Positions 1 to 56,410 are shown, counted from the first letter of the stretch. The stretch is 56,410 nt of DNA from an uncultured Actinomycetes bacterium (GCA_903873715.1 CAIQPS010000006.1:1-56410), one strand, 5' to 3'. Notes: generated by a model from the sequence alone, not told the origin. Program-made: numbers and translations.

Positions 1-632
1 CACTGCACCGCGAAACTGGCCGTCATGGCCGAGAGGACCGCCTGGTCCTTCTGCCAGTTCTCGGTGGCGGCCTGGACGTTCAGCATGTACTCGGTCTTGC
101 CTTTGAACAGGAAGTACAGCGTCGACGTGGAGGGGACGCCCTCCTTGTCGAATGTGTAGGAGACGGCGTAGCCCTTGAGGCTGCCCAGCTGCGTCTGCGC
201 CAGCGCGGTCGTCACCTTGGCGTTGGTGGCTTGGCTCTGGAGGCTGTCCAGCATGGACTGGATCTCGCTCTGCAGCGACGGGATGTCCGAGTCCGCGATC
301 TCGACGTTGAGAGTGTATGTGGAGACCATGAGCAGATCGAGGAAGATGTCGTTGGACGACGCGCCCTTCGGGTCGTACACCGCGACCTCGGAGGTCGACC
401 CGGCGCCGGCGGTGGCGTCGAGCGTGGTCTGGTCGCTGATCTTCCAACTCGCGGGGTATTTGAAGGAATAGCCCTGGTCCGTGTTCGTGTAGGTCTTGGC
501 ATCGGCGCCCAAAGGTGAGGCGGCGGATCCCGCCGTTGTGGCGGTGCTGCCTCCTCCGCCGCAACCGGCGGTAAGACCCGCGATCGCCAGCAGGGCCAGG
601 ATAGTCATCAGTACCAGGAATCTCTTGGGCAT
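1..632 (-). CDS. Secreted lipoprotein, PsbP/LpqN-like, 3' end beyond window
   Basis: The reading frame runs from an ATG at 632-630 off the left edge of the window, so the C-terminus is missing. The start is supported by a GAGAAAGGGG-like ribosome site at 642-651. The protein opens with a Lys/Arg n-region, a hydrophobic stretch and a lipobox ending in Ala-Gly-Cys followed by a Gly/Ser/Thr linker, so it is probably a membrane-anchored lipoprotein. The mature part reads like PsbP/Mog1-fold proteins (an early motif Gly-Tyr-Ser-Phe-Lys-Tyr-Pro-Ala-Ser-Trp). No catalytic residues are evident; the family is usually annotated only as PsbP-related or LpqN-like. It is divergent from the acetyltransferase gene, with 39 bp between the starts. 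Confidence 0.8.
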   Translation of the reverse strand, partial: MPKRFLVLMTILALLAIAGLTAGCGGGGSTATTAGSAASPLGADAKTYTNTDQGYSFKYPASWKISDQTTLDATAGAGSTSEVAVYDPKGASSNDIFLDLLMVSTYTLNVEIADSDIPSLQSEIQSMLDSLQSQATNAKVTTALAQTQLGSLKGYAVSYTFDKEGVPSTSTLYFLFKGKTEYMLNVQAATENWQKDQAVLSAMTASFAVQ

Positions 633-659
633 CGATCGGACCCCTTTCTCTCCAACCCG

Positions 660-680
660 TACAATGTCTACATGATTGTA
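660..680. promoter_or_regulatory. Leaderless -10 box within an inverted repeat
   Basis: TACAAT (660-665) is followed by nine bases and then ATTGTA (675-680), a perfect 6-bp inverted repeat. On the plus strand TACAAT is six bases before the ATG of the acetyltransferase gene, the spacing expected of a -10 box for a leaderless transcript. The mirror copy could serve as a -10 for the divergent lipoprotein gene. No good -35 is visible. Confidence 0.45.
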
Positions 681-1142
681 GATGCGACAGAAAGCGACTC
701 GCCCCTGCTTGAGGATATCGGCTCCCGCTCGGGTGTCTTGAACGATGACGAGATGGACGCCCTGGGCGCGGTCTGGGAGGAGTTCCTTCTTCTGGGGCCG
801 GAAGACAGCGGGTATGAGTTCCTGGTGGACCGCGTGGGCGATCGCGTGTCGGGCTTCGTCTGCTACGGCCCGCGCGACTTCACCGACGGTGTGTTCGACC
901 TGCACTACCTGGTGGTGGACCCGGATTCCCGCCGCCAGAGCGTCGGGCGGCGGTTGCTCCGTGCCGCCGAGGCGGAATCCCGCGAGGCCGGTGCCCGCAT
1001 GATGGTCGCCGAGACCTCCACGGCGGCTCGCTACGCGGGGATCGAGGACTTCTTCACGAAGGCGGGCTTCCAGCCCGAAGCCCGCATCAAGGACCTCTAT
1101 GCCGCCGGTGAGGACATGGTGGTGTTCGTCAAGCGCTTCTGA
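672..1142 (+). CDS. GNAT family N-acetyltransferase
   Basis: 156 residues, a normal length for a single GNAT domain, which transfers an acetyl group from acetyl-CoA to an amine. Motif A is visible as Leu-Val-Val-Asp-Pro-Asp (about residues 76-81) followed by the acetyl-CoA loop Arg-Arg-Gln-Ser-Val-Gly-Arg-Arg-Leu-Leu; the last Gly/Ala of the usual Q/R-x-x-G-x-G/A signature is Arg here, which is slightly atypical. A later Gly-Phe-Gln-Pro-Glu segment fits the motif B region. The ATG has no Shine-Dalgarno site but lies six bases after TACAAT, consistent with a leaderless mRNA. The substrate cannot be deduced. Confidence 0.85.
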   Translation: MIVDATESDSPLLEDIGSRSGVLNDDEMDALGAVWEEFLLLGPEDSGYEFLVDRVGDRVSGFVCYGPRDFTDGVFDLHYLVVDPDSRRQSVGRRLLRAAEAESREAGARMMVAETSTAARYAGIEDFFTKAGFQPEARIKDLYAAGEDMVVFVKRF

Positions 1143-1210
1143 CGGCCCGGCCTCCCGCCGCCGGGGCCCGGAGGGCCCGCGGCACCGCCCCATGTGCCCC
1201 GAGACTTCGG

Positions 1211-1216
1211 TATCCT
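1211..1216 (+). promoter_or_regulatory. Candidate -10 box for leaderless LCP gene
   Basis: TATCCT ends seven bases before the ATG at 1224, and no ribosome site is seen between them. The spacing matches a leaderless start. There is no clear -35. Confidence 0.35.
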
Positions 1217-1223
1217 AGCGGTC

Positions 1224-3041
1224 ATGAAGGTCCTGTCGTTCATGAAAGCCCGCTGGAAGAAGATCGTCCTGTGGAGCGCTGTCGGCCTGGTGGTCGCCAT
1301 CGTCGCGGCGGTCGGCGGGTTCTATCTCTGGTTCCACGGGCAGGTCTCCGGGGCCAACTCCCGGGTGAGCCCGGACGTGGTCGCGGCGCTCAAGGAGACG
1401 ACTTCCACCACCGCGCCCGCGGCGGCCGGGGCAGCGGCCACCACCACGTCCACCCTGCCCGAGAGCCCGGACTCGATGAACATCGTCCTGCTCGGCTACG
1501 ACAAGCGCCCGGAGGGTAGCGCCGAGGTCACCGAGGGCCGTTCCGACACCATCATCCTGGTGCATATCGACCCCGGGCAGGATTTCGTCTCCATGCTCTC
1601 GATACCCCGGGACATGCTGGCCGACATCCCCGGCTACGGGCTCTACAAGATCAACGGCGCCTATGCCTTCGGAGGTGCGGCCCTTCTCATACGCACCATC
1701 CAGTCGGAGGTCGGCGTCGACCTGGACCACTACATCGCCCTCAATCTCCAGGGGTTCCAGGCGCTAACCGACGCCCTCGGCGGCGTCTACATGGACATCG
1801 ACCGGCACTACCTCAACCAGACCCTGCCCTGGGAGCATCTCGATGTCCCGGCCGGCTATCAGTTGCTCAACGGGGCGAACGCTCTGGACTACGTGCGCTT
1901 CCGGCACGACGACAACATCGACTTCGGGCGGATGGCCCGCCAGCAGCAGTTCATCACGGCGGTGCGGGAGCAGGCGCTCGGCTGGAATCTCACTCTCAGA
2001 GTCCCCAGCCTCATAAAGGCCCTGTTCTCCAATCTCGATACCGACCTGAGCGCCAACGACATCATCAAGCTGGCCTACTGGGCCATGAAACTGGACGGCA
2101 CCCGCATCAAGCAGGCCGAGATCAAGGCCAAGACGGGCATGATCCACGGGGCCTTCTTCGTCCAGCCCACGGACGAGGAACTGGCGGCCGCCGTCCAGGA
2201 CTTCTACACGCCCCCGGTCCCGGCCGCTGTGGCCGCGGCGGGTGCGCTGGCGCCGGCCGCCACCACCCCCGTCCCGGCAACGACCACCACTCTCACCGCC
2301 GGCCAACTGCGCGGCCTCAAGGTCGACGTGGTGAACGCCACCGGGCGCCTCGGGCAGGGGGCGCTCGCGGCCCTGTGGCTCGACCGGCAGGGGGCCAGGG
2401 TCACAGGAGTGACCGAAGCGGTCCAGACGGTGCCGGGTCTGGGCGAGGTGCAGTACCGGAGCGGACGCTCCCGGGCGGCCGAGAGCATCGGGCAGAGCCT
2501 GGGGATCGTGCAGACCACCCAGAGTCCCGGCGTCAACGAGGTCACCGTGGTGCTCGGCACGTCCTTCCAGATCGCGCCCTCCCAGTTGGGAGCAGCGGCG
2601 TTGTCGGCCGGAGTGACGCCTTCAGTCCGCGACCTCGCGGACTGGCAGCGGCTCACCAAGACCGCCCCCTTCACGCTCATCGCACCCTCGTACGTCCCAG
2701 AAGGGTTCACCTACTCGTTCCAGCGCTCGTACCAGATAGTCCCTGGGCGCACCGACACGCCCGCCATCCGCGTCGGCTACCGGAGCGAGGATCAGGACCT
2801 GTACCTGGGCGTGAGCGAGTCCACATGGACCGAGGCTCCGCTGGCCAGTCCGGGCATCCAGGTGGCGGGGGACGGCGTCGTCTTCACCATCGTGGGCAGC
2901 AGTACCCGGGTGGACCACATCTGGTGGGTCGAGGACGGGCTGCTGTGCTGGATCAGCAACACACTGTTCGGCGACCTCGACCGCGAGCAACTGCTGGCCG
3001 TCGCCATGTCGATGGTATCGCTGCCCCCAGCGTCCCAGTAG
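1224..3041 (+). CDS. LytR-CpsA-Psr (LCP) cell-wall ligase with LytR_C and DUF4367-like domains
   Basis: 605 residues from the ATG at 1224; a GTG at 1194 is possible, but the ATG directly precedes the basic n-region of the membrane anchor. Order: one transmembrane helix (about 12-36), a Thr/Ala-rich linker, an LCP domain (about 85-245), a LytR_C domain (about 364-460, Val-Asp-Val-Val-Asn-Ala-Thr-Gly) and a final domain of about 135 residues. LCP hallmarks are present: Leu-Gly-Tyr-Asp, Ser-Ile-Pro-Arg-Asp, Lys-Ile-Asn-Gly-Ala-Tyr-Ala and Arg-Phe-Arg-His. LCP enzymes attach polyprenyl-linked glycopolymers to peptidoglycan outside the membrane. The last domain ends in a Trp-Trp...Asp-Gly-Leu-Leu and Asp-Arg-Glu-Gln-Leu-Leu pattern resembling DUF4367. 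The gene is in tandem with a paralogue. Confidence 0.92.
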   Translation: MKVLSFMKARWKKIVLWSAVGLVVAIVAAVGGFYLWFHGQVSGANSRVSPDVVAALKETTSTTAPAAAGAAATTTSTLPESPDSMNIVLLGYDKRPEGSAEVTEGRSDTIILVHIDPGQDFVSMLSIPRDMLADIPGYGLYKINGAYAFGGAALLIRTIQSEVGVDLDHYIALNLQGFQALTDALGGVYMDIDRHYLNQTLPWEHLDVPAGYQLLNGANALDYVRFRHDDNIDFGRMARQQQFITAVREQALGWNLTLRVPSLIKALFSNLDTDLSANDIIKLAYWAMKLDGTRIKQAEIKAKTGMIHGAFFVQPTDEELAAAVQDFYTPPVPAAVAAAGALAPAATTPVPATTTTLTAGQLRGLKVDVVNATGRLGQGALAALWLDRQGARVTGVTEAVQTVPGLGEVQYRSGRSRAAESIGQSLGIVQTTQSPGVNEVTVVLGTSFQIAPSQLGAAALSAGVTPSVRDLADWQRLTKTAPFTLIAPSYVPEGFTYSFQRSYQIVPGRTDTPAIRVGYRSEDQDLYLGVSESTWTEAPLASPGIQVAGDGVVFTIVGSSTRVDHIWWVEDGLLCWISNTLFGDLDREQLLAVAMSMVSLPPASQ

Positions 3042-3050
3042 AAGGGCGCT

Positions 3051-3071
3051 CCCTGCGACCGGTCCGCAGGG
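3051..3071 (+). terminator. GC-rich hairpin after first LCP gene
   Basis: CCCTGCG, a 7-base loop and CGCAGGG form a perfect stem nine bases after the stop codon. No T-run follows, so it may be a weak terminator or a processing hairpin. Confidence 0.4.
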
Positions 3072-3224
3072 CTGACTGGACGCCGGTCCCGGTTTATGAT
3101 GTCTTTACAGACGTCACGTTATGGTTGCTTCGCGTGCTCCGCACTCCACCGGAGTAACGCTACGTGGACAAAGGGCTTGGCCGGAGGAGCGCATGCGCAT
3201 GCGAGCTGTTGGCAGGGCGGAGGC

Positions 3225-5030
3225 GTGAAATCACGCTGGGTGCGTATCGTCATGTGGAGCCTGCTGGGGATCATCCTGGCGGTGATCGCGGCGGGGCTCG
3301 GCTTGTATCTGTGGTTCGACCACCAGGTCGGCTCGGCGAACGCCCGCATCGACCCCAGCATCGTCGAAGCGCTCAAGGAGAAGCCCTCCACCACCTCGAC
3401 CTCCTCTCCGGCGGCCGGGTCGCAGTCCGGGACCACCGGCACCTCCTCACCGATCTTCGGAGACACCACCACGACGGCGCCGTTCGAGACCCCGTCGGGG
3501 ACCAACATCGTCCTGCTGGGCTACGACAAGCGGGCCGAGGGCAGCACCGAGGTCACCGAAGGCCGCTCGGACGTGATCATCCTGCTCCACATCGATCCGG
3601 ATAGAAGGTTCCTGTCCCTCCTGTCCGTGCCCCGCGACCTCCGTGTCGACCTCGGGGATCCCTTCGGCCACCGCAAGATCAACGCGGCCTACGCGTACGG
3701 GGGCGGGGCGCTCCTCATCCGCACCATCCAGGACGTGCTCGGCGTCGACCTCGACCACTACATGGCGGTCGACCTGGAGTCGTTCAAGGCCATCACGGAC
3801 TCGCTGGGCGGCGTATACGTCGACGTGGACCGCGCCTACAACGACGGCAAGATAGAACTGGACCCCGGCTACCAACTCCTGGACGGCCTGAACGCAGAGC
3901 GGTTCGTGCGCACCCGGCACGACCAGAACATAGACTTCGGCCGCATGGCCCGGCAGCAGCGCTATCTCTCGGCGGTGCGCCAGCAGGTCATGACGTGGAA
4001 CCTCCCGCTCAAGCTCCCCGGGCTTATCAAGACCATCTTCCAGTACGCGGACACGGACATGAGCGCCAACGACGTGATCAAGCTCGCCTACTGGGTCATG
4101 AAGCTGGACAGCGGCGGCATCAAGCGGGCCGAGATCACCGGGGTCACGAGCGATATCAACGGCAGCTTCTACATCCTGCCGACCGAAGAGGAGATCGCGG
4201 CCTCGGTGCAGGACTTCTTCACTCCTCCGGTCATCACCACCCAGGACGACACGATCCTTCCTGAACCGGCGGCCTTCGCCACCCTCACCGTCACCGATCT
4301 CAGGGGCACGGCGGTGGACGTGGTCGATTCCACCGGCCGGGTGGGCCAGGGAGCCTTTGCCGCGCTGTGGCTGGACCGGCAGGGGGCCGAGGTGACCTCG
4401 ATCCCCACGGGGGACGCGCCCATCACGGGGATGGGAATGGTGCAGTACCCGGGCAGCCGCCTGGAGGCGGCGCAGGCCGTCGCTCAGGCTCTGGGGATCC
4501 AGCAGGTGGACAAGAGCGCGGACGTCGACCGGGTGACCGTTGTGCTGGGCGAGGACTATGCCATTCACGGGTACACGGTCGCAGGCGGCATCTCAGAGCC
4601 GGTACGTCTCTCTTCATGGCAATCGCTGCAGAAGGAGGCGGGCATCAGCCTGATGGCTCCCACGTTCATGCCGGCCACGTTCAGCTACAACTTCGATCAC
4701 AGCTACGCCCTGGACACCGGCGACGGCGTGACCAAGCCGGCGGTGCGGGTGGGGTACCGCTACAAGGGCGAGGACCTCTACGCCGGGGTGAGCGCTACGA
4801 CGTGGATCGGCGCGCCGCTCGCGGCGCGCGGCATCCAGGTAGGGGCGGCCGGCATCACCTACACGGTGGTCGGGGCGATGAACAAGCCCGATCTCGTATG
4901 GTGGTTCAGGGACGGCGTCCTCTACTGGGTGTCCAACACCATCTTCGGTGACCTCAGCCGGGAGCAGTTACTGGCGATCGCTATTTCGACGGTGCCCGTT
5001 CCGGTAGAGGCGGAGGGCACGGCCCAGTGA
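3225..5030 (+). CDS. LytR-CpsA-Psr (LCP) cell-wall ligase, second copy
   Basis: 601 residues from a GTG at 3225, chosen because it directly precedes the Lys-Ser-Arg-Trp n-region and the membrane anchor; GGGCGGAGG (3215-3223) lies immediately upstream, rather close to the start. The same frame is open to 3096, but that extension reads unlike a signal anchor. The domain order copies the gene before it: one transmembrane helix, Ser/Thr-rich linker, LCP domain (Leu-Gly-Tyr-Asp-Lys-Arg, Ser-Val-Pro-Arg-Asp, Lys-Ile-Asn-Ala-Ala-Tyr-Ala, Arg-Thr-Arg-His), LytR_C domain (Val-Asp-Val-Val-Asp-Ser-Thr-Gly), then the DUF4367-like tail ending Trp-Trp-Phe-Arg-Asp-Gly. The two proteins are clear paralogues of similar length, so this is a tandem duplication. 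Predicted role: ligating an anionic glycopolymer to the wall. Confidence 0.92.
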   Translation: MKSRWVRIVMWSLLGIILAVIAAGLGLYLWFDHQVGSANARIDPSIVEALKEKPSTTSTSSPAAGSQSGTTGTSSPIFGDTTTTAPFETPSGTNIVLLGYDKRAEGSTEVTEGRSDVIILLHIDPDRRFLSLLSVPRDLRVDLGDPFGHRKINAAYAYGGGALLIRTIQDVLGVDLDHYMAVDLESFKAITDSLGGVYVDVDRAYNDGKIELDPGYQLLDGLNAERFVRTRHDQNIDFGRMARQQRYLSAVRQQVMTWNLPLKLPGLIKTIFQYADTDMSANDVIKLAYWVMKLDSGGIKRAEITGVTSDINGSFYILPTEEEIAASVQDFFTPPVITTQDDTILPEPAAFATLTVTDLRGTAVDVVDSTGRVGQGAFAALWLDRQGAEVTSIPTGDAPITGMGMVQYPGSRLEAAQAVAQALGIQQVDKSADVDRVTVVLGEDYAIHGYTVAGGISEPVRLSSWQSLQKEAGISLMAPTFMPATFSYNFDHSYALDTGDGVTKPAVRVGYRYKGEDLYAGVSATTWIGAPLAARGIQVGAAGITYTVVGAMNKPDLVWWFRDGVLYWVSNTIFGDLSREQLLAIAISTVPVPVEAEGTAQ

Positions 5031-5058
5031 GTAGTCGGCGGTGCCCTCTTTATCGTTT
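5013..5058 (+). terminator. Intrinsic terminator overlapping the LCP stop codon
   Basis: GAGGGCAC (5013-5020) pairs with GTGCCCTC (5041-5048) across a 20-base loop that contains the stop codon; TTTATCGTTT follows. It probably ends the LCP transcript. Confidence 0.5.
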
Positions 5059-5182
5059 GGCCGCGGCGTGCAATAGTTAGAAACGTCCAGGACGCACAAG
5101 CACAGGTCCCGCACGTGGAGTCTCACAGAAGGAGTGTCCCCACGGCTGCTGTAAGTCCACATCGACCCAACGAAGGTCGACC

Positions 5183-5842
5183 ATGGTAGAGGCGCATCAC
5201 CCAGGTACTTCGGCCGGAGCCCTCGGCGATCAGAAGGTGCCGCCGCTCGTCTACATCGTGGATGACGAGCCGTTCGTGCGCTCGTACCTCACCCGCCTGC
5301 TCACCTCCAACGGCTATCAGACGGCCGCCTTCGCTTCGGCCGATGAGATGCTGGAACGTGACCTGGGCACCACGCCCGGCTGCGTGCTCCTCGACCTGTT
5401 CCTCCCCGGTCTGGGAGGCCTCGAAGTCCAGCGCATCCTGGCAGAAAAGGCTGCACATCTGCCTATTCTGTTCATGAGCGGCAGAGGCACCGTACCCCTC
5501 AGCGTCGAGGCCATGAAGAACGGGGCGATGGACTTCTTCACCAAACCGCTCGACGCTCCCAAGCTGCTGCAGGCCGTCAACCGCGCCCTCGAACGCAGCG
5601 CCTCCAGCCTGACCACCCGCGGGCAGGACGCCGTCTTGGAGGAGCGCATCCGCAGCCTCAGCCCCCGCCAGGTGGAGGTCATCCGCTTGGTGGCTCTGGG
5701 CCGTCTCAACAAGCAGATAGCGACGGAACTCCAGATCCTCGAGAAGACCGTCAAGGTCCATCGCGCCCGCGCCATGAAGAAGCTCGGGGTGAAGTCGGTC
5801 GCGGAACTGGTCCGCCTGGCCGACCGTTTCAGCCTCTCGTAG
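5183..5842 (+). CDS. FixJ/NarL-type two-component response regulator
   Basis: 219 residues. A receiver domain (about 20-135) carries the acidic pair in Val-Asp-Asp-Glu-Pro, the phospho-acceptor Asp71 in Leu-Leu-Asp-Leu-Phe-Leu-Pro, and the Lys of Thr-Lys-Pro-Leu-Asp. A LuxR-type helix-turn-helix follows (about 155-215; Leu-Ser-Pro-Arg-Gln-Val-Glu-Val and Leu-Glu-Lys-Thr-Val-Lys-Val-His-Arg). This architecture is the FixJ/StyR/TodT class, whose kinases are often multi-PAS soluble sensors; such a kinase lies 0.9 kb downstream. The ATG at 5183 gives a short polar N-terminal extension before the receiver domain and has no strong ribosome site. Palindromes just after the stop codon and again before the kinase gene are candidate binding sites (inference). 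Confidence 0.92.
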   Translation: MVEAHHPGTSAGALGDQKVPPLVYIVDDEPFVRSYLTRLLTSNGYQTAAFASADEMLERDLGTTPGCVLLDLFLPGLGGLEVQRILAEKAAHLPILFMSGRGTVPLSVEAMKNGAMDFFTKPLDAPKLLQAVNRALERSASSLTTRGQDAVLEERIRSLSPRQVEVIRLVALGRLNKQIATELQILEKTVKVHRARAMKKLGVKSVAELVRLADRFSLS

Positions 5843-5853
5843 TCGCCTCCGGC

Positions 5854-5894
5854 TATTGGACTTTAGTCCAATAGGTCTAGACCTTAAGTCCAAT
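5854..5894. promoter_or_regulatory. Clustered palindromic operators (ATTGGAC type)
   Basis: TATTGGACTTTAGTCCAATA (5854-5873) is a 9+2+9 inverted repeat. It is followed directly by the perfect palindrome GGTCTAGACC (5874-5883) and by a further half-site AAGTCCAAT (5886-5894). The first element recurs at 6639-6656 before the kinase gene. The 2-base loop and lack of a T-run after the first stem argue for a protein-binding site rather than a terminator. Confidence 0.6.
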
Positions 5895-6009
5895 TTTCAC
5901 GCCCCTCTGATTGACGTGTCGCTGGCGCGGCGGTTTGCTCCGCCTGACTCACTCGCCGGAAGGTCCCGGTTCGGTGAGCCCGGCTTGGCAATCGACGGAA
6001 GGGACGTTC

Positions 6010-6594
6010 GTGACCGCTCCGAGGAGCCCTTGGCGGCGAGCGGGCCGGATAGGCGCACGGATTCTCGTGATGTCCCTCTTTGCCCTGGGGATCGTCATCC
6101 TCGCCGGGGTCGTCTTCCTCAACATCTCCTCCACCTACCACGCCTACGTCGTGACCGGCCACAGCATGGAGCCGGCTATAAGCAAGGGCGATGTCGTGAT
6201 CGTCGGGCCGTATTCGGGTCTCTTCAGCCGGCCCTTGGCGCCCGGGGCGATCATCAGCTTCCAATCGAGCCTGGGCCTTGTCACCCATCGGGTCGCTGCC
6301 GTGAACGGGCAGCAGTTGACCACGCGGGGAGACGCCGTGGGCCACGACGACCCCTGGACTGTCTCGACCGACGACGTGGCCGGTGTGGTCCTTGCCAGGA
6401 TCCCCAAGGTCGGGTTGGTGCCGGAACTCCTCTGGGCGGCTCACGGTCTGCCTGTCATCATCCTGGCCTTCGTCTGCGTGGGGCTGGCCATCGCGGTCTT
6501 CTCTCCCGGGCGGCTCGACGGACGCCGGTCCGGGCACGAAAGCCGTCCCGTCAGGCATCCGGGACGGATACCGGCGGGCTCCCGTCTAGACTGA
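6010..6594 (+). CDS. Signal peptidase I, SipW/ER type
   Basis: 194 residues from the GTG at 6010, preceded by GGAAGGGA with 5-base spacing; the frame stays open upstream, but that part looks non-coding. An N-terminal transmembrane segment (about 15-37) is followed by the catalytic Ser in Gly-His-Ser-Met-Glu-Pro-Ala, then Gly-Asp-Val-Val-Ile-Val, Thr-His-Arg-Val (the His that replaces the bacterial Lys) and Thr-Arg-Gly-Asp-Ala. A C-terminal helix (Leu-Pro-Val-Ile-Ile-Leu-Ala-Phe-Val) gives a second membrane pass. The Ser-His arrangement is that of archaeal/ER/SipW peptidases, which in Gram-positives process a few dedicated substrates such as biofilm proteins. No obvious substrate gene is adjacent; it sits inside a signalling cluster. 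Confidence 0.88.
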   Translation: MTAPRSPWRRAGRIGARILVMSLFALGIVILAGVVFLNISSTYHAYVVTGHSMEPAISKGDVVIVGPYSGLFSRPLAPGAIISFQSSLGLVTHRVAAVNGQQLTTRGDAVGHDDPWTVSTDDVAGVVLARIPKVGLVPELLWAAHGLPVIILAFVCVGLAIAVFSPGRLDGRRSGHESRPVRHPGRIPAGSRLD

Positions 6595-6638
6595 GCCCGC
6601 GAGTGCGGCCGCGCGGTCCGTGGTACCCCGGCCGGTCG

Positions 6639-6656
6639 ATTGGACCATGGTCCTAT
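6639..6656. promoter_or_regulatory. Palindromic operator upstream of the hybrid kinase
   Basis: ATTGGACCATGGTCCTAT contains the perfect 12-bp palindrome GGACCATGGTCC and matches the 5854-5873 element as ATTGGAC-N4-GTCC(A/T)AT. It lies 114 bases before the kinase start and 45 bases after the signal peptidase stop. Confidence 0.55.
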
Positions 6657-6769
6657 CCGGTCCCCGGCCGGCACGACGATATACACTCTGCGGCAGCACG
6701 ACATGAAATCGACGAGCGGATCCCTGCTGCCCTGAACAAGCGGCGGGAGGCCGCCAACGGAGCCGGCTC

Positions 6770-9700
6770 ATGAATGATCAGCCAAGCCCCATCACACCTT
6801 TGCTGCCGGGTGACGGCGAGCTCCTGCATGCCATCGTCGACGCCGACCGGGACATGATGTGGGCCGTCGATGCGGAGACCCTCACCCTCACGTGGTGGAA
6901 CCGCACGGCTGTGGAGTATATGGGCGACCACGGTGTCACCCTCGAGCACGGCAGCAGGTACACCGAGGGCGAGGTCGCCCGGATGCGCAGGGAACAGCTG
7001 GTGGAGTTCTACCGGCGCGCCTTGGCCGAAGGCCGCTTCCAGGTCGAGGTGGAGTGGGCTCCGGGTCTCTGGATGGACTTCGAGTTCACCGCGATGATGC
7101 GAGACGGCAAAGCGTACGCGGTGCTCGCCGTGGGGCGCGACGTGACCGGGCGGAAGCGGATCGAGGCTGAGCGCGAGGAAGCTCTGCGCCGCCTCAAGGA
7201 AGAGCAGCAGGCACTCGAGGAGAGGGAGCAGCAGCAGCGGCTTCTCCTCCGGAACGCCCCGGCCGCCATCCTCGAGGTCGATCCCGCCACCATGAAAATA
7301 CTCAGCGCCAACGAGTACGCCTGCCAGACGTCGGGTTATCCCCTCGAGGAGTTGAGAGAGTCGGCCATCTTCGACTTCATGGATGAACCGGCCCGCGCAC
7401 GAATGCGTGCGTCCGCCTTCGTCGCCGCCGGCACCGCGCCTGTGACCGCGGAGGAGTGCACGCTCATCAGCAAGAACGGCGAGCGCCACACGCTGCTGTT
7501 CAATTCGGCTTTCATCACTGCTGACGGACGGCCGCCGCGCTTGCTCGTCGTGGGCCACGACATCTCCGAACAAAAGCGGGCCACCGAACGCCTCGTCCGA
7601 GCCGAAGCCAAGTATCACGCGGTCGTGGACAACATCCATGAGGGGCTGGTCATCCTTTCCGACCAGCGGATCGTCTACCTGAACGAGATGGCCTGCCGGG
7701 TGGCCCAGAGGACTGCCGAAGAGTGCATGGCGGCGCCGGTGTCCGAGTTCATCCACCCAGACGACCGGCCTGGGGTGGCAGCTCGGCTGCGGGAGTTGGT
7801 CGCCACGGGCATCCCGTTCATGGGATATGAGTTCAGGGTGGTCCGGCGGCTGGGCGAACCCATCTGGACGGTCGCCCGCGGCTCTTTGGTCGACTGGGAA
7901 GGGGAGCCCGCCGTCGCTGTGCTCCTGGAGGACATCAGCGAGCGGCGGGCGGCGCAAATGCGCCTTGAGGAGAGCGAGGCCCGTTTCCGTCAGATGGCGG
8001 ACCTCTCGACCGTCGGTGTCTTCATCCTGGACGAGGACCGCACGATCGAGTACGTCAACGAGACGTTCGCAGCCGCTTTCGGCCGCGAGCGTGAGGAGAT
8101 GATCGGCCGGACCCCGGCGGACTTCCTCCACCCGGAAGACGTCCCGCAGGCCGGCCGGGCCATCGGACAGCGGATGACGGACGACAAGGTGGACACCGGC
8201 ACGCTCGTAAGGGCCGTCAAGAAGGACGGGACGATAGCGACCGTCGAGTTCACCAGCAGGCGGACCCAGGTGGAAGGAAGGGCCGTCCTGTTGGGGACCG
8301 TGAAGGACGTGACCGCCCAGGTCCAGGCCGAGGCGGCGTTGAAGCAGAGCGCCGAGATCATCAACACGATGTTCCGGTCGGCGCCGGACGCCTTCTACAT
8401 GGTCACCAGGGCCGAGGGCCGTTTCGTCGAACTGAACCACGCGCTCGAGGAGATGTTCGGCTACTCGAGGGCCGAGATGATCGGCCGGACGTCCGCCGAA
8501 CTCGGGCTATGGGAAGAGCCTGCGGACCGGGCCGGCCTGCTGCTCCGTTTGGATCCGGATGGTCGCGCCGGCCAGTACGAGGGGACGTGGAGGAGAAAGA
8601 ACGGGGAGACGTTCCCCTGCGCCGTGTCCATGGCGACGTGCGAGGTCGACGGGGTCGAGTGCATAGTCGGTTTCATCCGCGACGAGACCGAGCGGCAGGA
8701 GGCACAGGCGGCGCTCGTCGAGAGCGAGGCCCGCTACCGTCTGCTTGCCGACAACATCGTGGACCTGATCTGGCTGGCGGACCCGGAGACCCTCCGCTTC
8801 ACCTACATCACGCCGTCGGTGCGCTCCCTCGATGGGAGCGAGCCCGAAGACCTCGTGGGGTTGGAGATGCTCGCCCGGGTGGCTCCCGCCCAGAGAGAAG
8901 AGCGCAGGCGGATGTTCCGCGACCTGCGGGAGAGATTCCTTGCCGGTGACGAGCCGTTCCTCGACACCAAGGCCGACGTGGAACTCCTCCGCAAGGACGG
9001 GACCACCCGTTGGGCCGAGGTGTACGTGAGGATCTTCCGCGACCCGGGTACCGGCAAGGAGACCCTGCTCGGCATAACGCGCGACAAGTCAGTGCAGAAA
9101 GCGGCCGAGGACGCGCTCGAGGAGAAGCAGGCGCAGCTCGACCGCTTCTTCGACCTCGGCGTCGGTCTGCTGAGCATCGGCGACATGGAGGGCCACTTCG
9201 TACTGGTGAGTGCGGGGTGGGAGAAGGCGCTCGGCTATTCCCGGGACGAGATCATGGCCATGCGGAACACCGACCTCATACACCCCGACGATCTCGCCCA
9301 CTCCGCGGAGGCGATGGCGCGGTTGGCCGAGGGGCTGGACGCAGGAGACGTGATCAACCGCGTGCGCACGAAAGCCGGTGGATACCGCACTCTCACCTGG
9401 CGGTGCGTCCCCGCTGGGGGGCTCGTCTACTCTGCCGCCCGCGACATCACCGACCTGCCGGAGACCGAGGAGCAGCTGCGCCAGTCCCAGAAGATGGAGG
9501 CCATCGGGCAGTTGGCCGGCGGTATCGCGCACGACTTCAACAACCTGCTCACCGCCATCCTGGGCTACTCGGACCTGCTGCTGGCTTCGGCCGAGGGCCG
9601 CTCCGAGTCCCTGAGGTTCGACCTGCTCGAGATAAAGGGGGCCGCGAAGCGGGCCGCCGACCTCACCCAACAGATCCTGGCGTTCTCGCGCAAGCAGGCT

Positions 9701-10657
9701 CTGCGCCTGGAACTGATCCGCATCGACGACGTGCTCGTCGAGCTCAAGCCCTTCCTCGAGCGCCTGGCCGGCGAGCACGTGGTGCTCGAGGTCCAGACGG
9801 CCGGAGACCTGGGTGCGTGCGAGCTGGACCGCAGCCAGTTCTCGCAGGTGCTCATAAACATGATCGCCAACGCCCGGGACGCCATGCCCAACGGCGGCTT
9901 TGTCATCCTCGAGGCCGGCAACATCGAGATCGGACGGCAAAGGTCCCACCCGGCGCTCGCCGAATTGGAGCCCGGTCCCTACGTGTTGGTGAAGTGCATC
10001 GACACAGGAGTGGGCATGGACCCGGACACCGTGTCCCGGATATTCGAACCTTTCTTCACCACCAAGCCCGCGGGCCAGGGGACGGGTCTGGGTCTCGCCA
10101 CCGTATACGGGATCATTCGGCAGAGCGGCGGCACCCTGGTCGTGGAGAGCGAGGTGGGCAAGGGCACCACCTTCAGCATCTATCTGCCGCGGCTCGAGGG
10201 TGTGTATGTCGGCGATGCCACGGGCGAGGAGCCTTTCAGGGCTGAAGTCGGTCACGGTACGGTCCTGATCGTCGAGGACGAGGAGGCCGTGCGCGTGCTT
10301 GCCGAGCGGATCCTCACCACCCACGGCTATACCGTGATCTCGGTGTCGCGCTCGGCAGAGGCGATGAACGCCATCCTCGACCCGGGGCAGGCCGTGGACC
10401 TGCTTCTCACGGACATCCTGCTCCCGCAGGGGCTGCAGGGCGGCGAGTTGGCCGAAGCGGCGCGGTCGGTGCGGGCCGGCCTGCCGATACTCTATATGTC
10501 GGGATACTCCAGGGACTCGAACATCCACGGCGGGCGGTTGGACGAGAAGGTCAATTTCCTGCAGAAGCCGTTCACCCCAACGGTACTCATTCAGCACGTC
10601 GAAGAGGCGCTGACTGGGCGCTCGCGCCCGGCCGGCACTGGGCCGAAAGGCCTGTAG
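6770..10657 (+). CDS. Hybrid sensor histidine kinase with seven PAS domains and a receiver domain
   Basis: 1295 residues, apparently soluble (no transmembrane segment seen). Seven consecutive PAS-like units occupy roughly residues 15-905, several ending in the typical Asp-Ile/Val-Thr/Ser-x-x-Lys/Arg linker. A HisKA domain has the phospho-acceptor His921 in [11 protein letters not shown], followed by an ATPase domain with N, G1 and G2 boxes (Asn-Ala-Arg-Asp-Ala, Asp-Thr-Gly-Val-Gly-Met, Gly-Thr-Gly-Leu-Gly-Leu-Ala). A C-terminal receiver domain carries Asp1215 in Leu-Thr-Asp-Ile-Leu-Leu-Pro. GGAG at 6759-6762 places the ribosome at the ATG. Translation probably continues to the HD-GYP gene 18 bases downstream. 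The stimulus is unknown; cytoplasmic PAS arrays often sense redox state, oxygen or small aromatics. Confidence 0.95.
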
Positions 10658-10675
10658 AAGAAGGAGAGTGGCGCG

Positions 10676-12172
10676 ATGACCACGTTCGACAGAGCCGACG
10701 CGCGCGTCCTGGTGGTCGACGACGAGCCGACGATAGTCCGGCTGCTCACCCGCGGGCTGGCGGGCGCCGGCTACGCCCAGGTGACCGGCATGACCGATTC
10801 CACCAAGGTGCTCGAACATCTGGACGCGAACGCTCCCGACCTGGTGGTGCTCGACCTCACCATGCCGGGCATCGACGGCTTCCGCCTCATCAAGGAGATC
10901 AACTCCCGCCTGCCGGAGGACACCTTCCTCCCGATACTGGTGCTGAGCGGCCTGCAAGACCAGGGTTCCAAAGAACGGGCCTTCCGGGCCGGCGCCAAGG
11001 ACTATCTCACCAAGCCCGTGGACATGCGGGAGTTCCTCCTGCACGCCGACGCTCTGCTCGAGACCCGCCTCATGAGTCAGCACATGCGCGACACCCAGTC
11101 GGCCATGGAGCGGACCATAGGCAGCCAGGCCGCCGCACTCCACGAGACCGACACCGCGCGCCGGTATGCCGAAGAGATGCTGCGCCTCACCCAGTTCTCC
11201 ATCGACCGGGCGGCCGACTCCGTGTTCTGGCTGGACTCCGAGGGGCAGGTGCTCTTCGTGAGCGAGGCGACCTGCCGCGCGCTCGGTTACACGCGCGAAG
11301 AACTCCTCGGCATGACCATCTACCAGGTGGACCCCACGCTCTTCAAGGCGCGCTACCGCCGGAACTGGTCGGAGATAAAGGAGAGAGGCACGCAGAGCCT
11401 CGAGACGATCCATCGCACGAAGGACGGCACCGACTTCCCGGTGGAGATCACTCTCAACTTCGTCGAGTTCGAGGGCAAACAGTACAACTGCGTCTTCGCC
11501 CGGGACATCACGGCCCGCAAGATCACCGAGAAGCAGCTGGAGGAGACCCTCATCCGCCTGCGCGAGACGCAGGCAACCATCATCCAGGTGCTGAGTTCGG
11601 TCACCGAGCTCCGTGACCCCTACACGGCCGGCCACCAGCAACGAGTCGCCGATATCTGCGTGAGGATCGCCAGCCGACTGAACCTTCCGGAAGAGCAGGT
11701 GGAGGGGTTGGAAGTGGCGGCTCTTCTGCACGACGTCGGCAAGGTCTCCATACCTCTCGAGGTACTGTCGATCCCCGGCAAGTTCTCCATGCTGCAGCGC
11801 ATGTTGGTGGAGGGCCACGTGGCCGCCGGCTACGAGGTCCTGCGGCCCATATTCCTGCCCTGGCCCGTGGCCGACATCACCCTGCAGCACCACGAGCGTC
11901 TCGACGGGTCCGGCTACCCGACCAGGCTCGTCGGTGACCAGATAATGCTGGAGGCTCGGATCCTCGCCGTGGCCGATACTTTCGAGGCGATGACCACCCA
12001 CCGGCCCTACCGTTCGGCTGTGGATGCGGAGACGGCCCTGAGCGAGTTGTGTGTCGGGAAGGGCAAGCTCTACGATCCGGCAGCGGTGGACGCGCTGTGC
12101 GCGCTGGTGGAGGAAGGGCTGGTCTCGCCCCGCTCGGAGCCCGATCTGAGCGAATTGAACTTCATGCTGTAG
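10676..12172 (+). CDS. Response regulator REC-PAS-HD-GYP, cyclic-di-GMP phosphodiesterase
   Basis: 498 residues, preceded by AGAAGGAGAG. A receiver domain (about 10-125; Asp60 in Val-Leu-Asp-Leu-Thr-Met-Pro) leads into a helical linker, one PAS domain (about 175-290) and an HD-GYP domain (about 300-490). HD-GYP signatures are intact: His352-Asp353 in Leu-Leu-His-Asp-Val-Gly-Lys, His405-His406-Glu-Arg with Asp-Gly-Ser-Gly-Tyr-Pro, Ala-Asp-Thr-Phe-Glu-Ala-Met and Arg-Pro-Tyr-Arg. Such domains hydrolyse cyclic di-GMP. The 18-base gap to the hybrid kinase gene makes that kinase the likely phosphodonor (RpfC/RpfG-like logic, inference). Confidence 0.95.
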   Translation: MTTFDRADARVLVVDDEPTIVRLLTRGLAGAGYAQVTGMTDSTKVLEHLDANAPDLVVLDLTMPGIDGFRLIKEINSRLPEDTFLPILVLSGLQDQGSKERAFRAGAKDYLTKPVDMREFLLHADALLETRLMSQHMRDTQSAMERTIGSQAAALHETDTARRYAEEMLRLTQFSIDRAADSVFWLDSEGQVLFVSEATCRALGYTREELLGMTIYQVDPTLFKARYRRNWSEIKERGTQSLETIHRTKDGTDFPVEITLNFVEFEGKQYNCVFARDITARKITEKQLEETLIRLRETQATIIQVLSSVTELRDPYTAGHQQRVADICVRIASRLNLPEEQVEGLEVAALLHDVGKVSIPLEVLSIPGKFSMLQRMLVEGHVAAGYEVLRPIFLPWPVADITLQHHERLDGSGYPTRLVGDQIMLEARILAVADTFEAMTTHRPYRSAVDAETALSELCVGKGKLYDPAAVDALCALVEEGLVSPRSEPDLSELNFML

Positions 12173-12223
12173 GGGCCAGCCTAGACGGCCGTTCAAACAG
12201 GGGCGACATATCGGCCGCCACTG

Positions 12224-12260
12224 TGCTAGTTTTTGCTAGTAAAGGCATTACCAATAACCT
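12224..12260 (+). promoter_or_regulatory. Candidate promoter with TGCTAGT direct repeats before Rrf2 gene
   Basis: TGCTAGT occurs at 12224-12230 and 12234-12240, one helical turn apart. TTGCTA (12233-12238) and TAACCT (12255-12260) could act as -35 and -10 with a 16-base spacer. Autoregulation by the Rrf2 protein is possible. Confidence 0.35.
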
Positions 12261-12277
12261 ATTTAGGCGGCCGGACT

Positions 12278-12706
12278 ATGATGCGCATGTCCACCAAGGG
12301 TCATCACGCCACCAGGATCATGATGATGCTGGCTCGCGACACGTCTCGCCCGGTCTCCAAGGGTGAGATCGGGGAGACCGAGGGGATCCCCCCTGGTTAT
12401 GTCCAGCAACTGATGATCAGGCTCACCGACGCCGGGTTGGTGCGCAGCCATCGCGGGCGGGCAGGAGGCTTCACGCTCAGCCGCTCGGCGGACGCCATCA
12501 GCGTCCAGGAAGTGCTCAACGCCACCGAGGGAGTCTTCGAACTGGCGCCTTGCGTGGACCTGCGCGTGGTCTGCCCGCGCACCGAATGCTGCGCGGCGCA
12601 TCTGCTGTGGGGCGAGGCCACCGAGATGGTCAACTCGCTGTTCCAGCGCACCAGTATCGGCGACTTGATCGCCACGTCGCAGCGCCTGGAAAAGCAGGCT
12701 TCGTAG
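12278..12706 (+). CDS. Rrf2 family transcriptional regulator, Cys-rich
   Basis: 142 residues from the ATG at 12278 (an ATG three bases later is equally good); AGGCGG at 12265-12270 gives correct spacing, whereas an upstream TTG at 12233 has no ribosome site. The winged helix reads like IscR/CymR/NsrR proteins (Met-Ser-Thr-Lys-Gly-His-His-Ala-Thr-Arg at the start; His-Arg-Gly-Arg-Ala-Gly-Gly-Phe in the wing). Four cysteines cluster in the sensor loop (Cys-x6-Cys-x4-Cys-Cys), suggesting an iron-sulfur or thiol-sensing site. It lies immediately upstream of metY-cysK, so a cysteine- or iron-sulfur-responsive role is plausible (inference). A terminator follows, so the gene is transcribed separately from metY. 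Confidence 0.88.
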   Translation: MMRMSTKGHHATRIMMMLARDTSRPVSKGEIGETEGIPPGYVQQLMIRLTDAGLVRSHRGRAGGFTLSRSADAISVQEVLNATEGVFELAPCVDLRVVCPRTECCAAHLLWGEATEMVNSLFQRTSIGDLIATSQRLEKQAS

Positions 12707-12742
12707 CCCCCGGCACCGGCGGTGCCGGACGCGAAAGACATG

Positions 12743-12773
12743 CGGGCGCCTGCGGGCGCCCGTTCTGTTTTCT
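12743..12773 (+). terminator. Rho-independent terminator of the Rrf2 gene
   Basis: CGGGCGCC (12743-12750), a four-base loop and GGCGCCCG (12755-12762) are followed by TTCTGTTTTCT. It separates the Rrf2 transcript from the metY promoter nine bases further on. Confidence 0.75.
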
Positions 12774-12781
12774 GGGGCCCC

Positions 12782-12816
12782 TTGACAGCCGCATGGCTAT
12801 TGTCTACTATGTCTAC
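12782..12816 (+). promoter_or_regulatory. Sigma-70-type promoter with TGTCTAC direct repeats, metY-cysK operon
   Basis: TTGACA (12782-12787), a 17-base spacer and TACTAT (12805-12810) form a near-consensus promoter. TGTCTAC occurs at 12801-12807 and 12810-12816, overlapping the -10 and the start region, a likely repressor site. This is part of the only gap over 300 bases (12707-13010). Confidence 0.75.
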
Positions 12817-12862
12817 CGAGCTAATGAACTTTCTGACCACGTGTAGAGCTCTTGGGGGAGAG

Positions 12863-12955
12863 ATGAGTCACGGAACGCCAGGATCGAGGCAGCGGATCCC
12901 GGGAACGCGTGCGGGCCACAACGGCCGCGCCACCGCGCGAATGTGTCGCGTTTGA
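12863..12955 (+). other. Possible leader peptide in the 5' UTR of metY
   Basis: A 30-codon frame starts at ATG 12863 after GGGGGAG and ends TGA at 12955; its last codons specify Arg-Met-Cys-Arg-Val. It lies within an approximately 190-base leader between the metY promoter and the metY start. A Met-Cys pair just before the stop codon of a leader, ahead of sulfur amino-acid genes, recalls actinobacterial cysteine leader peptides. The evidence is only position and composition. Nothing resembling a SAM riboswitch core was seen in this leader. Confidence 0.25.
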
Positions 12956-13010
12956 CACCCGCGCCCACCGGGGCAGACCGCTCACATCCGCATCCAGAAA
13001 GGCTTTCGAA

Positions 13011-14312
13011 ATGACCGGACTCAACATCGACACTCTGGCTCTCCACGCGGGGCACACCCCCGATAGCGACACGCTCTCGCGCGCGGTGCCGCTCTACCAG
13101 ACGACCAGCTATGTGTTCCGCGACGCCGACCATGCCGCCGACCTGTTCGGCCTGCGGGCGTTCGGCAACATCTACACCCGGCTCATGAACCCCACCACCG
13201 ACGTGCTCGAGAAGCGGCTGGCCGCCATCCACGGCGCGACCGGCGCCCTCGCGACCGCCTCGGGTCAGGCCGCCATCTTCTATGCGGTCGCCGCCATCAC
13301 CTCGGCGGGCCAGAACATCGTGACCGGTGACAAGCTCTACGGTGGCACCTACACCCAGTTCACGGTGCAGCTCAAGCGCTTCGGCATCGAGGCCCGCTTC
13401 GTCGACTCCCGCGACCCGGCCAACTTCGAGAAGGCCGTCGACGAGAACACCCGCCTGCTCTACACCGAGTCCATAGGGAACCCGAAGGGCAACGTGGACG
13501 ACCTCGAGGGCATAGCCGCCGTGGCCCACAAGTATGGACTGCCGCTCATCGTCGACAACACCGTCACCCCGCCTCCGCTCTTCAACCCGTTCGAGCACGG
13601 GGCCGACATAGTCGTGTACTCGCTCACCAAGATGATCGGCGGGCACGGCACCTCCATCGGGGGCGCCATAGTGGAGAAAGGCGACTTCGACTGGAAGACC
13701 AGTGGCAAGTTCCCCGAGATAAGCGAGCCCGACGCCGCGTATCACGGAGTGAACTTCTGGGATGCGTTCGGCGACCACCCGCAGGCGGTGGCTCCGGGCC
13801 TGGCCTACGTGCTCAAGATCCGCACCGGACTGCTGCGCGACCTGGGCGCCAGCATATCGCCGTTCAACTCGTGGCTGTTCATCCAGGGTCTCGAGACCCT
13901 GCCTTTGCGGGCCCGCACCCACGCGGCCAACGCTCAGGCGGCGGCCGAGTTCCTCTCACAGCACCCGGCGGTGGCGTGGGTGGACTACGCAGGCCTGCCC
14001 TCGCACCCCGACCACGACCGCGCCAAGAAGTACCTCCCCTACGGTCCTGGTGCGGTGTTCACCTTCGGAGTCAAAGGCGGCAAGGAAGCCGGCAAGAGGT
14101 TTATCGGCTCGGTGAAGCTGGCCTCCCACCTCGCCAACATCCTGGACGCGAAGACCCTCGTGATCCACCCGTCGTCCACCACCCACTCGCAACTCACCCC
14201 GGAGGAGCAGCTATCCGCCGGCGTGACCCCCGACCAGATCCGCGTATCGATCGGCATCGAAGACGTGCGCGACATCATCGCGGACTTCGATCAAGCCCTC
14301 AAAGCCTCGTAA
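13011..14312 (+). CDS. metY: O-acetylhomoserine aminocarboxypropyltransferase (sulfhydrylase)
   Basis: 433 residues from the ATG at 13011, with AGAAAGG at 12996-13002; the frame is open upstream but lacks family sequence there. A Cys/Met-metabolism PLP enzyme: the opening Leu-Ala-Leu-His-Ala-Gly-His, Arg-Leu-Met-Asn-Pro-Thr-Thr, Ser-Gly-Gln-Ala-Ala and the PLP lysine Lys207 in [10 protein letters not shown]. The His-Gly after the Lys motif and the length favour the MetY class, which makes homocysteine from O-acetylhomoserine and sulfide, over cystathionine gamma-synthase. It is co-directional with cysK 15 bases downstream, so sulfide is likely directed to both homocysteine and cysteine from one operon. 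Confidence 0.93.
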
Positions 14313-14327
14313 CAAGGAGCGTAGGAG

Positions 14328-15290
14328 ATGTCTCGCATCTACGCAGACAACTCGCTGTCCATCGGCAACACCCCGCTGGTCCGGCTCGGCCGCGTCACCG
14401 GCGGCGCCAAGGCGCACGTCATCGCCAAGATCGAGGGGCGCAACCCGTCGTATTCGGTGAAGTGCCGGATAGGCGCCGCCATGATCTGGGACGCCGAGGA
14501 GAGGGGCATCCTCACCCCCCGCGTCGAGATCGTCGAGCCCACGAGCGGCAACACCGGGATCGCCCTGGCCTACGTGGCGGCGGCCCGGGGCTACAAGCTC
14601 ACCCTCACCATGCCGGAGACCATGAGCCTCGAGCGGCGCAAGGTGCTCGAATACCTCGGCGCGAACCTGGTGCTGACCCCCGGCGCCGAAGGCATGAAGG
14701 GCGCCATCAGCAGGGCCGAGGCCCTCGCCGCCGAGGACCCCGAGAAGTACTGGGTCCCGCAGCAGTTCAAGAACCCGGCCAACCCCGCCATCCACGAGAA
14801 GACCACCGGTCCCGAGCTTTGGCAGGACACCGACGGCCAGGTGGACGTCCTCGTCGCGGGGGTCGGCACCGGCGGGACCATCACCGGGATATCGAGGTTC
14901 TTCGAGAAGGTCAAGAACACGCCCATCCTGTCGGTGGCCGTCGAGCCGGTCGCCAGCCCGGTGATAGGCCAGAAGCTGGCCGGGCTGGACATCAAGCCCG
15001 GGTCCCACAAGATCCAGGGCATCGGCGCCGGCTTCATCCCCGACAACCTCGACCTGTCCATCGTAGACCGGGTGGAGGCCGTGGAGAACGAGGAAGCGGT
15101 GGAGTTCGCCCGCCGGCTGGCCAAAGAGGAGGGCATCCTCTGCGGTATCTCGTCGGGCGCGGCCGCCGCGGCCGCCGTGCGGTTGGCGCGTCTGCCGGAG
15201 TTCGAGGACAAGACGATCGCGGTCATCCTCCCCGATGCCGGCGAGCGCTACCTCTCGACGATCCTCTTCAACGACCCGGCGGTGGGCTAG
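14328..15290 (+). CDS. cysK: Cysteine synthase A (O-acetylserine sulfhydrylase)
   Basis: 320 residues, with AAGGAGCGTAGGAG before the ATG. The PLP lysine is Lys45 in [11 protein letters not shown], a form shared with proteobacterial CysK; the phosphate-binding Gly-Thr-Gly-Gly-Thr-Ile-Thr-Gly and the substrate loop Thr-Ser-Gly-Asn-Thr-Gly are intact. It condenses O-acetylserine with sulfide to give cysteine. It follows metY closely, so the two are probably one transcript, which ends at the long hairpin downstream. No serine acetyltransferase is in the window. Confidence 0.95.
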
Positions 15291-15325
15291 GCGCGGCGCG
15301 CCCGGCCGGCCGCCGCGCGGAGACG

Positions 15326-15378
15326 GTCCGCCGGGATGGTGTGCCTCCACCCCCTTCAGGCACACCGTCCAGGCGGAC
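15326..15378. terminator. Very long hairpin between cysK and the second Rrf2 gene
   Basis: GTCCGCC (15326-15332) pairs with GGCGGAC (15372-15378), and the inner arm 15334-15346 pairs with 15358-15370, with a single G:U and one G/A mismatch between the two stems. The loop is 11 bases. The total is about 20 base pairs without a T-run. It probably terminates the cysK transcript in actinobacterial fashion. Confidence 0.65.
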
Positions 15379-15415
15379 ACCATCCCCGGTGAAGTCCAGG
15401 TAGACTAAGGACGCC

Positions 15416-15862
15416 ATGGTCACTCAAAAAAGCCAATACGCCCTGCGGGCTCTGTTCGAGCTGGCGCTCAGGTCGGCGGCCGGGCCCACGCGGATCGAGG
15501 ACATCGCCAAGGCGCAGGCCATCCCGCAGCGCTTCCTGGAAGTGGTGCTCAACGAACTGAAGCACGCCGGCTTCGTGGAGGCGCGGCGCGGGCCGCGCGG
15601 CGGGTATCTATTGGCGAGAACCCCCCGCGACATCACCGTCAAAGACGTGATCGAGTGCTGCCAGGGGCGGTTCACCCCCGTCGATTGCCTTGGCGACGCC
15701 GCCGCGGACGACTGCACGTTCAGGGGCGACTGCGCGTTCGTCTCTCTGTGGGAGGAGGTGCGGGACGTGGTCAACTCGGTCTACGGGTCCACCACCCTGC
15801 AGGATCTCGTGGAGAGGGAGCACGCGCGGCTGTCGAAGACGGCGCTCAACTACTCGATCTAG
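15416..15862 (+). CDS. Rrf2 family transcriptional regulator, second copy
   Basis: 148 residues starting at ATG 15416. AAGGA lies four bases upstream, and TAGACT (15401-15406) nine bases upstream may be a -10, so the leader is very short or absent. The winged helix is typical (Lys-Ser-Gln-Tyr-Ala-Leu-Arg-Ala-Leu at the N-terminus; Arg-Gly-Pro-Arg-Gly-Gly-Tyr in the wing). Three cysteines with spacing Cys-x8-Cys-x5-Cys lie in the position of the iron-sulfur ligands of IscR/NsrR, so cluster sensing is likely. It differs clearly from the Rrf2 protein before metY. It is separated from cysK by a strong hairpin and is convergent with larE. Confidence 0.9.
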   Translation: MVTQKSQYALRALFELALRSAAGPTRIEDIAKAQAIPQRFLEVVLNELKHAGFVEARRGPRGGYLLARTPRDITVKDVIECCQGRFTPVDCLGDAAADDCTFRGDCAFVSLWEEVRDVVNSVYGSTTLQDLVEREHARLSKTALNYSI

Positions 15863-15945
15863 GGTGGCCGCACGGCCCACCGCCCCGCCTGTGAGCGGCT
15901 GCGGTCCTCAGGCCGGTCGGGGGCAGCCCGGCGCGGCCCTGGCCC

Positions 15946-16782
15946 TCAGACCTGCGACGCCGGCCCCTCCAGATCGAGCACCTCGTTCAGGCTCCCCGAT
16001 CGGAACCCCATGAGGTCCACGCTCACGTAGGTGTAGCCCAGGGCTCTGAAGGCCTCCGTCACCTGGGAGCGCAGCGGCTCCGCGCACAGCCGGTGTACCT
16101 GTTCTACCGGAACCTCGATGCGAGCCAGACGCCCCCCGTCGTGATGCCTCACGCGGACCACCGGGAAGTCCCACCCATGCAGGAGCTCCTCCGCACGGGC
16201 GACCGTCTGGAGACCTTCGATGGTGATCTTCTCGCCGTACGGGAAGCGGGAGGCCAGACAGGGTGAAGCCGGGCGCTCCGCGGTCGGCAGACCCAGGAGG
16301 CGGCTCGCCTCGCGCACTTCAGGTTTGGTCATCCCGGCTTCGGCAAGCGGATGCAGGACGCCGGCTTCTTCGGCCGCTTTCAAGCCCGGGCGGTAGTCCT
16401 CGCTGTCCTCGGCGATGACGCCGTCCAGGACCGCCTCGAACCCTCGCTCGGTGCGGATCTTCTCGAGCGCTTGGTGCAGTTGGCCGCGGCACAGGTAGCA
16501 GCGCAACGGCGTGTTGTCCGCGAAGCCGGGGATCTCAAGGGAATCCAGGACGATGCACTCGTGCGCCACGCCCAAGCCGGCCGCCAGCGACCGCGCCGAT
16601 TCGATGTCGGCCTCCGATTCGACCGACCCGACCGCTGTGACCGCCACCAGCTTGCCGGCAGGGAGCGCACGCGCGGCCAGAGCCAGCAGGAGGCTGGAAT
16701 CCACCCCGCCCGAGAGCGCGACCACGGCCCCATCGAGGCCGGCGATGCGGTCCTCGACCCGGGCGGTCTTGCCCGCGGTCAC
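15946..16782 (-). CDS. larE: LarE-type ATP-dependent sulfur transferase
   Basis: 278 residues. The PP-loop Leu-Ser-Gly-Gly-Val-Asp-Ser-Ser (23-30), a Cys95-x2-Cys98 pair (Arg-Cys-Tyr-Leu-Cys-Arg) and Cys175 in Pro-Cys-Leu-Ala-Ser-Arg-Phe-Pro-Tyr-Gly match LarE. In Lactiplantibacillus LarE the equivalent cysteine (Cys176, from memory) donates its sulfur to the nickel-pincer cofactor of lactate racemase. No larA, larB or larC is in the window, so the real acceptor here is unknown. The GTG start overlaps the stop of the TetR gene by four bases (GTGA), so the two are translationally coupled. Confidence 0.9.
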   Translation of the reverse strand: MTAGKTARVEDRIAGLDGAVVALSGGVDSSLLLALAARALPAGKLVAVTAVGSVESEADIESARSLAAGLGVAHECIVLDSLEIPGFADNTPLRCYLCRGQLHQALEKIRTERGFEAVLDGVIAEDSEDYRPGLKAAEEAGVLHPLAEAGMTKPEVREASRLLGLPTAERPASPCLASRFPYGEKITIEGLQTVARAEELLHGWDFPVVRVRHHDGGRLARIEVPVEQVHRLCAEPLRSQVTEAFRALGYTYVSVDLMGFRSGSLNEVLDLEGPASQV

Positions 16783-17402
16783 GCGGACCGCATCTCAAGG
16801 GCCGCGGCGAGGAACCCGATCGCGATGTCCACGAGTTCGTCTATGCGGCTCTCGTAGTCCTCGGGCCTCAGGTCTGCGGCGGCCATGAGCCAGGGATGCA
16901 TCGTGATGAGCCCGAACACCGCTGCTCCCAGGAACACGCTCACCAGAGCAGGATCCTTATGCGGGACGTCAGGCTTCATCTGTTCCTGGAGTTCGGCGAA
17001 GCGCTGAGCCATGATGCGGAGCGCCGTCGGATGGTCTTCCGGCATCATCTTCTCCGGCTCGAAGCCGGTGAGTTCCGCGCGGGCAAGGAGCATCGCGGAA
17101 CTGTTGGCCTCGGTGAGGAACATCCGCAACACCTGGCGCATGACCTCGAGCGAGTCCGCGGAGGCATCGATGGGGTTGGACAGAAGGACCTCTCCCCCGA
17201 ACGTCACCTCTCTTCTGATGACTTCCTCGGTCAGTTGTTCCTTGGTGCCGAAGTAGTGGTGCACCAGACCATGAGTCACGCCTGCTTCCTTTGCGACGTC
17301 GCGCACGCTCACGGCAAGGATGCCCTGTGCAGCGAACAACTTGCGTGCAGCCTTAAGGATCTCCGCCTTCGTTACGTCAGAATCCCCGCGCTGGGCTCGC
17401 AT
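16779..17402 (-). CDS. TetR family transcriptional regulator (larE operon)
   Basis: 207 residues from the ATG at 17402, preferred because AGGGGGA sits about seven bases upstream; an in-frame ATG at 17429 lies within a few bases of the predicted transcript start. The N-terminal helix-turn-helix is classical (Val-Arg-Asp-Val-Ala-Lys-Glu-Ala-Gly-Val-Thr-His-Gly-Leu-Val-His-His-Tyr-Phe). It is clearly related along most of its length to the TetR protein at 50052-50681, sharing Gly-Val-Thr-His-Gly-Leu-Val-His and a Ala-Arg-Ala-Glu-Leu motif. It is cotranscribed with larE by a four-base overlap, so it probably regulates its own operon. The ligand is unknown. Confidence 0.9.
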   Translation of the reverse strand: MRAQRGDSDVTKAEILKAARKLFAAQGILAVSVRDVAKEAGVTHGLVHHYFGTKEQLTEEVIRREVTFGGEVLLSNPIDASADSLEVMRQVLRMFLTEANSSAMLLARAELTGFEPEKMMPEDHPTALRIMAQRFAELQEQMKPDVPHKDPALVSVFLGAAVFGLITMHPWLMAAADLRPEDYESRIDELVDIAIGFLAAALEMRSA

Positions 17403-17437
17403 TTTTGGTCCCCCTGGTCTAGCGTCCATCGCTACGG

Positions 17438-17443
17438 ATTATA
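17438..17443 (-). promoter_or_regulatory. Consensus -10 box for the TetR-larE operon
   Basis: TATAAT reads on the minus strand at 17443-17438. The predicted transcript start (about 17431) lies 28 bases before the ATG at 17402 and leaves room for its ribosome site. No good -35 is seen 16-18 bases upstream. Confidence 0.5.
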
Positions 17444-17491
17444 CGCGCGACAGAAGCACCGGCTATCGTGCGCTGCCGTTCAGGTCCCGGT

Positions 17492-17514
17492 GCGCGGGGC
17501 CGTATGCCCCGCGC
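17492..17514. terminator. GC-rich hairpin between zinc-ribbon gene and TetR gene
   Basis: GCGCGGGGC and GCCCCGCGC pair perfectly around a five-base loop. It lies 57 bases after the stop of the minus-strand gene at 17571; no T-run follows. Confidence 0.45.
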
Positions 17515-17570
17515 CGGCTCTGGGGGAGCACCAGTCGCCGCCGGTGTCAGGCAGGGTGCCCGAACCCGGG

Positions 17571-19418
17571 CTATTGGATCGCGGCCGGCCGGGCGAATCC
17601 GATGGGCGGTTCCTGTCCGTAATAGTCATCGATCAGCGAGGTCCCCACGGCGTCGTTCTGGTTGAAGCTGTCGATGGCGCCGTTGAGCGAGCGCTTGGCG
17701 GTGTCGAGGGCAGCGGTGTCGTTCAAGGCCGCGGCCGTAGCCAGACCTTCGCAGGCCGTCGCGAGATCGCCGTAGGCCTTCAGCATGCCGGCGTGGAAGG
17801 ACGCGAAGTACTCGGGAGCCACGATCTTCTGGAGCTCCGCCATCTTGGCGCTGAGCACCGAGGTCACCTGGCCGGCCGCGGCCGCCAAAGCGGCGGGTTG
17901 GGCGGCGGCGTCCTGGAGCGCGGTGTTCACCTGGTTGACGGCGGAGGCGATGGCGGTGCGCGGTTCGGTGATGGCGAGGACGTACGAGACCAGCGCGAGC
18001 CGTTCCTGGATGACGGTGTCGGCCAGCTGGCCCACGCCGGGATCCGTCGATTGCGGCAGGGCCGCCGCCTTGGTGTAGCTGTCGGCCGCCGAGCTCAGGT
18101 CCCCTCCGGCCTCCTGCGCATAGCCGAGGGCGAACCAGGCCTGCCGCGAGCCGGGGAAGCGCTCGGTGGTCTTCGCAGCGACGTGGAGTGCGTCTGGGAG
18201 GTCCTTCTTCTTGACGAACGCGCTCCATTCTCCGAGATAGGCCCTCTCGTAGTTCGGGTCGGACTCGGTCGCCTGCATGTAGAGCACTGCCGACTTGCTC
18301 AGATCGCCGGCGGCGAACGCGGCGTCCGCCTGCTGGGCCAACTGCTCCGCCTCGCTCACCGCGCCGCCTGCCGAGGAGGGCAGGAAGGTGCTGTAGCCGG
18401 CGGTCGCAGCTCCGGCCACGAGCACGATGGCCGCGACGACGAGCGCGCCGCTCGACCTACGGCCCTTCTTGCGCCTCAGTTCGGACGCGGCCATGAAGTA
18501 GGCAGGGTCGATATCGGCGTCCGCAACGGGAGCCGCGAAGGTGTTCCGCACCCTGCGGGAACCCAGCATGTACGGGATCCAGATGAGGGCCAGAGCGCCG
18601 GTCTGATAGAGGTTGCGCATCGCATAGGTGGTGACGTCCGCCGCCGCGTCGGTCAGCCCGCTCGACCGCAGCGCATCGACCATGAGGAGGATGGAGGCCC
18701 CCGAACTCACCCCGGCCGCCAGGCAACAGAACACGTAGAACGCGACCGTGTAACCACGTGCCCCGGTCCGCTTGCCGGAGATCATGGACAGCAACGCGAT
18801 CGGGGCCAAGAACATCACCGCCGCCGCGAACACCTGGAACAGAGTGAACGGCTGCCACAGCCAGTGGTAGATGGGAGACCCGGGGGTCGTCAACGCGGCG
18901 TAGGCGTCGGACTGCCTGAAAGGCATGAACTGGTCGTAGACCGTCCACGCGCTCCAACACATGATGAGTATCAGCCCGAGCATCGGCAGCAGCAGGAACC
19001 CACCGACGCCGTACGGCCCGCTCTTGCGCTTGGCGGCCCGCCGCAGCGGCTCGAGCTCGGCCGCTTCGTTCTCGAACGGATATGTGGGCGGCTGCGCCGG
19101 CGGCATGGCGGCCGGCGGGTATGCGGGTGCTCCGGGCTGCTGATAGGTGGGCGTCGCGGCCGGTGGGTAGGAGGGCGCCGGGGCGTATCCCTGCGGCGGG
19201 AAGGGGGTCACGACCGGCTGGTAGGTGACGGCCGGGGCAGCAGGCGGCACCGTTGCCGCGGGTGCGGGAGGTGCTGAAGGGCCGGGAGGCACCGGGGCCG
19301 CTGGAGGTGCGGACATCGCCCGGGGCGGCGCCGGAGGCCTCATCGAGGAGCAGCCCCGCGGGCACGGCTTGCCTTTCAATCCGGGCCACCCGCAGACCGG
19401 GCAGCGTTCCATCTCCAT
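17571..19418 (-). CDS. Zinc-ribbon, DUF2569-like membrane and TPR-repeat protein
   Basis: 615 residues from the ATG at 19418, preceded by AGGAGGAGAAGG. The N-terminus has a small zinc ribbon (Cys-Pro-Val-Cys-Gly and Cys-Pro-Arg-Gly-Cys), then a long Pro/Ala-rich linker (about 25-120). A four-helix membrane domain resembling DUF2569 starts at Gly-Pro-Tyr-Gly-Val-Gly-Gly-Phe (about 135-300), followed by one more transmembrane helix (about 335-355) and an exported Ala-rich part with tetratricopeptide-like helices (Ala-Ala-Phe-Ala-Ala-Gly-Asp and Ala-Trp-Phe-Ala-Leu-Gly-Tyr). The function is unknown; the layout suggests a membrane scaffold with a cytoplasmic metal-binding tip. It is divergent from the alcohol dehydrogenase gene. 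Confidence 0.82.
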   Translation of the reverse strand: MEMERCPVCGWPGLKGKPCPRGCSSMRPPAPPRAMSAPPAAPVPPGPSAPPAPAATVPPAAPAVTYQPVVTPFPPQGYAPAPSYPPAATPTYQQPGAPAYPPAAMPPAQPPTYPFENEAAELEPLRRAAKRKSGPYGVGGFLLLPMLGLILIMCWSAWTVYDQFMPFRQSDAYAALTTPGSPIYHWLWQPFTLFQVFAAAVMFLAPIALLSMISGKRTGARGYTVAFYVFCCLAAGVSSGASILLMVDALRSSGLTDAAADVTTYAMRNLYQTGALALIWIPYMLGSRRVRNTFAAPVADADIDPAYFMAASELRRKKGRRSSGALVVAAIVLVAGAATAGYSTFLPSSAGGAVSEAEQLAQQADAAFAAGDLSKSAVLYMQATESDPNYERAYLGEWSAFVKKKDLPDALHVAAKTTERFPGSRQAWFALGYAQEAGGDLSSAADSYTKAAALPQSTDPGVGQLADTVIQERLALVSYVLAITEPRTAIASAVNQVNTALQDAAAQPAALAAAAGQVTSVLSAKMAELQKIVAPEYFASFHAGMLKAYGDLATACEGLATAAALNDTAALDTAKRSLNGAIDSFNQNDAVGTSLIDDYYGQEPPIGFARPAAIQ

Positions 19419-19594
19419 GGCCTTCTCCTCCTGCAATACTCTCGCTCTCCTATCGGCAGAGCGGGAGGAATCGTGAGAATCTCTATCTGTGTCCACCCAT
19501 TACTACGGAACGCGCCCGTCTCCTACTTCGTGGCGGCGCTCGATGTTCACGACGTCACGCCTGTCCGGCATCAGAAAGTGAGGATCCCCACGCC

Positions 19595-20602
19595 ATGCCC
19601 CTGATGAAAGCCGTCCAGATCGCCCATCCCGGTGCAGAGCTCACCCTCGTGGAGATGGATATCCCGGAGCCCGGGGAGCGTGAGGCGCTCATCAGGGTGG
19701 AGGCCTGCGGCGTGTGTCACGGGGACGCGGTCGCCAGGTTCGGCACCATGCCTGGGATCGTCCACCCGCGGGTGCCCGGCCACGAGGTCGTGGGCACGGT
19801 GGTGAAGACCGGCCGGGGTGCTTCCGCCTGGAAGCAGGGGACCCGTGTGGGGGTCGGGTGGAGCGGCGGCTGGTGCGGCGCCTGCGATCCCTGTGCCGAG
19901 GGCCGCCATCACGCGTGCACCGACTCCCTCATCACCGGGCTTTCGGTGGACGGGGGCTACGCCGAGTACATGGTCGCCCGGGCGTCGGCGCTCGTGAGGA
20001 TCCCGGACGAGATGTCCTCGGTGGGCGCGGCTCCTCTGCTGTGCGCCGGCGCCACCACGTTCAGCGCCCTTCAGGAGAGCGGGGCCAAGGCGGGCGATGT
20101 GGTCGCCATCCAAGGCATCGGGGGGCTGGGCCACCTGGGTGTCCAGTACGCCAACCGGATGGGTTTCACCACCGTGGCGATCTCCCGGGGCCGCTCGAAG
20201 GAGGCGATCGCCTACGAACTCGGCGCCGATCACTACATCGATGCCGAGGGCGGCGATGCCGCGGCGGGACTGCGAAAGTTGGGCGGGGCCAAGGTCATCC
20301 TGTGCACGGCCCCGGATGCGGCCTCCATCACCGGCCTGATCGGTGGGATGGCCGACGGCGGTCAGATGATCATCGTCGCGGCGCCGCACGACCCTATCCA
20401 GTTACATCCCGGGCGGCTGTTCGAGGGCGGGCTGTCGATCAAGGGCTGGCACGGCCAGCGCGCGGGGGACGCCATCGCCTTCAGCCTTCGCTTCGAGGTC
20501 ATGCCGGTCATAGAGACCTATCCCCTGGAGCGGGCGGCCGAGGCGTTCGACAAGATGATGGCCGCCACCGTCCGCTTCCGCGCGGTGTTGTCGATCGGCT
20601 GA
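19595..20602 (+). CDS. Zinc-dependent alcohol dehydrogenase (MDR family)
   Basis: 335 residues from ATG 19595, with GTGAGGA about a dozen bases upstream; an ATG nine bases later is an alternative. Catalytic zinc ligands are Cys38 (Cys-Gly-Val-Cys-His-Gly-Asp) and His63 (Pro-Gly-His-Glu-Val-Val-Gly); structural zinc ligands are Cys94, Cys97, Cys100 and Cys108. The nucleotide-binding motif is Gly-Ile-Gly-Gly-Leu-Gly-His-Leu-Gly. The Cys-His-Gly-Asp form and length match AdhP-like NAD(P)-dependent primary alcohol dehydrogenases, which interconvert alcohols and aldehydes. It appears monocistronic. Confidence 0.92.
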   Translation: MPLMKAVQIAHPGAELTLVEMDIPEPGEREALIRVEACGVCHGDAVARFGTMPGIVHPRVPGHEVVGTVVKTGRGASAWKQGTRVGVGWSGGWCGACDPCAEGRHHACTDSLITGLSVDGGYAEYMVARASALVRIPDEMSSVGAAPLLCAGATTFSALQESGAKAGDVVAIQGIGGLGHLGVQYANRMGFTTVAISRGRSKEAIAYELGADHYIDAEGGDAAAGLRKLGGAKVILCTAPDAASITGLIGGMADGGQMIIVAAPHDPIQLHPGRLFEGGLSIKGWHGQRAGDAIAFSLRFEVMPVIETYPLERAAEAFDKMMAATVRFRAVLSIG

Positions 20603-20688
20603 GTGAAGGCCTGGGCAGCGGCGCCGATCTCTGCGGCGCCCGCCAAGGCCGGCCGCGCCCGGTGCCGCGCTCGGTGCGGCTTGCCGGT

Positions 20689-21486
20689 CTACTGCTGCAG
20701 CGAGACTGTGACCCCGCGCAGGGTCAGGTACTGCCCGTCGGTGACCTTGACGGTGAAGCTGCCCATCGGGTAGTCGCTGGCCGTGAGCTTCTGGCCGTTG
20801 GCGTCCGTCGAGACCTGCCAGTAGCCGATGGTGCTCTGACCGGTGACCGTGCCCGTGTACCAACCCTCTTCGATGTCGTACCCGACTCGGTACGTGCCGT
20901 CCTTGAGGTCGGAGGTGGCAAGCGGGTCGGAGGCGGTGCTGCTCGCCTCCTCGATGACAACGCCGGTGAGGCGCAGATACTGTCCGCTGGTGACCTTGAC
21001 GTAGAAGGAGCCGGTGGGGTCGCCGCTCGCCACGAAGCGGGCGCCGTTGGCGTCGCTGGTGATCTCCCAATGGCCGGTCCCGCTCACCACGGTGCCCTTG
21101 TAGAGGCCGCTGCTCAGATCGGTGCCGGCCTTGTAGATGCCGTCGCCGTACTGGCCGTCCGCCAGGCTGGTGCTGGTGGTGGGGGCCACGGTCGTGGTGG
21201 TGGTCGCAGCGGCCTCCGTGGTGGTCGGGGTGCTGCTGTCGGAGGACGAGGTGGTCTGGCCGGGCATGCCCGAAGGGGGCGTGCCCCCGCCCGGGAAGCC
21301 GGACGGCGGAGTGCCGGTGGGACCGGTCTGCCCGGTGGTGTTCTGAGCGGCGACGGTGCTGCTGGTGTCTGCCGCGGCGCTGCTGGAGCCGCATCCGGCC
21401 ACGACGGCGACCATCGCTACGGCGAGCAGAGCCACTGCCGCGAGGGCCCAGAAAGCGCGCCTACCGTGCTGCTCCGAACGAACCAT
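20689..21486 (-). CDS. Lipoprotein with two tandem beta-rich repeats
   Basis: 265 residues from the ATG at 21486, eight bases after GGAGG; an ATG at 21492 is too close to that ribosome site. A signal sequence ends in Val-Ala-Gly-Cys (lipobox). A low-complexity Ser/Thr/Gly/Pro linker of about 90 residues leads to two copies of a domain of about 65 residues, each starting Asp-Gly-x-Tyr with Val/Ala-Gly-x-Asp and Tyr-x-Gly-Thr-Val and ending Gly-Gln-Tyr-Leu-x-Leu. Similar small repeats occur in exported proteins of Gram-positive bacteria without a known function. It is convergent with the alcohol dehydrogenase gene, 86 bases away. Confidence 0.8.
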   Translation of the reverse strand: MVRSEQHGRRAFWALAAVALLAVAMVAVVAGCGSSSAAADTSSTVAAQNTTGQTGPTGTPPSGFPGGGTPPSGMPGQTTSSSDSSTPTTTEAAATTTTTVAPTTSTSLADGQYGDGIYKAGTDLSSGLYKGTVVSGTGHWEITSDANGARFVASGDPTGSFYVKVTSGQYLRLTGVVIEEASSTASDPLATSDLKDGTYRVGYDIEEGWYTGTVTGQSTIGYWQVSTDANGQKLTASDYPMGSFTVKVTDGQYLTLRGVTVSLQQ

Positions 21487-21616
21487 AGCCATATCCTCCG
21501 TCAGCTCCCGCGGGAAGTCCTTGGGTCGTGTCTGCTCAACCAGCATCGAGCATAGTCGGGGGCGTGTAAGCCCAGCGTCAAGAAACGACCGAGGCCGCGA
21601 TCGTCGATCTGCCGGG

Positions 21617-22132
21617 CTAGAGCTGCGCCGGCGGCCGGCCGGCCGCCTGGTCGAGGTCGCTCAACGACCTGGCCGCCCGCTCGGCTACGACCGCCCCGTC
21701 GTTCCCGCCGATCACCTGCATGAGGGGCGCCAGAAGGTCGGCGAGGACCTTGTTGTCGCTCGCCAGTCCGCCGAGGACCCGCCGGCTCATCTCCAGGCGG
21801 CCTCGGGTGACCTCCGGATCCGTGACGGCCTGTAGCACCGGCCGGACCGACCGCGGGCCCAGTTGTATGAGACCGGTGGCGGCCAGCCAGCGCAGGTCGG
21901 GGTCTGGGCTGTCTAGCAGGGCGACGAACTCGTCGAGACTCGCCGGGTCCCCGATGGCCGCCAGGGTCTTTATGGCTTCCCAACGCGTCTGCTTGTCCGG
22001 CGAGTGGATGAGCGCCCGCACCAGCGGCGCGGCCGGCTCTCCGACGAGCACCAGGCATTCCCGGGCTTTCTTGCGGGTCATGCCGTCCCGGCTGCTCAGC
22101 TCGCCTATCAGTCCCTCGAGGTAGTCACCCAT
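21617..22132 (-). CDS. HEAT-repeat protein
   Basis: 171 residues from the ATG at 22132, with GGAGGA just upstream; the frame extends further, but those codons look non-coding. Short helical repeats are visible (Pro-Leu-Val-Arg-Ala-Leu-Ile; Arg-Trp-Glu-Ala-Ile-Lys-Thr-Leu-Ala-Ala-Ile-Gly-Asp; Asp-Leu-Arg-Trp-Leu-Ala-Ala-Thr-Gly-Leu), the pattern of PBS-lyase/HEAT repeats that mediate protein contacts. No catalytic motif. It lies upstream of the repeat lipoprotein on the same strand with a 130-base gap, so cotranscription is uncertain. Confidence 0.78.
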   Translation of the reverse strand: MGDYLEGLIGELSSRDGMTRKKARECLVLVGEPAAPLVRALIHSPDKQTRWEAIKTLAAIGDPASLDEFVALLDSPDPDLRWLAATGLIQLGPRSVRPVLQAVTDPEVTRGRLEMSRRVLGGLASDNKVLADLLAPLMQVIGGNDGAVVAERAARSLSDLDQAAGRPPAQL

Positions 22133-22170
22133 GGCTCCTCCGTTCCGCGGACTTGGCGCACCGGGGCGGA

Positions 22171-22192
22171 GCACCGGCCCTGGAGCCGGTGC
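22171..22192. promoter_or_regulatory. Inverted repeat in the HEAT/flavodoxin divergent region
   Basis: GCACCGGC, six bases, GCCGGTGC: a perfect 8-bp inverted repeat 39 bases before the HEAT protein start on the minus strand. It could be an operator or a 5' UTR hairpin. Confidence 0.3.
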
Positions 22193-22369
22193 CTCTCCGG
22201 CGCCTTCGACCATCCTAGCAGGGCGCCGTCCCGCGTCCACCGTGGACCGTGGGCGCAGCGCGGGCCGCGACGGTCTCGTGTGCATCCTTCCCCGCGTGGG
22301 CTATCCTCACGCCATCATCGACAGTGCGAGATGCGGGAGCGGGCACCTGTCCGCCCGCGAGGAGGGACG

Positions 22370-22885
22370 ATGCCTGTCTCGATCCTGGTGGCTTACGCGA
22401 CCCGGGCCGGCTCCACCGGAGAGGTGGCCGAAGCCATCGCCCAGGTCCTCCGGGAGCAGGGGGCCGAGGTCGACCTCCGGCAACTGCCCTTCAGCGGCAG
22501 GCTGGCCGCCTACGACGCCGTCGTGCTCGGCGCCCCGATCTACAACTTCCGCTGGCACAAGGACGCGCTCCGCTTCCTGCGCCGCAACCGGTTCATCCTC
22601 TCGTCGCTGCCGCTGGCCGCCTTCGCGCTCGGCCCCTTCCACGACGAGGAGAAAGAATGGGGCGAGGTGCGCGACCAGTTCGACCGCGTGCTCGTCGAGT
22701 TCCCGTGGATGAAGCTCGTCTCCAAGAACGTGTTCGGGGGCAAGTACGACCCCGCCAGCCTGCGCTTCCCCTACAGCCTCATGCCGGGCATGAAAAAGCT
22801 CCCGGTCACCGACATCCGCGACTGGGACGCCATCCGGGCCTGGGCCGAAGAGTTGGCGGAGCATTTCGGGGCTGAGACGCAGTAG
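22370..22885 (+). CDS. Flavodoxin-domain protein (HemG-like)
   Basis: 171 residues, with GGAGGG before the ATG. The FMN phosphate loop is Ala-Thr-Arg-Ala-Gly-Ser-Thr-Gly-Glu-Val-Ala; Val-Val-Leu-Gly-Ala-Pro-Ile-Tyr follows at the second flavin loop. Length and the Trp-His-Lys-Asp-Ala motif resemble menaquinone-linked protoporphyrinogen oxidase HemG and the flavodoxin_5 group. It is probably a soluble FMN redox protein; no haem genes are adjacent, so the haem role is not supported by context. It is divergent from the HEAT gene and convergent with the nitroreductase gene. Confidence 0.85.
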   Translation: MPVSILVAYATRAGSTGEVAEAIAQVLREQGAEVDLRQLPFSGRLAAYDAVVLGAPIYNFRWHKDALRFLRRNRFILSSLPLAAFALGPFHDEEKEWGEVRDQFDRVLVEFPWMKLVSKNVFGGKYDPASLRFPYSLMPGMKKLPVTDIRDWDAIRAWAEELAEHFGAETQ

Positions 22886-22913
22886 CCCGGCCGCCCCGAA
22901 GGGGGCCGGGCTA
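22883..22913. terminator. Hairpin terminator between convergent flavodoxin and nitroreductase genes
   Basis: TAGCCCGGCC (22883-22892), beginning with the flavodoxin stop codon, pairs with GGCCGGGCTA (22904-22913). The stem is 10 bp without a T-run. Confidence 0.6.
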
Positions 22914-22960
22914 CGAACAGTCAGGGCCGGGCCGGCGCCGGGCCGGCGCGCAGCTTCCGC

Positions 22961-23515
22961 TCAGTCGATGTAGGCAACCACTCCGCGGGGCTCGCGCTCC
23001 ATGCGGGCGAACTTGGTCTCGTCGTCGGTGTAGCCGATGGCGATGCCGCATTCCATCTGATATCCCTCGGGGATCCCCGCTTCGGCCGACAGGGCCGCGT
23101 TCGCCGGGGCGTTCAGCGCGTAGGAAGGCGAGCGGAGGAACACGGAGCCGAGGCCGAGTTCGGTGGCCTGCAGCAGCATGTTCTGGACCGACACCCCGCA
23201 GTTGAGCTGGGTGATCGCCATCTCCTTGGGACCCGACAGGAGGATGATCACCGGCGCCCCGTAGAGCGGCAGGTATCCGGGGAGTGCCGCGCGGCCCATC
23301 AGGAACTCGTTGCCGGAGTTGCGCATGGCGTCCAGCGTCCGCTCGTTGATGCGGGCGATGAGGTCCTTGTTGCGGATCACCGACATCTTGTACTCACCAG
23401 CGTTGGGTGCCCACCGTCCGGCCGAGATGATGGCCTCGAGGTCGGCGTCGGTCACCGGCTTGTCCTGATATGACCGGATGCTCCTGCGCTTGAGTACGGC
23501 GTCTGCGACGTTCAT
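22961..23515 (-). CDS. Nitroreductase family oxidoreductase
   Basis: 184 residues from the ATG at 23515, preceded by GGAGGGAG. The FMN phosphate-binding start Val-Leu-Lys-Arg-Arg-Ser-Ile-Arg-Ser-Tyr, Ala-Pro-Asn-Ala-Gly-Glu and the C-terminal Cys-Gly-Ile-Ala-Ile-Gly-Tyr identify the nitroreductase fold. These NAD(P)H:FMN enzymes reduce nitro compounds, quinones or other electrophiles; the physiological substrate is unknown. It is divergent from the toxin-antitoxin operon. Confidence 0.9.
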   Translation of the reverse strand: MNVADAVLKRRSIRSYQDKPVTDADLEAIISAGRWAPNAGEYKMSVIRNKDLIARINERTLDAMRNSGNEFLMGRAALPGYLPLYGAPVIILLSGPKEMAITQLNCGVSVQNMLLQATELGLGSVFLRSPSYALNAPANAALSAEAGIPEGYQMECGIAIGYTDDETKFARMEREPRGVVAYID

Positions 23516-23664
23516 CCTCGGACTCCCTCCGTGGTCTCGTTTCACCGGGACACCATACTTCAGAGCGGGGGTGTGGCGCCACTCCAGACAGAACGCGCAG
23601 TCCAAGCTCAAACCATCGTCCCATCACGGACCGTTCGTCTTGTCCGTACCTTCCGCCGGAGACG

Positions 23665-23694
23665 TTGACACTTATGTCGGATGTGACATATTAT
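23665..23694 (+). promoter_or_regulatory. Toxin-antitoxin promoter with internal operator
   Basis: TTGACA (23665-23670), 18 bases, then TATTAT (23689-23694). Between and overlapping these lies the perfect inverted repeat TATGTC-GGATGT-GACATA (23673-23690), a likely autorepression site for the helix-turn-helix antitoxin. Confidence 0.7.
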
Positions 23695-23716
23695 CGAGGA
23701 GCGGGTAGACAAACCT

Positions 23717-24043
23717 GTGATCTGGCTCCATGGCGAAGTCCGAACGCCTCCGCTGACGCCGCCGGCACGGATCGAGGCGGGACTGCTGCTTCGCAGGCTA
23801 CAACGGGGGGAAGCCCTGGGTCTGCCCCATTCTCGCCCCCTGCCGTGCATAGGAAGCAGGTGCCACGAGTTGCGTATCACCGACGAGCAAGCGACTTGGA
23901 GGATCGTATACCGCGCCGACGCGGACGCGGTCATCATCCTCGAGGTCTTCAGCAAGAAGACCCAGGAGACGCCCGCCTCGGTGATAGCGGTATGCAAGCG
24001 GCGCTTGCGCGACTACGAAACGATCGCCGGGCGAGGGAGCTGA
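23717..24043 (+). CDS. higB: RelE/HigB-type toxin
   Basis: 108 residues from a GTG at 23717; an in-frame stop lies 33 bases upstream and no better start is available. The fold signature is that of the phage-derived Gp49/HigB group: Leu-Arg-Ile-Thr-Asp-Glu (beta strand), Trp-Arg-Ile-Val-Tyr-Arg-Ala-Asp and Ile-Ile-Leu-Glu-Val-Phe-Ser-Lys-Lys-Thr-Gln near the C-terminus. HigB toxins are ribosome-dependent mRNA endonucleases. The toxin-first gene order and the one-base overlap with the antitoxin (TGATG) are typical of higBA. The GTG has no close ribosome site (GAGGAG is about 16 bases upstream), which may keep toxin output low. Confidence 0.85.
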   Translation: MIWLHGEVRTPPLTPPARIEAGLLLRRLQRGEALGLPHSRPLPCIGSRCHELRITDEQATWRIVYRADADAVIILEVFSKKTQETPASVIAVCKRRLRDYETIAGRGS

Positions 24044-24366
24044 TGCAGATGCTCGATGCCGGCAAGAAGAGGCTTGCTGCCCACGGTTGGCGCTCGGGCG
24101 ATGCCGCCGATTTCTTGTGCCTGAGCAGCGAAGAGGCGGCGTTCGTGGAAATGAAGCTCGCGCTCGCCGGCTATGTGAGGGAACTGCGGACGACCCGAGG
24201 CCTGACACAGTCAGAAGTCGCCGCCCGCCTTGGGTCGAGCCAGTCGAGAGTGGCAAAGATGGAGGCTGCCGATCCGTCAGTCTCGGTCGACCTGCTTGTC
24301 CGCTCCCTGCTCGGCCTTGGCGCCTCGCCAGCGGACGTAGCCCGCGCGATATCGGCTGCTGCCTGA
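24043..24366 (+). CDS. higA: XRE-type antitoxin
   Basis: 107 residues starting in the toxin stop codon. A Cro/C1 helix-turn-helix lies at about residues 45-95 (Thr-Arg-Gly-Leu-Thr-Gln-Ser-Glu-Val-Ala-Ala-Arg-Leu-Gly-Ser-Ser-Gln-Ser-Arg-Val). The N-terminal 40 residues probably bind the toxin. HigA proteins neutralise HigB and repress their own promoter; the inverted repeat in the promoter at 23673-23690 fits that role. Confidence 0.88.
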   Translation: MQMLDAGKKRLAAHGWRSGDAADFLCLSSEEAAFVEMKLALAGYVRELRTTRGLTQSEVAARLGSSQSRVAKMEAADPSVSVDLLVRSLLGLGASPADVARAISAAA

Positions 24367-24435
24367 GCCGGAACCCCTCCATACACTCCTCCGTCTAGCG
24401 GCCACAGGGTTCGGGGCGTACGACGTAAGGGGTGG

Positions 24436-25455
24436 ATGATGAAGGCTTTGCGTGTGCGTGTGCGGCGTTTTGCCGCCGCCGGGGTCGGAGTATTGGTGAT
24501 CCTGGGGATCGTGGCGGCTGCCGGGCTGGGGGGTTGCGGCAGTGCAGGCTACACGACCACCACCTACGGCGGGGCATACGACACCGTGGCGGAACCGGTC
24601 GCCTATACCGAGACAACTGCGGCTGCTGCCACTACCACCACATACGTCGGCGACCAGCAAGGCACCCCCACCGCCGGCTCGTCGGGGCAGCCCAACGTCG
24701 CGACGCTCACCGGTGCGTCCGGGCAGAAGATCATCGGCGATGCGGTGCTCGACATCGAAGTGGCGGCCGGCGGCTTCCAGATAGCGTTCACCAACGCGGC
24801 CCTGCTCTCAGACCGCTACGGCGGATACATAGTCACCTCCCAGTCCACGGCCTCGGGCCAGGATGGGAAGATCGACGCAGGTACGATCGCGCTCCGGGTA
24901 CCGGCAGCTTCGTTCAGCGCGGCCATCGCGGACGCGGGCAAGCTGGGTACGCTCAAGCGCCAGCAGATATCCACTCAGGACGTCACCCAAGAGTACGTGG
25001 ACCTCCAGGCGCGCATCGTCAACGCCCAGGCCAAGCTCGAGACCTTCCGCAAGCTCTACGACAAGGCGACGAGCATCAACGATATCGTCAACGTGCAGCA
25101 GTTCCTGACCGCTGCCCAGGACGAGCTCGAGCAGTTGAAAGGCCGCCAGCGCTACCTCGAGGAGCACACCAACTTCTCCACCCTCACCATCAACCTGACG
25201 GAAGCCGGGGTCGTGGTGACCACCGTCACTACAAAGCCGTCCTGGGGCGTGGGCAAAGCCTTCGGCGATGGGGCCCGCAACCTGGTCAAGGCCTTCAACG
25301 CCATCATCCGGGCGCTGGGCATCATCGTGCCGGTTGTCGTTGTGCTCGCGATCATCGGGTACATCGCGTTCCTCGTGTGGCGCTGGAACGCCAGGAGGAA
25401 GAGGCGGCCGGTGACGCCCTCGGCCGGAGGCACTTCTAACCCGCCGGAATCCTAG
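24436..25455 (+). CDS. DUF4349 lipoprotein
   Basis: 339 residues; AAGGGGTGG precedes the ATG (a second ATG follows directly). A signal peptide ends at Leu-Gly-Gly-Cys; a Thr/Ala-rich linker leads to a DUF4349 domain (about 95-290) beginning Ile-Gly-Asp-Ala-Val-Leu-Asp-Ile-Glu-Val. The middle contains a coiled coil (about 175-245: Val-Asp-Leu-Gln-Ala-Arg-Ile-Val-Asn-Ala), and a C-terminal transmembrane helix is followed by a basic tail. The protein is therefore anchored at both ends. The family is widespread and uncharacterised. A strong terminator follows. Confidence 0.88.
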   Translation: MMKALRVRVRRFAAAGVGVLVILGIVAAAGLGGCGSAGYTTTTYGGAYDTVAEPVAYTETTAAAATTTTYVGDQQGTPTAGSSGQPNVATLTGASGQKIIGDAVLDIEVAAGGFQIAFTNAALLSDRYGGYIVTSQSTASGQDGKIDAGTIALRVPAASFSAAIADAGKLGTLKRQQISTQDVTQEYVDLQARIVNAQAKLETFRKLYDKATSINDIVNVQQFLTAAQDELEQLKGRQRYLEEHTNFSTLTINLTEAGVVVTTVTTKPSWGVGKAFGDGARNLVKAFNAIIRALGIIVPVVVVLAIIGYIAFLVWRWNARRKRRPVTPSAGGTSNPPES

Positions 25456-25469
25456 GCTGAGCGGGCGGC

Positions 25470-25530
25470 GGCCGAAGCAGCCGGCCTCGGGACTGGGGTT
25501 GGCTGCTTCGGCCGTTCGTAAGCGGTTTTA
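25470..25530 (+). terminator. Terminator after DUF4349 gene
   Basis: GGCCGAAGCAGCC (25470-25482) pairs perfectly over 13 bp with GGCTGCTTCGGCC (25501-25513); a short GGTTTTA follows at 25524-25530. Confidence 0.7.
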
Positions 25531-25546
25531 GGTCGAACCCAATAGG

Positions 25547-25753
25547 CTAGGCGACAGCCCGCTCCATCTGAATGAACGACAACTCGGAGATGTTGGCCTT
25601 CTCCTTGGCGTGCTCGACGGTGATGCTCACCACGGCCCCGTCGCTACCCAAGTCTATGTAGACGTCTTCGGAGACCTCGCGTGTCTCCTCGACCGGCATG
25701 TCAACCAGTTCGATGAGAGCGGTGTCGGTGTCGGGGAAGTACTTTATCCTCAT
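25547..25753 (-). CDS. DUF2283 family small protein
   Basis: 68 residues. The pattern Tyr-Phe-Pro-Asp-Thr-Asp-Thr-Ala-Leu-Ile-Glu-Leu then Asp-Val-Tyr-Ile-Asp-Leu-Gly-Ser-Asp-Gly-x-Val-Val-Ser-Ile-Thr-Val-Glu-His-Ala is DUF2283. GGAGGAGTAG upstream supports the ATG at 25753. It lies seven bases after the DUF4258-like gene; such pairs are commonly found as putative toxin-antitoxin modules with the DUF2283 partner as the candidate antitoxin. That role is inferred from context only. Confidence 0.88.
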   Translation of the reverse strand: MRIKYFPDTDTALIELVDMPVEETREVSEDVYIDLGSDGAVVSITVEHAKEKANISELSFIQMERAVA

Positions 25754-25760
25754 GCCTGGA

Positions 25761-26003
25761 CTACTCCTCCCTGAAGCCCCTGTCGAAGAACGCGTTGTGA
25801 ACTGTCAGGCGATCCGCCAACAGAACAATCCTCAGGTATTTGTGCTGCTCCTCCACCCAGAGCCAGTGTCTGACCCGTCCATCGCTCTGGACCTCGGAGG
25901 CAAGCGGATTGGCGATGGCCTCAGCTATCCATTCTACCTTGATGCTGGCTCGGTCCGGGCGCTCACGGACAGACAGAAAGTACTGAGTACACTTGAATCC
26001 CAC
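25761..26003 (-). CDS. DUF4258-like small protein, putative toxin partner
   Basis: 80 residues from a GTG at 26003, with GGGAG seven bases upstream. Basic and aromatic residues alternate with beta-strand-like segments (Arg-Val-Arg-His-Trp-Leu-Trp-Val-Glu-Glu and Tyr-Leu-Arg-Ile-Val-Leu-Leu-Ala-Asp), and the C-terminus has Val-His-Asn-Ala-Phe-Phe-Asp-Arg. It resembles DUF4258-type proteins that pair with DUF2283, here seven bases downstream. A translation- or RNA-targeting toxin is possible but not shown. Confidence 0.75.
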   Translation of the reverse strand: MGFKCTQYFLSVRERPDRASIKVEWIAEAIANPLASEVQSDGRVRHWLWVEEQHKYLRIVLLADRLTVHNAFFDRGFREE

Positions 26004-26149
26004 ACGCAGCCTCCCGGTGCCCTCGACAGGAATGGGCCGCTGGCCCCTGAGGCATCGTCGTAGACGCTGATGACTCGCACCTCGGTCTTTGGTTCGACGC
26101 TGGCGGAGTCATGGGTCTGCCGCGGCCGGCAGCAATCCCGACAAGAGGA

Positions 26150-26183
26150 GAAGCCCGGCCGCCACACAGGGCGGCCGGGCTTC
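26150..26183 (-). terminator. Terminator downstream of transhydroxylase-type gene
   Basis: GAAGCCCGGCCGCC (26150-26163) pairs perfectly with GGCGGCCGGGCTTC (26170-26183) around a six-base loop, 29 bases beyond the minus-strand stop codon. On the minus strand it is followed by TCCTCTTGT. Confidence 0.75.
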
Positions 26184-26212
26184 AGTACGAGTGAGGCTGC
26201 GCGGGACCGGTG

Positions 26213-28840
26213 TTACTCGGTGATCCCCGCGATGCACGGCCCTGCCGTGATGTGGCACTCGCGGGCGAAGGCATCGGGATACTTGCGCCTGAGCTCCTCG
26301 AGGTCGGTCTTCTCGACCTCCACGAGGAACCCGGACACGGCCATCCCCACGGTGTTCTTGGACGTGCAGTTCCGCGGCACGATGGTGTTGATCACCCCAC
26401 CCCGGTCGATCTCGCCCGGCACGATGGGGTCGTACTTGGCGCCGTGGTCGATACCGACGGCCCCGGCCATGATGCGCTCGGTCACGAAGGCCCCGCCCAG
26501 CACCACGCCCCGTTCGTTGTAGATGGAGACCACGTCGCCGTGCTTGATGCCCCGGGCCGCGGCGTCCGCCGGGTTCATCCACAGCGGGTGGTACTGATAC
26601 CCGTCGCTCGCCCGGATCTTGCAGGTCTCGATCTCGCGGAACCAGGTGACGTCGTCATGCTGGGAGTGCACTCCCCAGCGCGGGTGGTTGCTCATGACCA
26701 GCAGCGGGTACTTCTTGCTCCGCTCGGTGCCGATGGTCTCCTGATGTGACTCGCCCTCGGGGATCCAGTGCGGCACCGGGGGGCGTTCCGGGTCGTTGGG
26801 GAAGTGCTCGGCCAGGCCGGTGGCGTAGAACTCCAACTTGCCGGTGGGCGTCTGGAGCGGGTTGGCGACCGGGTCTTCCCAGAACTTGTAGAAGCCGGCC
26901 GGCACGCTCTCCCAGTCGTCCGTCGGTGGTACCACGAAGTAGCCCTTCTCCAGCCACTCGTCCCAGGTTATGTGTTCGGACACCGGGCACTTGTCGAAGC
27001 CGTCGCGGATGATGTCCGGCACGCTCATCCCGTTGGTGTATTCCTCGAGCAGGCCGAGTTTCTCGGCGATCTTGCAGACCACCTCGTAGTCGCTCACCGA
27101 CTCGCCGAGGGACTCCATGCACCGCGGCTCGGGATAGAGCATGTCCATCTGCCCGGAGAACACGTCGGAGCCGATGTCGTCCTCTTCCAGCTTGGTGTTG
27201 ACCGGCAGCAGGAGGTCGGCGAAGAGCGCGTCGTTCTCGATCCAGGGATGCTGGCACATGACGAACTCGATGTCGTCGTGCTTGAGCGCCCGGATGAAGT
27301 TGTTGCCGTCGTTCCAGCAGGTGATCCAGGAGGGGGAGTCGGTCCAGATCATGTGGATCTTGGAGGCTCCCGGCGCCGGATAGGTGTACTTGATGAACTG
27401 GTCCTCGCGGGGGCTGCGCATCCCGTAGCGGTTGCCGTACCACTCGCCCTCGCCTTCGAGGATGAGTTTGGGCACCAGGGTCTTGGGGACGCAGGAGTCG
27501 CGCTTCTCCTCGGCGGGGCCGTCGCCGCGGTACGCCGCGTCGATGTTGCACTGGATGGACGGCATCGGGGCGGCCTGGTTCTCCGGCAGCAGGGAGAGGG
27601 CCCACTCGATCATCTTGGCCTGGTTGACGCCCGGCTTGCCGAGGCCCTGCATGCCGAGCAGCAACGCCTGCAGCCGCGCGGGCTCGGTGGCGTACGGTCC
27701 GCGGATGGCGGGGCCGCCGTTGGAGATGACCACGGTGGTGCGCTTGGAGGCCCATTCGTCGGCGAGGGCCTTTATGATGCGGGCTGACACGCCGGTGATG
27801 GGCTCGGCCCATTCGGGGGTCTTGGCCACTCCGTCCTCTTCACCCATGACGTAGGCCTCGAACTGGTCGACGCCGTAGGCGTGGCTCTCGAGGTAGGCCT
27901 TGTCGTAGGTGCCCTTGTCGAACCAGCGGTGGGCGATGGCCAGGTAGAGGGCCGCATCGGTGTTGGGCAGCACCGGGATCCACTTGTCGGCGTGCACGGC
28001 GTTGCCGTAGTTGACGTCCGGCGCCACGTAGATCTGCTTGATGCCCAATTCCTTCCACCAGTAGCAGAAGCGGCTCACCAGCTGGCCGCCCCAGCCCCAG
28101 GGCGTGGTCTCGGGGTCGCATCCCCAGAAGAGGAGCAGTTCGGCGTTCTTGCTGATGTCGTAGAGCAGGTTGCTCTGCGGCAGTTGCTGGCCGATGAACT
28201 CGCATCCCCAGACGTGCTTGGCGCCCCAGTACCAGCCTTCCCAGGAGTCGGCGTTGCGGACCTGGTGGGTGTAGCCGCCGAAAAGATCGAGGAGCTTGCG
28301 GCCGCAGCCATGCGGGCCGTGGACGGTCTTGTTCTCGCCGTGCTGGTCGTTCTGATAGAGGATGGCGGTGGGTCCGTAGGTGTCCTTGATGCGGTTCATC
28401 TCGCCCGTGACGATGTCGAGGGCCTCGTCCCAGCTGATGCGCACGTACTTGGAGGTGCCGCGGTTCTGGATGTTGCGGCCGCCTGGGCCGGTGGAGCCGG
28501 GCGCGCCGCTCGGGTCGAAGTCCACGCGCTTCATGGGATAGCGGATGCGGGCGGGCGAGAAGATGCGCTTCTTGTAGCAGAGGGAAAGCGGTGGCGGCAG
28601 GGTCTTGTCGCCGGGATCGAAGGTCTTGCCGCGGGCTTTCATGACCCAGGGCTTCACCTGCTCCTTGGTGTACTGGTCGTAGAAGCGGGCGGGGCGTATG
28701 CGGATGACCTTGTCGTCCTTGGAGTCCACCATGCAGGCATTGCCGCCCCAGCTGACCCCGATGAAACACATGTCGCGGACGATCACCTTCTCGCCTGCGG
28801 CGTTCACCGGACCCTTGAACTCGAGTCTCTCCTCCCGCAT
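26213..28840 (-). CDS. Molybdopterin oxidoreductase, pyrogallol-phloroglucinol transhydroxylase large-subunit type
   Basis: 875 residues from the ATG at 28840 (GGGAGGAG upstream); this equals the length I recall for the Pelobacter acidigallici enzyme AthL. It has a DMSO-reductase-family fold with no N-terminal Cys motif for a 4Fe-4S cluster and no Tat signal, so it should be cytoplasmic. Gly-Ser-Thr-Gly-Pro-Gly-Gly-Arg (about 115-122) and Asn-Ala-Asp198-Ser199-Trp200-Glu-Gly occur as in transhydroxylase, where Ser175 ligates molybdenum and Asp174/His144 are catalytic (from memory); His167 is the candidate partner here. Relatives act on polyhydroxybenzenes (transhydroxylase, resorcinol hydroxylase). 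No small electron-transfer subunit is adjacent. An operator-like inverted repeat lies at its promoter. Confidence 0.88.
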   Translation of the reverse strand: MREERLEFKGPVNAAGEKVIVRDMCFIGVSWGGNACMVDSKDDKVIRIRPARFYDQYTKEQVKPWVMKARGKTFDPGDKTLPPPLSLCYKKRIFSPARIRYPMKRVDFDPSGAPGSTGPGGRNIQNRGTSKYVRISWDEALDIVTGEMNRIKDTYGPTAILYQNDQHGENKTVHGPHGCGRKLLDLFGGYTHQVRNADSWEGWYWGAKHVWGCEFIGQQLPQSNLLYDISKNAELLLFWGCDPETTPWGWGGQLVSRFCYWWKELGIKQIYVAPDVNYGNAVHADKWIPVLPNTDAALYLAIAHRWFDKGTYDKAYLESHAYGVDQFEAYVMGEEDGVAKTPEWAEPITGVSARIIKALADEWASKRTTVVISNGGPAIRGPYATEPARLQALLLGMQGLGKPGVNQAKMIEWALSLLPENQAAPMPSIQCNIDAAYRGDGPAEEKRDSCVPKTLVPKLILEGEGEWYGNRYGMRSPREDQFIKYTYPAPGASKIHMIWTDSPSWITCWNDGNNFIRALKHDDIEFVMCQHPWIENDALFADLLLPVNTKLEEDDIGSDVFSGQMDMLYPEPRCMESLGESVSDYEVVCKIAEKLGLLEEYTNGMSVPDIIRDGFDKCPVSEHITWDEWLEKGYFVVPPTDDWESVPAGFYKFWEDPVANPLQTPTGKLEFYATGLAEHFPNDPERPPVPHWIPEGESHQETIGTERSKKYPLLVMSNHPRWGVHSQHDDVTWFREIETCKIRASDGYQYHPLWMNPADAAARGIKHGDVVSIYNERGVVLGGAFVTERIMAGAVGIDHGAKYDPIVPGEIDRGGVINTIVPRNCTSKNTVGMAVSGFLVEVEKTDLEELRRKYPDAFARECHITAGPCIAGITE

Positions 28841-28859
28841 GACCGCTCCTCCCTTGGGA

Positions 28860-28885
28860 TGTGCGATGTCTCGCACGATCGTATG
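28860..28885. promoter_or_regulatory. Operator TGTGCG-N6-CGCAC at transhydroxylase promoter
   Basis: TGTGCG (28860-28865), six bases, CGCACG (28872-28877), then CGTATG at 28880-28885. On the minus strand TACGAT (28883-28878) is a candidate -10, which would put the operator over the transcription start and about 20 bases before the ATG. The same arrangement occurs at 43191-43224. Confidence 0.6.
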
Positions 28886-28956
28886 CCGGCCGCCCACTGG
28901 CGGATATCGCGCGTAGTCGTCTCCCATCTTAGTACGAGGAGGGGTCGGGAATCTAT

Positions 28957-29020
28957 AGTGAGCTATCGCTCAGTAGGCGATTTCATGGCGATTGACAGGT
29001 GGTGGGGGCACTCCTAGGCT
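28957..29020 (+). promoter_or_regulatory. Promoter and upstream inverted repeat for the cyclic-nucleotide-domain gene
   Basis: TTGACA (28992-28997), 17 bases, TAGGCT (29015-29020). Upstream, AGTGAGC (28957-28963), four bases and GCTCAGT (28968-28974) form an inverted repeat whose half-site resembles the palindrome at 40436-40449. Confidence 0.5.
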
Positions 29021-29078
29021 GGGTATAGAGAAGCCCGGAGGATGGCGCAGCGATACGGCCAGATAGGGAGCGGAAGCC

Positions 29079-30242
29079 ATGGAAGAGCATGAGCGCCTAC
29101 GCATGTTCGGCATCTTTTCGGGACTGGACGAGGAGGGGCTTCGCGCCATCGCGCGGATCGTCACCCCCCGGCGCTTCGGCGGGGGGGAGAAGGTGACGGC
29201 CGAGGGTGCCCCGGCCGACCATCTGTACCTGGTGGCCGACGGCCGGGTGGCGGTCAAGATCCGGCAGGCCGACGGCACCGAGGAGCAGATCGACGAGCTG
29301 GGACCGGGTGAGGTCCTCGGGTGGGGCGCCGTCGTCGAGCCGCATGTATACACCGCCTCGGTCTGGGCCACCGGGCCGGCGGAACTCCTCGTCGTCGATG
29401 GGAAGGCGTTGCGTGAGCTGTGCGACGCGAACATCGATCTGGGCCATACCGTCTTCAAGAAGATCGGCGAGGTGATGTCGGCCCGGCTCGGTCACATGAT
29501 GAGCGGGCGCGGGATCGACGAGCTGCATCGCTTCAAGTTCCTCAAGGACCTGGACTTCGACGAGCTCGATGCCATCGGCCGGATATCCCGGGTCCGGGAA
29601 TTCCAGACAGGCGATCTCCTCGCCGCCGAGGGGACAAGTGCCGACGCCCTCTACCTCTTCCTTCGGGGGAGGGCGGAGGTGAAGGTGCGCGACCCCGACG
29701 GCCGCCAAGTGGTCATCGACCAGATAGGCCCGGGCGACGTGCTCGGCTGGTCCGCCGCGATGGAGCCCCACATATACACCGCCTCGGCGTGGGCGGTCGA
29801 GCCGTCGGAAGCCATCGTGGTGAACGGTCCCCGGCTGCGGGAACTCTGCGCCTGCGAGAAGAACCTCGGGTACAAGATAACCAAAGAGGTCGGGGAGATC
29901 ATCTCCAGGAGGTTCGGGCGGGTGCTCGGGGTGCGTGACGACCTCCGGGCCAAAGACGTGAGAGCGTTCGACGGCCCCGAGCGGGTGATCTGGGAGGACG
30001 GCGAGGTGCAGCTGACCACGGAGGCGGTCCTCATAGGCATGGCCACAGACGGTCCCGAGGTCATCCCGCTGGAGGCGCTGCAGAACGTGGATGTCGTGGA
30101 CGGCCAGGTCGTCTTCCGGATGGCCACTGGTGACGTGTGGTCTCCGTTGCTTGCCGATCCCCAGGAGTTGGCCGCCCTCACTCGCGACGCCATGGCCCGC
30201 ACCCGCTACGCCCAGAGGCGGAAGGACTACTACCTGAGTTGA
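29079..30242 (+). CDS. Protein with two cyclic-nucleotide-binding domains and a C-terminal PH-like region
   Basis: 387 residues; GGGAGCGGAAG precedes the ATG. Two CRP-like beta-barrel domains (about 8-130 and 150-275) repeat the pattern Leu-Tyr-Leu...Gly-Arg-x-x-Val-Lys and Gly-Pro-Gly-x-Val-Leu-Gly-Trp, with Glu-Pro-His-x-Tyr-Thr-Ala-Ser at the position of the phosphate-binding cassette. The canonical Arg of cAMP binders is not obvious there, so the ligand may differ. No helix-turn-helix follows; residues about 290-385 look like a beta-rich PH-like module. It may be a sensor or adaptor rather than a DNA-binding regulator. It is divergent from the transhydroxylase-type gene. Confidence 0.85.
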   Translation: MEEHERLRMFGIFSGLDEEGLRAIARIVTPRRFGGGEKVTAEGAPADHLYLVADGRVAVKIRQADGTEEQIDELGPGEVLGWGAVVEPHVYTASVWATGPAELLVVDGKALRELCDANIDLGHTVFKKIGEVMSARLGHMMSGRGIDELHRFKFLKDLDFDELDAIGRISRVREFQTGDLLAAEGTSADALYLFLRGRAEVKVRDPDGRQVVIDQIGPGDVLGWSAAMEPHIYTASAWAVEPSEAIVVNGPRLRELCACEKNLGYKITKEVGEIISRRFGRVLGVRDDLRAKDVRAFDGPERVIWEDGEVQLTTEAVLIGMATDGPEVIPLEALQNVDVVDGQVVFRMATGDVWSPLLADPQELAALTRDAMARTRYAQRRKDYYLS

Positions 30243-30249
30243 GCGGGAC

Positions 30250-30266
30250 CGGCGGGCTTGCCGCCG
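30250..30266. terminator. Small hairpin between convergent genes
   Basis: CGGCGG, five bases, CCGCCG, seven bases after the stop of the cyclic-nucleotide-domain gene, which converges with the histidine kinase gene. Confidence 0.35.
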
Positions 30267-30318
30267 AGCGCTTCTGGGGTCGCCGCCCGGCGCGCCGGGG
30301 CTCCCGGCCGCGACGCCA

Positions 30319-32148
<1,830 letters not shown>

Positions 32149-32150
32149 CC

Positions 32151-32924
32151 CTACTCCTTGGCCGGCGTGAGCCGGTAGCCGACACCCCTGACCGTCTGCA
32201 GGTCCACCCCCGCGCCGATCTGCTCCAGCTTGGCCCGCAGCCGGCGGACGTGCACGTCAAGGCTCCGCGATGCGGGTGAGTAGTGCTGATGCCACACCCG
32301 CTCGACGATCTCCTCCCGGGGGAAGAGCCTGCCCGGCCGGGAGAGCAGGAGTTCCAGGAGGTCGTACTCCTTGGGGTTGAGGTCCACCTCGCCGAGCGCA
32401 CCGGACGCGGTGTGGGCGTCGCGGTCGAGGGTGAGGCCGCCGGTGCCGAGCGTGCTTGCACCGGGTGAGGCGCCGCCGGGTGAGGTTCCGCCCGCCGCCG
32501 CGCCGGGCGCGGCGGGCTCCGCGGCGCTCGTGACGGCGATGCCGGCGGGGGCGCGCCGCAGGCGCGCCTGGACCCGGGCCAGCACGACATCCATGTCGAA
32601 CGGCTTGGTGATGTAGTCGTCCGCACCGAGTCCGAAGCCTTCCAACATGGTCTCCCGCTCGCTTCGGGCGGTCAGCATGATGACCGGGAGGCTCGGTTTG
32701 CGCCGGACGATCTCCCGGGTGGCCGTCATCCCGTCGAGGCCGGGGAGCATGAGGTCCATGAGCACCAGGTCGACGGACCGGGTGAGCGCCGTCTCCAGAC
32801 CGGCGCGGCCGTTGTGCTCCTGCAGCACCTCGTAGCCGGCGCGGCGCAGGTTGTACGCGACCAGGTCTGAGATGGTGGGATCGTCCTCCACCAGCAGGAT
32901 GCGCTTCTTGTCAGGTCCAGCCAT
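32151..32924 (-). CDS. OmpR/PhoB-family response regulator
   Basis: 257 residues from the ATG at 32924, with a G-rich sequence just upstream. The receiver domain has Val-Glu-Asp-Asp, phospho-acceptor Asp57 (Leu-Met-Asp-Leu-Met-Leu-Pro-Gly) and Thr-Lys-Pro-Phe-Asp. An unusually long Ala/Gly/Pro/Ser-rich linker (about 128-168) leads to a winged-helix DNA-binding domain (Leu-Asn-Pro-Lys-Glu-Tyr-Asp-Leu-Leu; Val-Arg-Gly-Val-Gly-Tyr-Arg-Leu). It is the cognate partner of the kinase downstream. The operon is divergent from the amidase pair, which raises the possibility that cell-wall genes are targets (inference). Confidence 0.95.
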   Translation of the reverse strand: MAGPDKKRILLVEDDPTISDLVAYNLRRAGYEVLQEHNGRAGLETALTRSVDLVLMDLMLPGLDGMTATREIVRRKPSLPVIMLTARSERETMLEGFGLGADDYITKPFDMDVVLARVQARLRRAPAGIAVTSAAEPAAPGAAAGGTSPGGASPGASTLGTGGLTLDRDAHTASGALGEVDLNPKEYDLLELLLSRPGRLFPREEIVERVWHQHYSPASRSLDVHVRRLRAKLEQIGAGVDLQTVRGVGYRLTPAKE

Positions 32925-33055
32925 CGTCCCCCGCCCGCCCGATCGGCGACCGCAGGCCCGGCCGCCAGCAGTCCCCACGATAGCAGCCGGAGGAGCATCC
33001 CGGCTGAGGGCGAACTGTTACTCTCTGAGGCAAAACGACCAAGGGGAGATGCTAC

Positions 33056-34903
33056 GTGAGGGGTCCGGGGCGAGGGTGGGCCGTTGTGTCGTGGTTCGTT
33101 CTGATAGCCGCCCTTGCCACCGTCATCGGCTTGGCCGCTCCTTCGCCCGCGCATGCGGCCGGCGCCCAGAAAGTGGTCATCGCCTGGAACCCTTCGCACC
33201 AGAACGACAACGGTGACGCTGCCTGGCACGAGTACGCGGTCTGCGGGGACATCGTCAAGCGGGCCATGGCCCTCCTTCCCGACTACACGAACGTCCTGTG
33301 CTGGGAGACCGGCATGGGGCTCACATCGCACAACACGGCGGCGATGGCGGCCGAGGTGGCCACCGCCAACGCGGCCGGCGCCCAGGTCTTCATCTCCATC
33401 CACGTCAACGGCGGGACCCCCAGCGGCATCGGCGGGGATGTCTGGCACACCGACGCCCTGTCGCTGCGCTACTGCGATGCCATGGTCGCCTCGATGCACG
33501 GCTACACCGGGCTGCGGGCCCGCTACACCCTGCTGCGCGACGATCTCTACGTCCTCAACCCGGCGTACAACAAGGCCCCTGTCCGGGTGCTCTTCGAGAT
33601 GGGGGACAACATCAGCGACCGCGCGCTCCTGGACAGCGCCACAGGGCGGCAGATGCTCGCCGCCGGCTTGGCGAAAGCCGTCAGGGACAACACGCCTCCC
33701 ACCTGGAGATACGAGCAGCCTGACCCGCATGCCGTCTACACCGGGACGTGGACGGCCTCCTCGGCGAGCTACGCGTCCGGAGGCAGTCTCCGCTACGCCA
33801 ATGCGGCCGGCTCGGCGGTCACCGTCCCCTTCTGGGGGACCCGCCTGGTGTGGATCGCCGCGAAAGGACCGGGAGCCGGGCTTGCCAGGGTGACCCTGGA
33901 CGGCGGCGCACCGGTGACGGTCGATCTCTTCAGTTCGACCGCGCTATGGAAGAGGAACGTGTGGGATTCCGGCACGCTCACTCAGGGCCCGCACAAGGTC
34001 AAGATCGAATACACGGGGCTCAAGACCTCGGGGGCCACCGGCGCCTCCGTCAACGTGGACGCCTTCGACATCAGAGGCTTCATCGGCACCCGGCCGATAC
34101 CCTCCGCGTCCTTCGCCACCCGCTACGAGCAGACCAGCAGCAACATCACCCGCAGCGGCACCTGGACCTCGGTGTCCACCACCTCCGCCTCGGCCGGCAG
34201 CTACGCCTATGCCGATTCGGCCGCATCGGCGGTGATCTGGTTCATCGGGAACCGACTCGACTGGATCGCGACCAAGGGGGCCAGTCTGGGCAAGGCCAAG
34301 GTCGTGCTGGACGGGGCCGCGCCGGTCGGGGTGGATCTCTACGCTTCGACCGCCTCCTACAAACAGAAGGTGTGGTCCACCGGGACGCTTCCCTGGGGCA
34401 CCCACTGGGTCAAGATCTCCTGGACCGGAGTCTCCAGCGGCGGCGGCACCCGGATCGACCTGGACGCCGTGGATGTGTGGGGCGGTCTCATAGTCCCGCC
34501 GGCCACCGTCACCTATCAGGAGAACGCGGCGGGGCTGGTGTATGCGGGGAGCTGGACGAAGTTGGAGAACCCGAACGCGTCCGGAGGGCTCTGGACATGG
34601 GCGGACTCCGCGGGTCTGTCGGTGACGGTCCGGTTCACGGGTGCCTCCCTGACCTGGCTCGGGAAGAAGGCCCCGACGGCCGGGATCGCCAGAGTGACCT
34701 TGGACGACATGGCCCCCGTGACGGTGAACCTCTACAACGCCACGGCTGTTTGGATGCAGTCCCTGTGGAGCACGGGCGACCTCCGCTGGGGTGCGCACAC
34801 CCTCAAGATCGAATGGACGGGCACGCCGGGCGCGGCCGGCGGTGGTACCGTGGTGAACGTGGACGGCTTTGTGGTACGCGGCGATCTGACATCAGGTCCA
34901 TGA
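33056..34903 (+). CDS. Secreted N-acetylmuramoyl-L-alanine amidase-like protein with three C-terminal modules
   Basis: 615 residues from a GTG at 33056, preceded by AAGGGGAG. A signal peptide (cleavage near Ala-His-Ala) precedes an Amidase_3-like domain (about 37-215). Zinc and catalytic candidates are His in Asn-Pro-Ser-His, Glu in Trp-His-Glu-Tyr, His in Ser-Ile-His-Val-Asn and Glu in Val-Leu-Phe-Glu-Met-Gly. Three beta-rich modules of 120-135 residues follow, each opening with Tyr-Glu/Gln and Gly-(Thr/Ser)-Trp and containing Val-x-Leu-Asp...Val-Asp/Asn-Leu and Trp-Thr-Gly. They probably bind wall polymers. Its TGA overlaps the ATG of a paralogue (ATGA), so the two are coupled. Confidence 0.88.
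   Translation: MRGPGRGWAVVSWFVLIAALATVIGLAAPSPAHAAGAQKVVIAWNPSHQNDNGDAAWHEYAVCGDIVKRAMALLPDYTNVLCWETGMGLTSHNTAAMAAEVATANAAGAQVFISIHVNGGTPSGIGGDVWHTDALSLRYCDAMVASMHGYTGLRARYTLLRDDLYVLNPAYNKAPVRVLFEMGDNISDRALLDSATGRQMLAAGLAKAVRDNTPPTWRYEQPDPHAVYTGTWTASSASYASGGSLRYANAAGSAVTVPFWGTRLVWIAAKGPGAGLARVTLDGGAPVTVDLFSSTALWKRNVWDSGTLTQGPHKVKIEYTGLKTSGATGASVNVDAFDIRGFIGTRPIPSASFATRYEQTSSNITRSGTWTSVSTTSASAGSYAYADSAASAVIWFIGNRLDWIATKGASLGKAKVVLDGAAPVGVDLYASTASYKQKVWSTGTLPWGTHWVKISWTGVSSGGGTRIDLDAVDVWGGLIVPPATVTYQENAAGLVYAGSWTKLENPNASGGLWTWADSAGLSVTVRFTGASLTWLGKKAPTAGIARVTLDDMAPVTVNLYNATAVWMQSLWSTGDLRWGAHTLKIEWTGTPGAAGGGTVVNVDGFVVRGDLTSGP
33700..34903 (+). repeat. Three tandem beta-sandwich-like modules, first amidase
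   Basis: Modules begin near 33705, 34117 and 34507, each about 370-410 bases. The second module is nearly identical in DNA to the second module of the next gene (around 34115-34168 compared with 35953-36005), more alike than the surrounding sequence. Confidence 0.7.
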
Positions 34904-36729
34904 CCAGGGCCGGGCGGCGGTGGGCGTTCGCGATGTCCATCATCGTCTTGGCTGTGGCCGTCTGCCTCGGCATCCCCGGCATGGCCCTCGCGGCTGAGCC
35001 CGGCAAAGTGGTCATCGCCTGGAACCCGTCCCACCAAGACGACACCGGCCCGAGCGGTTGGCACGAGTATCTCGTCTGCGGAGACATCGTCAAGAGGACG
35101 ATCGCCCTTCTCCCCGACTACACCAACGTCCTGTGCTGGGAGACCGGCATGGGCCGGGATTCCTTCAACTACACGGCTCTGGGCGCCGAGATGGCAACGG
35201 CGAACGCGTCCGGCGCCCGGTTGACGATCGGCGTGCATACCAACTCGGGGGCCGCCAGCGGCCTCATCGGAGAGTACTACGCCAAAGACTCTGCCTCGGC
35301 GTCCTACGCGGACCGCATCCTCGGCTCGATGGCGGCGGACACAGGCATGAAGTACTGGTACAGCAGGGCCCGGTCGGACCTCTACTCGCTCGACCCGGCG
35401 AACAACCGCGCCTCGATGCGCGTCATCCTGGAGCTGGGCGACTGCGTCAACGACCGCACGCTCCTGGAAAGCGAGTCCGGCCGGCAGATGCTGGCGGCGG
35501 CACTGGCAAAGGCCGTCCGCGCGAACACGCCTCCCGCGTCCAGGTACGAACAGGGCGACTCCCGTCTCACCTACGCCGGGAGCTGGACCGTCGCCTCCAG
35601 CGGCAGCGCCTCGGGGGGCAGCTTCCGCTTTGCCGGGGAGGTGGGCGCCACCGTCACTATCCCCTTCTGGGGCACTCACATCGAATGGATCGCCAAGAAG
35701 GGCCCGAGCTACGGGCGCGCGAAAGTGACGCTCGATGCAAAGACCCCCGTGACCGTGGATCTCTACAGCCCCACCACTCTGTGGCAGCAGAACGTGTGGG
35801 ATCCCGGGGCCCTGCCGCAGGGTGACCACAGTCTCAAGATCGAATGGACCGGCGTGAAGAGCGACCCCTCCGCCACCGGCGCCTCAGTCAACGTCGACGC
35901 CTTCGACATCACCGGTTTCATCGGCGCCCGGCCGACACCCTCCGCCTCCTCCGCCACCCGCTACGAGCAGACCAGCAGCAACATCACCCGCAGCGGCACC
36001 TGGACTTCGGCACCCACCACCTCCGCCTCGGCCGGCAGCTACTCCTACGCCGATTCAGCAGCGTCCGCCGTGATCTGGTTCATCGGCGACCGCCTCGACT
36101 GGATAGGGATCAAGAGCCCCGGCTCGGGCAAGGCCAGAGTGGTGCTCGACGGGTCTGCGCCGGTGGAGGTGGACCTGCACGGCGCGACGGTGCTCTACCG
36201 GCAGAGGGTCTGGTCCACCGGCACGCTGCCCTGGGGCACCCACTGGGTCAAGATCTCGTGGACCGGCCTTTCGGGCGGCGGTGGCACGAGGGTGAACATG
36301 GACGCCGTGGATGTCTGGGGTGGTCTCATCGTCCCGCCGGCCACCGTCACCTATCAGCAGAACGCGACGGGGCTGGCATATGCGGGCAGTTGGACGACGA
36401 GGACCAGCAGCTACGCCAGCGGATCGAGTTGGACCTTGGCCAAGACGTCCGGCTCCTCCGTGACGGTGCGATTCGTGGGCAGTTCGATCACCTGGCTCGC
36501 CACCAGATGGTCCGAGGGTGGAGTGGCCAGGGTGACCCTGGACGGGGGCGCCGCCGTGACCGTCGACCTCTACAGAGCGACACCGTCGTGGAAGCAGAGT
36601 GTCTGGGCCACCGGCGGCCTGCGCTACGGCAAGCACACCGTCAAGATCGAGTGGACGGGCACCCCGGGAGCGGGCGGCGGCACCGCCATCGACGCCGATG
36701 CATTCGTCATCCAGGGGACTCTGGGCTAG
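34900..36729 (+). CDS. Secreted N-acetylmuramoyl-L-alanine amidase-like protein, second copy
   Basis: 609 residues; the ATG at 34900 overlaps the previous stop by four bases. A signal peptide ends near Ala-Leu-Ala-Ala. The Amidase_3-like domain keeps the same candidate ligands (Asn-Pro-Ser-His; Trp-His-Glu-Tyr; Gly-Val-His-Thr-Asn; Val-Ile-Leu-Glu-Leu-Gly), so it looks active. Three C-terminal modules follow as in the first copy. Many residues around the catalytic domain differ (for example Ala-Ser-Gly-Leu-Ile-Gly-Glu-Tyr-Tyr for Ser-Gly-Ile-Gly-Gly-Asp-Val-Trp), hinting at different substrate preference, while the modules are more conserved. The stop TAG lies within a CTAG shared with the convergent hydrolase gene. 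Confidence 0.88.
   Translation: MTRAGRRWAFAMSIIVLAVAVCLGIPGMALAAEPGKVVIAWNPSHQDDTGPSGWHEYLVCGDIVKRTIALLPDYTNVLCWETGMGRDSFNYTALGAEMATANASGARLTIGVHTNSGAASGLIGEYYAKDSASASYADRILGSMAADTGMKYWYSRARSDLYSLDPANNRASMRVILELGDCVNDRTLLESESGRQMLAAALAKAVRANTPPASRYEQGDSRLTYAGSWTVASSGSASGGSFRFAGEVGATVTIPFWGTHIEWIAKKGPSYGRAKVTLDAKTPVTVDLYSPTTLWQQNVWDPGALPQGDHSLKIEWTGVKSDPSATGASVNVDAFDITGFIGARPTPSASSATRYEQTSSNITRSGTWTSAPTTSASAGSYSYADSAASAVIWFIGDRLDWIGIKSPGSGKARVVLDGSAPVEVDLHGATVLYRQRVWSTGTLPWGTHWVKISWTGLSGGGGTRVNMDAVDVWGGLIVPPATVTYQQNATGLAYAGSWTTRTSSYASGSSWTLAKTSGSSVTVRFVGSSITWLATRWSEGGVARVTLDGGAAVTVDLYRATPSWKQSVWATGGLRYGKHTVKIEWTGTPGAGGGTAIDADAFVIQGTLG
35535..36729 (+). repeat. Three tandem beta-sandwich-like modules, second amidase
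   Basis: Modules begin near 35537, 35956 and 36346 and match, in order, the three modules of the first amidase. Confidence 0.7.
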
Positions 36730-37487
36730 GCGCCCGATCCCCCGCCGCCCAGATAGCGCCGGAACCACTCGCCCGCCAGCCACGACACCCGCTCCAGTGC
36801 CCCGGGCTCCTCGAACAGGTGCGTCGCGCCCGGGACGATCTCCAGCTGCCTGGGTGCTCTCAGAGCGGCGAAGGCCCGGCGGTTCATGCCGATCACCGCG
36901 CCGTCCTCGCCGCCCACGATGAGCAGGGTCGGCGCGGTCACGCGGGGCAGGTCGTCGAGGGCCAGGTCGGGACGGCCGCCGCGGGACACCACCGCCCGCA
37001 CCAGGTCCGGCCTGTCCGCGAAGTGCGCGGCCGCCCGCAGGGCGGCCGCAGCGCCGGTGCTCGCCCCGAAGTAGCCGACGGCCAGGTCGCGGGTCTCGGG
37101 CTGCGCCGCCAACCATCTGGTCACGGCGATCACGCGCTCGGTCAGCAGCGGGATGTCGAAGCGAAGTCCGCGGGTGTGCTCGTCGATGCGCTCCTCGTCC
37201 TCGGAGAGCAGGTCGAACAGGAGGGTCGAGAGCCCGCCGGTCTGCAGGCTGCGGGCGACGGCCCGGTTGCGCGAGCTGAACCGGCTGCTGCCGCTGCCGT
37301 GGACGAAGAGCACCAGCCCGATGGCGCGGGGGACGAGGGCGAGGTCGCCCTTGAGCACCTTCCCACCGATGGCGATCTCCACGGGGCGGGGAGAGGCCGC
37401 GCCGTACCGGCCGCCGGCCGGGCCCGGGTCGCCGGTACCGCCGGCGAAGCCGGGGTCGTATGCGGTGCCGGGGCAGCCGGCGCTCAC
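36726..37487 (-). CDS. Dienelactone-hydrolase-like alpha/beta hydrolase
   Basis: 253 residues from a GTG at 37487 that overlaps the stop of the phosphoribosyltransferase gene (GTGA). After a Gly/Pro-rich N-terminus, the hydrolase core shows Val-Leu-Phe-Val-His-Gly-Ser-Gly-Ser-Ser, a nucleophile elbow Gly-Ala-Ser-Thr-Gly-Ala, Asp in Gly-Gly-Glu-Asp-Gly and His in Gly-Ala-Thr-His-Leu-Phe. Nearest class: dienelactone hydrolase family. Such domains are often adjacent or fused to the same phosphoribosyltransferase domain in other bacteria (from memory), so the pair probably works together; the substrate is unknown. Confidence 0.88.
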   Translation of the reverse strand: MSAGCPGTAYDPGFAGGTGDPGPAGGRYGAASPRPVEIAIGGKVLKGDLALVPRAIGLVLFVHGSGSSRFSSRNRAVARSLQTGGLSTLLFDLLSEDEERIDEHTRGLRFDIPLLTERVIAVTRWLAAQPETRDLAVGYFGASTGAAAALRAAAHFADRPDLVRAVVSRGGRPDLALDDLPRVTAPTLLIVGGEDGAVIGMNRRAFAALRAPRQLEIVPGATHLFEEPGALERVSWLAGEWFRRYLGGGGSGA

Positions 37488-38191
37488 GACGGCCGTTCCG
37501 CCTGTGCGGTGGTGCCTTCCGCCGCACCGTCGCCTGCGGACCGCGCCATCCTGGCATCCGCCGCCCGGAGCAACGCGATAACTTCGGCATCGCTCGTCTG
37601 CGAGAAATCCATGTACCACTGCCCCACGCCCCAGAACTGGGCCGGGGTGATCACACACACCGCTTCGTCCACCTCGCGTGCAAGGTCCTGGCAGGTGGAG
37701 GGCGGGGCGGTCGGCACCGCCATGGTGACCCAGGCGGGGTGGTGGGCGCCGAGCGACAGGATGGCCGTCCGCATGCTGGCGCCGGTGACCAGACCGTCGT
37801 CCACCAAGATAACCGTCTTGCCTTGGAGGTCGAGGGGCGGTCTGCCGCCCCGGAACAGGCGCTCCCGGCGCTCGAGTTCGACCTTCTCCCTAGCGGTCGC
37901 GGCCTCGATCACCTGGTCGGTCACACCGGCATCCCGGATCACGTCGTGGTTCAGGACCCTCACGCCGCCGCTCGCTATCGCCCCGAAGGCCAACTCCTCC
38001 TGGCCGGGCACGCCCAGCTTGCGCACCACATACACGTCCAAGGGGGCGTGGAGCGCGAGGGCCACCTCGTAGGCGACCACCACCCCGCCTCGGGGCAGGC
38101 CGAGGACGATGACATCCTCTCGCCCGGCGTACGCTGCCAGTCTCTCGGCGAGCACGCGCCCGGCATCGTGGCGATCGGCGAAAACGCGCAT
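37484..38191 (-). CDS. Phosphoribosyltransferase-domain protein
   Basis: 235 residues; GGAGG eight bases before the ATG. A type I phosphoribosyltransferase fold: Val-Leu-Gly-Leu-Pro-Arg-Gly-Gly-Val near the start and the PRPP loop Val-Ile-Leu-Val-Asp-Asp-Gly-Leu-Val-Thr-Gly-Ala-Ser. This subgroup is usually annotated only as predicted phosphoribosyltransferase, with no known base. Translationally coupled to the hydrolase gene. Confidence 0.92.
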   Translation of the reverse strand: MRVFADRHDAGRVLAERLAAYAGREDVIVLGLPRGGVVVAYEVALALHAPLDVYVVRKLGVPGQEELAFGAIASGGVRVLNHDVIRDAGVTDQVIEAATAREKVELERRERLFRGGRPPLDLQGKTVILVDDGLVTGASMRTAILSLGAHHPAWVTMAVPTAPPSTCQDLAREVDEAVCVITPAQFWGVGQWYMDFSQTSDAEVIALLRAADARMARSAGDGAAEGTTAQAERPS

Positions 38192-38279
38192 CTGCGACCA
38201 CCTCCGCTACAACCAGCATAGTCCCGTGGGACGTCTGTGCGGAGCCGCATGGTGCGGTGGCCGCGTCCGCGGCCTCCCC

Positions 38280-39599
38280 TCAGGACGCCGGGTCCGGGGC
38301 CTGTGCTGCGGGAGCTCCCGGGGCGGCCGCGTCTGTGGCACTGGCCGGCGCCGCCGGAGGAGCGGCGGCCAGGCCGGCGGCCACGTTCATGTCCGCCTGC
38401 CAGCTCTCCGGGCTGTTGTGGATGACGCGCCCCTGGAAGGCGGCGCGCAGGGCCGTCAGGAAGGCCAGGTGTTGAGCCGCGATGGCCAGGTCGGCCTTGT
38501 CGCCGGTGAGCATCTCGGGTGGTCCGTAGAGGGCCTCTTTGGAGAACTGGGGCGCGCAGAGAAGGCGCGAGCCGAGGGCCGGCATCTCCGCACCGCCGGC
38601 GAAGTGGTACGTCGCCCGGTCCTCCCCTGTGAGGGCCTCGAGGAACCAAGTACCGTTCTTCTCGGCCAGGGCCCAGAGCAGGGGCTCGCCCGATTCCGCC
38701 TCCTCCCGCGAGCAGCCCAGCCAGCACGCGCCGGCTCCCGCCCAGTCGAGGAGGAATGCGCCTTCGTCCTTGCGGACGCAGTTCGCCAGCCAGGTGCTCC
38801 GGAACGCCTGTTCGAACCCGGGGCACAGCGAGTCGAGATCCTCGAGGGAGCGGAACCGGCCGGGAGGCCAATCCCCGGAGAGGATGCCGCGGTAGGCGGA
38901 CGACAATCCCGGGACAGTGGCTGCCAGGTTCTTGGAGCCCTCGTCCGCGAGCGCCTGCCGGCGCTTGCGCAGGGCGTCGATGAACTCGTCGGTCTGCTTG
39001 CCCAACTTGGAGAAGGCGATCTGCCGTGCCGGCCATTCGGCCACGCGCACGGAGTAGGTGGCGTCGTCGAAGGAGATGTCCTCGGTGAGGGCGATGAAGA
39101 CCGGGTCCAGGTCCCGCCCCGCCCGCGCGACCACCATGACGTCCTCGAACAGCAGCGCGCGGAACGGTTCGGAGGCGGCTGCGCCCGTAGTCGCGCCGCC
39201 GCCCGGGGCTCCGCCACCCCAGGCGCTCGCTCCGGACCCGAGTCCCGAGACCATCCCGGCGAAGGGCTTGCCCTCTCCGGTCCCGCCGAGGCGCAGCGCT
39301 TTGGCGCGCGCCACGAGCCAGGTGCGTTGGAGAGCGTCGAGCAGGGTCGGGCCTTCAGCACCAAGTTTGGTCAGGGTGAGAGCGGGGGCCGGCGCGGCGC
39401 CCGGCGCCGCGGCCGCCGCGGCCATCCCCGGCACGGCGATGTCGATGGTGAAACCGTCGCCCGAGAGTCCGCCCATCTCCTTGACCGGGAACACCAGCGG
39501 GCGCCCACCGGAGGGGAAGACGGCCAGGTCGGTCTCGTCGAACGACCATTCGGCCGGTCCAGACCGGCCGGCGAACGTGTACTGGCAGGTGCGGCTCAT
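38280..39599 (-). CDS. Uncharacterised protein, cytosolic, 439 residues
   Basis: I do not recognise the family. The ATG at 39599 has GGGAGGGGCAGG upstream. The N-terminal 60 residues (Tyr-Thr-Phe-Ala-Gly-Arg...Leu-Ala-Val-Phe-Pro) are beta-rich. An Ala/Pro/Gly-rich insert (about 58-72) and a second Gly-rich insert (about 120-140) interrupt a middle segment starting Phe-Arg-Ala-Leu-Leu-Phe-Glu-Asp-Val-Met-Val that may be PH-like. The C-terminal half is mixed helical, with Trp and Cys residues (Ala-Cys-Trp-Leu-Gly-Cys), and ends in an Ala/Pro-rich tail. No signal peptide or membrane segment. It lies 49 bases after a zinc-ribbon gene on the same strand and probably shares its transcript. Confidence 0.78.
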   Translation of the reverse strand: MSRTCQYTFAGRSGPAEWSFDETDLAVFPSGGRPLVFPVKEMGGLSGDGFTIDIAVPGMAAAAAAPGAAPAPALTLTKLGAEGPTLLDALQRTWLVARAKALRLGGTGEGKPFAGMVSGLGSGASAWGGGAPGGGATTGAAASEPFRALLFEDVMVVARAGRDLDPVFIALTEDISFDDATYSVRVAEWPARQIAFSKLGKQTDEFIDALRKRRQALADEGSKNLAATVPGLSSAYRGILSGDWPPGRFRSLEDLDSLCPGFEQAFRSTWLANCVRKDEGAFLLDWAGAGACWLGCSREEAESGEPLLWALAEKNGTWFLEALTGEDRATYHFAGGAEMPALGSRLLCAPQFSKEALYGPPEMLTGDKADLAIAAQHLAFLTALRAAFQGRVIHNSPESWQADMNVAAGLAAAPPAAPASATDAAAPGAPAAQAPDPAS

Positions 39600-39648
39600 G
39601 GCCTGCCCCTCCCGAAGTAGTCGGTGTGGCGCGGCGTCGCGGTGCGGG

Positions 39649-40278
39649 CTAGATCTTCTGTCCGCACTCCGGGCAGAACTTCGTGCCCGCCTTGAACGTG
39701 GTGCCGCATTTCGGGCACTCGGTCTTGGGCAGCAGCGAGGCTCCGCACTCGCCGCAGAACTTGCCCCCGTCATTCTCTGCACCGCAGGCCGGGCAGATGA
39801 GGACGGCCGTGGACTTGAGGTCGATGCCCTCCGTGAGGTCCATGTTCTGGAGCTTCACGTTGGCCTGGTCGATGGTTATCTTCGCCTGCATCGAGGCCAC
39901 CTCGCGCTGCACCATGGGGGCGCAGTCCACGCAGAGACCGCGTTCCTTGTTGAAGCAGATCTCCTCGCACACCCAGTTGCCGCAGCGCTTGCACTGTGTG
40001 AAGAGCGGGCGGATCTCCTCGACTGCCTCCTGCAGGGCTTTGTCGTGGGCAGGGCCTTGTACCAGGTCGCGCAGCTGGTCCGCGCCGTAGGCCGCGTTCC
40101 CGAGCATGCCCCCGAACATACTGCCGGCGCCCCGGAGCAGGCCCGTGGCCATGCCGGCCTTGCTGCCCTTCCAGGTGGACATGTAGCCGTTCCCGCACCG
40201 TTCGCACATGAACTTGAACTGGTAACCGCTCTCGGTCGAGAGGTCCTGATAGTTGTCGGTGAACTCTATGTGGGCCAC
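39649..40278 (-). CDS. Multi-zinc-ribbon protein
   Basis: 209 residues from a GTG at 40278, with GGGGAGGAG upstream. Cys pairs are arranged as Cys-Glu-Arg-Cys-Gly, Cys-Lys-Arg-Cys-Gly-Asn-Trp-Val-Cys-x3-Cys, Cys-Val-Asp-Cys and then two C-terminal ribbons (Cys-Pro-Ala-Cys-Gly...Cys-Gly-Glu-Cys-Gly and Cys-Pro-Lys-Cys-Gly...Cys-Pro-Glu-Cys-Gly), enough for four or five zinc sites. A Gly/Ala/Met-rich segment (about 40-65) could insert into or lie along a membrane. Function unknown; ribbons of this kind usually mediate protein contacts. It probably forms an operon with the 439-residue protein. Confidence 0.85.
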   Translation of the reverse strand: MAHIEFTDNYQDLSTESGYQFKFMCERCGNGYMSTWKGSKAGMATGLLRGAGSMFGGMLGNAAYGADQLRDLVQGPAHDKALQEAVEEIRPLFTQCKRCGNWVCEEICFNKERGLCVDCAPMVQREVASMQAKITIDQANVKLQNMDLTEGIDLKSTAVLICPACGAENDGGKFCGECGASLLPKTECPKCGTTFKAGTKFCPECGQKI

Positions 40279-40425
40279 GGAAGCTCCTCCCCGTCGGAAG
40301 CCGTCATGACTTGGCGGATTAGCGCACGCTAGCAAGCGCCGCCGGGGAGCGTCAAGGCTGCGGCGACAATACTTCCCTCGGGACAGGGGGCTATGGTGGT
40401 CTGGCGCCCGGCGCCCGCCCGGCGC

Positions 40426-40449
40426 TAAAATCGCGAGTGAGCGCTCACT
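40426..40449 (+). promoter_or_regulatory. -10 box and TetR-like operator before the second transhydroxylase-type gene
   Basis: TAAAAT (40426-40431) is a good -10. AGTGAGCGCTCACT (40436-40449) is a perfect 14-bp palindrome over the predicted transcription start, where a repressor would block initiation. A ribosome site GGAGG follows at 40459-40463. Confidence 0.6.
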
Positions 40450-40472
40450 TGACAGCTTGGAGGTCCGCAGGG

Positions 40473-43142
40473 ATGACGACGGTATCGGGGGAGACCAAGC
40501 GGCTGACGACGTGTACCAACGGCGGACCGCTGTTCGTGGACGTTGAGGACGGCCGGATCGTCCGCATGACCCCCATCGAGTTCGACGAGACGGACGCCGC
40601 TTCGTGGTCCATCAAAGCCCGGGGCCGCACGTTCAGCCCGCCCCGCAAGACCACCGGCTCGCCGTACACTGTGGCCTATCGGTCGCTCGTCTATTCGCCC
40701 AAGCGCATCCTGACCCCGCTCAAGCGGGTGGACTTCGACCCCGCCGGCGCCCCCGGCTCCACCGGCCCCGGCGGCCGCAACGCCCAGAATCGCGGCGTCT
40801 CCGGCTACGAGCCCATCTCCTGGGACGACGCGCTCGACATCGTCGCGAGCGAGATCAAGCGGGTCAAGCGCGAGCACGGCCCCGGCGCCATCCTGAGCAC
40901 GCCGAGTTCCCATCACATGTGGGGCAACATCGGGTACCGGCACAGCACGTACTTCCGCTTCATGAACCTGGTGGGCTTCACTTACGGCGAGCACAACCCC
41001 GACTCCTGGGAGGGCTGGCACTGGGGCGCCACCCACATGTGGGGCCAGAGCCACCGCCTCGGCCTGCCCGAGCAGTACGACCTGCTTGAAGACGCGCTGA
41101 AACACTCCGAGATGATCGTCTTCTGGTCCGCCGACCCCGAGGCCACCTGCGGCGGTATCTACGCCGCCTTCGAGAGCACGCCGCGCCGCGGATGGCTCAA
41201 GGATCTGGGCGTGAAAATGATCGCGATCGATCCCTACTACAACCACACCGCCGGCATGTGGGCGGACAAGTGGTTCGCTCCCCGGCCGGGCACCGACGTG
41301 GCGCTGGCGCTGGCCATCGCCTGGGTGTGGCTGACCGAGGGCACCTACGACAAGAAGTACGTGGCCCAGCGGACGGTCGGGTTCGGCCAGTGGAAGGACT
41401 ACGTGCTGGGGGTGAGCGCGGCCGGCACCGGCGGCGCGGCGGGGGCAGGCGTCGATGCCGTCGCCAAGACCCCGGAGTGGGCTGAAGCTGAGACCGGCAT
41501 CCCGGCGCGGGAGATCAGGGCTCTCGCGCGCGAATGGGCGGCGAAGAAGACCATGGTCGCTCCCGGCAGCAACCACGGCATGGGTGGGGCCTGCCGTTCC
41601 GCCACGGGCAACGAGTGGACCCGGGCGATCGTGGCGCTGGCCGCCATGCAGGGCATGGGCAAACCGGGCAGCAACATCTGGGCGACCACCACCGGTACCC
41701 CGCTCGACACCACCTTCGTCATGGACGGCTACGCCGAGGGTGGCATCTCCGGCGATGTGGATAACTCCGCAGCCGGCTTCCGCTGGGTGTTCCGCATGTT
41801 CCCCAAGGGCGGCGCCACCCGCACCGCCCATCACTCCACCGAGGGCCAGACCGTCGACCGGCTGCGTATCCCCGAGGCCATGATGGGCGAGAAGCTCGAA
41901 TGGCGCGGTAAGGGCTTCTGCGGCAGCTCCATCGAGAGCCAGTTCAAGCTCTACAAGTACCCGGCGTCCGGCTACTCGCCGGTGGCCATGTACTACCGCT
42001 ACGGCGGCTCCTACCTGGGCACCATGACCGAAAGCAACCGCTTCGCCCGCGCGTATCGGGAGGGGACGGTCGAGTTCGTGGTGAACCAGAACGTCTGGTT
42101 CGAGGGGGAGACCAAGTTCGCGGACATCGTGCTGCCGGCTTGCACCAACCTGGAGCGCTGGGACATCGCCGAGTGGGCGAACTGCTCCGGCTACATCCCC
42201 GACTCGTACGGCATGGTGAACCACCGGGTGATAATGCTGCAGAACAAGTGCATCGAACCGCTGGGCGAGTCGAAGTCCGACTACGCGATCTTCGCCGAGT
42301 TGTCCAAGCGCCTCGGCCTGTGGGAGATCTTCACCGCCGGCGGCAAGACCGAGTACGACTGGGTGAAGCAATCCTTCTACGCCTCCGACCTGCCGACCGT
42401 CATCAGCTGGGAGGACTTCGAGAAGAAGGGCTACTACGTGGTGCCGCCCCGCCCGGCCGGCCATAAGTCCACGCCGGCGTTCCGCTGGTTCGCCGAAGAC
42501 CGCCCGCGCGACACGCCCGACTGGGGCCCCCACCCCGCCGACCAGGTGGATCTCAAGGGCCTGCAGACGTCCACCGGCAAGATCGAGTTCGTCTCCTCCA
42601 GCCTCACCCGCTTCGAGAAGACCGACGTCGTCGACCCGGAGCGCCCGCCACTCGGCCCCACGTACATCCCCAGCTGGGAAGGGCATCGCACGTCCGAGTT
42701 GGTGGCCAAGTACCCGCTGCAGATGATCTCGCCGCACCCGCGCTTCTCGTTCCACACCATGGGGGACGGGAAAGAGAGCTGGATGAACGAGGTGAAGGAC
42801 CACCGGGTACTCCACCGCGACGGCCACCACTACTGGATCATGCGCCTCAACCCGGGCGATGCAGCTGCCCGCGGCATCGCCGACGGCGACCTCATCCGCG
42901 CCTTCAACGACCGGGGCTCGGTGCTCCTGTCGGCGCAGGTGAGCGAGCGCGTGCGCCCCGGCGTGGTGCACTCCTACGAGAGTTGCGCCGACTACCTGCC
43001 CCTGGGGGAGCCCGGGCGCTCCACCGAGCGCGCCGGCTGCGTCAACAATCTCACGAGCAAGCGCTACATCACCCCGACATCCACGGCCATGGCGCCGAAC
43101 TCCTGCCTGGTGCAGGTGGAGAAGTGGGCCGGCGAACAATGA
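40473..43142 (+). CDS. Molybdopterin oxidoreductase, transhydroxylase/resorcinol hydroxylase large-subunit type
   Basis: 889 residues from the ATG at 40473, nine bases after GGAGG; a GTG at 40437 falls inside the operator and is rejected. Architecture as the 26213-28840 protein: no N-terminal 4Fe-4S Cys motif, no Tat signal, Gly-Ser-Thr-Gly-Pro-Gly-Gly-Arg and Asn-Pro-Asp177-Ser178-Trp179-Glu-Gly. His147 lies 30 residues before Asp177, the same spacing as His144/Asp174 in Pelobacter transhydroxylase (from memory). The two enzymes in this window are clear but divergent paralogues. The downstream gene is a resorcylate-decarboxylase-like amidohydrolase, which would make resorcinol a plausible substrate (inference). 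An iron-sulfur small subunit is not adjacent. Confidence 0.88.
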   Translation: MTTVSGETKRLTTCTNGGPLFVDVEDGRIVRMTPIEFDETDAASWSIKARGRTFSPPRKTTGSPYTVAYRSLVYSPKRILTPLKRVDFDPAGAPGSTGPGGRNAQNRGVSGYEPISWDDALDIVASEIKRVKREHGPGAILSTPSSHHMWGNIGYRHSTYFRFMNLVGFTYGEHNPDSWEGWHWGATHMWGQSHRLGLPEQYDLLEDALKHSEMIVFWSADPEATCGGIYAAFESTPRRGWLKDLGVKMIAIDPYYNHTAGMWADKWFAPRPGTDVALALAIAWVWLTEGTYDKKYVAQRTVGFGQWKDYVLGVSAAGTGGAAGAGVDAVAKTPEWAEAETGIPAREIRALAREWAAKKTMVAPGSNHGMGGACRSATGNEWTRAIVALAAMQGMGKPGSNIWATTTGTPLDTTFVMDGYAEGGISGDVDNSAAGFRWVFRMFPKGGATRTAHHSTEGQTVDRLRIPEAMMGEKLEWRGKGFCGSSIESQFKLYKYPASGYSPVAMYYRYGGSYLGTMTESNRFARAYREGTVEFVVNQNVWFEGETKFADIVLPACTNLERWDIAEWANCSGYIPDSYGMVNHRVIMLQNKCIEPLGESKSDYAIFAELSKRLGLWEIFTAGGKTEYDWVKQSFYASDLPTVISWEDFEKKGYYVVPPRPAGHKSTPAFRWFAEDRPRDTPDWGPHPADQVDLKGLQTSTGKIEFVSSSLTRFEKTDVVDPERPPLGPTYIPSWEGHRTSELVAKYPLQMISPHPRFSFHTMGDGKESWMNEVKDHRVLHRDGHHYWIMRLNPGDAAARGIADGDLIRAFNDRGSVLLSAQVSERVRPGVVHSYESCADYLPLGEPGRSTERAGCVNNLTSKRYITPTSTAMAPNSCLVQVEKWAGEQ

Positions 43143-43190
43143 GCGGCGCGCGCGGCGGCGCTCGTATGACGGTGTCTATCTCTCGAAGCG

Positions 43191-43224
43191 CATATGTTTG
43201 TGCGGGATATCGCACATTCATATG
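43191..43224. promoter_or_regulatory. Large imperfect palindrome before the amidohydrolase gene
   Basis: CATATG (43191-43196), TGTGCG (43199-43204), six bases, CGCACA (43211-43216) and CATATG (43219-43224) form nested inverted repeats in a 130-base gap between genes of the same strand. The core matches the site at 28860-28877. Confidence 0.65.
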
Positions 43225-43272
43225 TCCCTGCGCACATACCCTCGATCCACGTCGACCCAGCGGAGGCATCAG

Positions 43273-44298
43273 ATGAAGAAGATCGATCTCGAAGTCCACT
43301 TCGCCACCCAGGGCTGGGTGGACGCCCTAACGGCCAACCCCGGCTACCCGAAGCTTGCCAACGACCCGGTGAGCGGCAACCGTCGCCTCTACTACCAGGC
43401 GGACGCGGCCGAGCCCTATCCGGACGCCCTCCTCGCGAAGCTGCTGGACATCGGCGCGGGCCGCATCGCCGCGATGGACGCGGCCGGCATCGACGTGGCG
43501 GTGCTGTCGCTGACCGCCCCCGGCATCGAACAGCTGGAGCCGAAGTGGGCCAGCAAGCTGGCCCGCGAAGCCAACGACGAGCTGGCCGCGGCTTGCGCCA
43601 AGTACCCCGGCCGCTTCGTGGGCTACGCCGCCCTGTCGCCGAAAGACACGGACGAGGCCTGCAAGGAGCTGGAGCGCTGCGTCAAGGAACTCGGCTTCAA
43701 AGGCTGGAAGACGCACTGCAACTACGGCGACTCCTACATCGACGAGAAGCAGTACTGGCCCATCCTGGCGAAGGCCGCCGAGCTGGACGTGCCCATCTAC
43801 CTCCACCCGACCGTTCCCAAGATCAAGGAGTTCTGGACCTACGGTCTGGCGCTCGCGGGGCCGGGCTTCGGCTTCGGGATGGAGACGGCGCTCACCATGT
43901 TCCGGCTGGTGCTGAGCGGCGTGTTCGATGAGTATCCGAACCTCAAGTTCGGCGTGGGACACTACGGCGAGGGCCTGCCCTTCCTTCTCGACCGGGTGGA
44001 CTTCTCGGCCAACTTCGCGCACGTGGCCGCCGACTCGGGCGCCTTCGTGGCCCTCAAGCGGAAGCCCAGCGAGTATCTGCGCGACAACATGTGGGTGTCG
44101 ACGAGCTGCAACTACCTGCCCGGGGCCTTCAGCACCTCGTGGAACGACCTGGGCGCGACGCACGTGGTGCTCGGCACCGACTACCCCTACGGCAAGATGG
44201 ACGAGTGCATCGCGTTCCTCGAAGGCCGGGGCCTGTCGGACGCGGAGAAGGAGATGCTCTACGAGAAGAACGCGGCCGCTCTGGGCGTGACCGCCTAG
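43273..44298 (+). CDS. Amidohydrolase_2 family, gamma-resorcylate decarboxylase-like
   Basis: 341 residues from the ATG at 43273, six bases after GGAGG. Metal and catalytic residues align with gamma-resorcylate/2,3-dihydroxybenzoate decarboxylases: Glu7 and His9 in Leu-Glu-Val-His-Phe-Ala, His178 in Tyr-Leu-His-Pro, His230 in Gly-His-Tyr-Gly-Glu-Gly-Leu-Pro, Asp303 in Gly-Thr-Asp-Tyr-Pro. These enzymes remove CO2 from hydroxybenzoates without a cofactor; other members hydrolyse or hydrate ring-cleavage products. Placement after a transhydroxylase-type gene supports hydroxyaromatic metabolism. It may have its own regulated promoter, given the palindrome 49 bases upstream. Confidence 0.88.
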   Translation: MKKIDLEVHFATQGWVDALTANPGYPKLANDPVSGNRRLYYQADAAEPYPDALLAKLLDIGAGRIAAMDAAGIDVAVLSLTAPGIEQLEPKWASKLAREANDELAAACAKYPGRFVGYAALSPKDTDEACKELERCVKELGFKGWKTHCNYGDSYIDEKQYWPILAKAAELDVPIYLHPTVPKIKEFWTYGLALAGPGFGFGMETALTMFRLVLSGVFDEYPNLKFGVGHYGEGLPFLLDRVDFSANFAHVAADSGAFVALKRKPSEYLRDNMWVSTSCNYLPGAFSTSWNDLGATHVVLGTDYPYGKMDECIAFLEGRGLSDAEKEMLYEKNAAALGVTA

Positions 44299-44320
44299 GC
44301 GCCCCGGCAAGGAGGATGAC

Positions 44321-45118
44321 ATGAGACCCACGCGCGTAGCCCTGCTCGACGGTGGCTCGATGGCCATCGACGGCTACAAGGTGTATTGGAACCGGGGGCC
44401 CGGCGGCGACATCCGCTTCCCGGTGTACTCCGTGCTCGTCGACCACGAGGACGGCCTCTTCATCTACGACACCGGCTTCGACCTGGAGCACATGACCAAG
44501 TTCGTGCCCCAGGACCAGGCCATCCAGGCACCCGACCAGACGCTGCCCGGCCAGCTCGCCAAACTCGGCCTGAAGCCGGAAGACGTCACCCACGTGCTCA
44601 GCTCGCACCTCCACATCGACCATGCGGGCGGGCACAAGCACTTCCCCGGCGCGACCGTGGTCGTGCACGAGGACGAGTACGCGCAGGCGTCCAACCCGCC
44701 GCTGTTCGAGAAGCTCAGCTACTCCGATCTGAACTACGACGCCGTCCTCACCGCCAAGCGCGACAAGGTGGAACCGCCGGCGGGTGCGTTCGAGCCGAAG
44801 TACCGGTTCATCCGGGGCGACGTCGAGATCGCCAAGGACGTGTGGTTGTGGGAGACCCCCGGCCATGCCGCCGGCCATTACAGCCTCATGGTGAAGCCGG
44901 CCGGCCGCCGTCCCATGCTGTTCTGCGGCGATGTGGCCATGACCCCGCGCAACCTGGAACTGCTCTGCCTTGGCAGCTTCCACCTCGATCCGACCCGGGC
45001 CATCGCCTCGCTCCAGCGCGTCATCAAGCTGGCCGAGGAACACGACGCGGAGATCTTCTGCTCGCACAGCATGCCCGACTTCGTCACCTGGAAGAAAGCT
45101 CCCGAGTGGTACGAATAG
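44321..45118 (+). CDS. Metallo-beta-lactamase-fold hydrolase, AHL-lactonase-like
   Basis: 265 residues; CAAGGAGGATGAC precedes the ATG, 22 bases after the amidohydrolase stop. The dinuclear metal motif is His96-Leu-His98-Ile-Asp100-His101; further ligands are His in Gly-His-Ala-Ala-Gly-His and Asp in Cys-Gly-Asp-Val-Ala, and a late His in Ser-His-Ser-Met-Pro. Length and Asp-Thr-Gly-Phe-Asp resemble AttM/AiiB N-acyl-homoserine lactonases. In this operon a role in opening a lactone or ester intermediate of aromatic breakdown is as likely as quorum quenching. Confidence 0.9.
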   Translation: MRPTRVALLDGGSMAIDGYKVYWNRGPGGDIRFPVYSVLVDHEDGLFIYDTGFDLEHMTKFVPQDQAIQAPDQTLPGQLAKLGLKPEDVTHVLSSHLHIDHAGGHKHFPGATVVVHEDEYAQASNPPLFEKLSYSDLNYDAVLTAKRDKVEPPAGAFEPKYRFIRGDVEIAKDVWLWETPGHAAGHYSLMVKPAGRRPMLFCGDVAMTPRNLELLCLGSFHLDPTRAIASLQRVIKLAEEHDAEIFCSHSMPDFVTWKKAPEWYE

Positions 45119-45193
45119 AGGCCGCCTAGCCCAGCGGGACTCGCGCAGAGCGGCCATCGCCCACCGGCAGCCGCTGCGCGGCCGCGCGGCTCG

Positions 45194-45251
45194 TTGACTT
45201 CCCCATCGGGCGGTGCCAGACTCGAATGGACGGGAGCGAAGCTCCCGTCCA
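45194..45251 (+). promoter_or_regulatory. Possible promoter followed by a perfect 5' hairpin
   Basis: TTGACT (45194-45199), 17 bases, CAGACT (45217-45222) could be a promoter. The 11-bp stem TGGACGGGAGC (45227-45237) and GCTCCCGTCCA (45241-45251) with a GAA loop would then form the extreme 5' end of the mRNA. Alternatively the hairpin terminates the preceding operon. Confidence 0.4.
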
Positions 45252-45278
45252 GGGGTCGAACAGGCCGCTCTGGGGGTG

Positions 45279-48200
45279 ATGAGCACGGGCGACATGTCCG
45301 CGTGCCGGTCGACTTCGAGACGGGTCCGTGCCGCCCTCGCCGTCTCGGCTCTCACCCTGCTCCTCGTCGCCGTCTTTCTGTCCATCTCGGTCTCCACAGC
45401 GTCGGCCGCGGACTGGACGGCAGCCACTGTGCCCCCGGAGATGTGCTCCGGATGGGTGATCGATGCGGAGGGCCGCGAGACGGTCACGCGCGGCGCCGAC
45501 CTGCTCGTCGAAGACTCCCGCGGGAATCTCTGGGCCTTCGTTCGCAACATGTGGAGCCTGGAAACGAACGACCAAGCCGTCTTCCTGCTGACCCCAGGAG
45601 CGAGTGGGTGGGTGAGGACCGACCAGGGCATCGACGACGTCGTCGGAGCCGAGGACTGGTACGTCCACGATGTCGCGGTCCTCGGCGACGAGGTCTACGT
45701 CTCCACGAGCGAAGGAGTGTTCGCCCGGCGCGCAGTGGAGGCCGGATGGCGCCGGGTGGCAGAGCGCTTCGAACCCTGGGTGGACGATCTGGCGGCGTTC
45801 GACGGATACATCTGGGGCAGCGAGATCAGCGGGATCTACAGGTACGACCCGGCCTCCGGATCCTGGTCGGCCGCGGACGGCGGGTTGCCCACGGAGGCCC
45901 AGATCGGCGGGGCGTGGCCGTTCTTCCGGGATTTCTCGGTAGCCGGTCCCTACCTGTACGTGGGTCTGTGGGATGGGACGAGCCCGGACAACGGGCCGCG
46001 CGATCCGACCCTCTCCAAGACCGGTGTCTACCGGTGGAAGGCCGGAGGCTCATCGTGGGAGTACTTGGGTGGCGCCGTCGACCCCCGAGAGCACGGCCCC
46101 ACCGAAGCTCAGTTGACCCAGGACAGCTACTCGTGGGGCCCCACCTGGGTCGCGGCCACCGGGAAGTTCGTCCTCACCCAGCTCGCGTTCCAGCACGGGG
46201 GGACACCCTGGTTCGAATGGCGGGTGCTCGACACCTCCACCGGCGAGTGGCGCACCGCAGCTGCGCTCGAGGGGGCGGCGCAGAGTTGGCCCTTCCTCGC
46301 TTCAGTGGGCGACGACCTGATCGTGCGGCAGGACGGGACCATCATCGCCGTGACCTCATGGCGGCAGATCGGACCCGGCGTGGCCCAGGTGCAGGCCTTC
46401 GATGCGGCCACCAACTCCTGGGACACCGCCTCCGTGCCGGTCGTCCGATGGGATGGCGGGTTGGAGACGATGCACCCTGCCGACGTCTCCGGCGCCCTCG
46501 TCCTGCCCGGCACGCTCGAGCCGGTGACGCCCGCGCCGTCTGCGGAGTCTCCCAACCCGGTCTTCGTCCAGTCCGTGCCTCTACCGACCCAGGTATCCAA
46601 GGACCCGCAGGTCATCGGGACGAACTTCGCTCTTGCCCTGGTGTTCGCGGTGGTCTTCGGGCTCACGTCCACGTTGTTCAACAACACCGTCAAGTCGCGC
46701 CATCACCAGATCGAGACCGCTCTGCTCCCTCTGGGCAAGCGGCTGGTGCGGGCGAAGCGGCTCGCCGGCCGGATATCCGTACAGCCTGGCGACGCCGGGA
46801 CGGTGGCGAAGGTGCGGCGGTGGGTCGAACCGGTCGTGATAGTCCTGGTGGCGGGTCTCATCTACGCCTTCCTCGACCCGGGGTTCGGGTTCTCCCGCGA
46901 GGGACTGCTCATCTTCGCCTCCTTCGTCGTGTCGGTCGCCGTGGTGACCTACGCCTACGAGGGACTGGAGGCTTTGGCCTCCTCTCGTCACTACCGGGTG
47001 CCCGCTTCTCTCAGGATCTTTCCGGCGGCCGTGGCCATCGCCGCGGTCTGCGTCCTCATCTCGCGCCTCTCCGGGTTCACGCCCGGATACTTGTACGGGT
47101 TCGTGGGCGGCTTCGCCTTCGCCGGCGCGCAGCAGCTCGACGTGCGCAGGAAAGGGAGGCTCGTGCTCCTCGCTTCCTGCTCGTTGCTGGCCGTGAGTCT
47201 GGCCGCCTGGTTCGCGGCGATGCCGGTGAGTTCGGCGGTCGACGCCGGGGCGTCCTGGGCGGGCCCGGTGCTGGGGATCCTGGTGGCCATATTCATCGGC
47301 GGTCTGGAAGGGGTCGTCTTCGGCCTCGTCCCTCTCAGTTTCATGGACGGCGGGGAACTGTTCCGGTGGAACCGTTGGGTCTGGGGATCCACCTTCGGAG
47401 TCGCCGTGTTCCTGTTCTGGCACGTCCTCCTGAACAGGAACAGCCGCTATGGCGCTGCGTTCGAGCAGGCGAGTGCTCAGGTGGTGATAGCCCTGCTCTG
47501 CTTCTGGACGCTGGTGACCGTCGGCACTTGGCTGTATTTCCGCAAGCCGCGAGGCAAGGCGGCGAAGGTGGCGGCGCCGGTGCCGGCCGCCCAGGTCGAG
47601 CCGGCCGCGGTGCCCGTCGTCTCTCCGGCTGCCCCTGCCGGGATGCCCGCCGCGCCGGCCGCGGCTTCGGCGCCCGCCGAGGCGCCGGCAGTGATGCCCA
47701 TCGCGTCGCCGCCGGCGCCTGTAGCGACGCCTGCCGCACCTGCGGCGCCGACCCGGTCGGTGCCGGTCGCGGGCCCCGTGGTATACCCGCAACCCCCGCA
47801 GCCCCTGCAACCCTGGCAGCCGATGCCGCCGTACCAGTCGCGCCCCGCCTACAGCCGCCCGCCGGGCAGGCGCAGGACCGCGCTGGTGATCGCCTGCGTC
47901 GTCGTCGCGCTCGTCATCCAATCGCAGGCTGTGGTGCGCATCGCGCCGCTCTTTGCCGGAAGTCCCGGCGCTCAAGAACTGGTCGGCACCCTGGAGACCG
48001 CGGCCGACCCGGATGTCCGTGAGAAGGCCGCGCGGGAATTGGCCTCGCTTCACTCCGTGTCCGCGACGGATGCCCTGGTCAGCGCGGCAAAGACCAACCA
48101 GTCCGCCCGGCTGGGGCTCGTCGAACTGCGCGACCGGTACATCGCCGCCGTCTCGGACCCGGTCGGCTCCCGCATCTCATTGGAGGGATCGGTCGCCCTC

Positions 48201-49319
48201 AGGGAGACCATCGGTTGCCTGGCCGCCATCGACGATGCCGAGTCCGCCCGGGCGGTCGGGGACTTCATCTGCGACGGGAGCCCGTTCTCTCGAGACCTCA
48301 AGACCGGGGCCGTCGAGGCCCTTGGCGCGATGACCGCCGATGCCGCGCACGCCCAACTGATACGGGTCCTCGTCTTGAGCGACACCACGAGCCTGGCTAT
48401 CGCCGTCAAGAAGGCGGCCGCGTCGTCGCTGGCGCGTCATGGCGACGCCGTGGAGGGTCTGATCGAAGCGCGGGGAGACCCGACGCTCGACGAGGAGGCC
48501 GAGCTTCTCGTGGACGACACGCTCGTGGCGATGGGAGACGCCGCCGTAGGACCTCTGGCGGATCTGCTGGGCGGTGAGGAATGGGTCGAAGAGGACCTGG
48601 CCCGGTTGGGGTCGGCGGCTGTGCCCGCCGCGGCGGTGCGGCTGGACGGCGTCGGCGGCGCCCGGTACGCGGCGCTGTCGGTGCTGCTCAAGATATACGG
48701 CAGGGACCCGAGCCTGGCTCAGACCTGGCTGGTGAGACCGGAGAGGGCGGCCTTCCTCATCGCAGCCCGGGACGAGGCCCGATTCGCCGACGAACGGGAT
48801 GACGCCCTGGAAGAGATCATCGGAAGGATAGGCGAGCCGGCCGCCAGAGAACTGATGAAGCTCATCGGCGAGCGGGCGTGGGCCGAGGACGTGCTGGCGG
48901 CCATGGGGACCTCTTCGGTGGCGCTGCTCGTGGACGCCCTGGATGCCGCCGACGCCAACCTGGCCTGGGGCGCCGCCCGCGTGCTGGGCTCCGTGTACCA
49001 CTCCGACCCTGCTCTGGTCTCCGGGTTGATGGCGGATCTCACGGAGCAGGACCTGCAGTCCGTCGCCCGGGACTACACGTTCTACGTCACTATAGGAGCG
49101 CCCGGGAGCGAGGCGACGATCAAGAAGGCTCTCGACAAGTACGGCACCTCCACCATGAGCCTGGAGTTGTTCACCTGCGGCAACGACATCCTGGAGGCAG
49201 CCGCCGAGGCCTGGGCCTCGAAGCATCACGTCACCCTCTCGCCTCGGGCTGAAGACTATTCTCTCTACCCCAAGTGGGGGATCGGGCTCGACCGGGACGT
49301 GACGCTCACCAGAGGCTGA
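45279..49319 (+). CDS. Giant mosaic membrane protein with exported N-domain, polytopic core and HEAT repeats
   Basis: 1346 residues from the ATG at 45279 (an ATG at 45294 also precedes the signal sequence; neither has a strong ribosome site). A signal peptide ends near Ser-Ala-Ala-Asp. Residues about 45-430 form an exported beta-rich, propeller-like part with Trp/Gly-rich repeats. Residues about 448-755 contain about eight transmembrane helices, including Phe-Gly-Leu-Val-Pro-Leu-Ser-Phe-Met-Asp-Gly-Gly, reminiscent of the second motif of M50 proteases, but no HExxH is seen. A Pro/Ala-rich linker (about 764-864), another transmembrane helix and a C-terminal array of HEAT-like repeats (about 895-1325) follow. 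I know no characterised protein with this order. Confidence 0.85.
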   Translation: MSTGDMSACRSTSRRVRAALAVSALTLLLVAVFLSISVSTASAADWTAATVPPEMCSGWVIDAEGRETVTRGADLLVEDSRGNLWAFVRNMWSLETNDQAVFLLTPGASGWVRTDQGIDDVVGAEDWYVHDVAVLGDEVYVSTSEGVFARRAVEAGWRRVAERFEPWVDDLAAFDGYIWGSEISGIYRYDPASGSWSAADGGLPTEAQIGGAWPFFRDFSVAGPYLYVGLWDGTSPDNGPRDPTLSKTGVYRWKAGGSSWEYLGGAVDPREHGPTEAQLTQDSYSWGPTWVAATGKFVLTQLAFQHGGTPWFEWRVLDTSTGEWRTAAALEGAAQSWPFLASVGDDLIVRQDGTIIAVTSWRQIGPGVAQVQAFDAATNSWDTASVPVVRWDGGLETMHPADVSGALVLPGTLEPVTPAPSAESPNPVFVQSVPLPTQVSKDPQVIGTNFALALVFAVVFGLTSTLFNNTVKSRHHQIETALLPLGKRLVRAKRLAGRISVQPGDAGTVAKVRRWVEPVVIVLVAGLIYAFLDPGFGFSREGLLIFASFVVSVAVVTYAYEGLEALASSRHYRVPASLRIFPAAVAIAAVCVLISRLSGFTPGYLYGFVGGFAFAGAQQLDVRRKGRLVLLASCSLLAVSLAAWFAAMPVSSAVDAGASWAGPVLGILVAIFIGGLEGVVFGLVPLSFMDGGELFRWNRWVWGSTFGVAVFLFWHVLLNRNSRYGAAFEQASAQVVIALLCFWTLVTVGTWLYFRKPRGKAAKVAAPVPAAQVEPAAVPVVSPAAPAGMPAAPAAASAPAEAPAVMPIASPPAPVATPAAPAAPTRSVPVAGPVVYPQPPQPLQPWQPMPPYQSRPAYSRPPGRRRTALVIACVVVALVIQSQAVVRIAPLFAGSPGAQELVGTLETAADPDVREKAARELASLHSVSATDALVSAAKTNQSARLGLVELRDRYIAAVSDPVGSRISLEGSVALRETIGCLAAIDDAESARAVGDFICDGSPFSRDLKTGAVEALGAMTADAAHAQLIRVLVLSDTTSLAIAVKKAAASSLARHGDAVEGLIEARGDPTLDEEAELLVDDTLVAMGDAAVGPLADLLGGEEWVEEDLARLGSAAVPAAAVRLDGVGGARYAALSVLLKIYGRDPSLAQTWLVRPERAAFLIAARDEARFADERDDALEEIIGRIGEPAARELMKLIGERAWAEDVLAAMGTSSVALLVDALDAADANLAWGAARVLGSVYHSDPALVSGLMADLTEQDLQSVARDYTFYVTIGAPGSEATIKKALDKYGTSTMSLELFTCGNDILEAAAEAWASKHHVTLSPRAEDYSLYPKWGIGLDRDVTLTRG

Positions 49320-49345
49320 CGTTCCTCCGTCCGCATACCGTGCCG

Positions 49346-49351
49346 TACAAT
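49346..49351 (+). promoter_or_regulatory. Leaderless -10 box before HAD gene
   Basis: TACAAT ends six bases before the GTG at 49358, the same sequence and spacing as for the acetyltransferase gene at 672. Confidence 0.45.
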
Positions 49352-49357
49352 GGCCCG

Positions 49358-49996
49358 GTGCGACCCGACGTGACCTCACCCGATGCCCTCATCTTCGATC
49401 TCGACGGTACCCTCTGGGACGCCGCAGCCGCGTCCACCTTTGGATGGAACCTGGCGCTGGAAGAGATGGGGCTGCCGCAGAGGATCACCGACGAGGGCAT
49501 CCGCTCCGTCTCCGGCCGGCCGTTCCCGGAATGTGCCGCCAGACTGCTTCCCGGGCTCATGCCCATCCCTCATGCGACCCTCGATCACCTGGAGGAGGGG
49601 GAGCGCCTCGGCATCGAACGGATACCCGGCGACCTGTACCCCGGCGTGGCCGAGGGCCTTCCCCGCCTGGCCGAGCGATATCGCCTGTTCCTGGTGAGCA
49701 ACTGCCCCGGCTGGTACCTGGAGGCGTTCTTCCGCCATCGCGGGCTGCAGGAGCATTTCACCGGTTGGGACTGCTATGGCATGTCCGGTGTGCCGAAAGC
49801 GGGGATGCTCCAGGATCTGGCGGCCGCCCACGGGCTGCAGCGGGCGGTGTATGTCGGGGACACGCAGGGGGACCACGCGGCGACCGAGGCGGCCGGCATG
49901 ACCTTCGCTTTCGTGGAGTACGGTTTCGGCCGGGTCGAGGACGCGCCGCTCAGGTTCAGCAACTTTCCGGAGATAGTGGGACACTTTCTCGCATAG
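49358..49996 (+). CDS. HAD-superfamily hydrolase
   Basis: 212 residues from a GTG at 49358 that lacks a ribosome site but has a -10-like TACAAT six bases upstream. Motif I is Phe-Asp-Leu-Asp-Gly-Thr-Leu-Trp, motif II Val-Ser-Asn-Cys, motif III Lys in Gly-Val-Pro-Lys-Ala-Gly, and motif IV Gly-Asp-Thr-Gln-Gly-Asp. A helical cap lies between motifs I and II, as in phosphoglycolate phosphatase-like enzymes. It is a probable small-molecule phosphatase; the substrate is unknown. Confidence 0.9.
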   Translation: MRPDVTSPDALIFDLDGTLWDAAAASTFGWNLALEEMGLPQRITDEGIRSVSGRPFPECAARLLPGLMPIPHATLDHLEEGERLGIERIPGDLYPGVAEGLPRLAERYRLFLVSNCPGWYLEAFFRHRGLQEHFTGWDCYGMSGVPKAGMLQDLAAAHGLQRAVYVGDTQGDHAATEAAGMTFAFVEYGFGRVEDAPLRFSNFPEIVGHFLA

Positions 49997-50051
49997 GGAC
50001 GAAGGTCCGCAACCTGCTCGCCCCAGACGAACGTGTCATCGGCCGGGAGGG

Positions 50052-50681
50052 ATGACTGTGGCTGCGCCGCGGGGTATGTCGGAAAGGACCAAGGCGGAGA
50101 TCGTCGCCGCCGCGCGCCGGCTCTTTGCGGAGAAGGGCTTCACCGCCGTGAGCATCCGCGATATCGCGAAAGCCGCCGGGGTGACGCACGGCCTCGTCCA
50201 CTACTACTTCAACACCCGTGAGCGGCTCATGGAGGAAGTGGTCCGGGCCGAGGTGACCTCCGGAGTGGAGATGCTCCTCGCCAACCCGGCGGACGATCCG
50301 GCCGACGCCCGGGACGTCATGCGCCGCGTGCTCCGCCACTTCATGACGGAGAAGAGGACGTCGCTCACCCTCATCGCCCGGGCGGAGCTCATCGGGCTCG
50401 AACCTGAGAAGTGGCGTGCCCCGGACTCGGGGGGCCCTCTCGCCATGATGGCTCAACGCCTGGCCGGGATGCAGGATCAGGCGGCCCCGGACGGCCACCG
50501 GCTGGACCCCGCCCTGGTCGGCGCGTACATCGGAGCCGCCATGTTCGCCCTCTCCTTTATGAGCCCCTGGCTGTTCAGCGCGGTCGGCCTCGCAGCCGAC
50601 GCCTACGAGACCCGGGTCGATGAACTGGTGGAAGTCTCCATGACGCTGCTGGGTGCCGCCACCGGACTTGGGGCGGGCTGA
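50052..50681 (+). CDS. TetR family transcriptional regulator
   Basis: 209 residues from the ATG at 50052; GGGAGG is very close to that codon, so the in-frame GTG at 50058 may be the real start. The helix-turn-helix is Ile-Arg-Asp-Ile-Ala-Lys-Ala-Ala-Gly-Val-Thr-His-Gly-Leu-Val-His-Tyr-Tyr-Phe. Similarity to the TetR protein of the larE operon extends into the ligand domain. It converges with the RidA gene, so its targets are not given by context; the palindrome AGTGAGCGCTCACT at 40436 is the kind of site such a protein binds. Confidence 0.9.
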   Translation: MTVAAPRGMSERTKAEIVAAARRLFAEKGFTAVSIRDIAKAAGVTHGLVHYYFNTRERLMEEVVRAEVTSGVEMLLANPADDPADARDVMRRVLRHFMTEKRTSLTLIARAELIGLEPEKWRAPDSGGPLAMMAQRLAGMQDQAAPDGHRLDPALVGAYIGAAMFALSFMSPWLFSAVGLAADAYETRVDELVEVSMTLLGAATGLGAG

Positions 50682-50691
50682 GACCCCCGGC

Positions 50692-51087
50692 TCACCCCAC
50701 CGCCGTCGCCTCTATCTCTATCAGCCAGTCCGGATCGGCGAGCCTGCTGACGCCCAGCAAGGTCGAGGCCGGTTTGCAGCCGGCCGCCTTGAGGCGGTCG
50801 CCCAGGACGGCAGTCGCTTCGAGAAAGGCCGGCACGTCGGTGACGTAGTAGTTGAGCCGCACCACGTCGCCCAAGCCGAGTCCGGCGTGGCCGAGGACGT
50901 TCTCCAGGTTGTCGAGACAGCGGTGGAACTGGGCCACCATGTCGCCGGGGTGGAGGGTGGCGCCCTGCGCGTCCACGGACGTCTGGCCGGCGCAGTAGAC
51001 CACCCGTCCGGCGCCCGTGACCTCGATGGCCTGGGAGAAGTCGAACTGGTCCTGCCAGTCTCCTGGGTTGATGGAGCGTCTCTCCAT
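50692..51087 (-). CDS. RidA family protein
   Basis: 131 residues; AAGGA six bases before the ATG, which lies two bases after the stop of the hydrolase gene. The fold shows Val-Val-Tyr-Cys-Ala-Gly-Gln-Thr, Gln-Phe-His-Arg-Cys-Leu-Asp-Asn-Leu, Asn-Tyr-Tyr-Val-Thr-Asp and a C-terminal Ile-Glu-Ile-Glu-Ala-Thr-Ala. The usual Arg105 of enamine deaminases is not obvious near Cys-Lys-Pro-Ala-Ser-Thr, so the activity may differ. Coupling to an alpha/beta hydrolase suggests a small degradative step rather than general enamine detoxification. Confidence 0.9.
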   Translation of the reverse strand: MERRSINPGDWQDQFDFSQAIEVTGAGRVVYCAGQTSVDAQGATLHPGDMVAQFHRCLDNLENVLGHAGLGLGDVVRLNYYVTDVPAFLEATAVLGDRLKAAGCKPASTLLGVSRLADPDWLIEIEATAVG

Positions 51088-51089
51088 CG

Positions 51090-51875
51090 TCAGTCCTTCG
51101 CCGCGAAGCCGCGGATGGCCTTCGCCACCTCGTCCGGCATGGAGTAGTGGACGCCGTGGTTGCCCGGGATGACACTGACGACCGCGCCCAAGCGGTCGGC
51201 CAGCCAGGTGGCTGCCTCCATGAAGAACGGCGGGCTGTCGGCGCCGCAGAGCACCGTGACCGGGGTCGAGACCCGGGCCAGATCCTCGTCGGCCGGGCGG
51301 TAGTACTCGAACTCGTCGAACTCGTGGTCTATCCAGGTGCGGTCGGCGGCCAGGCGCTCCTTGTAGCCCTCGGAGAACCCGTTGTAGATCTCGTCGCCGG
51401 TGAGGGCGCGCAGGAACGGGACCTTGCCGTCGGCCGTGGCCTGCTTGAGCCATGCGAGCACCGAGTGGTAGTCCCCCATGCCCGAGAAGAGCGGGGGCTC
51501 GTGCAGCATGGCGCCGGCGACCATCTCCGGGTGGCGCAGCGTCAGCGCCAAGCCGATGATGGCGCCCGAACTGTTCCCCCACACCATCGCCGGGGCCAGA
51601 CCGGTGGCCTTGAGCAGCGCGGCCGCGTCATCGGCCTGCTCGTCTACCGTCGTGCCCGCGTAGCCGTCGGGGCGGGGGCTGCGGGAGAAGCCGCGGCGGT
51701 CGTAGGAGAGCACCGTGAAGTCGTCCTGCAACAGCGTCACCACACGGGCGTACTCCTCGGCGTCGCCCTCGGCGCCCGGGATGAAGAGGAGCACCGGCCC
51801 CGTCCCCTTGATCTCGTAGAACAGCTGCGTCCCGTTGGCGTCGACCGTGGTCGGCAGGGGCTTGGGCTCCGTCAT
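51090..51875 (-). CDS. Alpha/beta hydrolase
   Basis: 261 residues from the ATG at 51875, preceded by GGGAGGA. Oxyanion region Leu-Leu-Phe-Ile-Pro-Gly-Ala-Glu-Gly, Ser nucleophile in Trp-Gly-Asn-Ser-Ser-Gly-Ala, acid Asp in Leu-Cys-Gly-Ala-Asp-Ser, and His in Gly-Asn-His-Gly-Val-His. The Arg-Arg-Gly-Phe-Ser-Arg-Ser motif is typical of esterase/epoxide-hydrolase-like members. Cotranscribed with the RidA gene; divergent from cydA with a 182-base gap. Confidence 0.9.
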   Translation of the reverse strand: MTEPKPLPTTVDANGTQLFYEIKGTGPVLLFIPGAEGDAEEYARVVTLLQDDFTVLSYDRRGFSRSPRPDGYAGTTVDEQADDAAALLKATGLAPAMVWGNSSGAIIGLALTLRHPEMVAGAMLHEPPLFSGMGDYHSVLAWLKQATADGKVPFLRALTGDEIYNGFSEGYKERLAADRTWIDHEFDEFEYYRPADEDLARVSTPVTVLCGADSPPFFMEAATWLADRLGAVVSVIPGNHGVHYSMPDEVAKAIRGFAAKD

Positions 51876-52057
51876 CGTTCCTCCCTTTGTCCGGTGGGCG
51901 GCCGGTGCTGACCGCGTCCATCCATTGAATGACTCCACGGGGTCGAAGTCAAACCGCGTGATAGGCTTCGGGGCACACCACTGGACACGGAGTCGCCGGT
52001 GTAGCCCTTGGGCATTTCGGGGAAACCAGGGGCTGTCGAGCGGGGGAGGCATCGTTC

Positions 52058-53470
52058 TTGTCAACAGCAGTCGAACTCGCCAGGATCCAGTTCGCGCTGA
52101 CGATCGGCTACCACTTCATGTTCGTGCCCGTCAGCATGGGTCTCGGGTTGATGATGGTGCTCGCCGCCCGGCGCTACCGCCGCAGCGGGCTCGATACCGA
52201 CCGTTCTTCCGTGGACCTTTGGACCCGCATGTTCGCCGCCACGTTCGCCGCAGGTGTGGCCACCGGGCTGACGATGGAGTTCGCCTTCGGGACCAACTGG
52301 TCGGCGTACTCGCGCTTCGTCGGCAACATCTTCGGGGCGCCGCTGGCCATCGAGGGGCTGCTCTCCTTCTTCGTGGAATCGAGCTTCCTGGGGATCGTGC
52401 TGTTCGGCAAGGACCGCATCTCCAACCGCGCGTACTACGCGAGCGTCTGGATCGTGTTCCTCGCGGCGCTCAATTCAGCGTTCTGGATCCTCGTCGCCAA
52501 CTCGTGGATGCACACCCCTGCCGGCTTCGCCGTCGAGAACGGGCAGGCGGTCTTGACCAACATCTGGGCGGCGATCTTCACCAAGTCGCTCGCTCCGCGA
52601 TTCGTGCACACCGTCAACGCGACCTTCATGACCGGGGCGTTCATCACCGCGGGCGTGGCGGCACACTATCTGCTCAAGCGCCGGCACCTGGACTTCGCGA
52701 AGCGGGCCCTCGTCACGGCGCTCATCGTGGGGACCATCACCTCGGTGGCCCAGCCGTTCATCGGGCACTGGCAGTCGCTCGAGATCACCGCCGACCAGCC
52801 CATGAAGATGGCCGCCATGGAGGGCATCTATCAGACCGGGTCCCACCAGCCGCTCAGCATCTACGGCTGGGTGGACACCGCGAACGGGCGCGCGGTCAGC
52901 ATCCAGGTCCCCGACGGACTCAGCTTGATGCTGGGTCTCGATCCCGATCACGTGGTCAAAGGGCTCGACTCCGTCCCGCCGGCCGATCGGCCGAACGCGC
53001 AGGTGCTGTTCCAGACGTGGCACCTGATGCTCGGGATAGGGACCCTGCTGGCCGCGATCATGGTCATAGGGCTGTATCTGTTGTGGCGAAGACGGCTCCA
53101 GTTCTCGTTGCCCTATCTCAAGGTCCTGCGCCTGGCGATGCCGCTCCCGGTGATCACCTGCCTGCTCGGCTGGGCCACCACGGAGATGGGGCGGCAGCCG
53201 TGGATCGTGCAAGGCCGACTGCGCACCATCGATGCCGTGTCGCCCACGGTCTCAACCGGCGAGGTGGCGACCACGCTGGCCATCCTGGTGGCGATCTACA
53301 GCGGGGTGTTCGTCGCCTGGCTGTACGTGGTGAGGAGCATCGTCCGTAAGGGGCCTGTGCCGGCGCCTGTCGGCGCCGAAGAAGCCGCCGGTCCCGAGCC
53401 GCCCGCGGCCCGGCCGGAGCAGGTCTCCCAGCCGGGGCCCGGCCGCCGCTTCCGCGCAGGGCCGTCATGA
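52058..53470 (+). CDS. cydA: Cytochrome bd ubiquinol/menaquinol oxidase subunit I
   Basis: 470 residues from a TTG at 52058, eight bases after GGAGG. Haem ligand His19 (Gly-Tyr-His19-Phe-Met-Phe) confirms this start. Ala-Ala-Leu-Asn-Ser-Ala-Phe-Trp-Ile-Leu and Gly-Trp-Ala-Thr-Thr-Glu-Met-Gly-Arg-Gln-Pro-Trp are hallmarks. It is shorter than the E. coli subunit (522 residues from memory), consistent with the short quinol-loop class of Gram-positives. The enzyme reduces O2 to water with high affinity in the cytoplasmic membrane. cydB overlaps by four bases; cydDC is not in the window. Confidence 0.97.
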   Translation: MSTAVELARIQFALTIGYHFMFVPVSMGLGLMMVLAARRYRRSGLDTDRSSVDLWTRMFAATFAAGVATGLTMEFAFGTNWSAYSRFVGNIFGAPLAIEGLLSFFVESSFLGIVLFGKDRISNRAYYASVWIVFLAALNSAFWILVANSWMHTPAGFAVENGQAVLTNIWAAIFTKSLAPRFVHTVNATFMTGAFITAGVAAHYLLKRRHLDFAKRALVTALIVGTITSVAQPFIGHWQSLEITADQPMKMAAMEGIYQTGSHQPLSIYGWVDTANGRAVSIQVPDGLSLMLGLDPDHVVKGLDSVPPADRPNAQVLFQTWHLMLGIGTLLAAIMVIGLYLLWRRRLQFSLPYLKVLRLAMPLPVITCLLGWATTEMGRQPWIVQGRLRTIDAVSPTVSTGEVATTLAILVAIYSGVFVAWLYVVRSIVRKGPVPAPVGAEEAAGPEPPAARPEQVSQPGPGRRFRAGPS

Positions 53471-54480
53471 CTGCGCTGCAAGTCGGCTGGTTCGTGGTCG
53501 TGGCGCTGTTTGTGGCCGCTTATGCCATCCTGGACGGCTTCGACCTCGGTGTGGGGATCCTCTACGCCGCCACCCGGGATCGCGAGCACCGGGAGGCCCT
53601 CCACGAAAGCATCAGCCCCTTCTGGGACGGCAATGAGGTGTGGCTCATCCTCATAGGCGGGTTGGTGTTCGCGGTCTTCCCGGCCGTGTACGCGGCGGCG
53701 CTCAGCGGCCTGTACCTGCTGTTCATGCTCGTCCTGTTCGGCCTCATCCTGCGCTCCGCGGCCCTTGGGCTGTACTACTTCAAGGTGCCGGCCGCCCGGC
53801 GCTGGGTGTTGGCGTTCTCCGGCGGGTCGGTGCTGGCCGGGTTCTTCCTGGGGATCATCGCGGGCGACCTTGTCCGAGGGGTGCCGCTCGATGCCAACGG
53901 CGACTTCGCCGGCGGCGCGGGGGCTCTGTTCGACCCGTTCGCGATCGTCACCGGGCTGTTCGCCCTGGCCGTGTTCGCCAACCAGGGAGCCGCGTGGGCG
54001 GCCGCCAAGACCTCCGGGCCGGCGCATGCGCTCTCGCGAGGCATGCGCCGCTGGACCGCCTGGGCGACGCTGGGCATGTTCGCCCTCACCACCCTGCTGG
54101 CCGCGTTGCTCGTGACCGATCACGCCCGGGCGCTCGCGGGGCGGCCGCTCGGCTGGGTGATGGTGGCGCTGGTCGTGGGAGGGCTGGCCGTCGAACTGGT
54201 GCTCGGGCGGCGCGGACGGGACCGGGCCGCCTTCTTCGGCGCGAGCGCGGCAGTGGTGGGCCTGGTGGGTATCTGGGCCGTGGGGGCGTATCCGAACATC
54301 GTGCCGGACCGCGGCGGCGCCGGGCGCGCGCTCACCATCGCGAGTGCCGCGGCGCCGCATGCATCGCTGGTGGCGATGGCCGTGGTGGCGGCAATCGGTA
54401 TACCATTGGCCGCTGTCTGCTTCACCGCGGTGTACCGGACCTTCAGGGGCCGGCGAGGGACGTCCCACGAGGGCTATTGA
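53467..54480 (+). CDS. cydB: Cytochrome bd oxidase subunit II
   Basis: 337 residues; the ATG overlaps the cydA stop (ATGA). The N-terminus Ala-Tyr-Ala-Ile-Leu-Asp-Gly-Phe-Asp-Leu-Gly and the segment Phe-Trp-Asp-Gly-Asn-Glu-Val-Trp-Leu are diagnostic for CydB, followed by about eight hydrophobic helices. It forms the heterodimer with CydA. No CydX-like small gene was seen; the next gene, gnd, starts 38 bases later. Confidence 0.96.
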   Translation: MTALQVGWFVVVALFVAAYAILDGFDLGVGILYAATRDREHREALHESISPFWDGNEVWLILIGGLVFAVFPAVYAAALSGLYLLFMLVLFGLILRSAALGLYYFKVPAARRWVLAFSGGSVLAGFFLGIIAGDLVRGVPLDANGDFAGGAGALFDPFAIVTGLFALAVFANQGAAWAAAKTSGPAHALSRGMRRWTAWATLGMFALTTLLAALLVTDHARALAGRPLGWVMVALVVGGLAVELVLGRRGRDRAAFFGASAAVVGLVGIWAVGAYPNIVPDRGGAGRALTIASAAAPHASLVAMAVVAAIGIPLAAVCFTAVYRTFRGRRGTSHEGY

Positions 54481-54517
54481 CGGCGCCGGGCCTGCGGCCG
54501 GCACGAAGAAGGTGGAG

Positions 54518-55936
<1,419 letters not shown>

Positions 55937-55965
55937 GGCGGCTTCGCATGCGAGAAGGAGCCGGA

Positions 55966-56410
55966 CATGGGAGATAGGCTTCTGAGGAAGCCTCAGAGCC
56001 CGTTGGTGGAGACGGCGCCCTCGGGCGCGTCCGTCGCCGTGCTCCCCGACTACGAGTCGCTGGCCCTCGCCGCCGCGACGGTCATCGTCGCGGAGGCCCG
56101 GCGGGCGGTGGCCGAGCGGGGGCGCTTCACCATCGCGCTGGCGGGGGGCTCCACTCCCAAGCCGGTCTTCAGGCTTTTGGCCGCGCCGCCGTTCTCCGAC
56201 GCGACGCCCTGGCCGCAGACCGAGGTCTTCTGGGGCGACGAGCGGTGTGCGGACATCACAGACCCGCGCAGCAACGAGCGGGCGGCGCGGGAAGCGCTGC
56301 TCGATCACGTGCCGGTGCCGACGGAGAAGGTCCACCCGATGTTCGCCGGGGCGCCGGCGGGCGCCGGCTCGGGCGAGCCGGGCAGCCCCGGGAAGGGCGG
56401 CGCCGCGGCG
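55966..56410 (+). CDS. pgl: 6-phosphogluconolactonase, 3' end beyond window
   Basis: At least 148 codons from the ATG at 55966, with GAAGGAG upstream, running off the window. Leu-Ala-Gly-Gly-Ser-Thr-Pro-Lys and Phe-Trp-Gly-Asp-Glu-Arg-Cys...Ser-Asn-Glu-Arg are the conserved NagB/Pgl signatures. It hydrolyses 6-phosphogluconolactone, the step before gnd. It lies 29 bases after gnd in the same direction. The visible end carries a Gly/Ala/Pro-rich insertion. Confidence 0.92.

Follow-up and report, generated by a model that had tools for sequence, protein, structure and literature searches.

Organization of the locus

Within the 56,410 nt of DNA analysed here (the window), positions 40473–45118 comprise three consecutive open reading frames, all on the plus strand (Table 1). 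The first-pass annotation had described them as a molybdoenzyme, an amidohydrolase and an MBL-fold hydrolase, and Pfam confirmed all three families: Molybdopterin (PF00384), AhtL-like_1st (PF21423) and Molydop_binding on the first protein (AthL), Amidohydro_2 (PF04909) on the second (AMH) and Lactamase_B (PF00753) on the third (MBL). The hit to PF21423, domain 1 of the pyrogallol hydroxytransferase large subunit, scored 96.9 bits against a cutoff of 27. AMH and MBL are spaced by 22 bp, and a ribosome-binding-like AAGGAGG precedes the MBL start.

Table 1. Features of the AthL–AMH–MBL locus, in window coordinates
Feature	Position	Strand	Basis or remark
Perfect 14-bp palindrome AGTGAGCGCTCACT	40436..40449	.	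23 bp upstream of AthL start
AthL: pyrogallol-transhydroxylase-type molybdoenzyme large subunit, 889 aa	40473..43142	+	Pfam, PDB match, trees
34-bp hairpin element copy, AthL/AMH intergenic	43191..43224	.	Repeat search
AMH: amidohydrolase-2 family, likely non-oxidative aromatic decarboxylase, 341 aa	43273..44298	+	Profile, fold
MBL-fold hydrolase related to 4-pyridoxolactonase, 265 aa	44321..45118	+	Profile, fold

The palindrome upstream of AthL stays the single match in the window even when two mismatches are allowed (∼0.2 expected) and is a putative operator-like site. The AthL/AMH intergenic element is a copy of a 34-bp inverted repeat with the consensus CATAYGATTGTGCGRRATMYCGCACAATCRTATG. 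Its core, TGTGCG-N6-CGCACA (here at 43199–43216), occurs 15 times genome-wide, compared with 0 occurrences of a control pattern. These copies lie mostly between convergent genes or soon 3′ of a stop codon, none of the 15 lies between divergent genes, and the outer arms of the 34-bp hairpin covary across copies. The element is probably a transcript-end hairpin, and AthL and AMH–MBL may therefore form two transcription units. Thus, the genes previously noted as one cluster are indeed adjacent and in the described order, but possibly not co-transcribed. Three of the seven AMH genes in the genome have a copy within 100 bp, and the repeat was therefore also considered as an operator shared by an AMH regulon; its location where genes end or converge makes a transcript-end role likelier.

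AMH is a likely aromatic decarboxylase

In profile searches, AMH scored highest with LigW (275 bits), γ-resorcylate decarboxylase (γ-RSD, 259 bits) and 5-carboxyvanillate decarboxylase (258 bits), and lower with ACMSD (146 bits) and oxalomesaconate hydratase (82 bits). Its predicted structure (pLDDT 90) aligned with LigW at Z 40.9 and with γ-RSD at Z 39, over 306–323 residues. By profile and by fold, AMH therefore falls among the decarboxylases, away from ACMSD and the hydratases. The residue set that had been highlighted for this protein (Glu7, His9, His178, His230 and Asp303) is complete and invariant or nearly so among 20 homologues, giving the metal site pattern E-x-H...H...H...D, in which His178, His230 and Asp303 align with His164, His218 and Asp287 of 2dvt. 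Judging from sequence and modelled fold, AMH is likely to be an aromatic decarboxylase. Since it is equally close to LigW and γ-RSD, however, a resorcylate substrate cannot be read off the protein, and of its earlier description as resorcylate decarboxylase-like we retain the decarboxylase and not the resorcylate specificity. The host genome encodes six more copies with 48–62% identity, and hence seven close AMH genes altogether.

MBL resembles 4-pyridoxolactonase but differs at otherwise invariant positions

MBL narrowly passed the NCBIfam cutoff for 4-pyridoxolactonase (341.9 versus 325 bits), and its model matched the 4-pyridoxolactonase structure 4keq with Z 38.7. The zinc-site motif (HxHxDH, His182, Asp204 and His249) is kept. 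Together with the two other AMH-linked MBLs (L068 and L069), the protein forms a clade of its own (support 97/94). Positions that do not vary in the rest of the pyridoxolactonase-like set used for comparison are substituted in all three, among them Tyr210→Met, Asp253→Ser, Phe99→Ile and Gly133→Ser. Our own reading of the alignment is that Tyr210 and Asp253 would be family-defining residues. Tyr210 aligns with a Tyr of AiiA-type lactonases that we take to contact the substrate. With this Tyr lost in the AMH-linked MBLs, a "lactonase" role is therefore something we can only infer, and lactone hydrolysis is uncertain. The label lactonase-like thus holds as to the nearest relative, 4-pyridoxolactonase, and the zinc site, but not as to Tyr210 and Asp253. 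The substitutions suggest a shifted substrate, probably still a lactone or an ester; that MBL hydrolyses an aromatic one has, in our estimate, an even chance.

AthL groups with polyphenol transhydroxylases

Among all PDB sequences, the best match of AthL was 4v4c_A, the large subunit of Pelobacter acidigallici pyrogallol hydroxytransferase, which aligned end to end with 1195.6 bits; the next family, DMSO reductase, reached only ∼213 bits. Of the eight residues that we take to be the active-site list of the 2004 structure paper (His144, Tyr152, Asp174, Ser175, Trp176, Trp354, Tyr404 and Tyr560), AthL keeps all except Trp354, including Ser175 at the Mo ligand position. The same seven residues are conserved in most of 97 homologues. 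Position 354 carries Met, with Asn-His within the same loop, and varies across the family (Trp in 46, Phe in 27 and Met in 8 sequences).

In two trees, whose members do not include an authentic RehL, the window AthL paired with that of FK_Sedi_B_Bin.10 (100% support) inside an 11-member actinobacterial clade (100% support). This clade joined the AthLs of P. acidigallici and Eubacterium oxidoreducens with moderate support (86/79), and a Desulfosporosinus AthL was placed just outside (90/91). Plasmid-borne matches fell into another clade, and no resorcinol genes could be recognised with them. The assignment of the molybdoenzyme to the transhydroxylase type is thus corroborated by both the PDB match and the tree, which places it among the polyphenol enzymes rather than away from them. 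We consider it likely that AthL performs hydroxyl-transfer-type chemistry on a polyphenol.

The Fe–S partner and the multiplication of AthL

With a threshold of E < 1e-80, 17 AthL-like places were counted in the host genome (3.33 Mb, 169 contigs), which also encodes 13 AthS-type Fe–S small subunits, each adjoining an AthL. No AthS was found beside either of the AthL-like genes of the window, nor in a search of the whole contig to which the window belongs. An adjacent AthS is likewise missing from the trio AthL of L087 and from three further loci of the same AthL clade (L088, L090 and L091), a distribution that needs several separate changes on the AthL tree. Where AthS was found in this actinobacterial clade, Cys23 (P. 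acidigallici AthS numbering) is replaced by Asp in six of six sequences (three from the host genome, plus L089, L096 and L101), while Asp occurs at this position in none of ∼80 AthS outside the clade. In this lineage, then, a ligand of the Fe–S subunit has been exchanged, and AthL often has no AthS next to it. The trio AthL might borrow one of the 13 AthS encoded elsewhere or work alone, which we regard as equally possible.

At E ≤ 1e-60, and with fragments at contig ends included, 17 AthL-like places were counted in the host and 28, 18, 15 and 14 in relatives; sampled genomes of the host's actinobacterial family mostly have ∼9 to 28 transhydroxylase-like places. Across 296 sampled genomes of the phylum, the host genome alone gave an AthL match at E ≤ 1e-200. 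An apparently recoded TAG in an AthL match on contig C29 proved to be a normal stop, falling at the end of the reading frame.

Recurrence of the genes in relatives

Loci of relatives were annotated with a self-trained gene caller. The full trio was present in two genomes only, the host and FK_Sedi_B_Bin.10 (G004). In the latter, from another genus of the same family, AthL, AMH and MBL follow in identical order, with an AthL–AMH gap of 47 bp that lacks the 34-bp hairpin. Chersky_299 (G006) has an MBL–AMH pair with no adjoining AthL.

AMH homologues were also found near AthL in deltaproteobacteria. In L122, one is joined, by an overlap with its last gene, to a phloroglucinol operon that comprises cyclase, BKACE, SDR, 3HCDH, AthL and AthS together with another Mo enzyme gene; TRAP transporter genes follow. 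In bin73 (L094; a genome of 5.1 Mb with three AthL places and a single close AMH), AMH lies amid TRAP genes and near AthLS, ∼4 kb from the AthL. Two more AMH homologues (L209 and L210) are surrounded by TRAP-type transporter genes. Because TRAP transporters often carry carboxylates, the simplest reading of this context would be import of an aromatic acid, followed by its decarboxylation and then by AthL.

A proposed route into the phloroglucinol pathway

Contig C69 of the host genome (L026) encodes, in a row, AthL (truncated where the contig stops), AthS, cyclase, 3HCDH, SDR, cupin and BKACE, enzyme types that match the phloroglucinol route of Clostridium scatologenes (PMC10470551). We propose that MBL would open an aryl lactone (or ester) and so expose a hydroxybenzoate-type carboxylate, that AMH would strip CO2 non-oxidatively to give a polyhydroxybenzene, and that AthL, with Mo on the transhydroxylase serine, would transfer or shift a ring hydroxyl group. 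The product could then enter the host's own phloroglucinol pathway on contig C69. This scheme draws on the observed gene identities, full-length homology, metal and active-site residues, trio recurrence, context of AMH relatives and downstream genes; the substrates, the order of the steps and membership in one pathway are what we infer. With about equal odds for and against, the trio may well serve as a peripheral cassette for the anaerobic catabolism of a hydroxylated aromatic acid, or of a lactone or ester of that acid, and we are evenly divided on whether all three proteins act in one pathway. Counting against a cassette are the hairpin between AthL and AMH, the Chersky_299 pair without AthL and the restriction of the trio to two genomes.

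Alternative explanations have to be weighed against this proposal. The annotation we started from suggested conversion of 2,6-dihydroxybenzoate to resorcinol by AMH and of resorcinol to hydroxyhydroquinone by a RehLS-type molybdoenzyme. AMH is indeed close to γ-RSD, and resorcinol hydroxylase and AthL are members of one Ser-ligand family (PMC10100899). Furthermore, 2-oxoacid-dehydrogenase-like E1/lipoyl genes are found 3 kb from another AthLS on contig C84. Those genes presumably resemble the hydroxybenzoquinone branch of Azoarcus. Nevertheless, AthL groups with the pyrogallol transhydroxylases of P. acidigallici and E. oxidoreducens, albeit at moderate support, the host carries a phloroglucinol gene set instead, and net hydroxylation needs the removal of electrons, yet the trio AthL lacks an adjacent Fe–S subunit. 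The lactonase, too, would be left without a role. This route now appears improbable, and decarboxylation feeding a pyrogallol/phloroglucinol pathway fits better. Slightly more improbable still is a pyridine (vitamin B6-like) route, in which MBL would open 4-pyridoxolactone, AMH would decarboxylate the resulting ortho-hydroxy acid and AthL would hydroxylate 3-hydroxypyridine. The similarity of MBL to 4-pyridoxolactonase in both profile score and fold speaks for it, as do MBL homologues in B6-type clusters (L183 and L186), both near a pyridoxamine–pyruvate transaminase-like gene and the former also adjoining a pyridoxal 4-dehydrogenase. However, a search that covered the SDR type of pyridoxal 4-dehydrogenase gave no match over cutoff in the host (G000), G004 or G006, compared with two in the control genome G193; the AMH-linked MBLs branch as a separate clade, in which Tyr210 is Met, Asp253 is Ser and further positions are substituted, and the relatives of AthL and AMH are found in polyphenol clusters.

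AthL and the AMH–MBL pair might also be functionally unrelated neighbours. The hairpin element separates them, Chersky_299 carries MBL–AMH alone, and with 17 AthL-like and seven close AMH genes in one genome, chance adjacency becomes easier. Against this stand the same-order trio in another genus, where the 47-bp AthL–AMH gap lacks the hairpin, and the AMH–AthL neighbourhoods of deltaproteobacteria. We regard mere coincidence as unlikely, though less so than either of the two other routes.

Implications

Each part of the trio comes from a known enzyme family; what is unusual is their combination, the missing Fe–S partner and the many related copies in the genome. To the extent of our literature search, the combination, the absent subunit and the multiplication within this lineage had no precedent. 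At its most specific, and here we are speculating on something we think rather unlikely, an AthL without its Fe–S subunit, a repurposed 4-pyridoxolactonase-like hydrolase and AMH would form an environmental anaerobic route for aryl-lactone polyphenols such as ellagic acid, in a lineage that has multiplied transhydroxylases into a polyphenol toolkit whose AthS underwent Cys→Asp replacement and was repeatedly lost. We know of no identified gene for the decarboxylation step into the phloroglucinol pathway in Pelobacter-type fermenters. If the proposed route is true, it would name a gene family of decarboxylases that could feed this pathway in uncultured anaerobes, and it would mark the host's actinobacterial family as candidate degraders of polyphenols in permafrost, palsa and sediment. 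Plant polyphenols have long been considered nearly inert without oxygen, a view known for peat as the "enzyme latch" (PMC10470551).

Comparison with known systems

AMH shares its fold, its metal-site residues and its top profile and structure matches with γ-RSD (2dvt, 3s4t) and LigW (4qrn), but with ∼34–38% identity it belongs to a separate, multi-copy clade. Similarly, MBL resembles 4-pyridoxolactonase (3aj3, 4keq) in its 47% identity, zinc-site motif and score above the NCBIfam cutoff, and departs from it in Tyr210→Met and Asp253→Ser and in a host genome without an SDR-type pyridoxal dehydrogenase. With P. acidigallici AthLS (4v4c), AthL has in common full-length homology, the Mo-ligand Ser and the active-site His, Asp, Tyr and Trp residues; the trio AthL differs in having no adjoining AthS, in Trp354→Met and in its neighbours, a likely decarboxylase and an MBL hydrolase. 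PGR-, cyclase-, 3HCDH- and BKACE-type genes link contig C69 to the phloroglucinol pathway of C. scatologenes, although they are encoded apart from the trio, on a separate contig with its own AthLS.

A parallel in arrangement is the ellagic acid cluster of Gordonibacter, where Eah, a metal-dependent decarboxylase of an amidohydrolase-type family, opens and decarboxylates ellagic acid and is encoded beside Mo enzymes that act on polyphenols (PMC12771579). Unlike the trio, in which a separate hydrolase would be involved, Eah needs no partner to open the lactone; its likeness to AMH is one of described enzyme type, and the Mo enzymes of Gordonibacter are catechol dehydroxylases from a different clade than AthL (PMC7028382). 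As Eah nevertheless opens and decarboxylates ellagic acid beside such enzymes, ellagic-acid-type substrates are for our trio a testable idea and no more.

AthL-like molybdoenzymes have multiplied in the host family

The genomes of the host, G000, and of its family relatives (G001, G004, G006, G008, G010, G015, G016 and G017) each hold roughly 9–28 places with AthL-like molybdoenzymes (pyrogallol-transhydroxylase type); AthL-carrying non-actinobacterial genomes have 2–3 places each (n = 3). The expansion is large and specific to the lineage of the G000 family. The window itself carries a second, more distant AthL-like gene, with no adjoining Fe–S small subunit (AthS), as is also the case for the first; its nearest paralogues do have an adjacent AthS.

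Gene neighbourhoods and a repeated hairpin

Elsewhere in G000, one gene row is a phloroglucinol pathway cluster in an actinobacterial host, and another AthLS locus, with E1- and lipoyl-like genes, may represent a resorcinol/hydroxyhydroquinone branch. In the sister trio of G004, an aldo/keto-reductase-like ORF overlaps the AthL start and, with its terminal ferredoxin motif, is a possible redox partner. Inspection by eye further revealed aldehyde:ferredoxin oxidoreductase-like proteins of 623–624 aa adjoining amidohydrolase paralogues of relatives (L073, L074, L078, L079 and L080), some accompanied by a small MoaD-like gene, as well as recurrent RidA-like small proteins near AthL, amidohydrolase or MBL-fold hydrolase loci.

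A 34-bp hairpin between the window AthL and amidohydrolase genes recurs at 14 further G000 places. Its arms covary, and the copies sit at the 3′ ends of genes and in the gaps of convergent gene pairs, making it a candidate transcript-end or REP-like element.

Features in the window and at related loci
Feature	Locus	Position	Strand	Remark
Second AthL-like gene	window	26213–28840	−	41% to first AthL
Hairpin	window	43191–43224
Hairpin, example copies	L083; L085	6412; 9317
AthL, AthS, cyclase, 3HCDH, SDR, cupin, BKACE	L026 (C69)	2–6309		phloroglucinol row
AthLS, ~3 kb on 2-oxoacid-dehydrogenase-like E1 and lipoyl genes	L013 (C84)	8385–17506		E1/lipoyl by eye
AthS, Cys23→Asp	L013	11036–11884
AthS, Cys23→Asp	L016	7627–8469
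AthS, Cys23→Asp	L026	880–1719
AthS, Cys23→Asp	L089, L096, L101
Aldo/keto-reductase-like ORF	L087	1685–2491		sister trio; terminal CxxCxxCxxxCP
RidA-like	window	50692–51087	−	by eye
RidA-like	L094	12836–13282		by eye
RidA-like	L036	1018–1425		by eye
RidA-like	L087	890–1180		by eye

A cluster-ligand position is altered in AthS

By sequence comparison, Cys23 (P. acidigallici numbering), a cluster-ligand position, is replaced by Asp in all six AthS subunits of the actinobacterial AthL clade, and in none of about 80 AthS from outside it.
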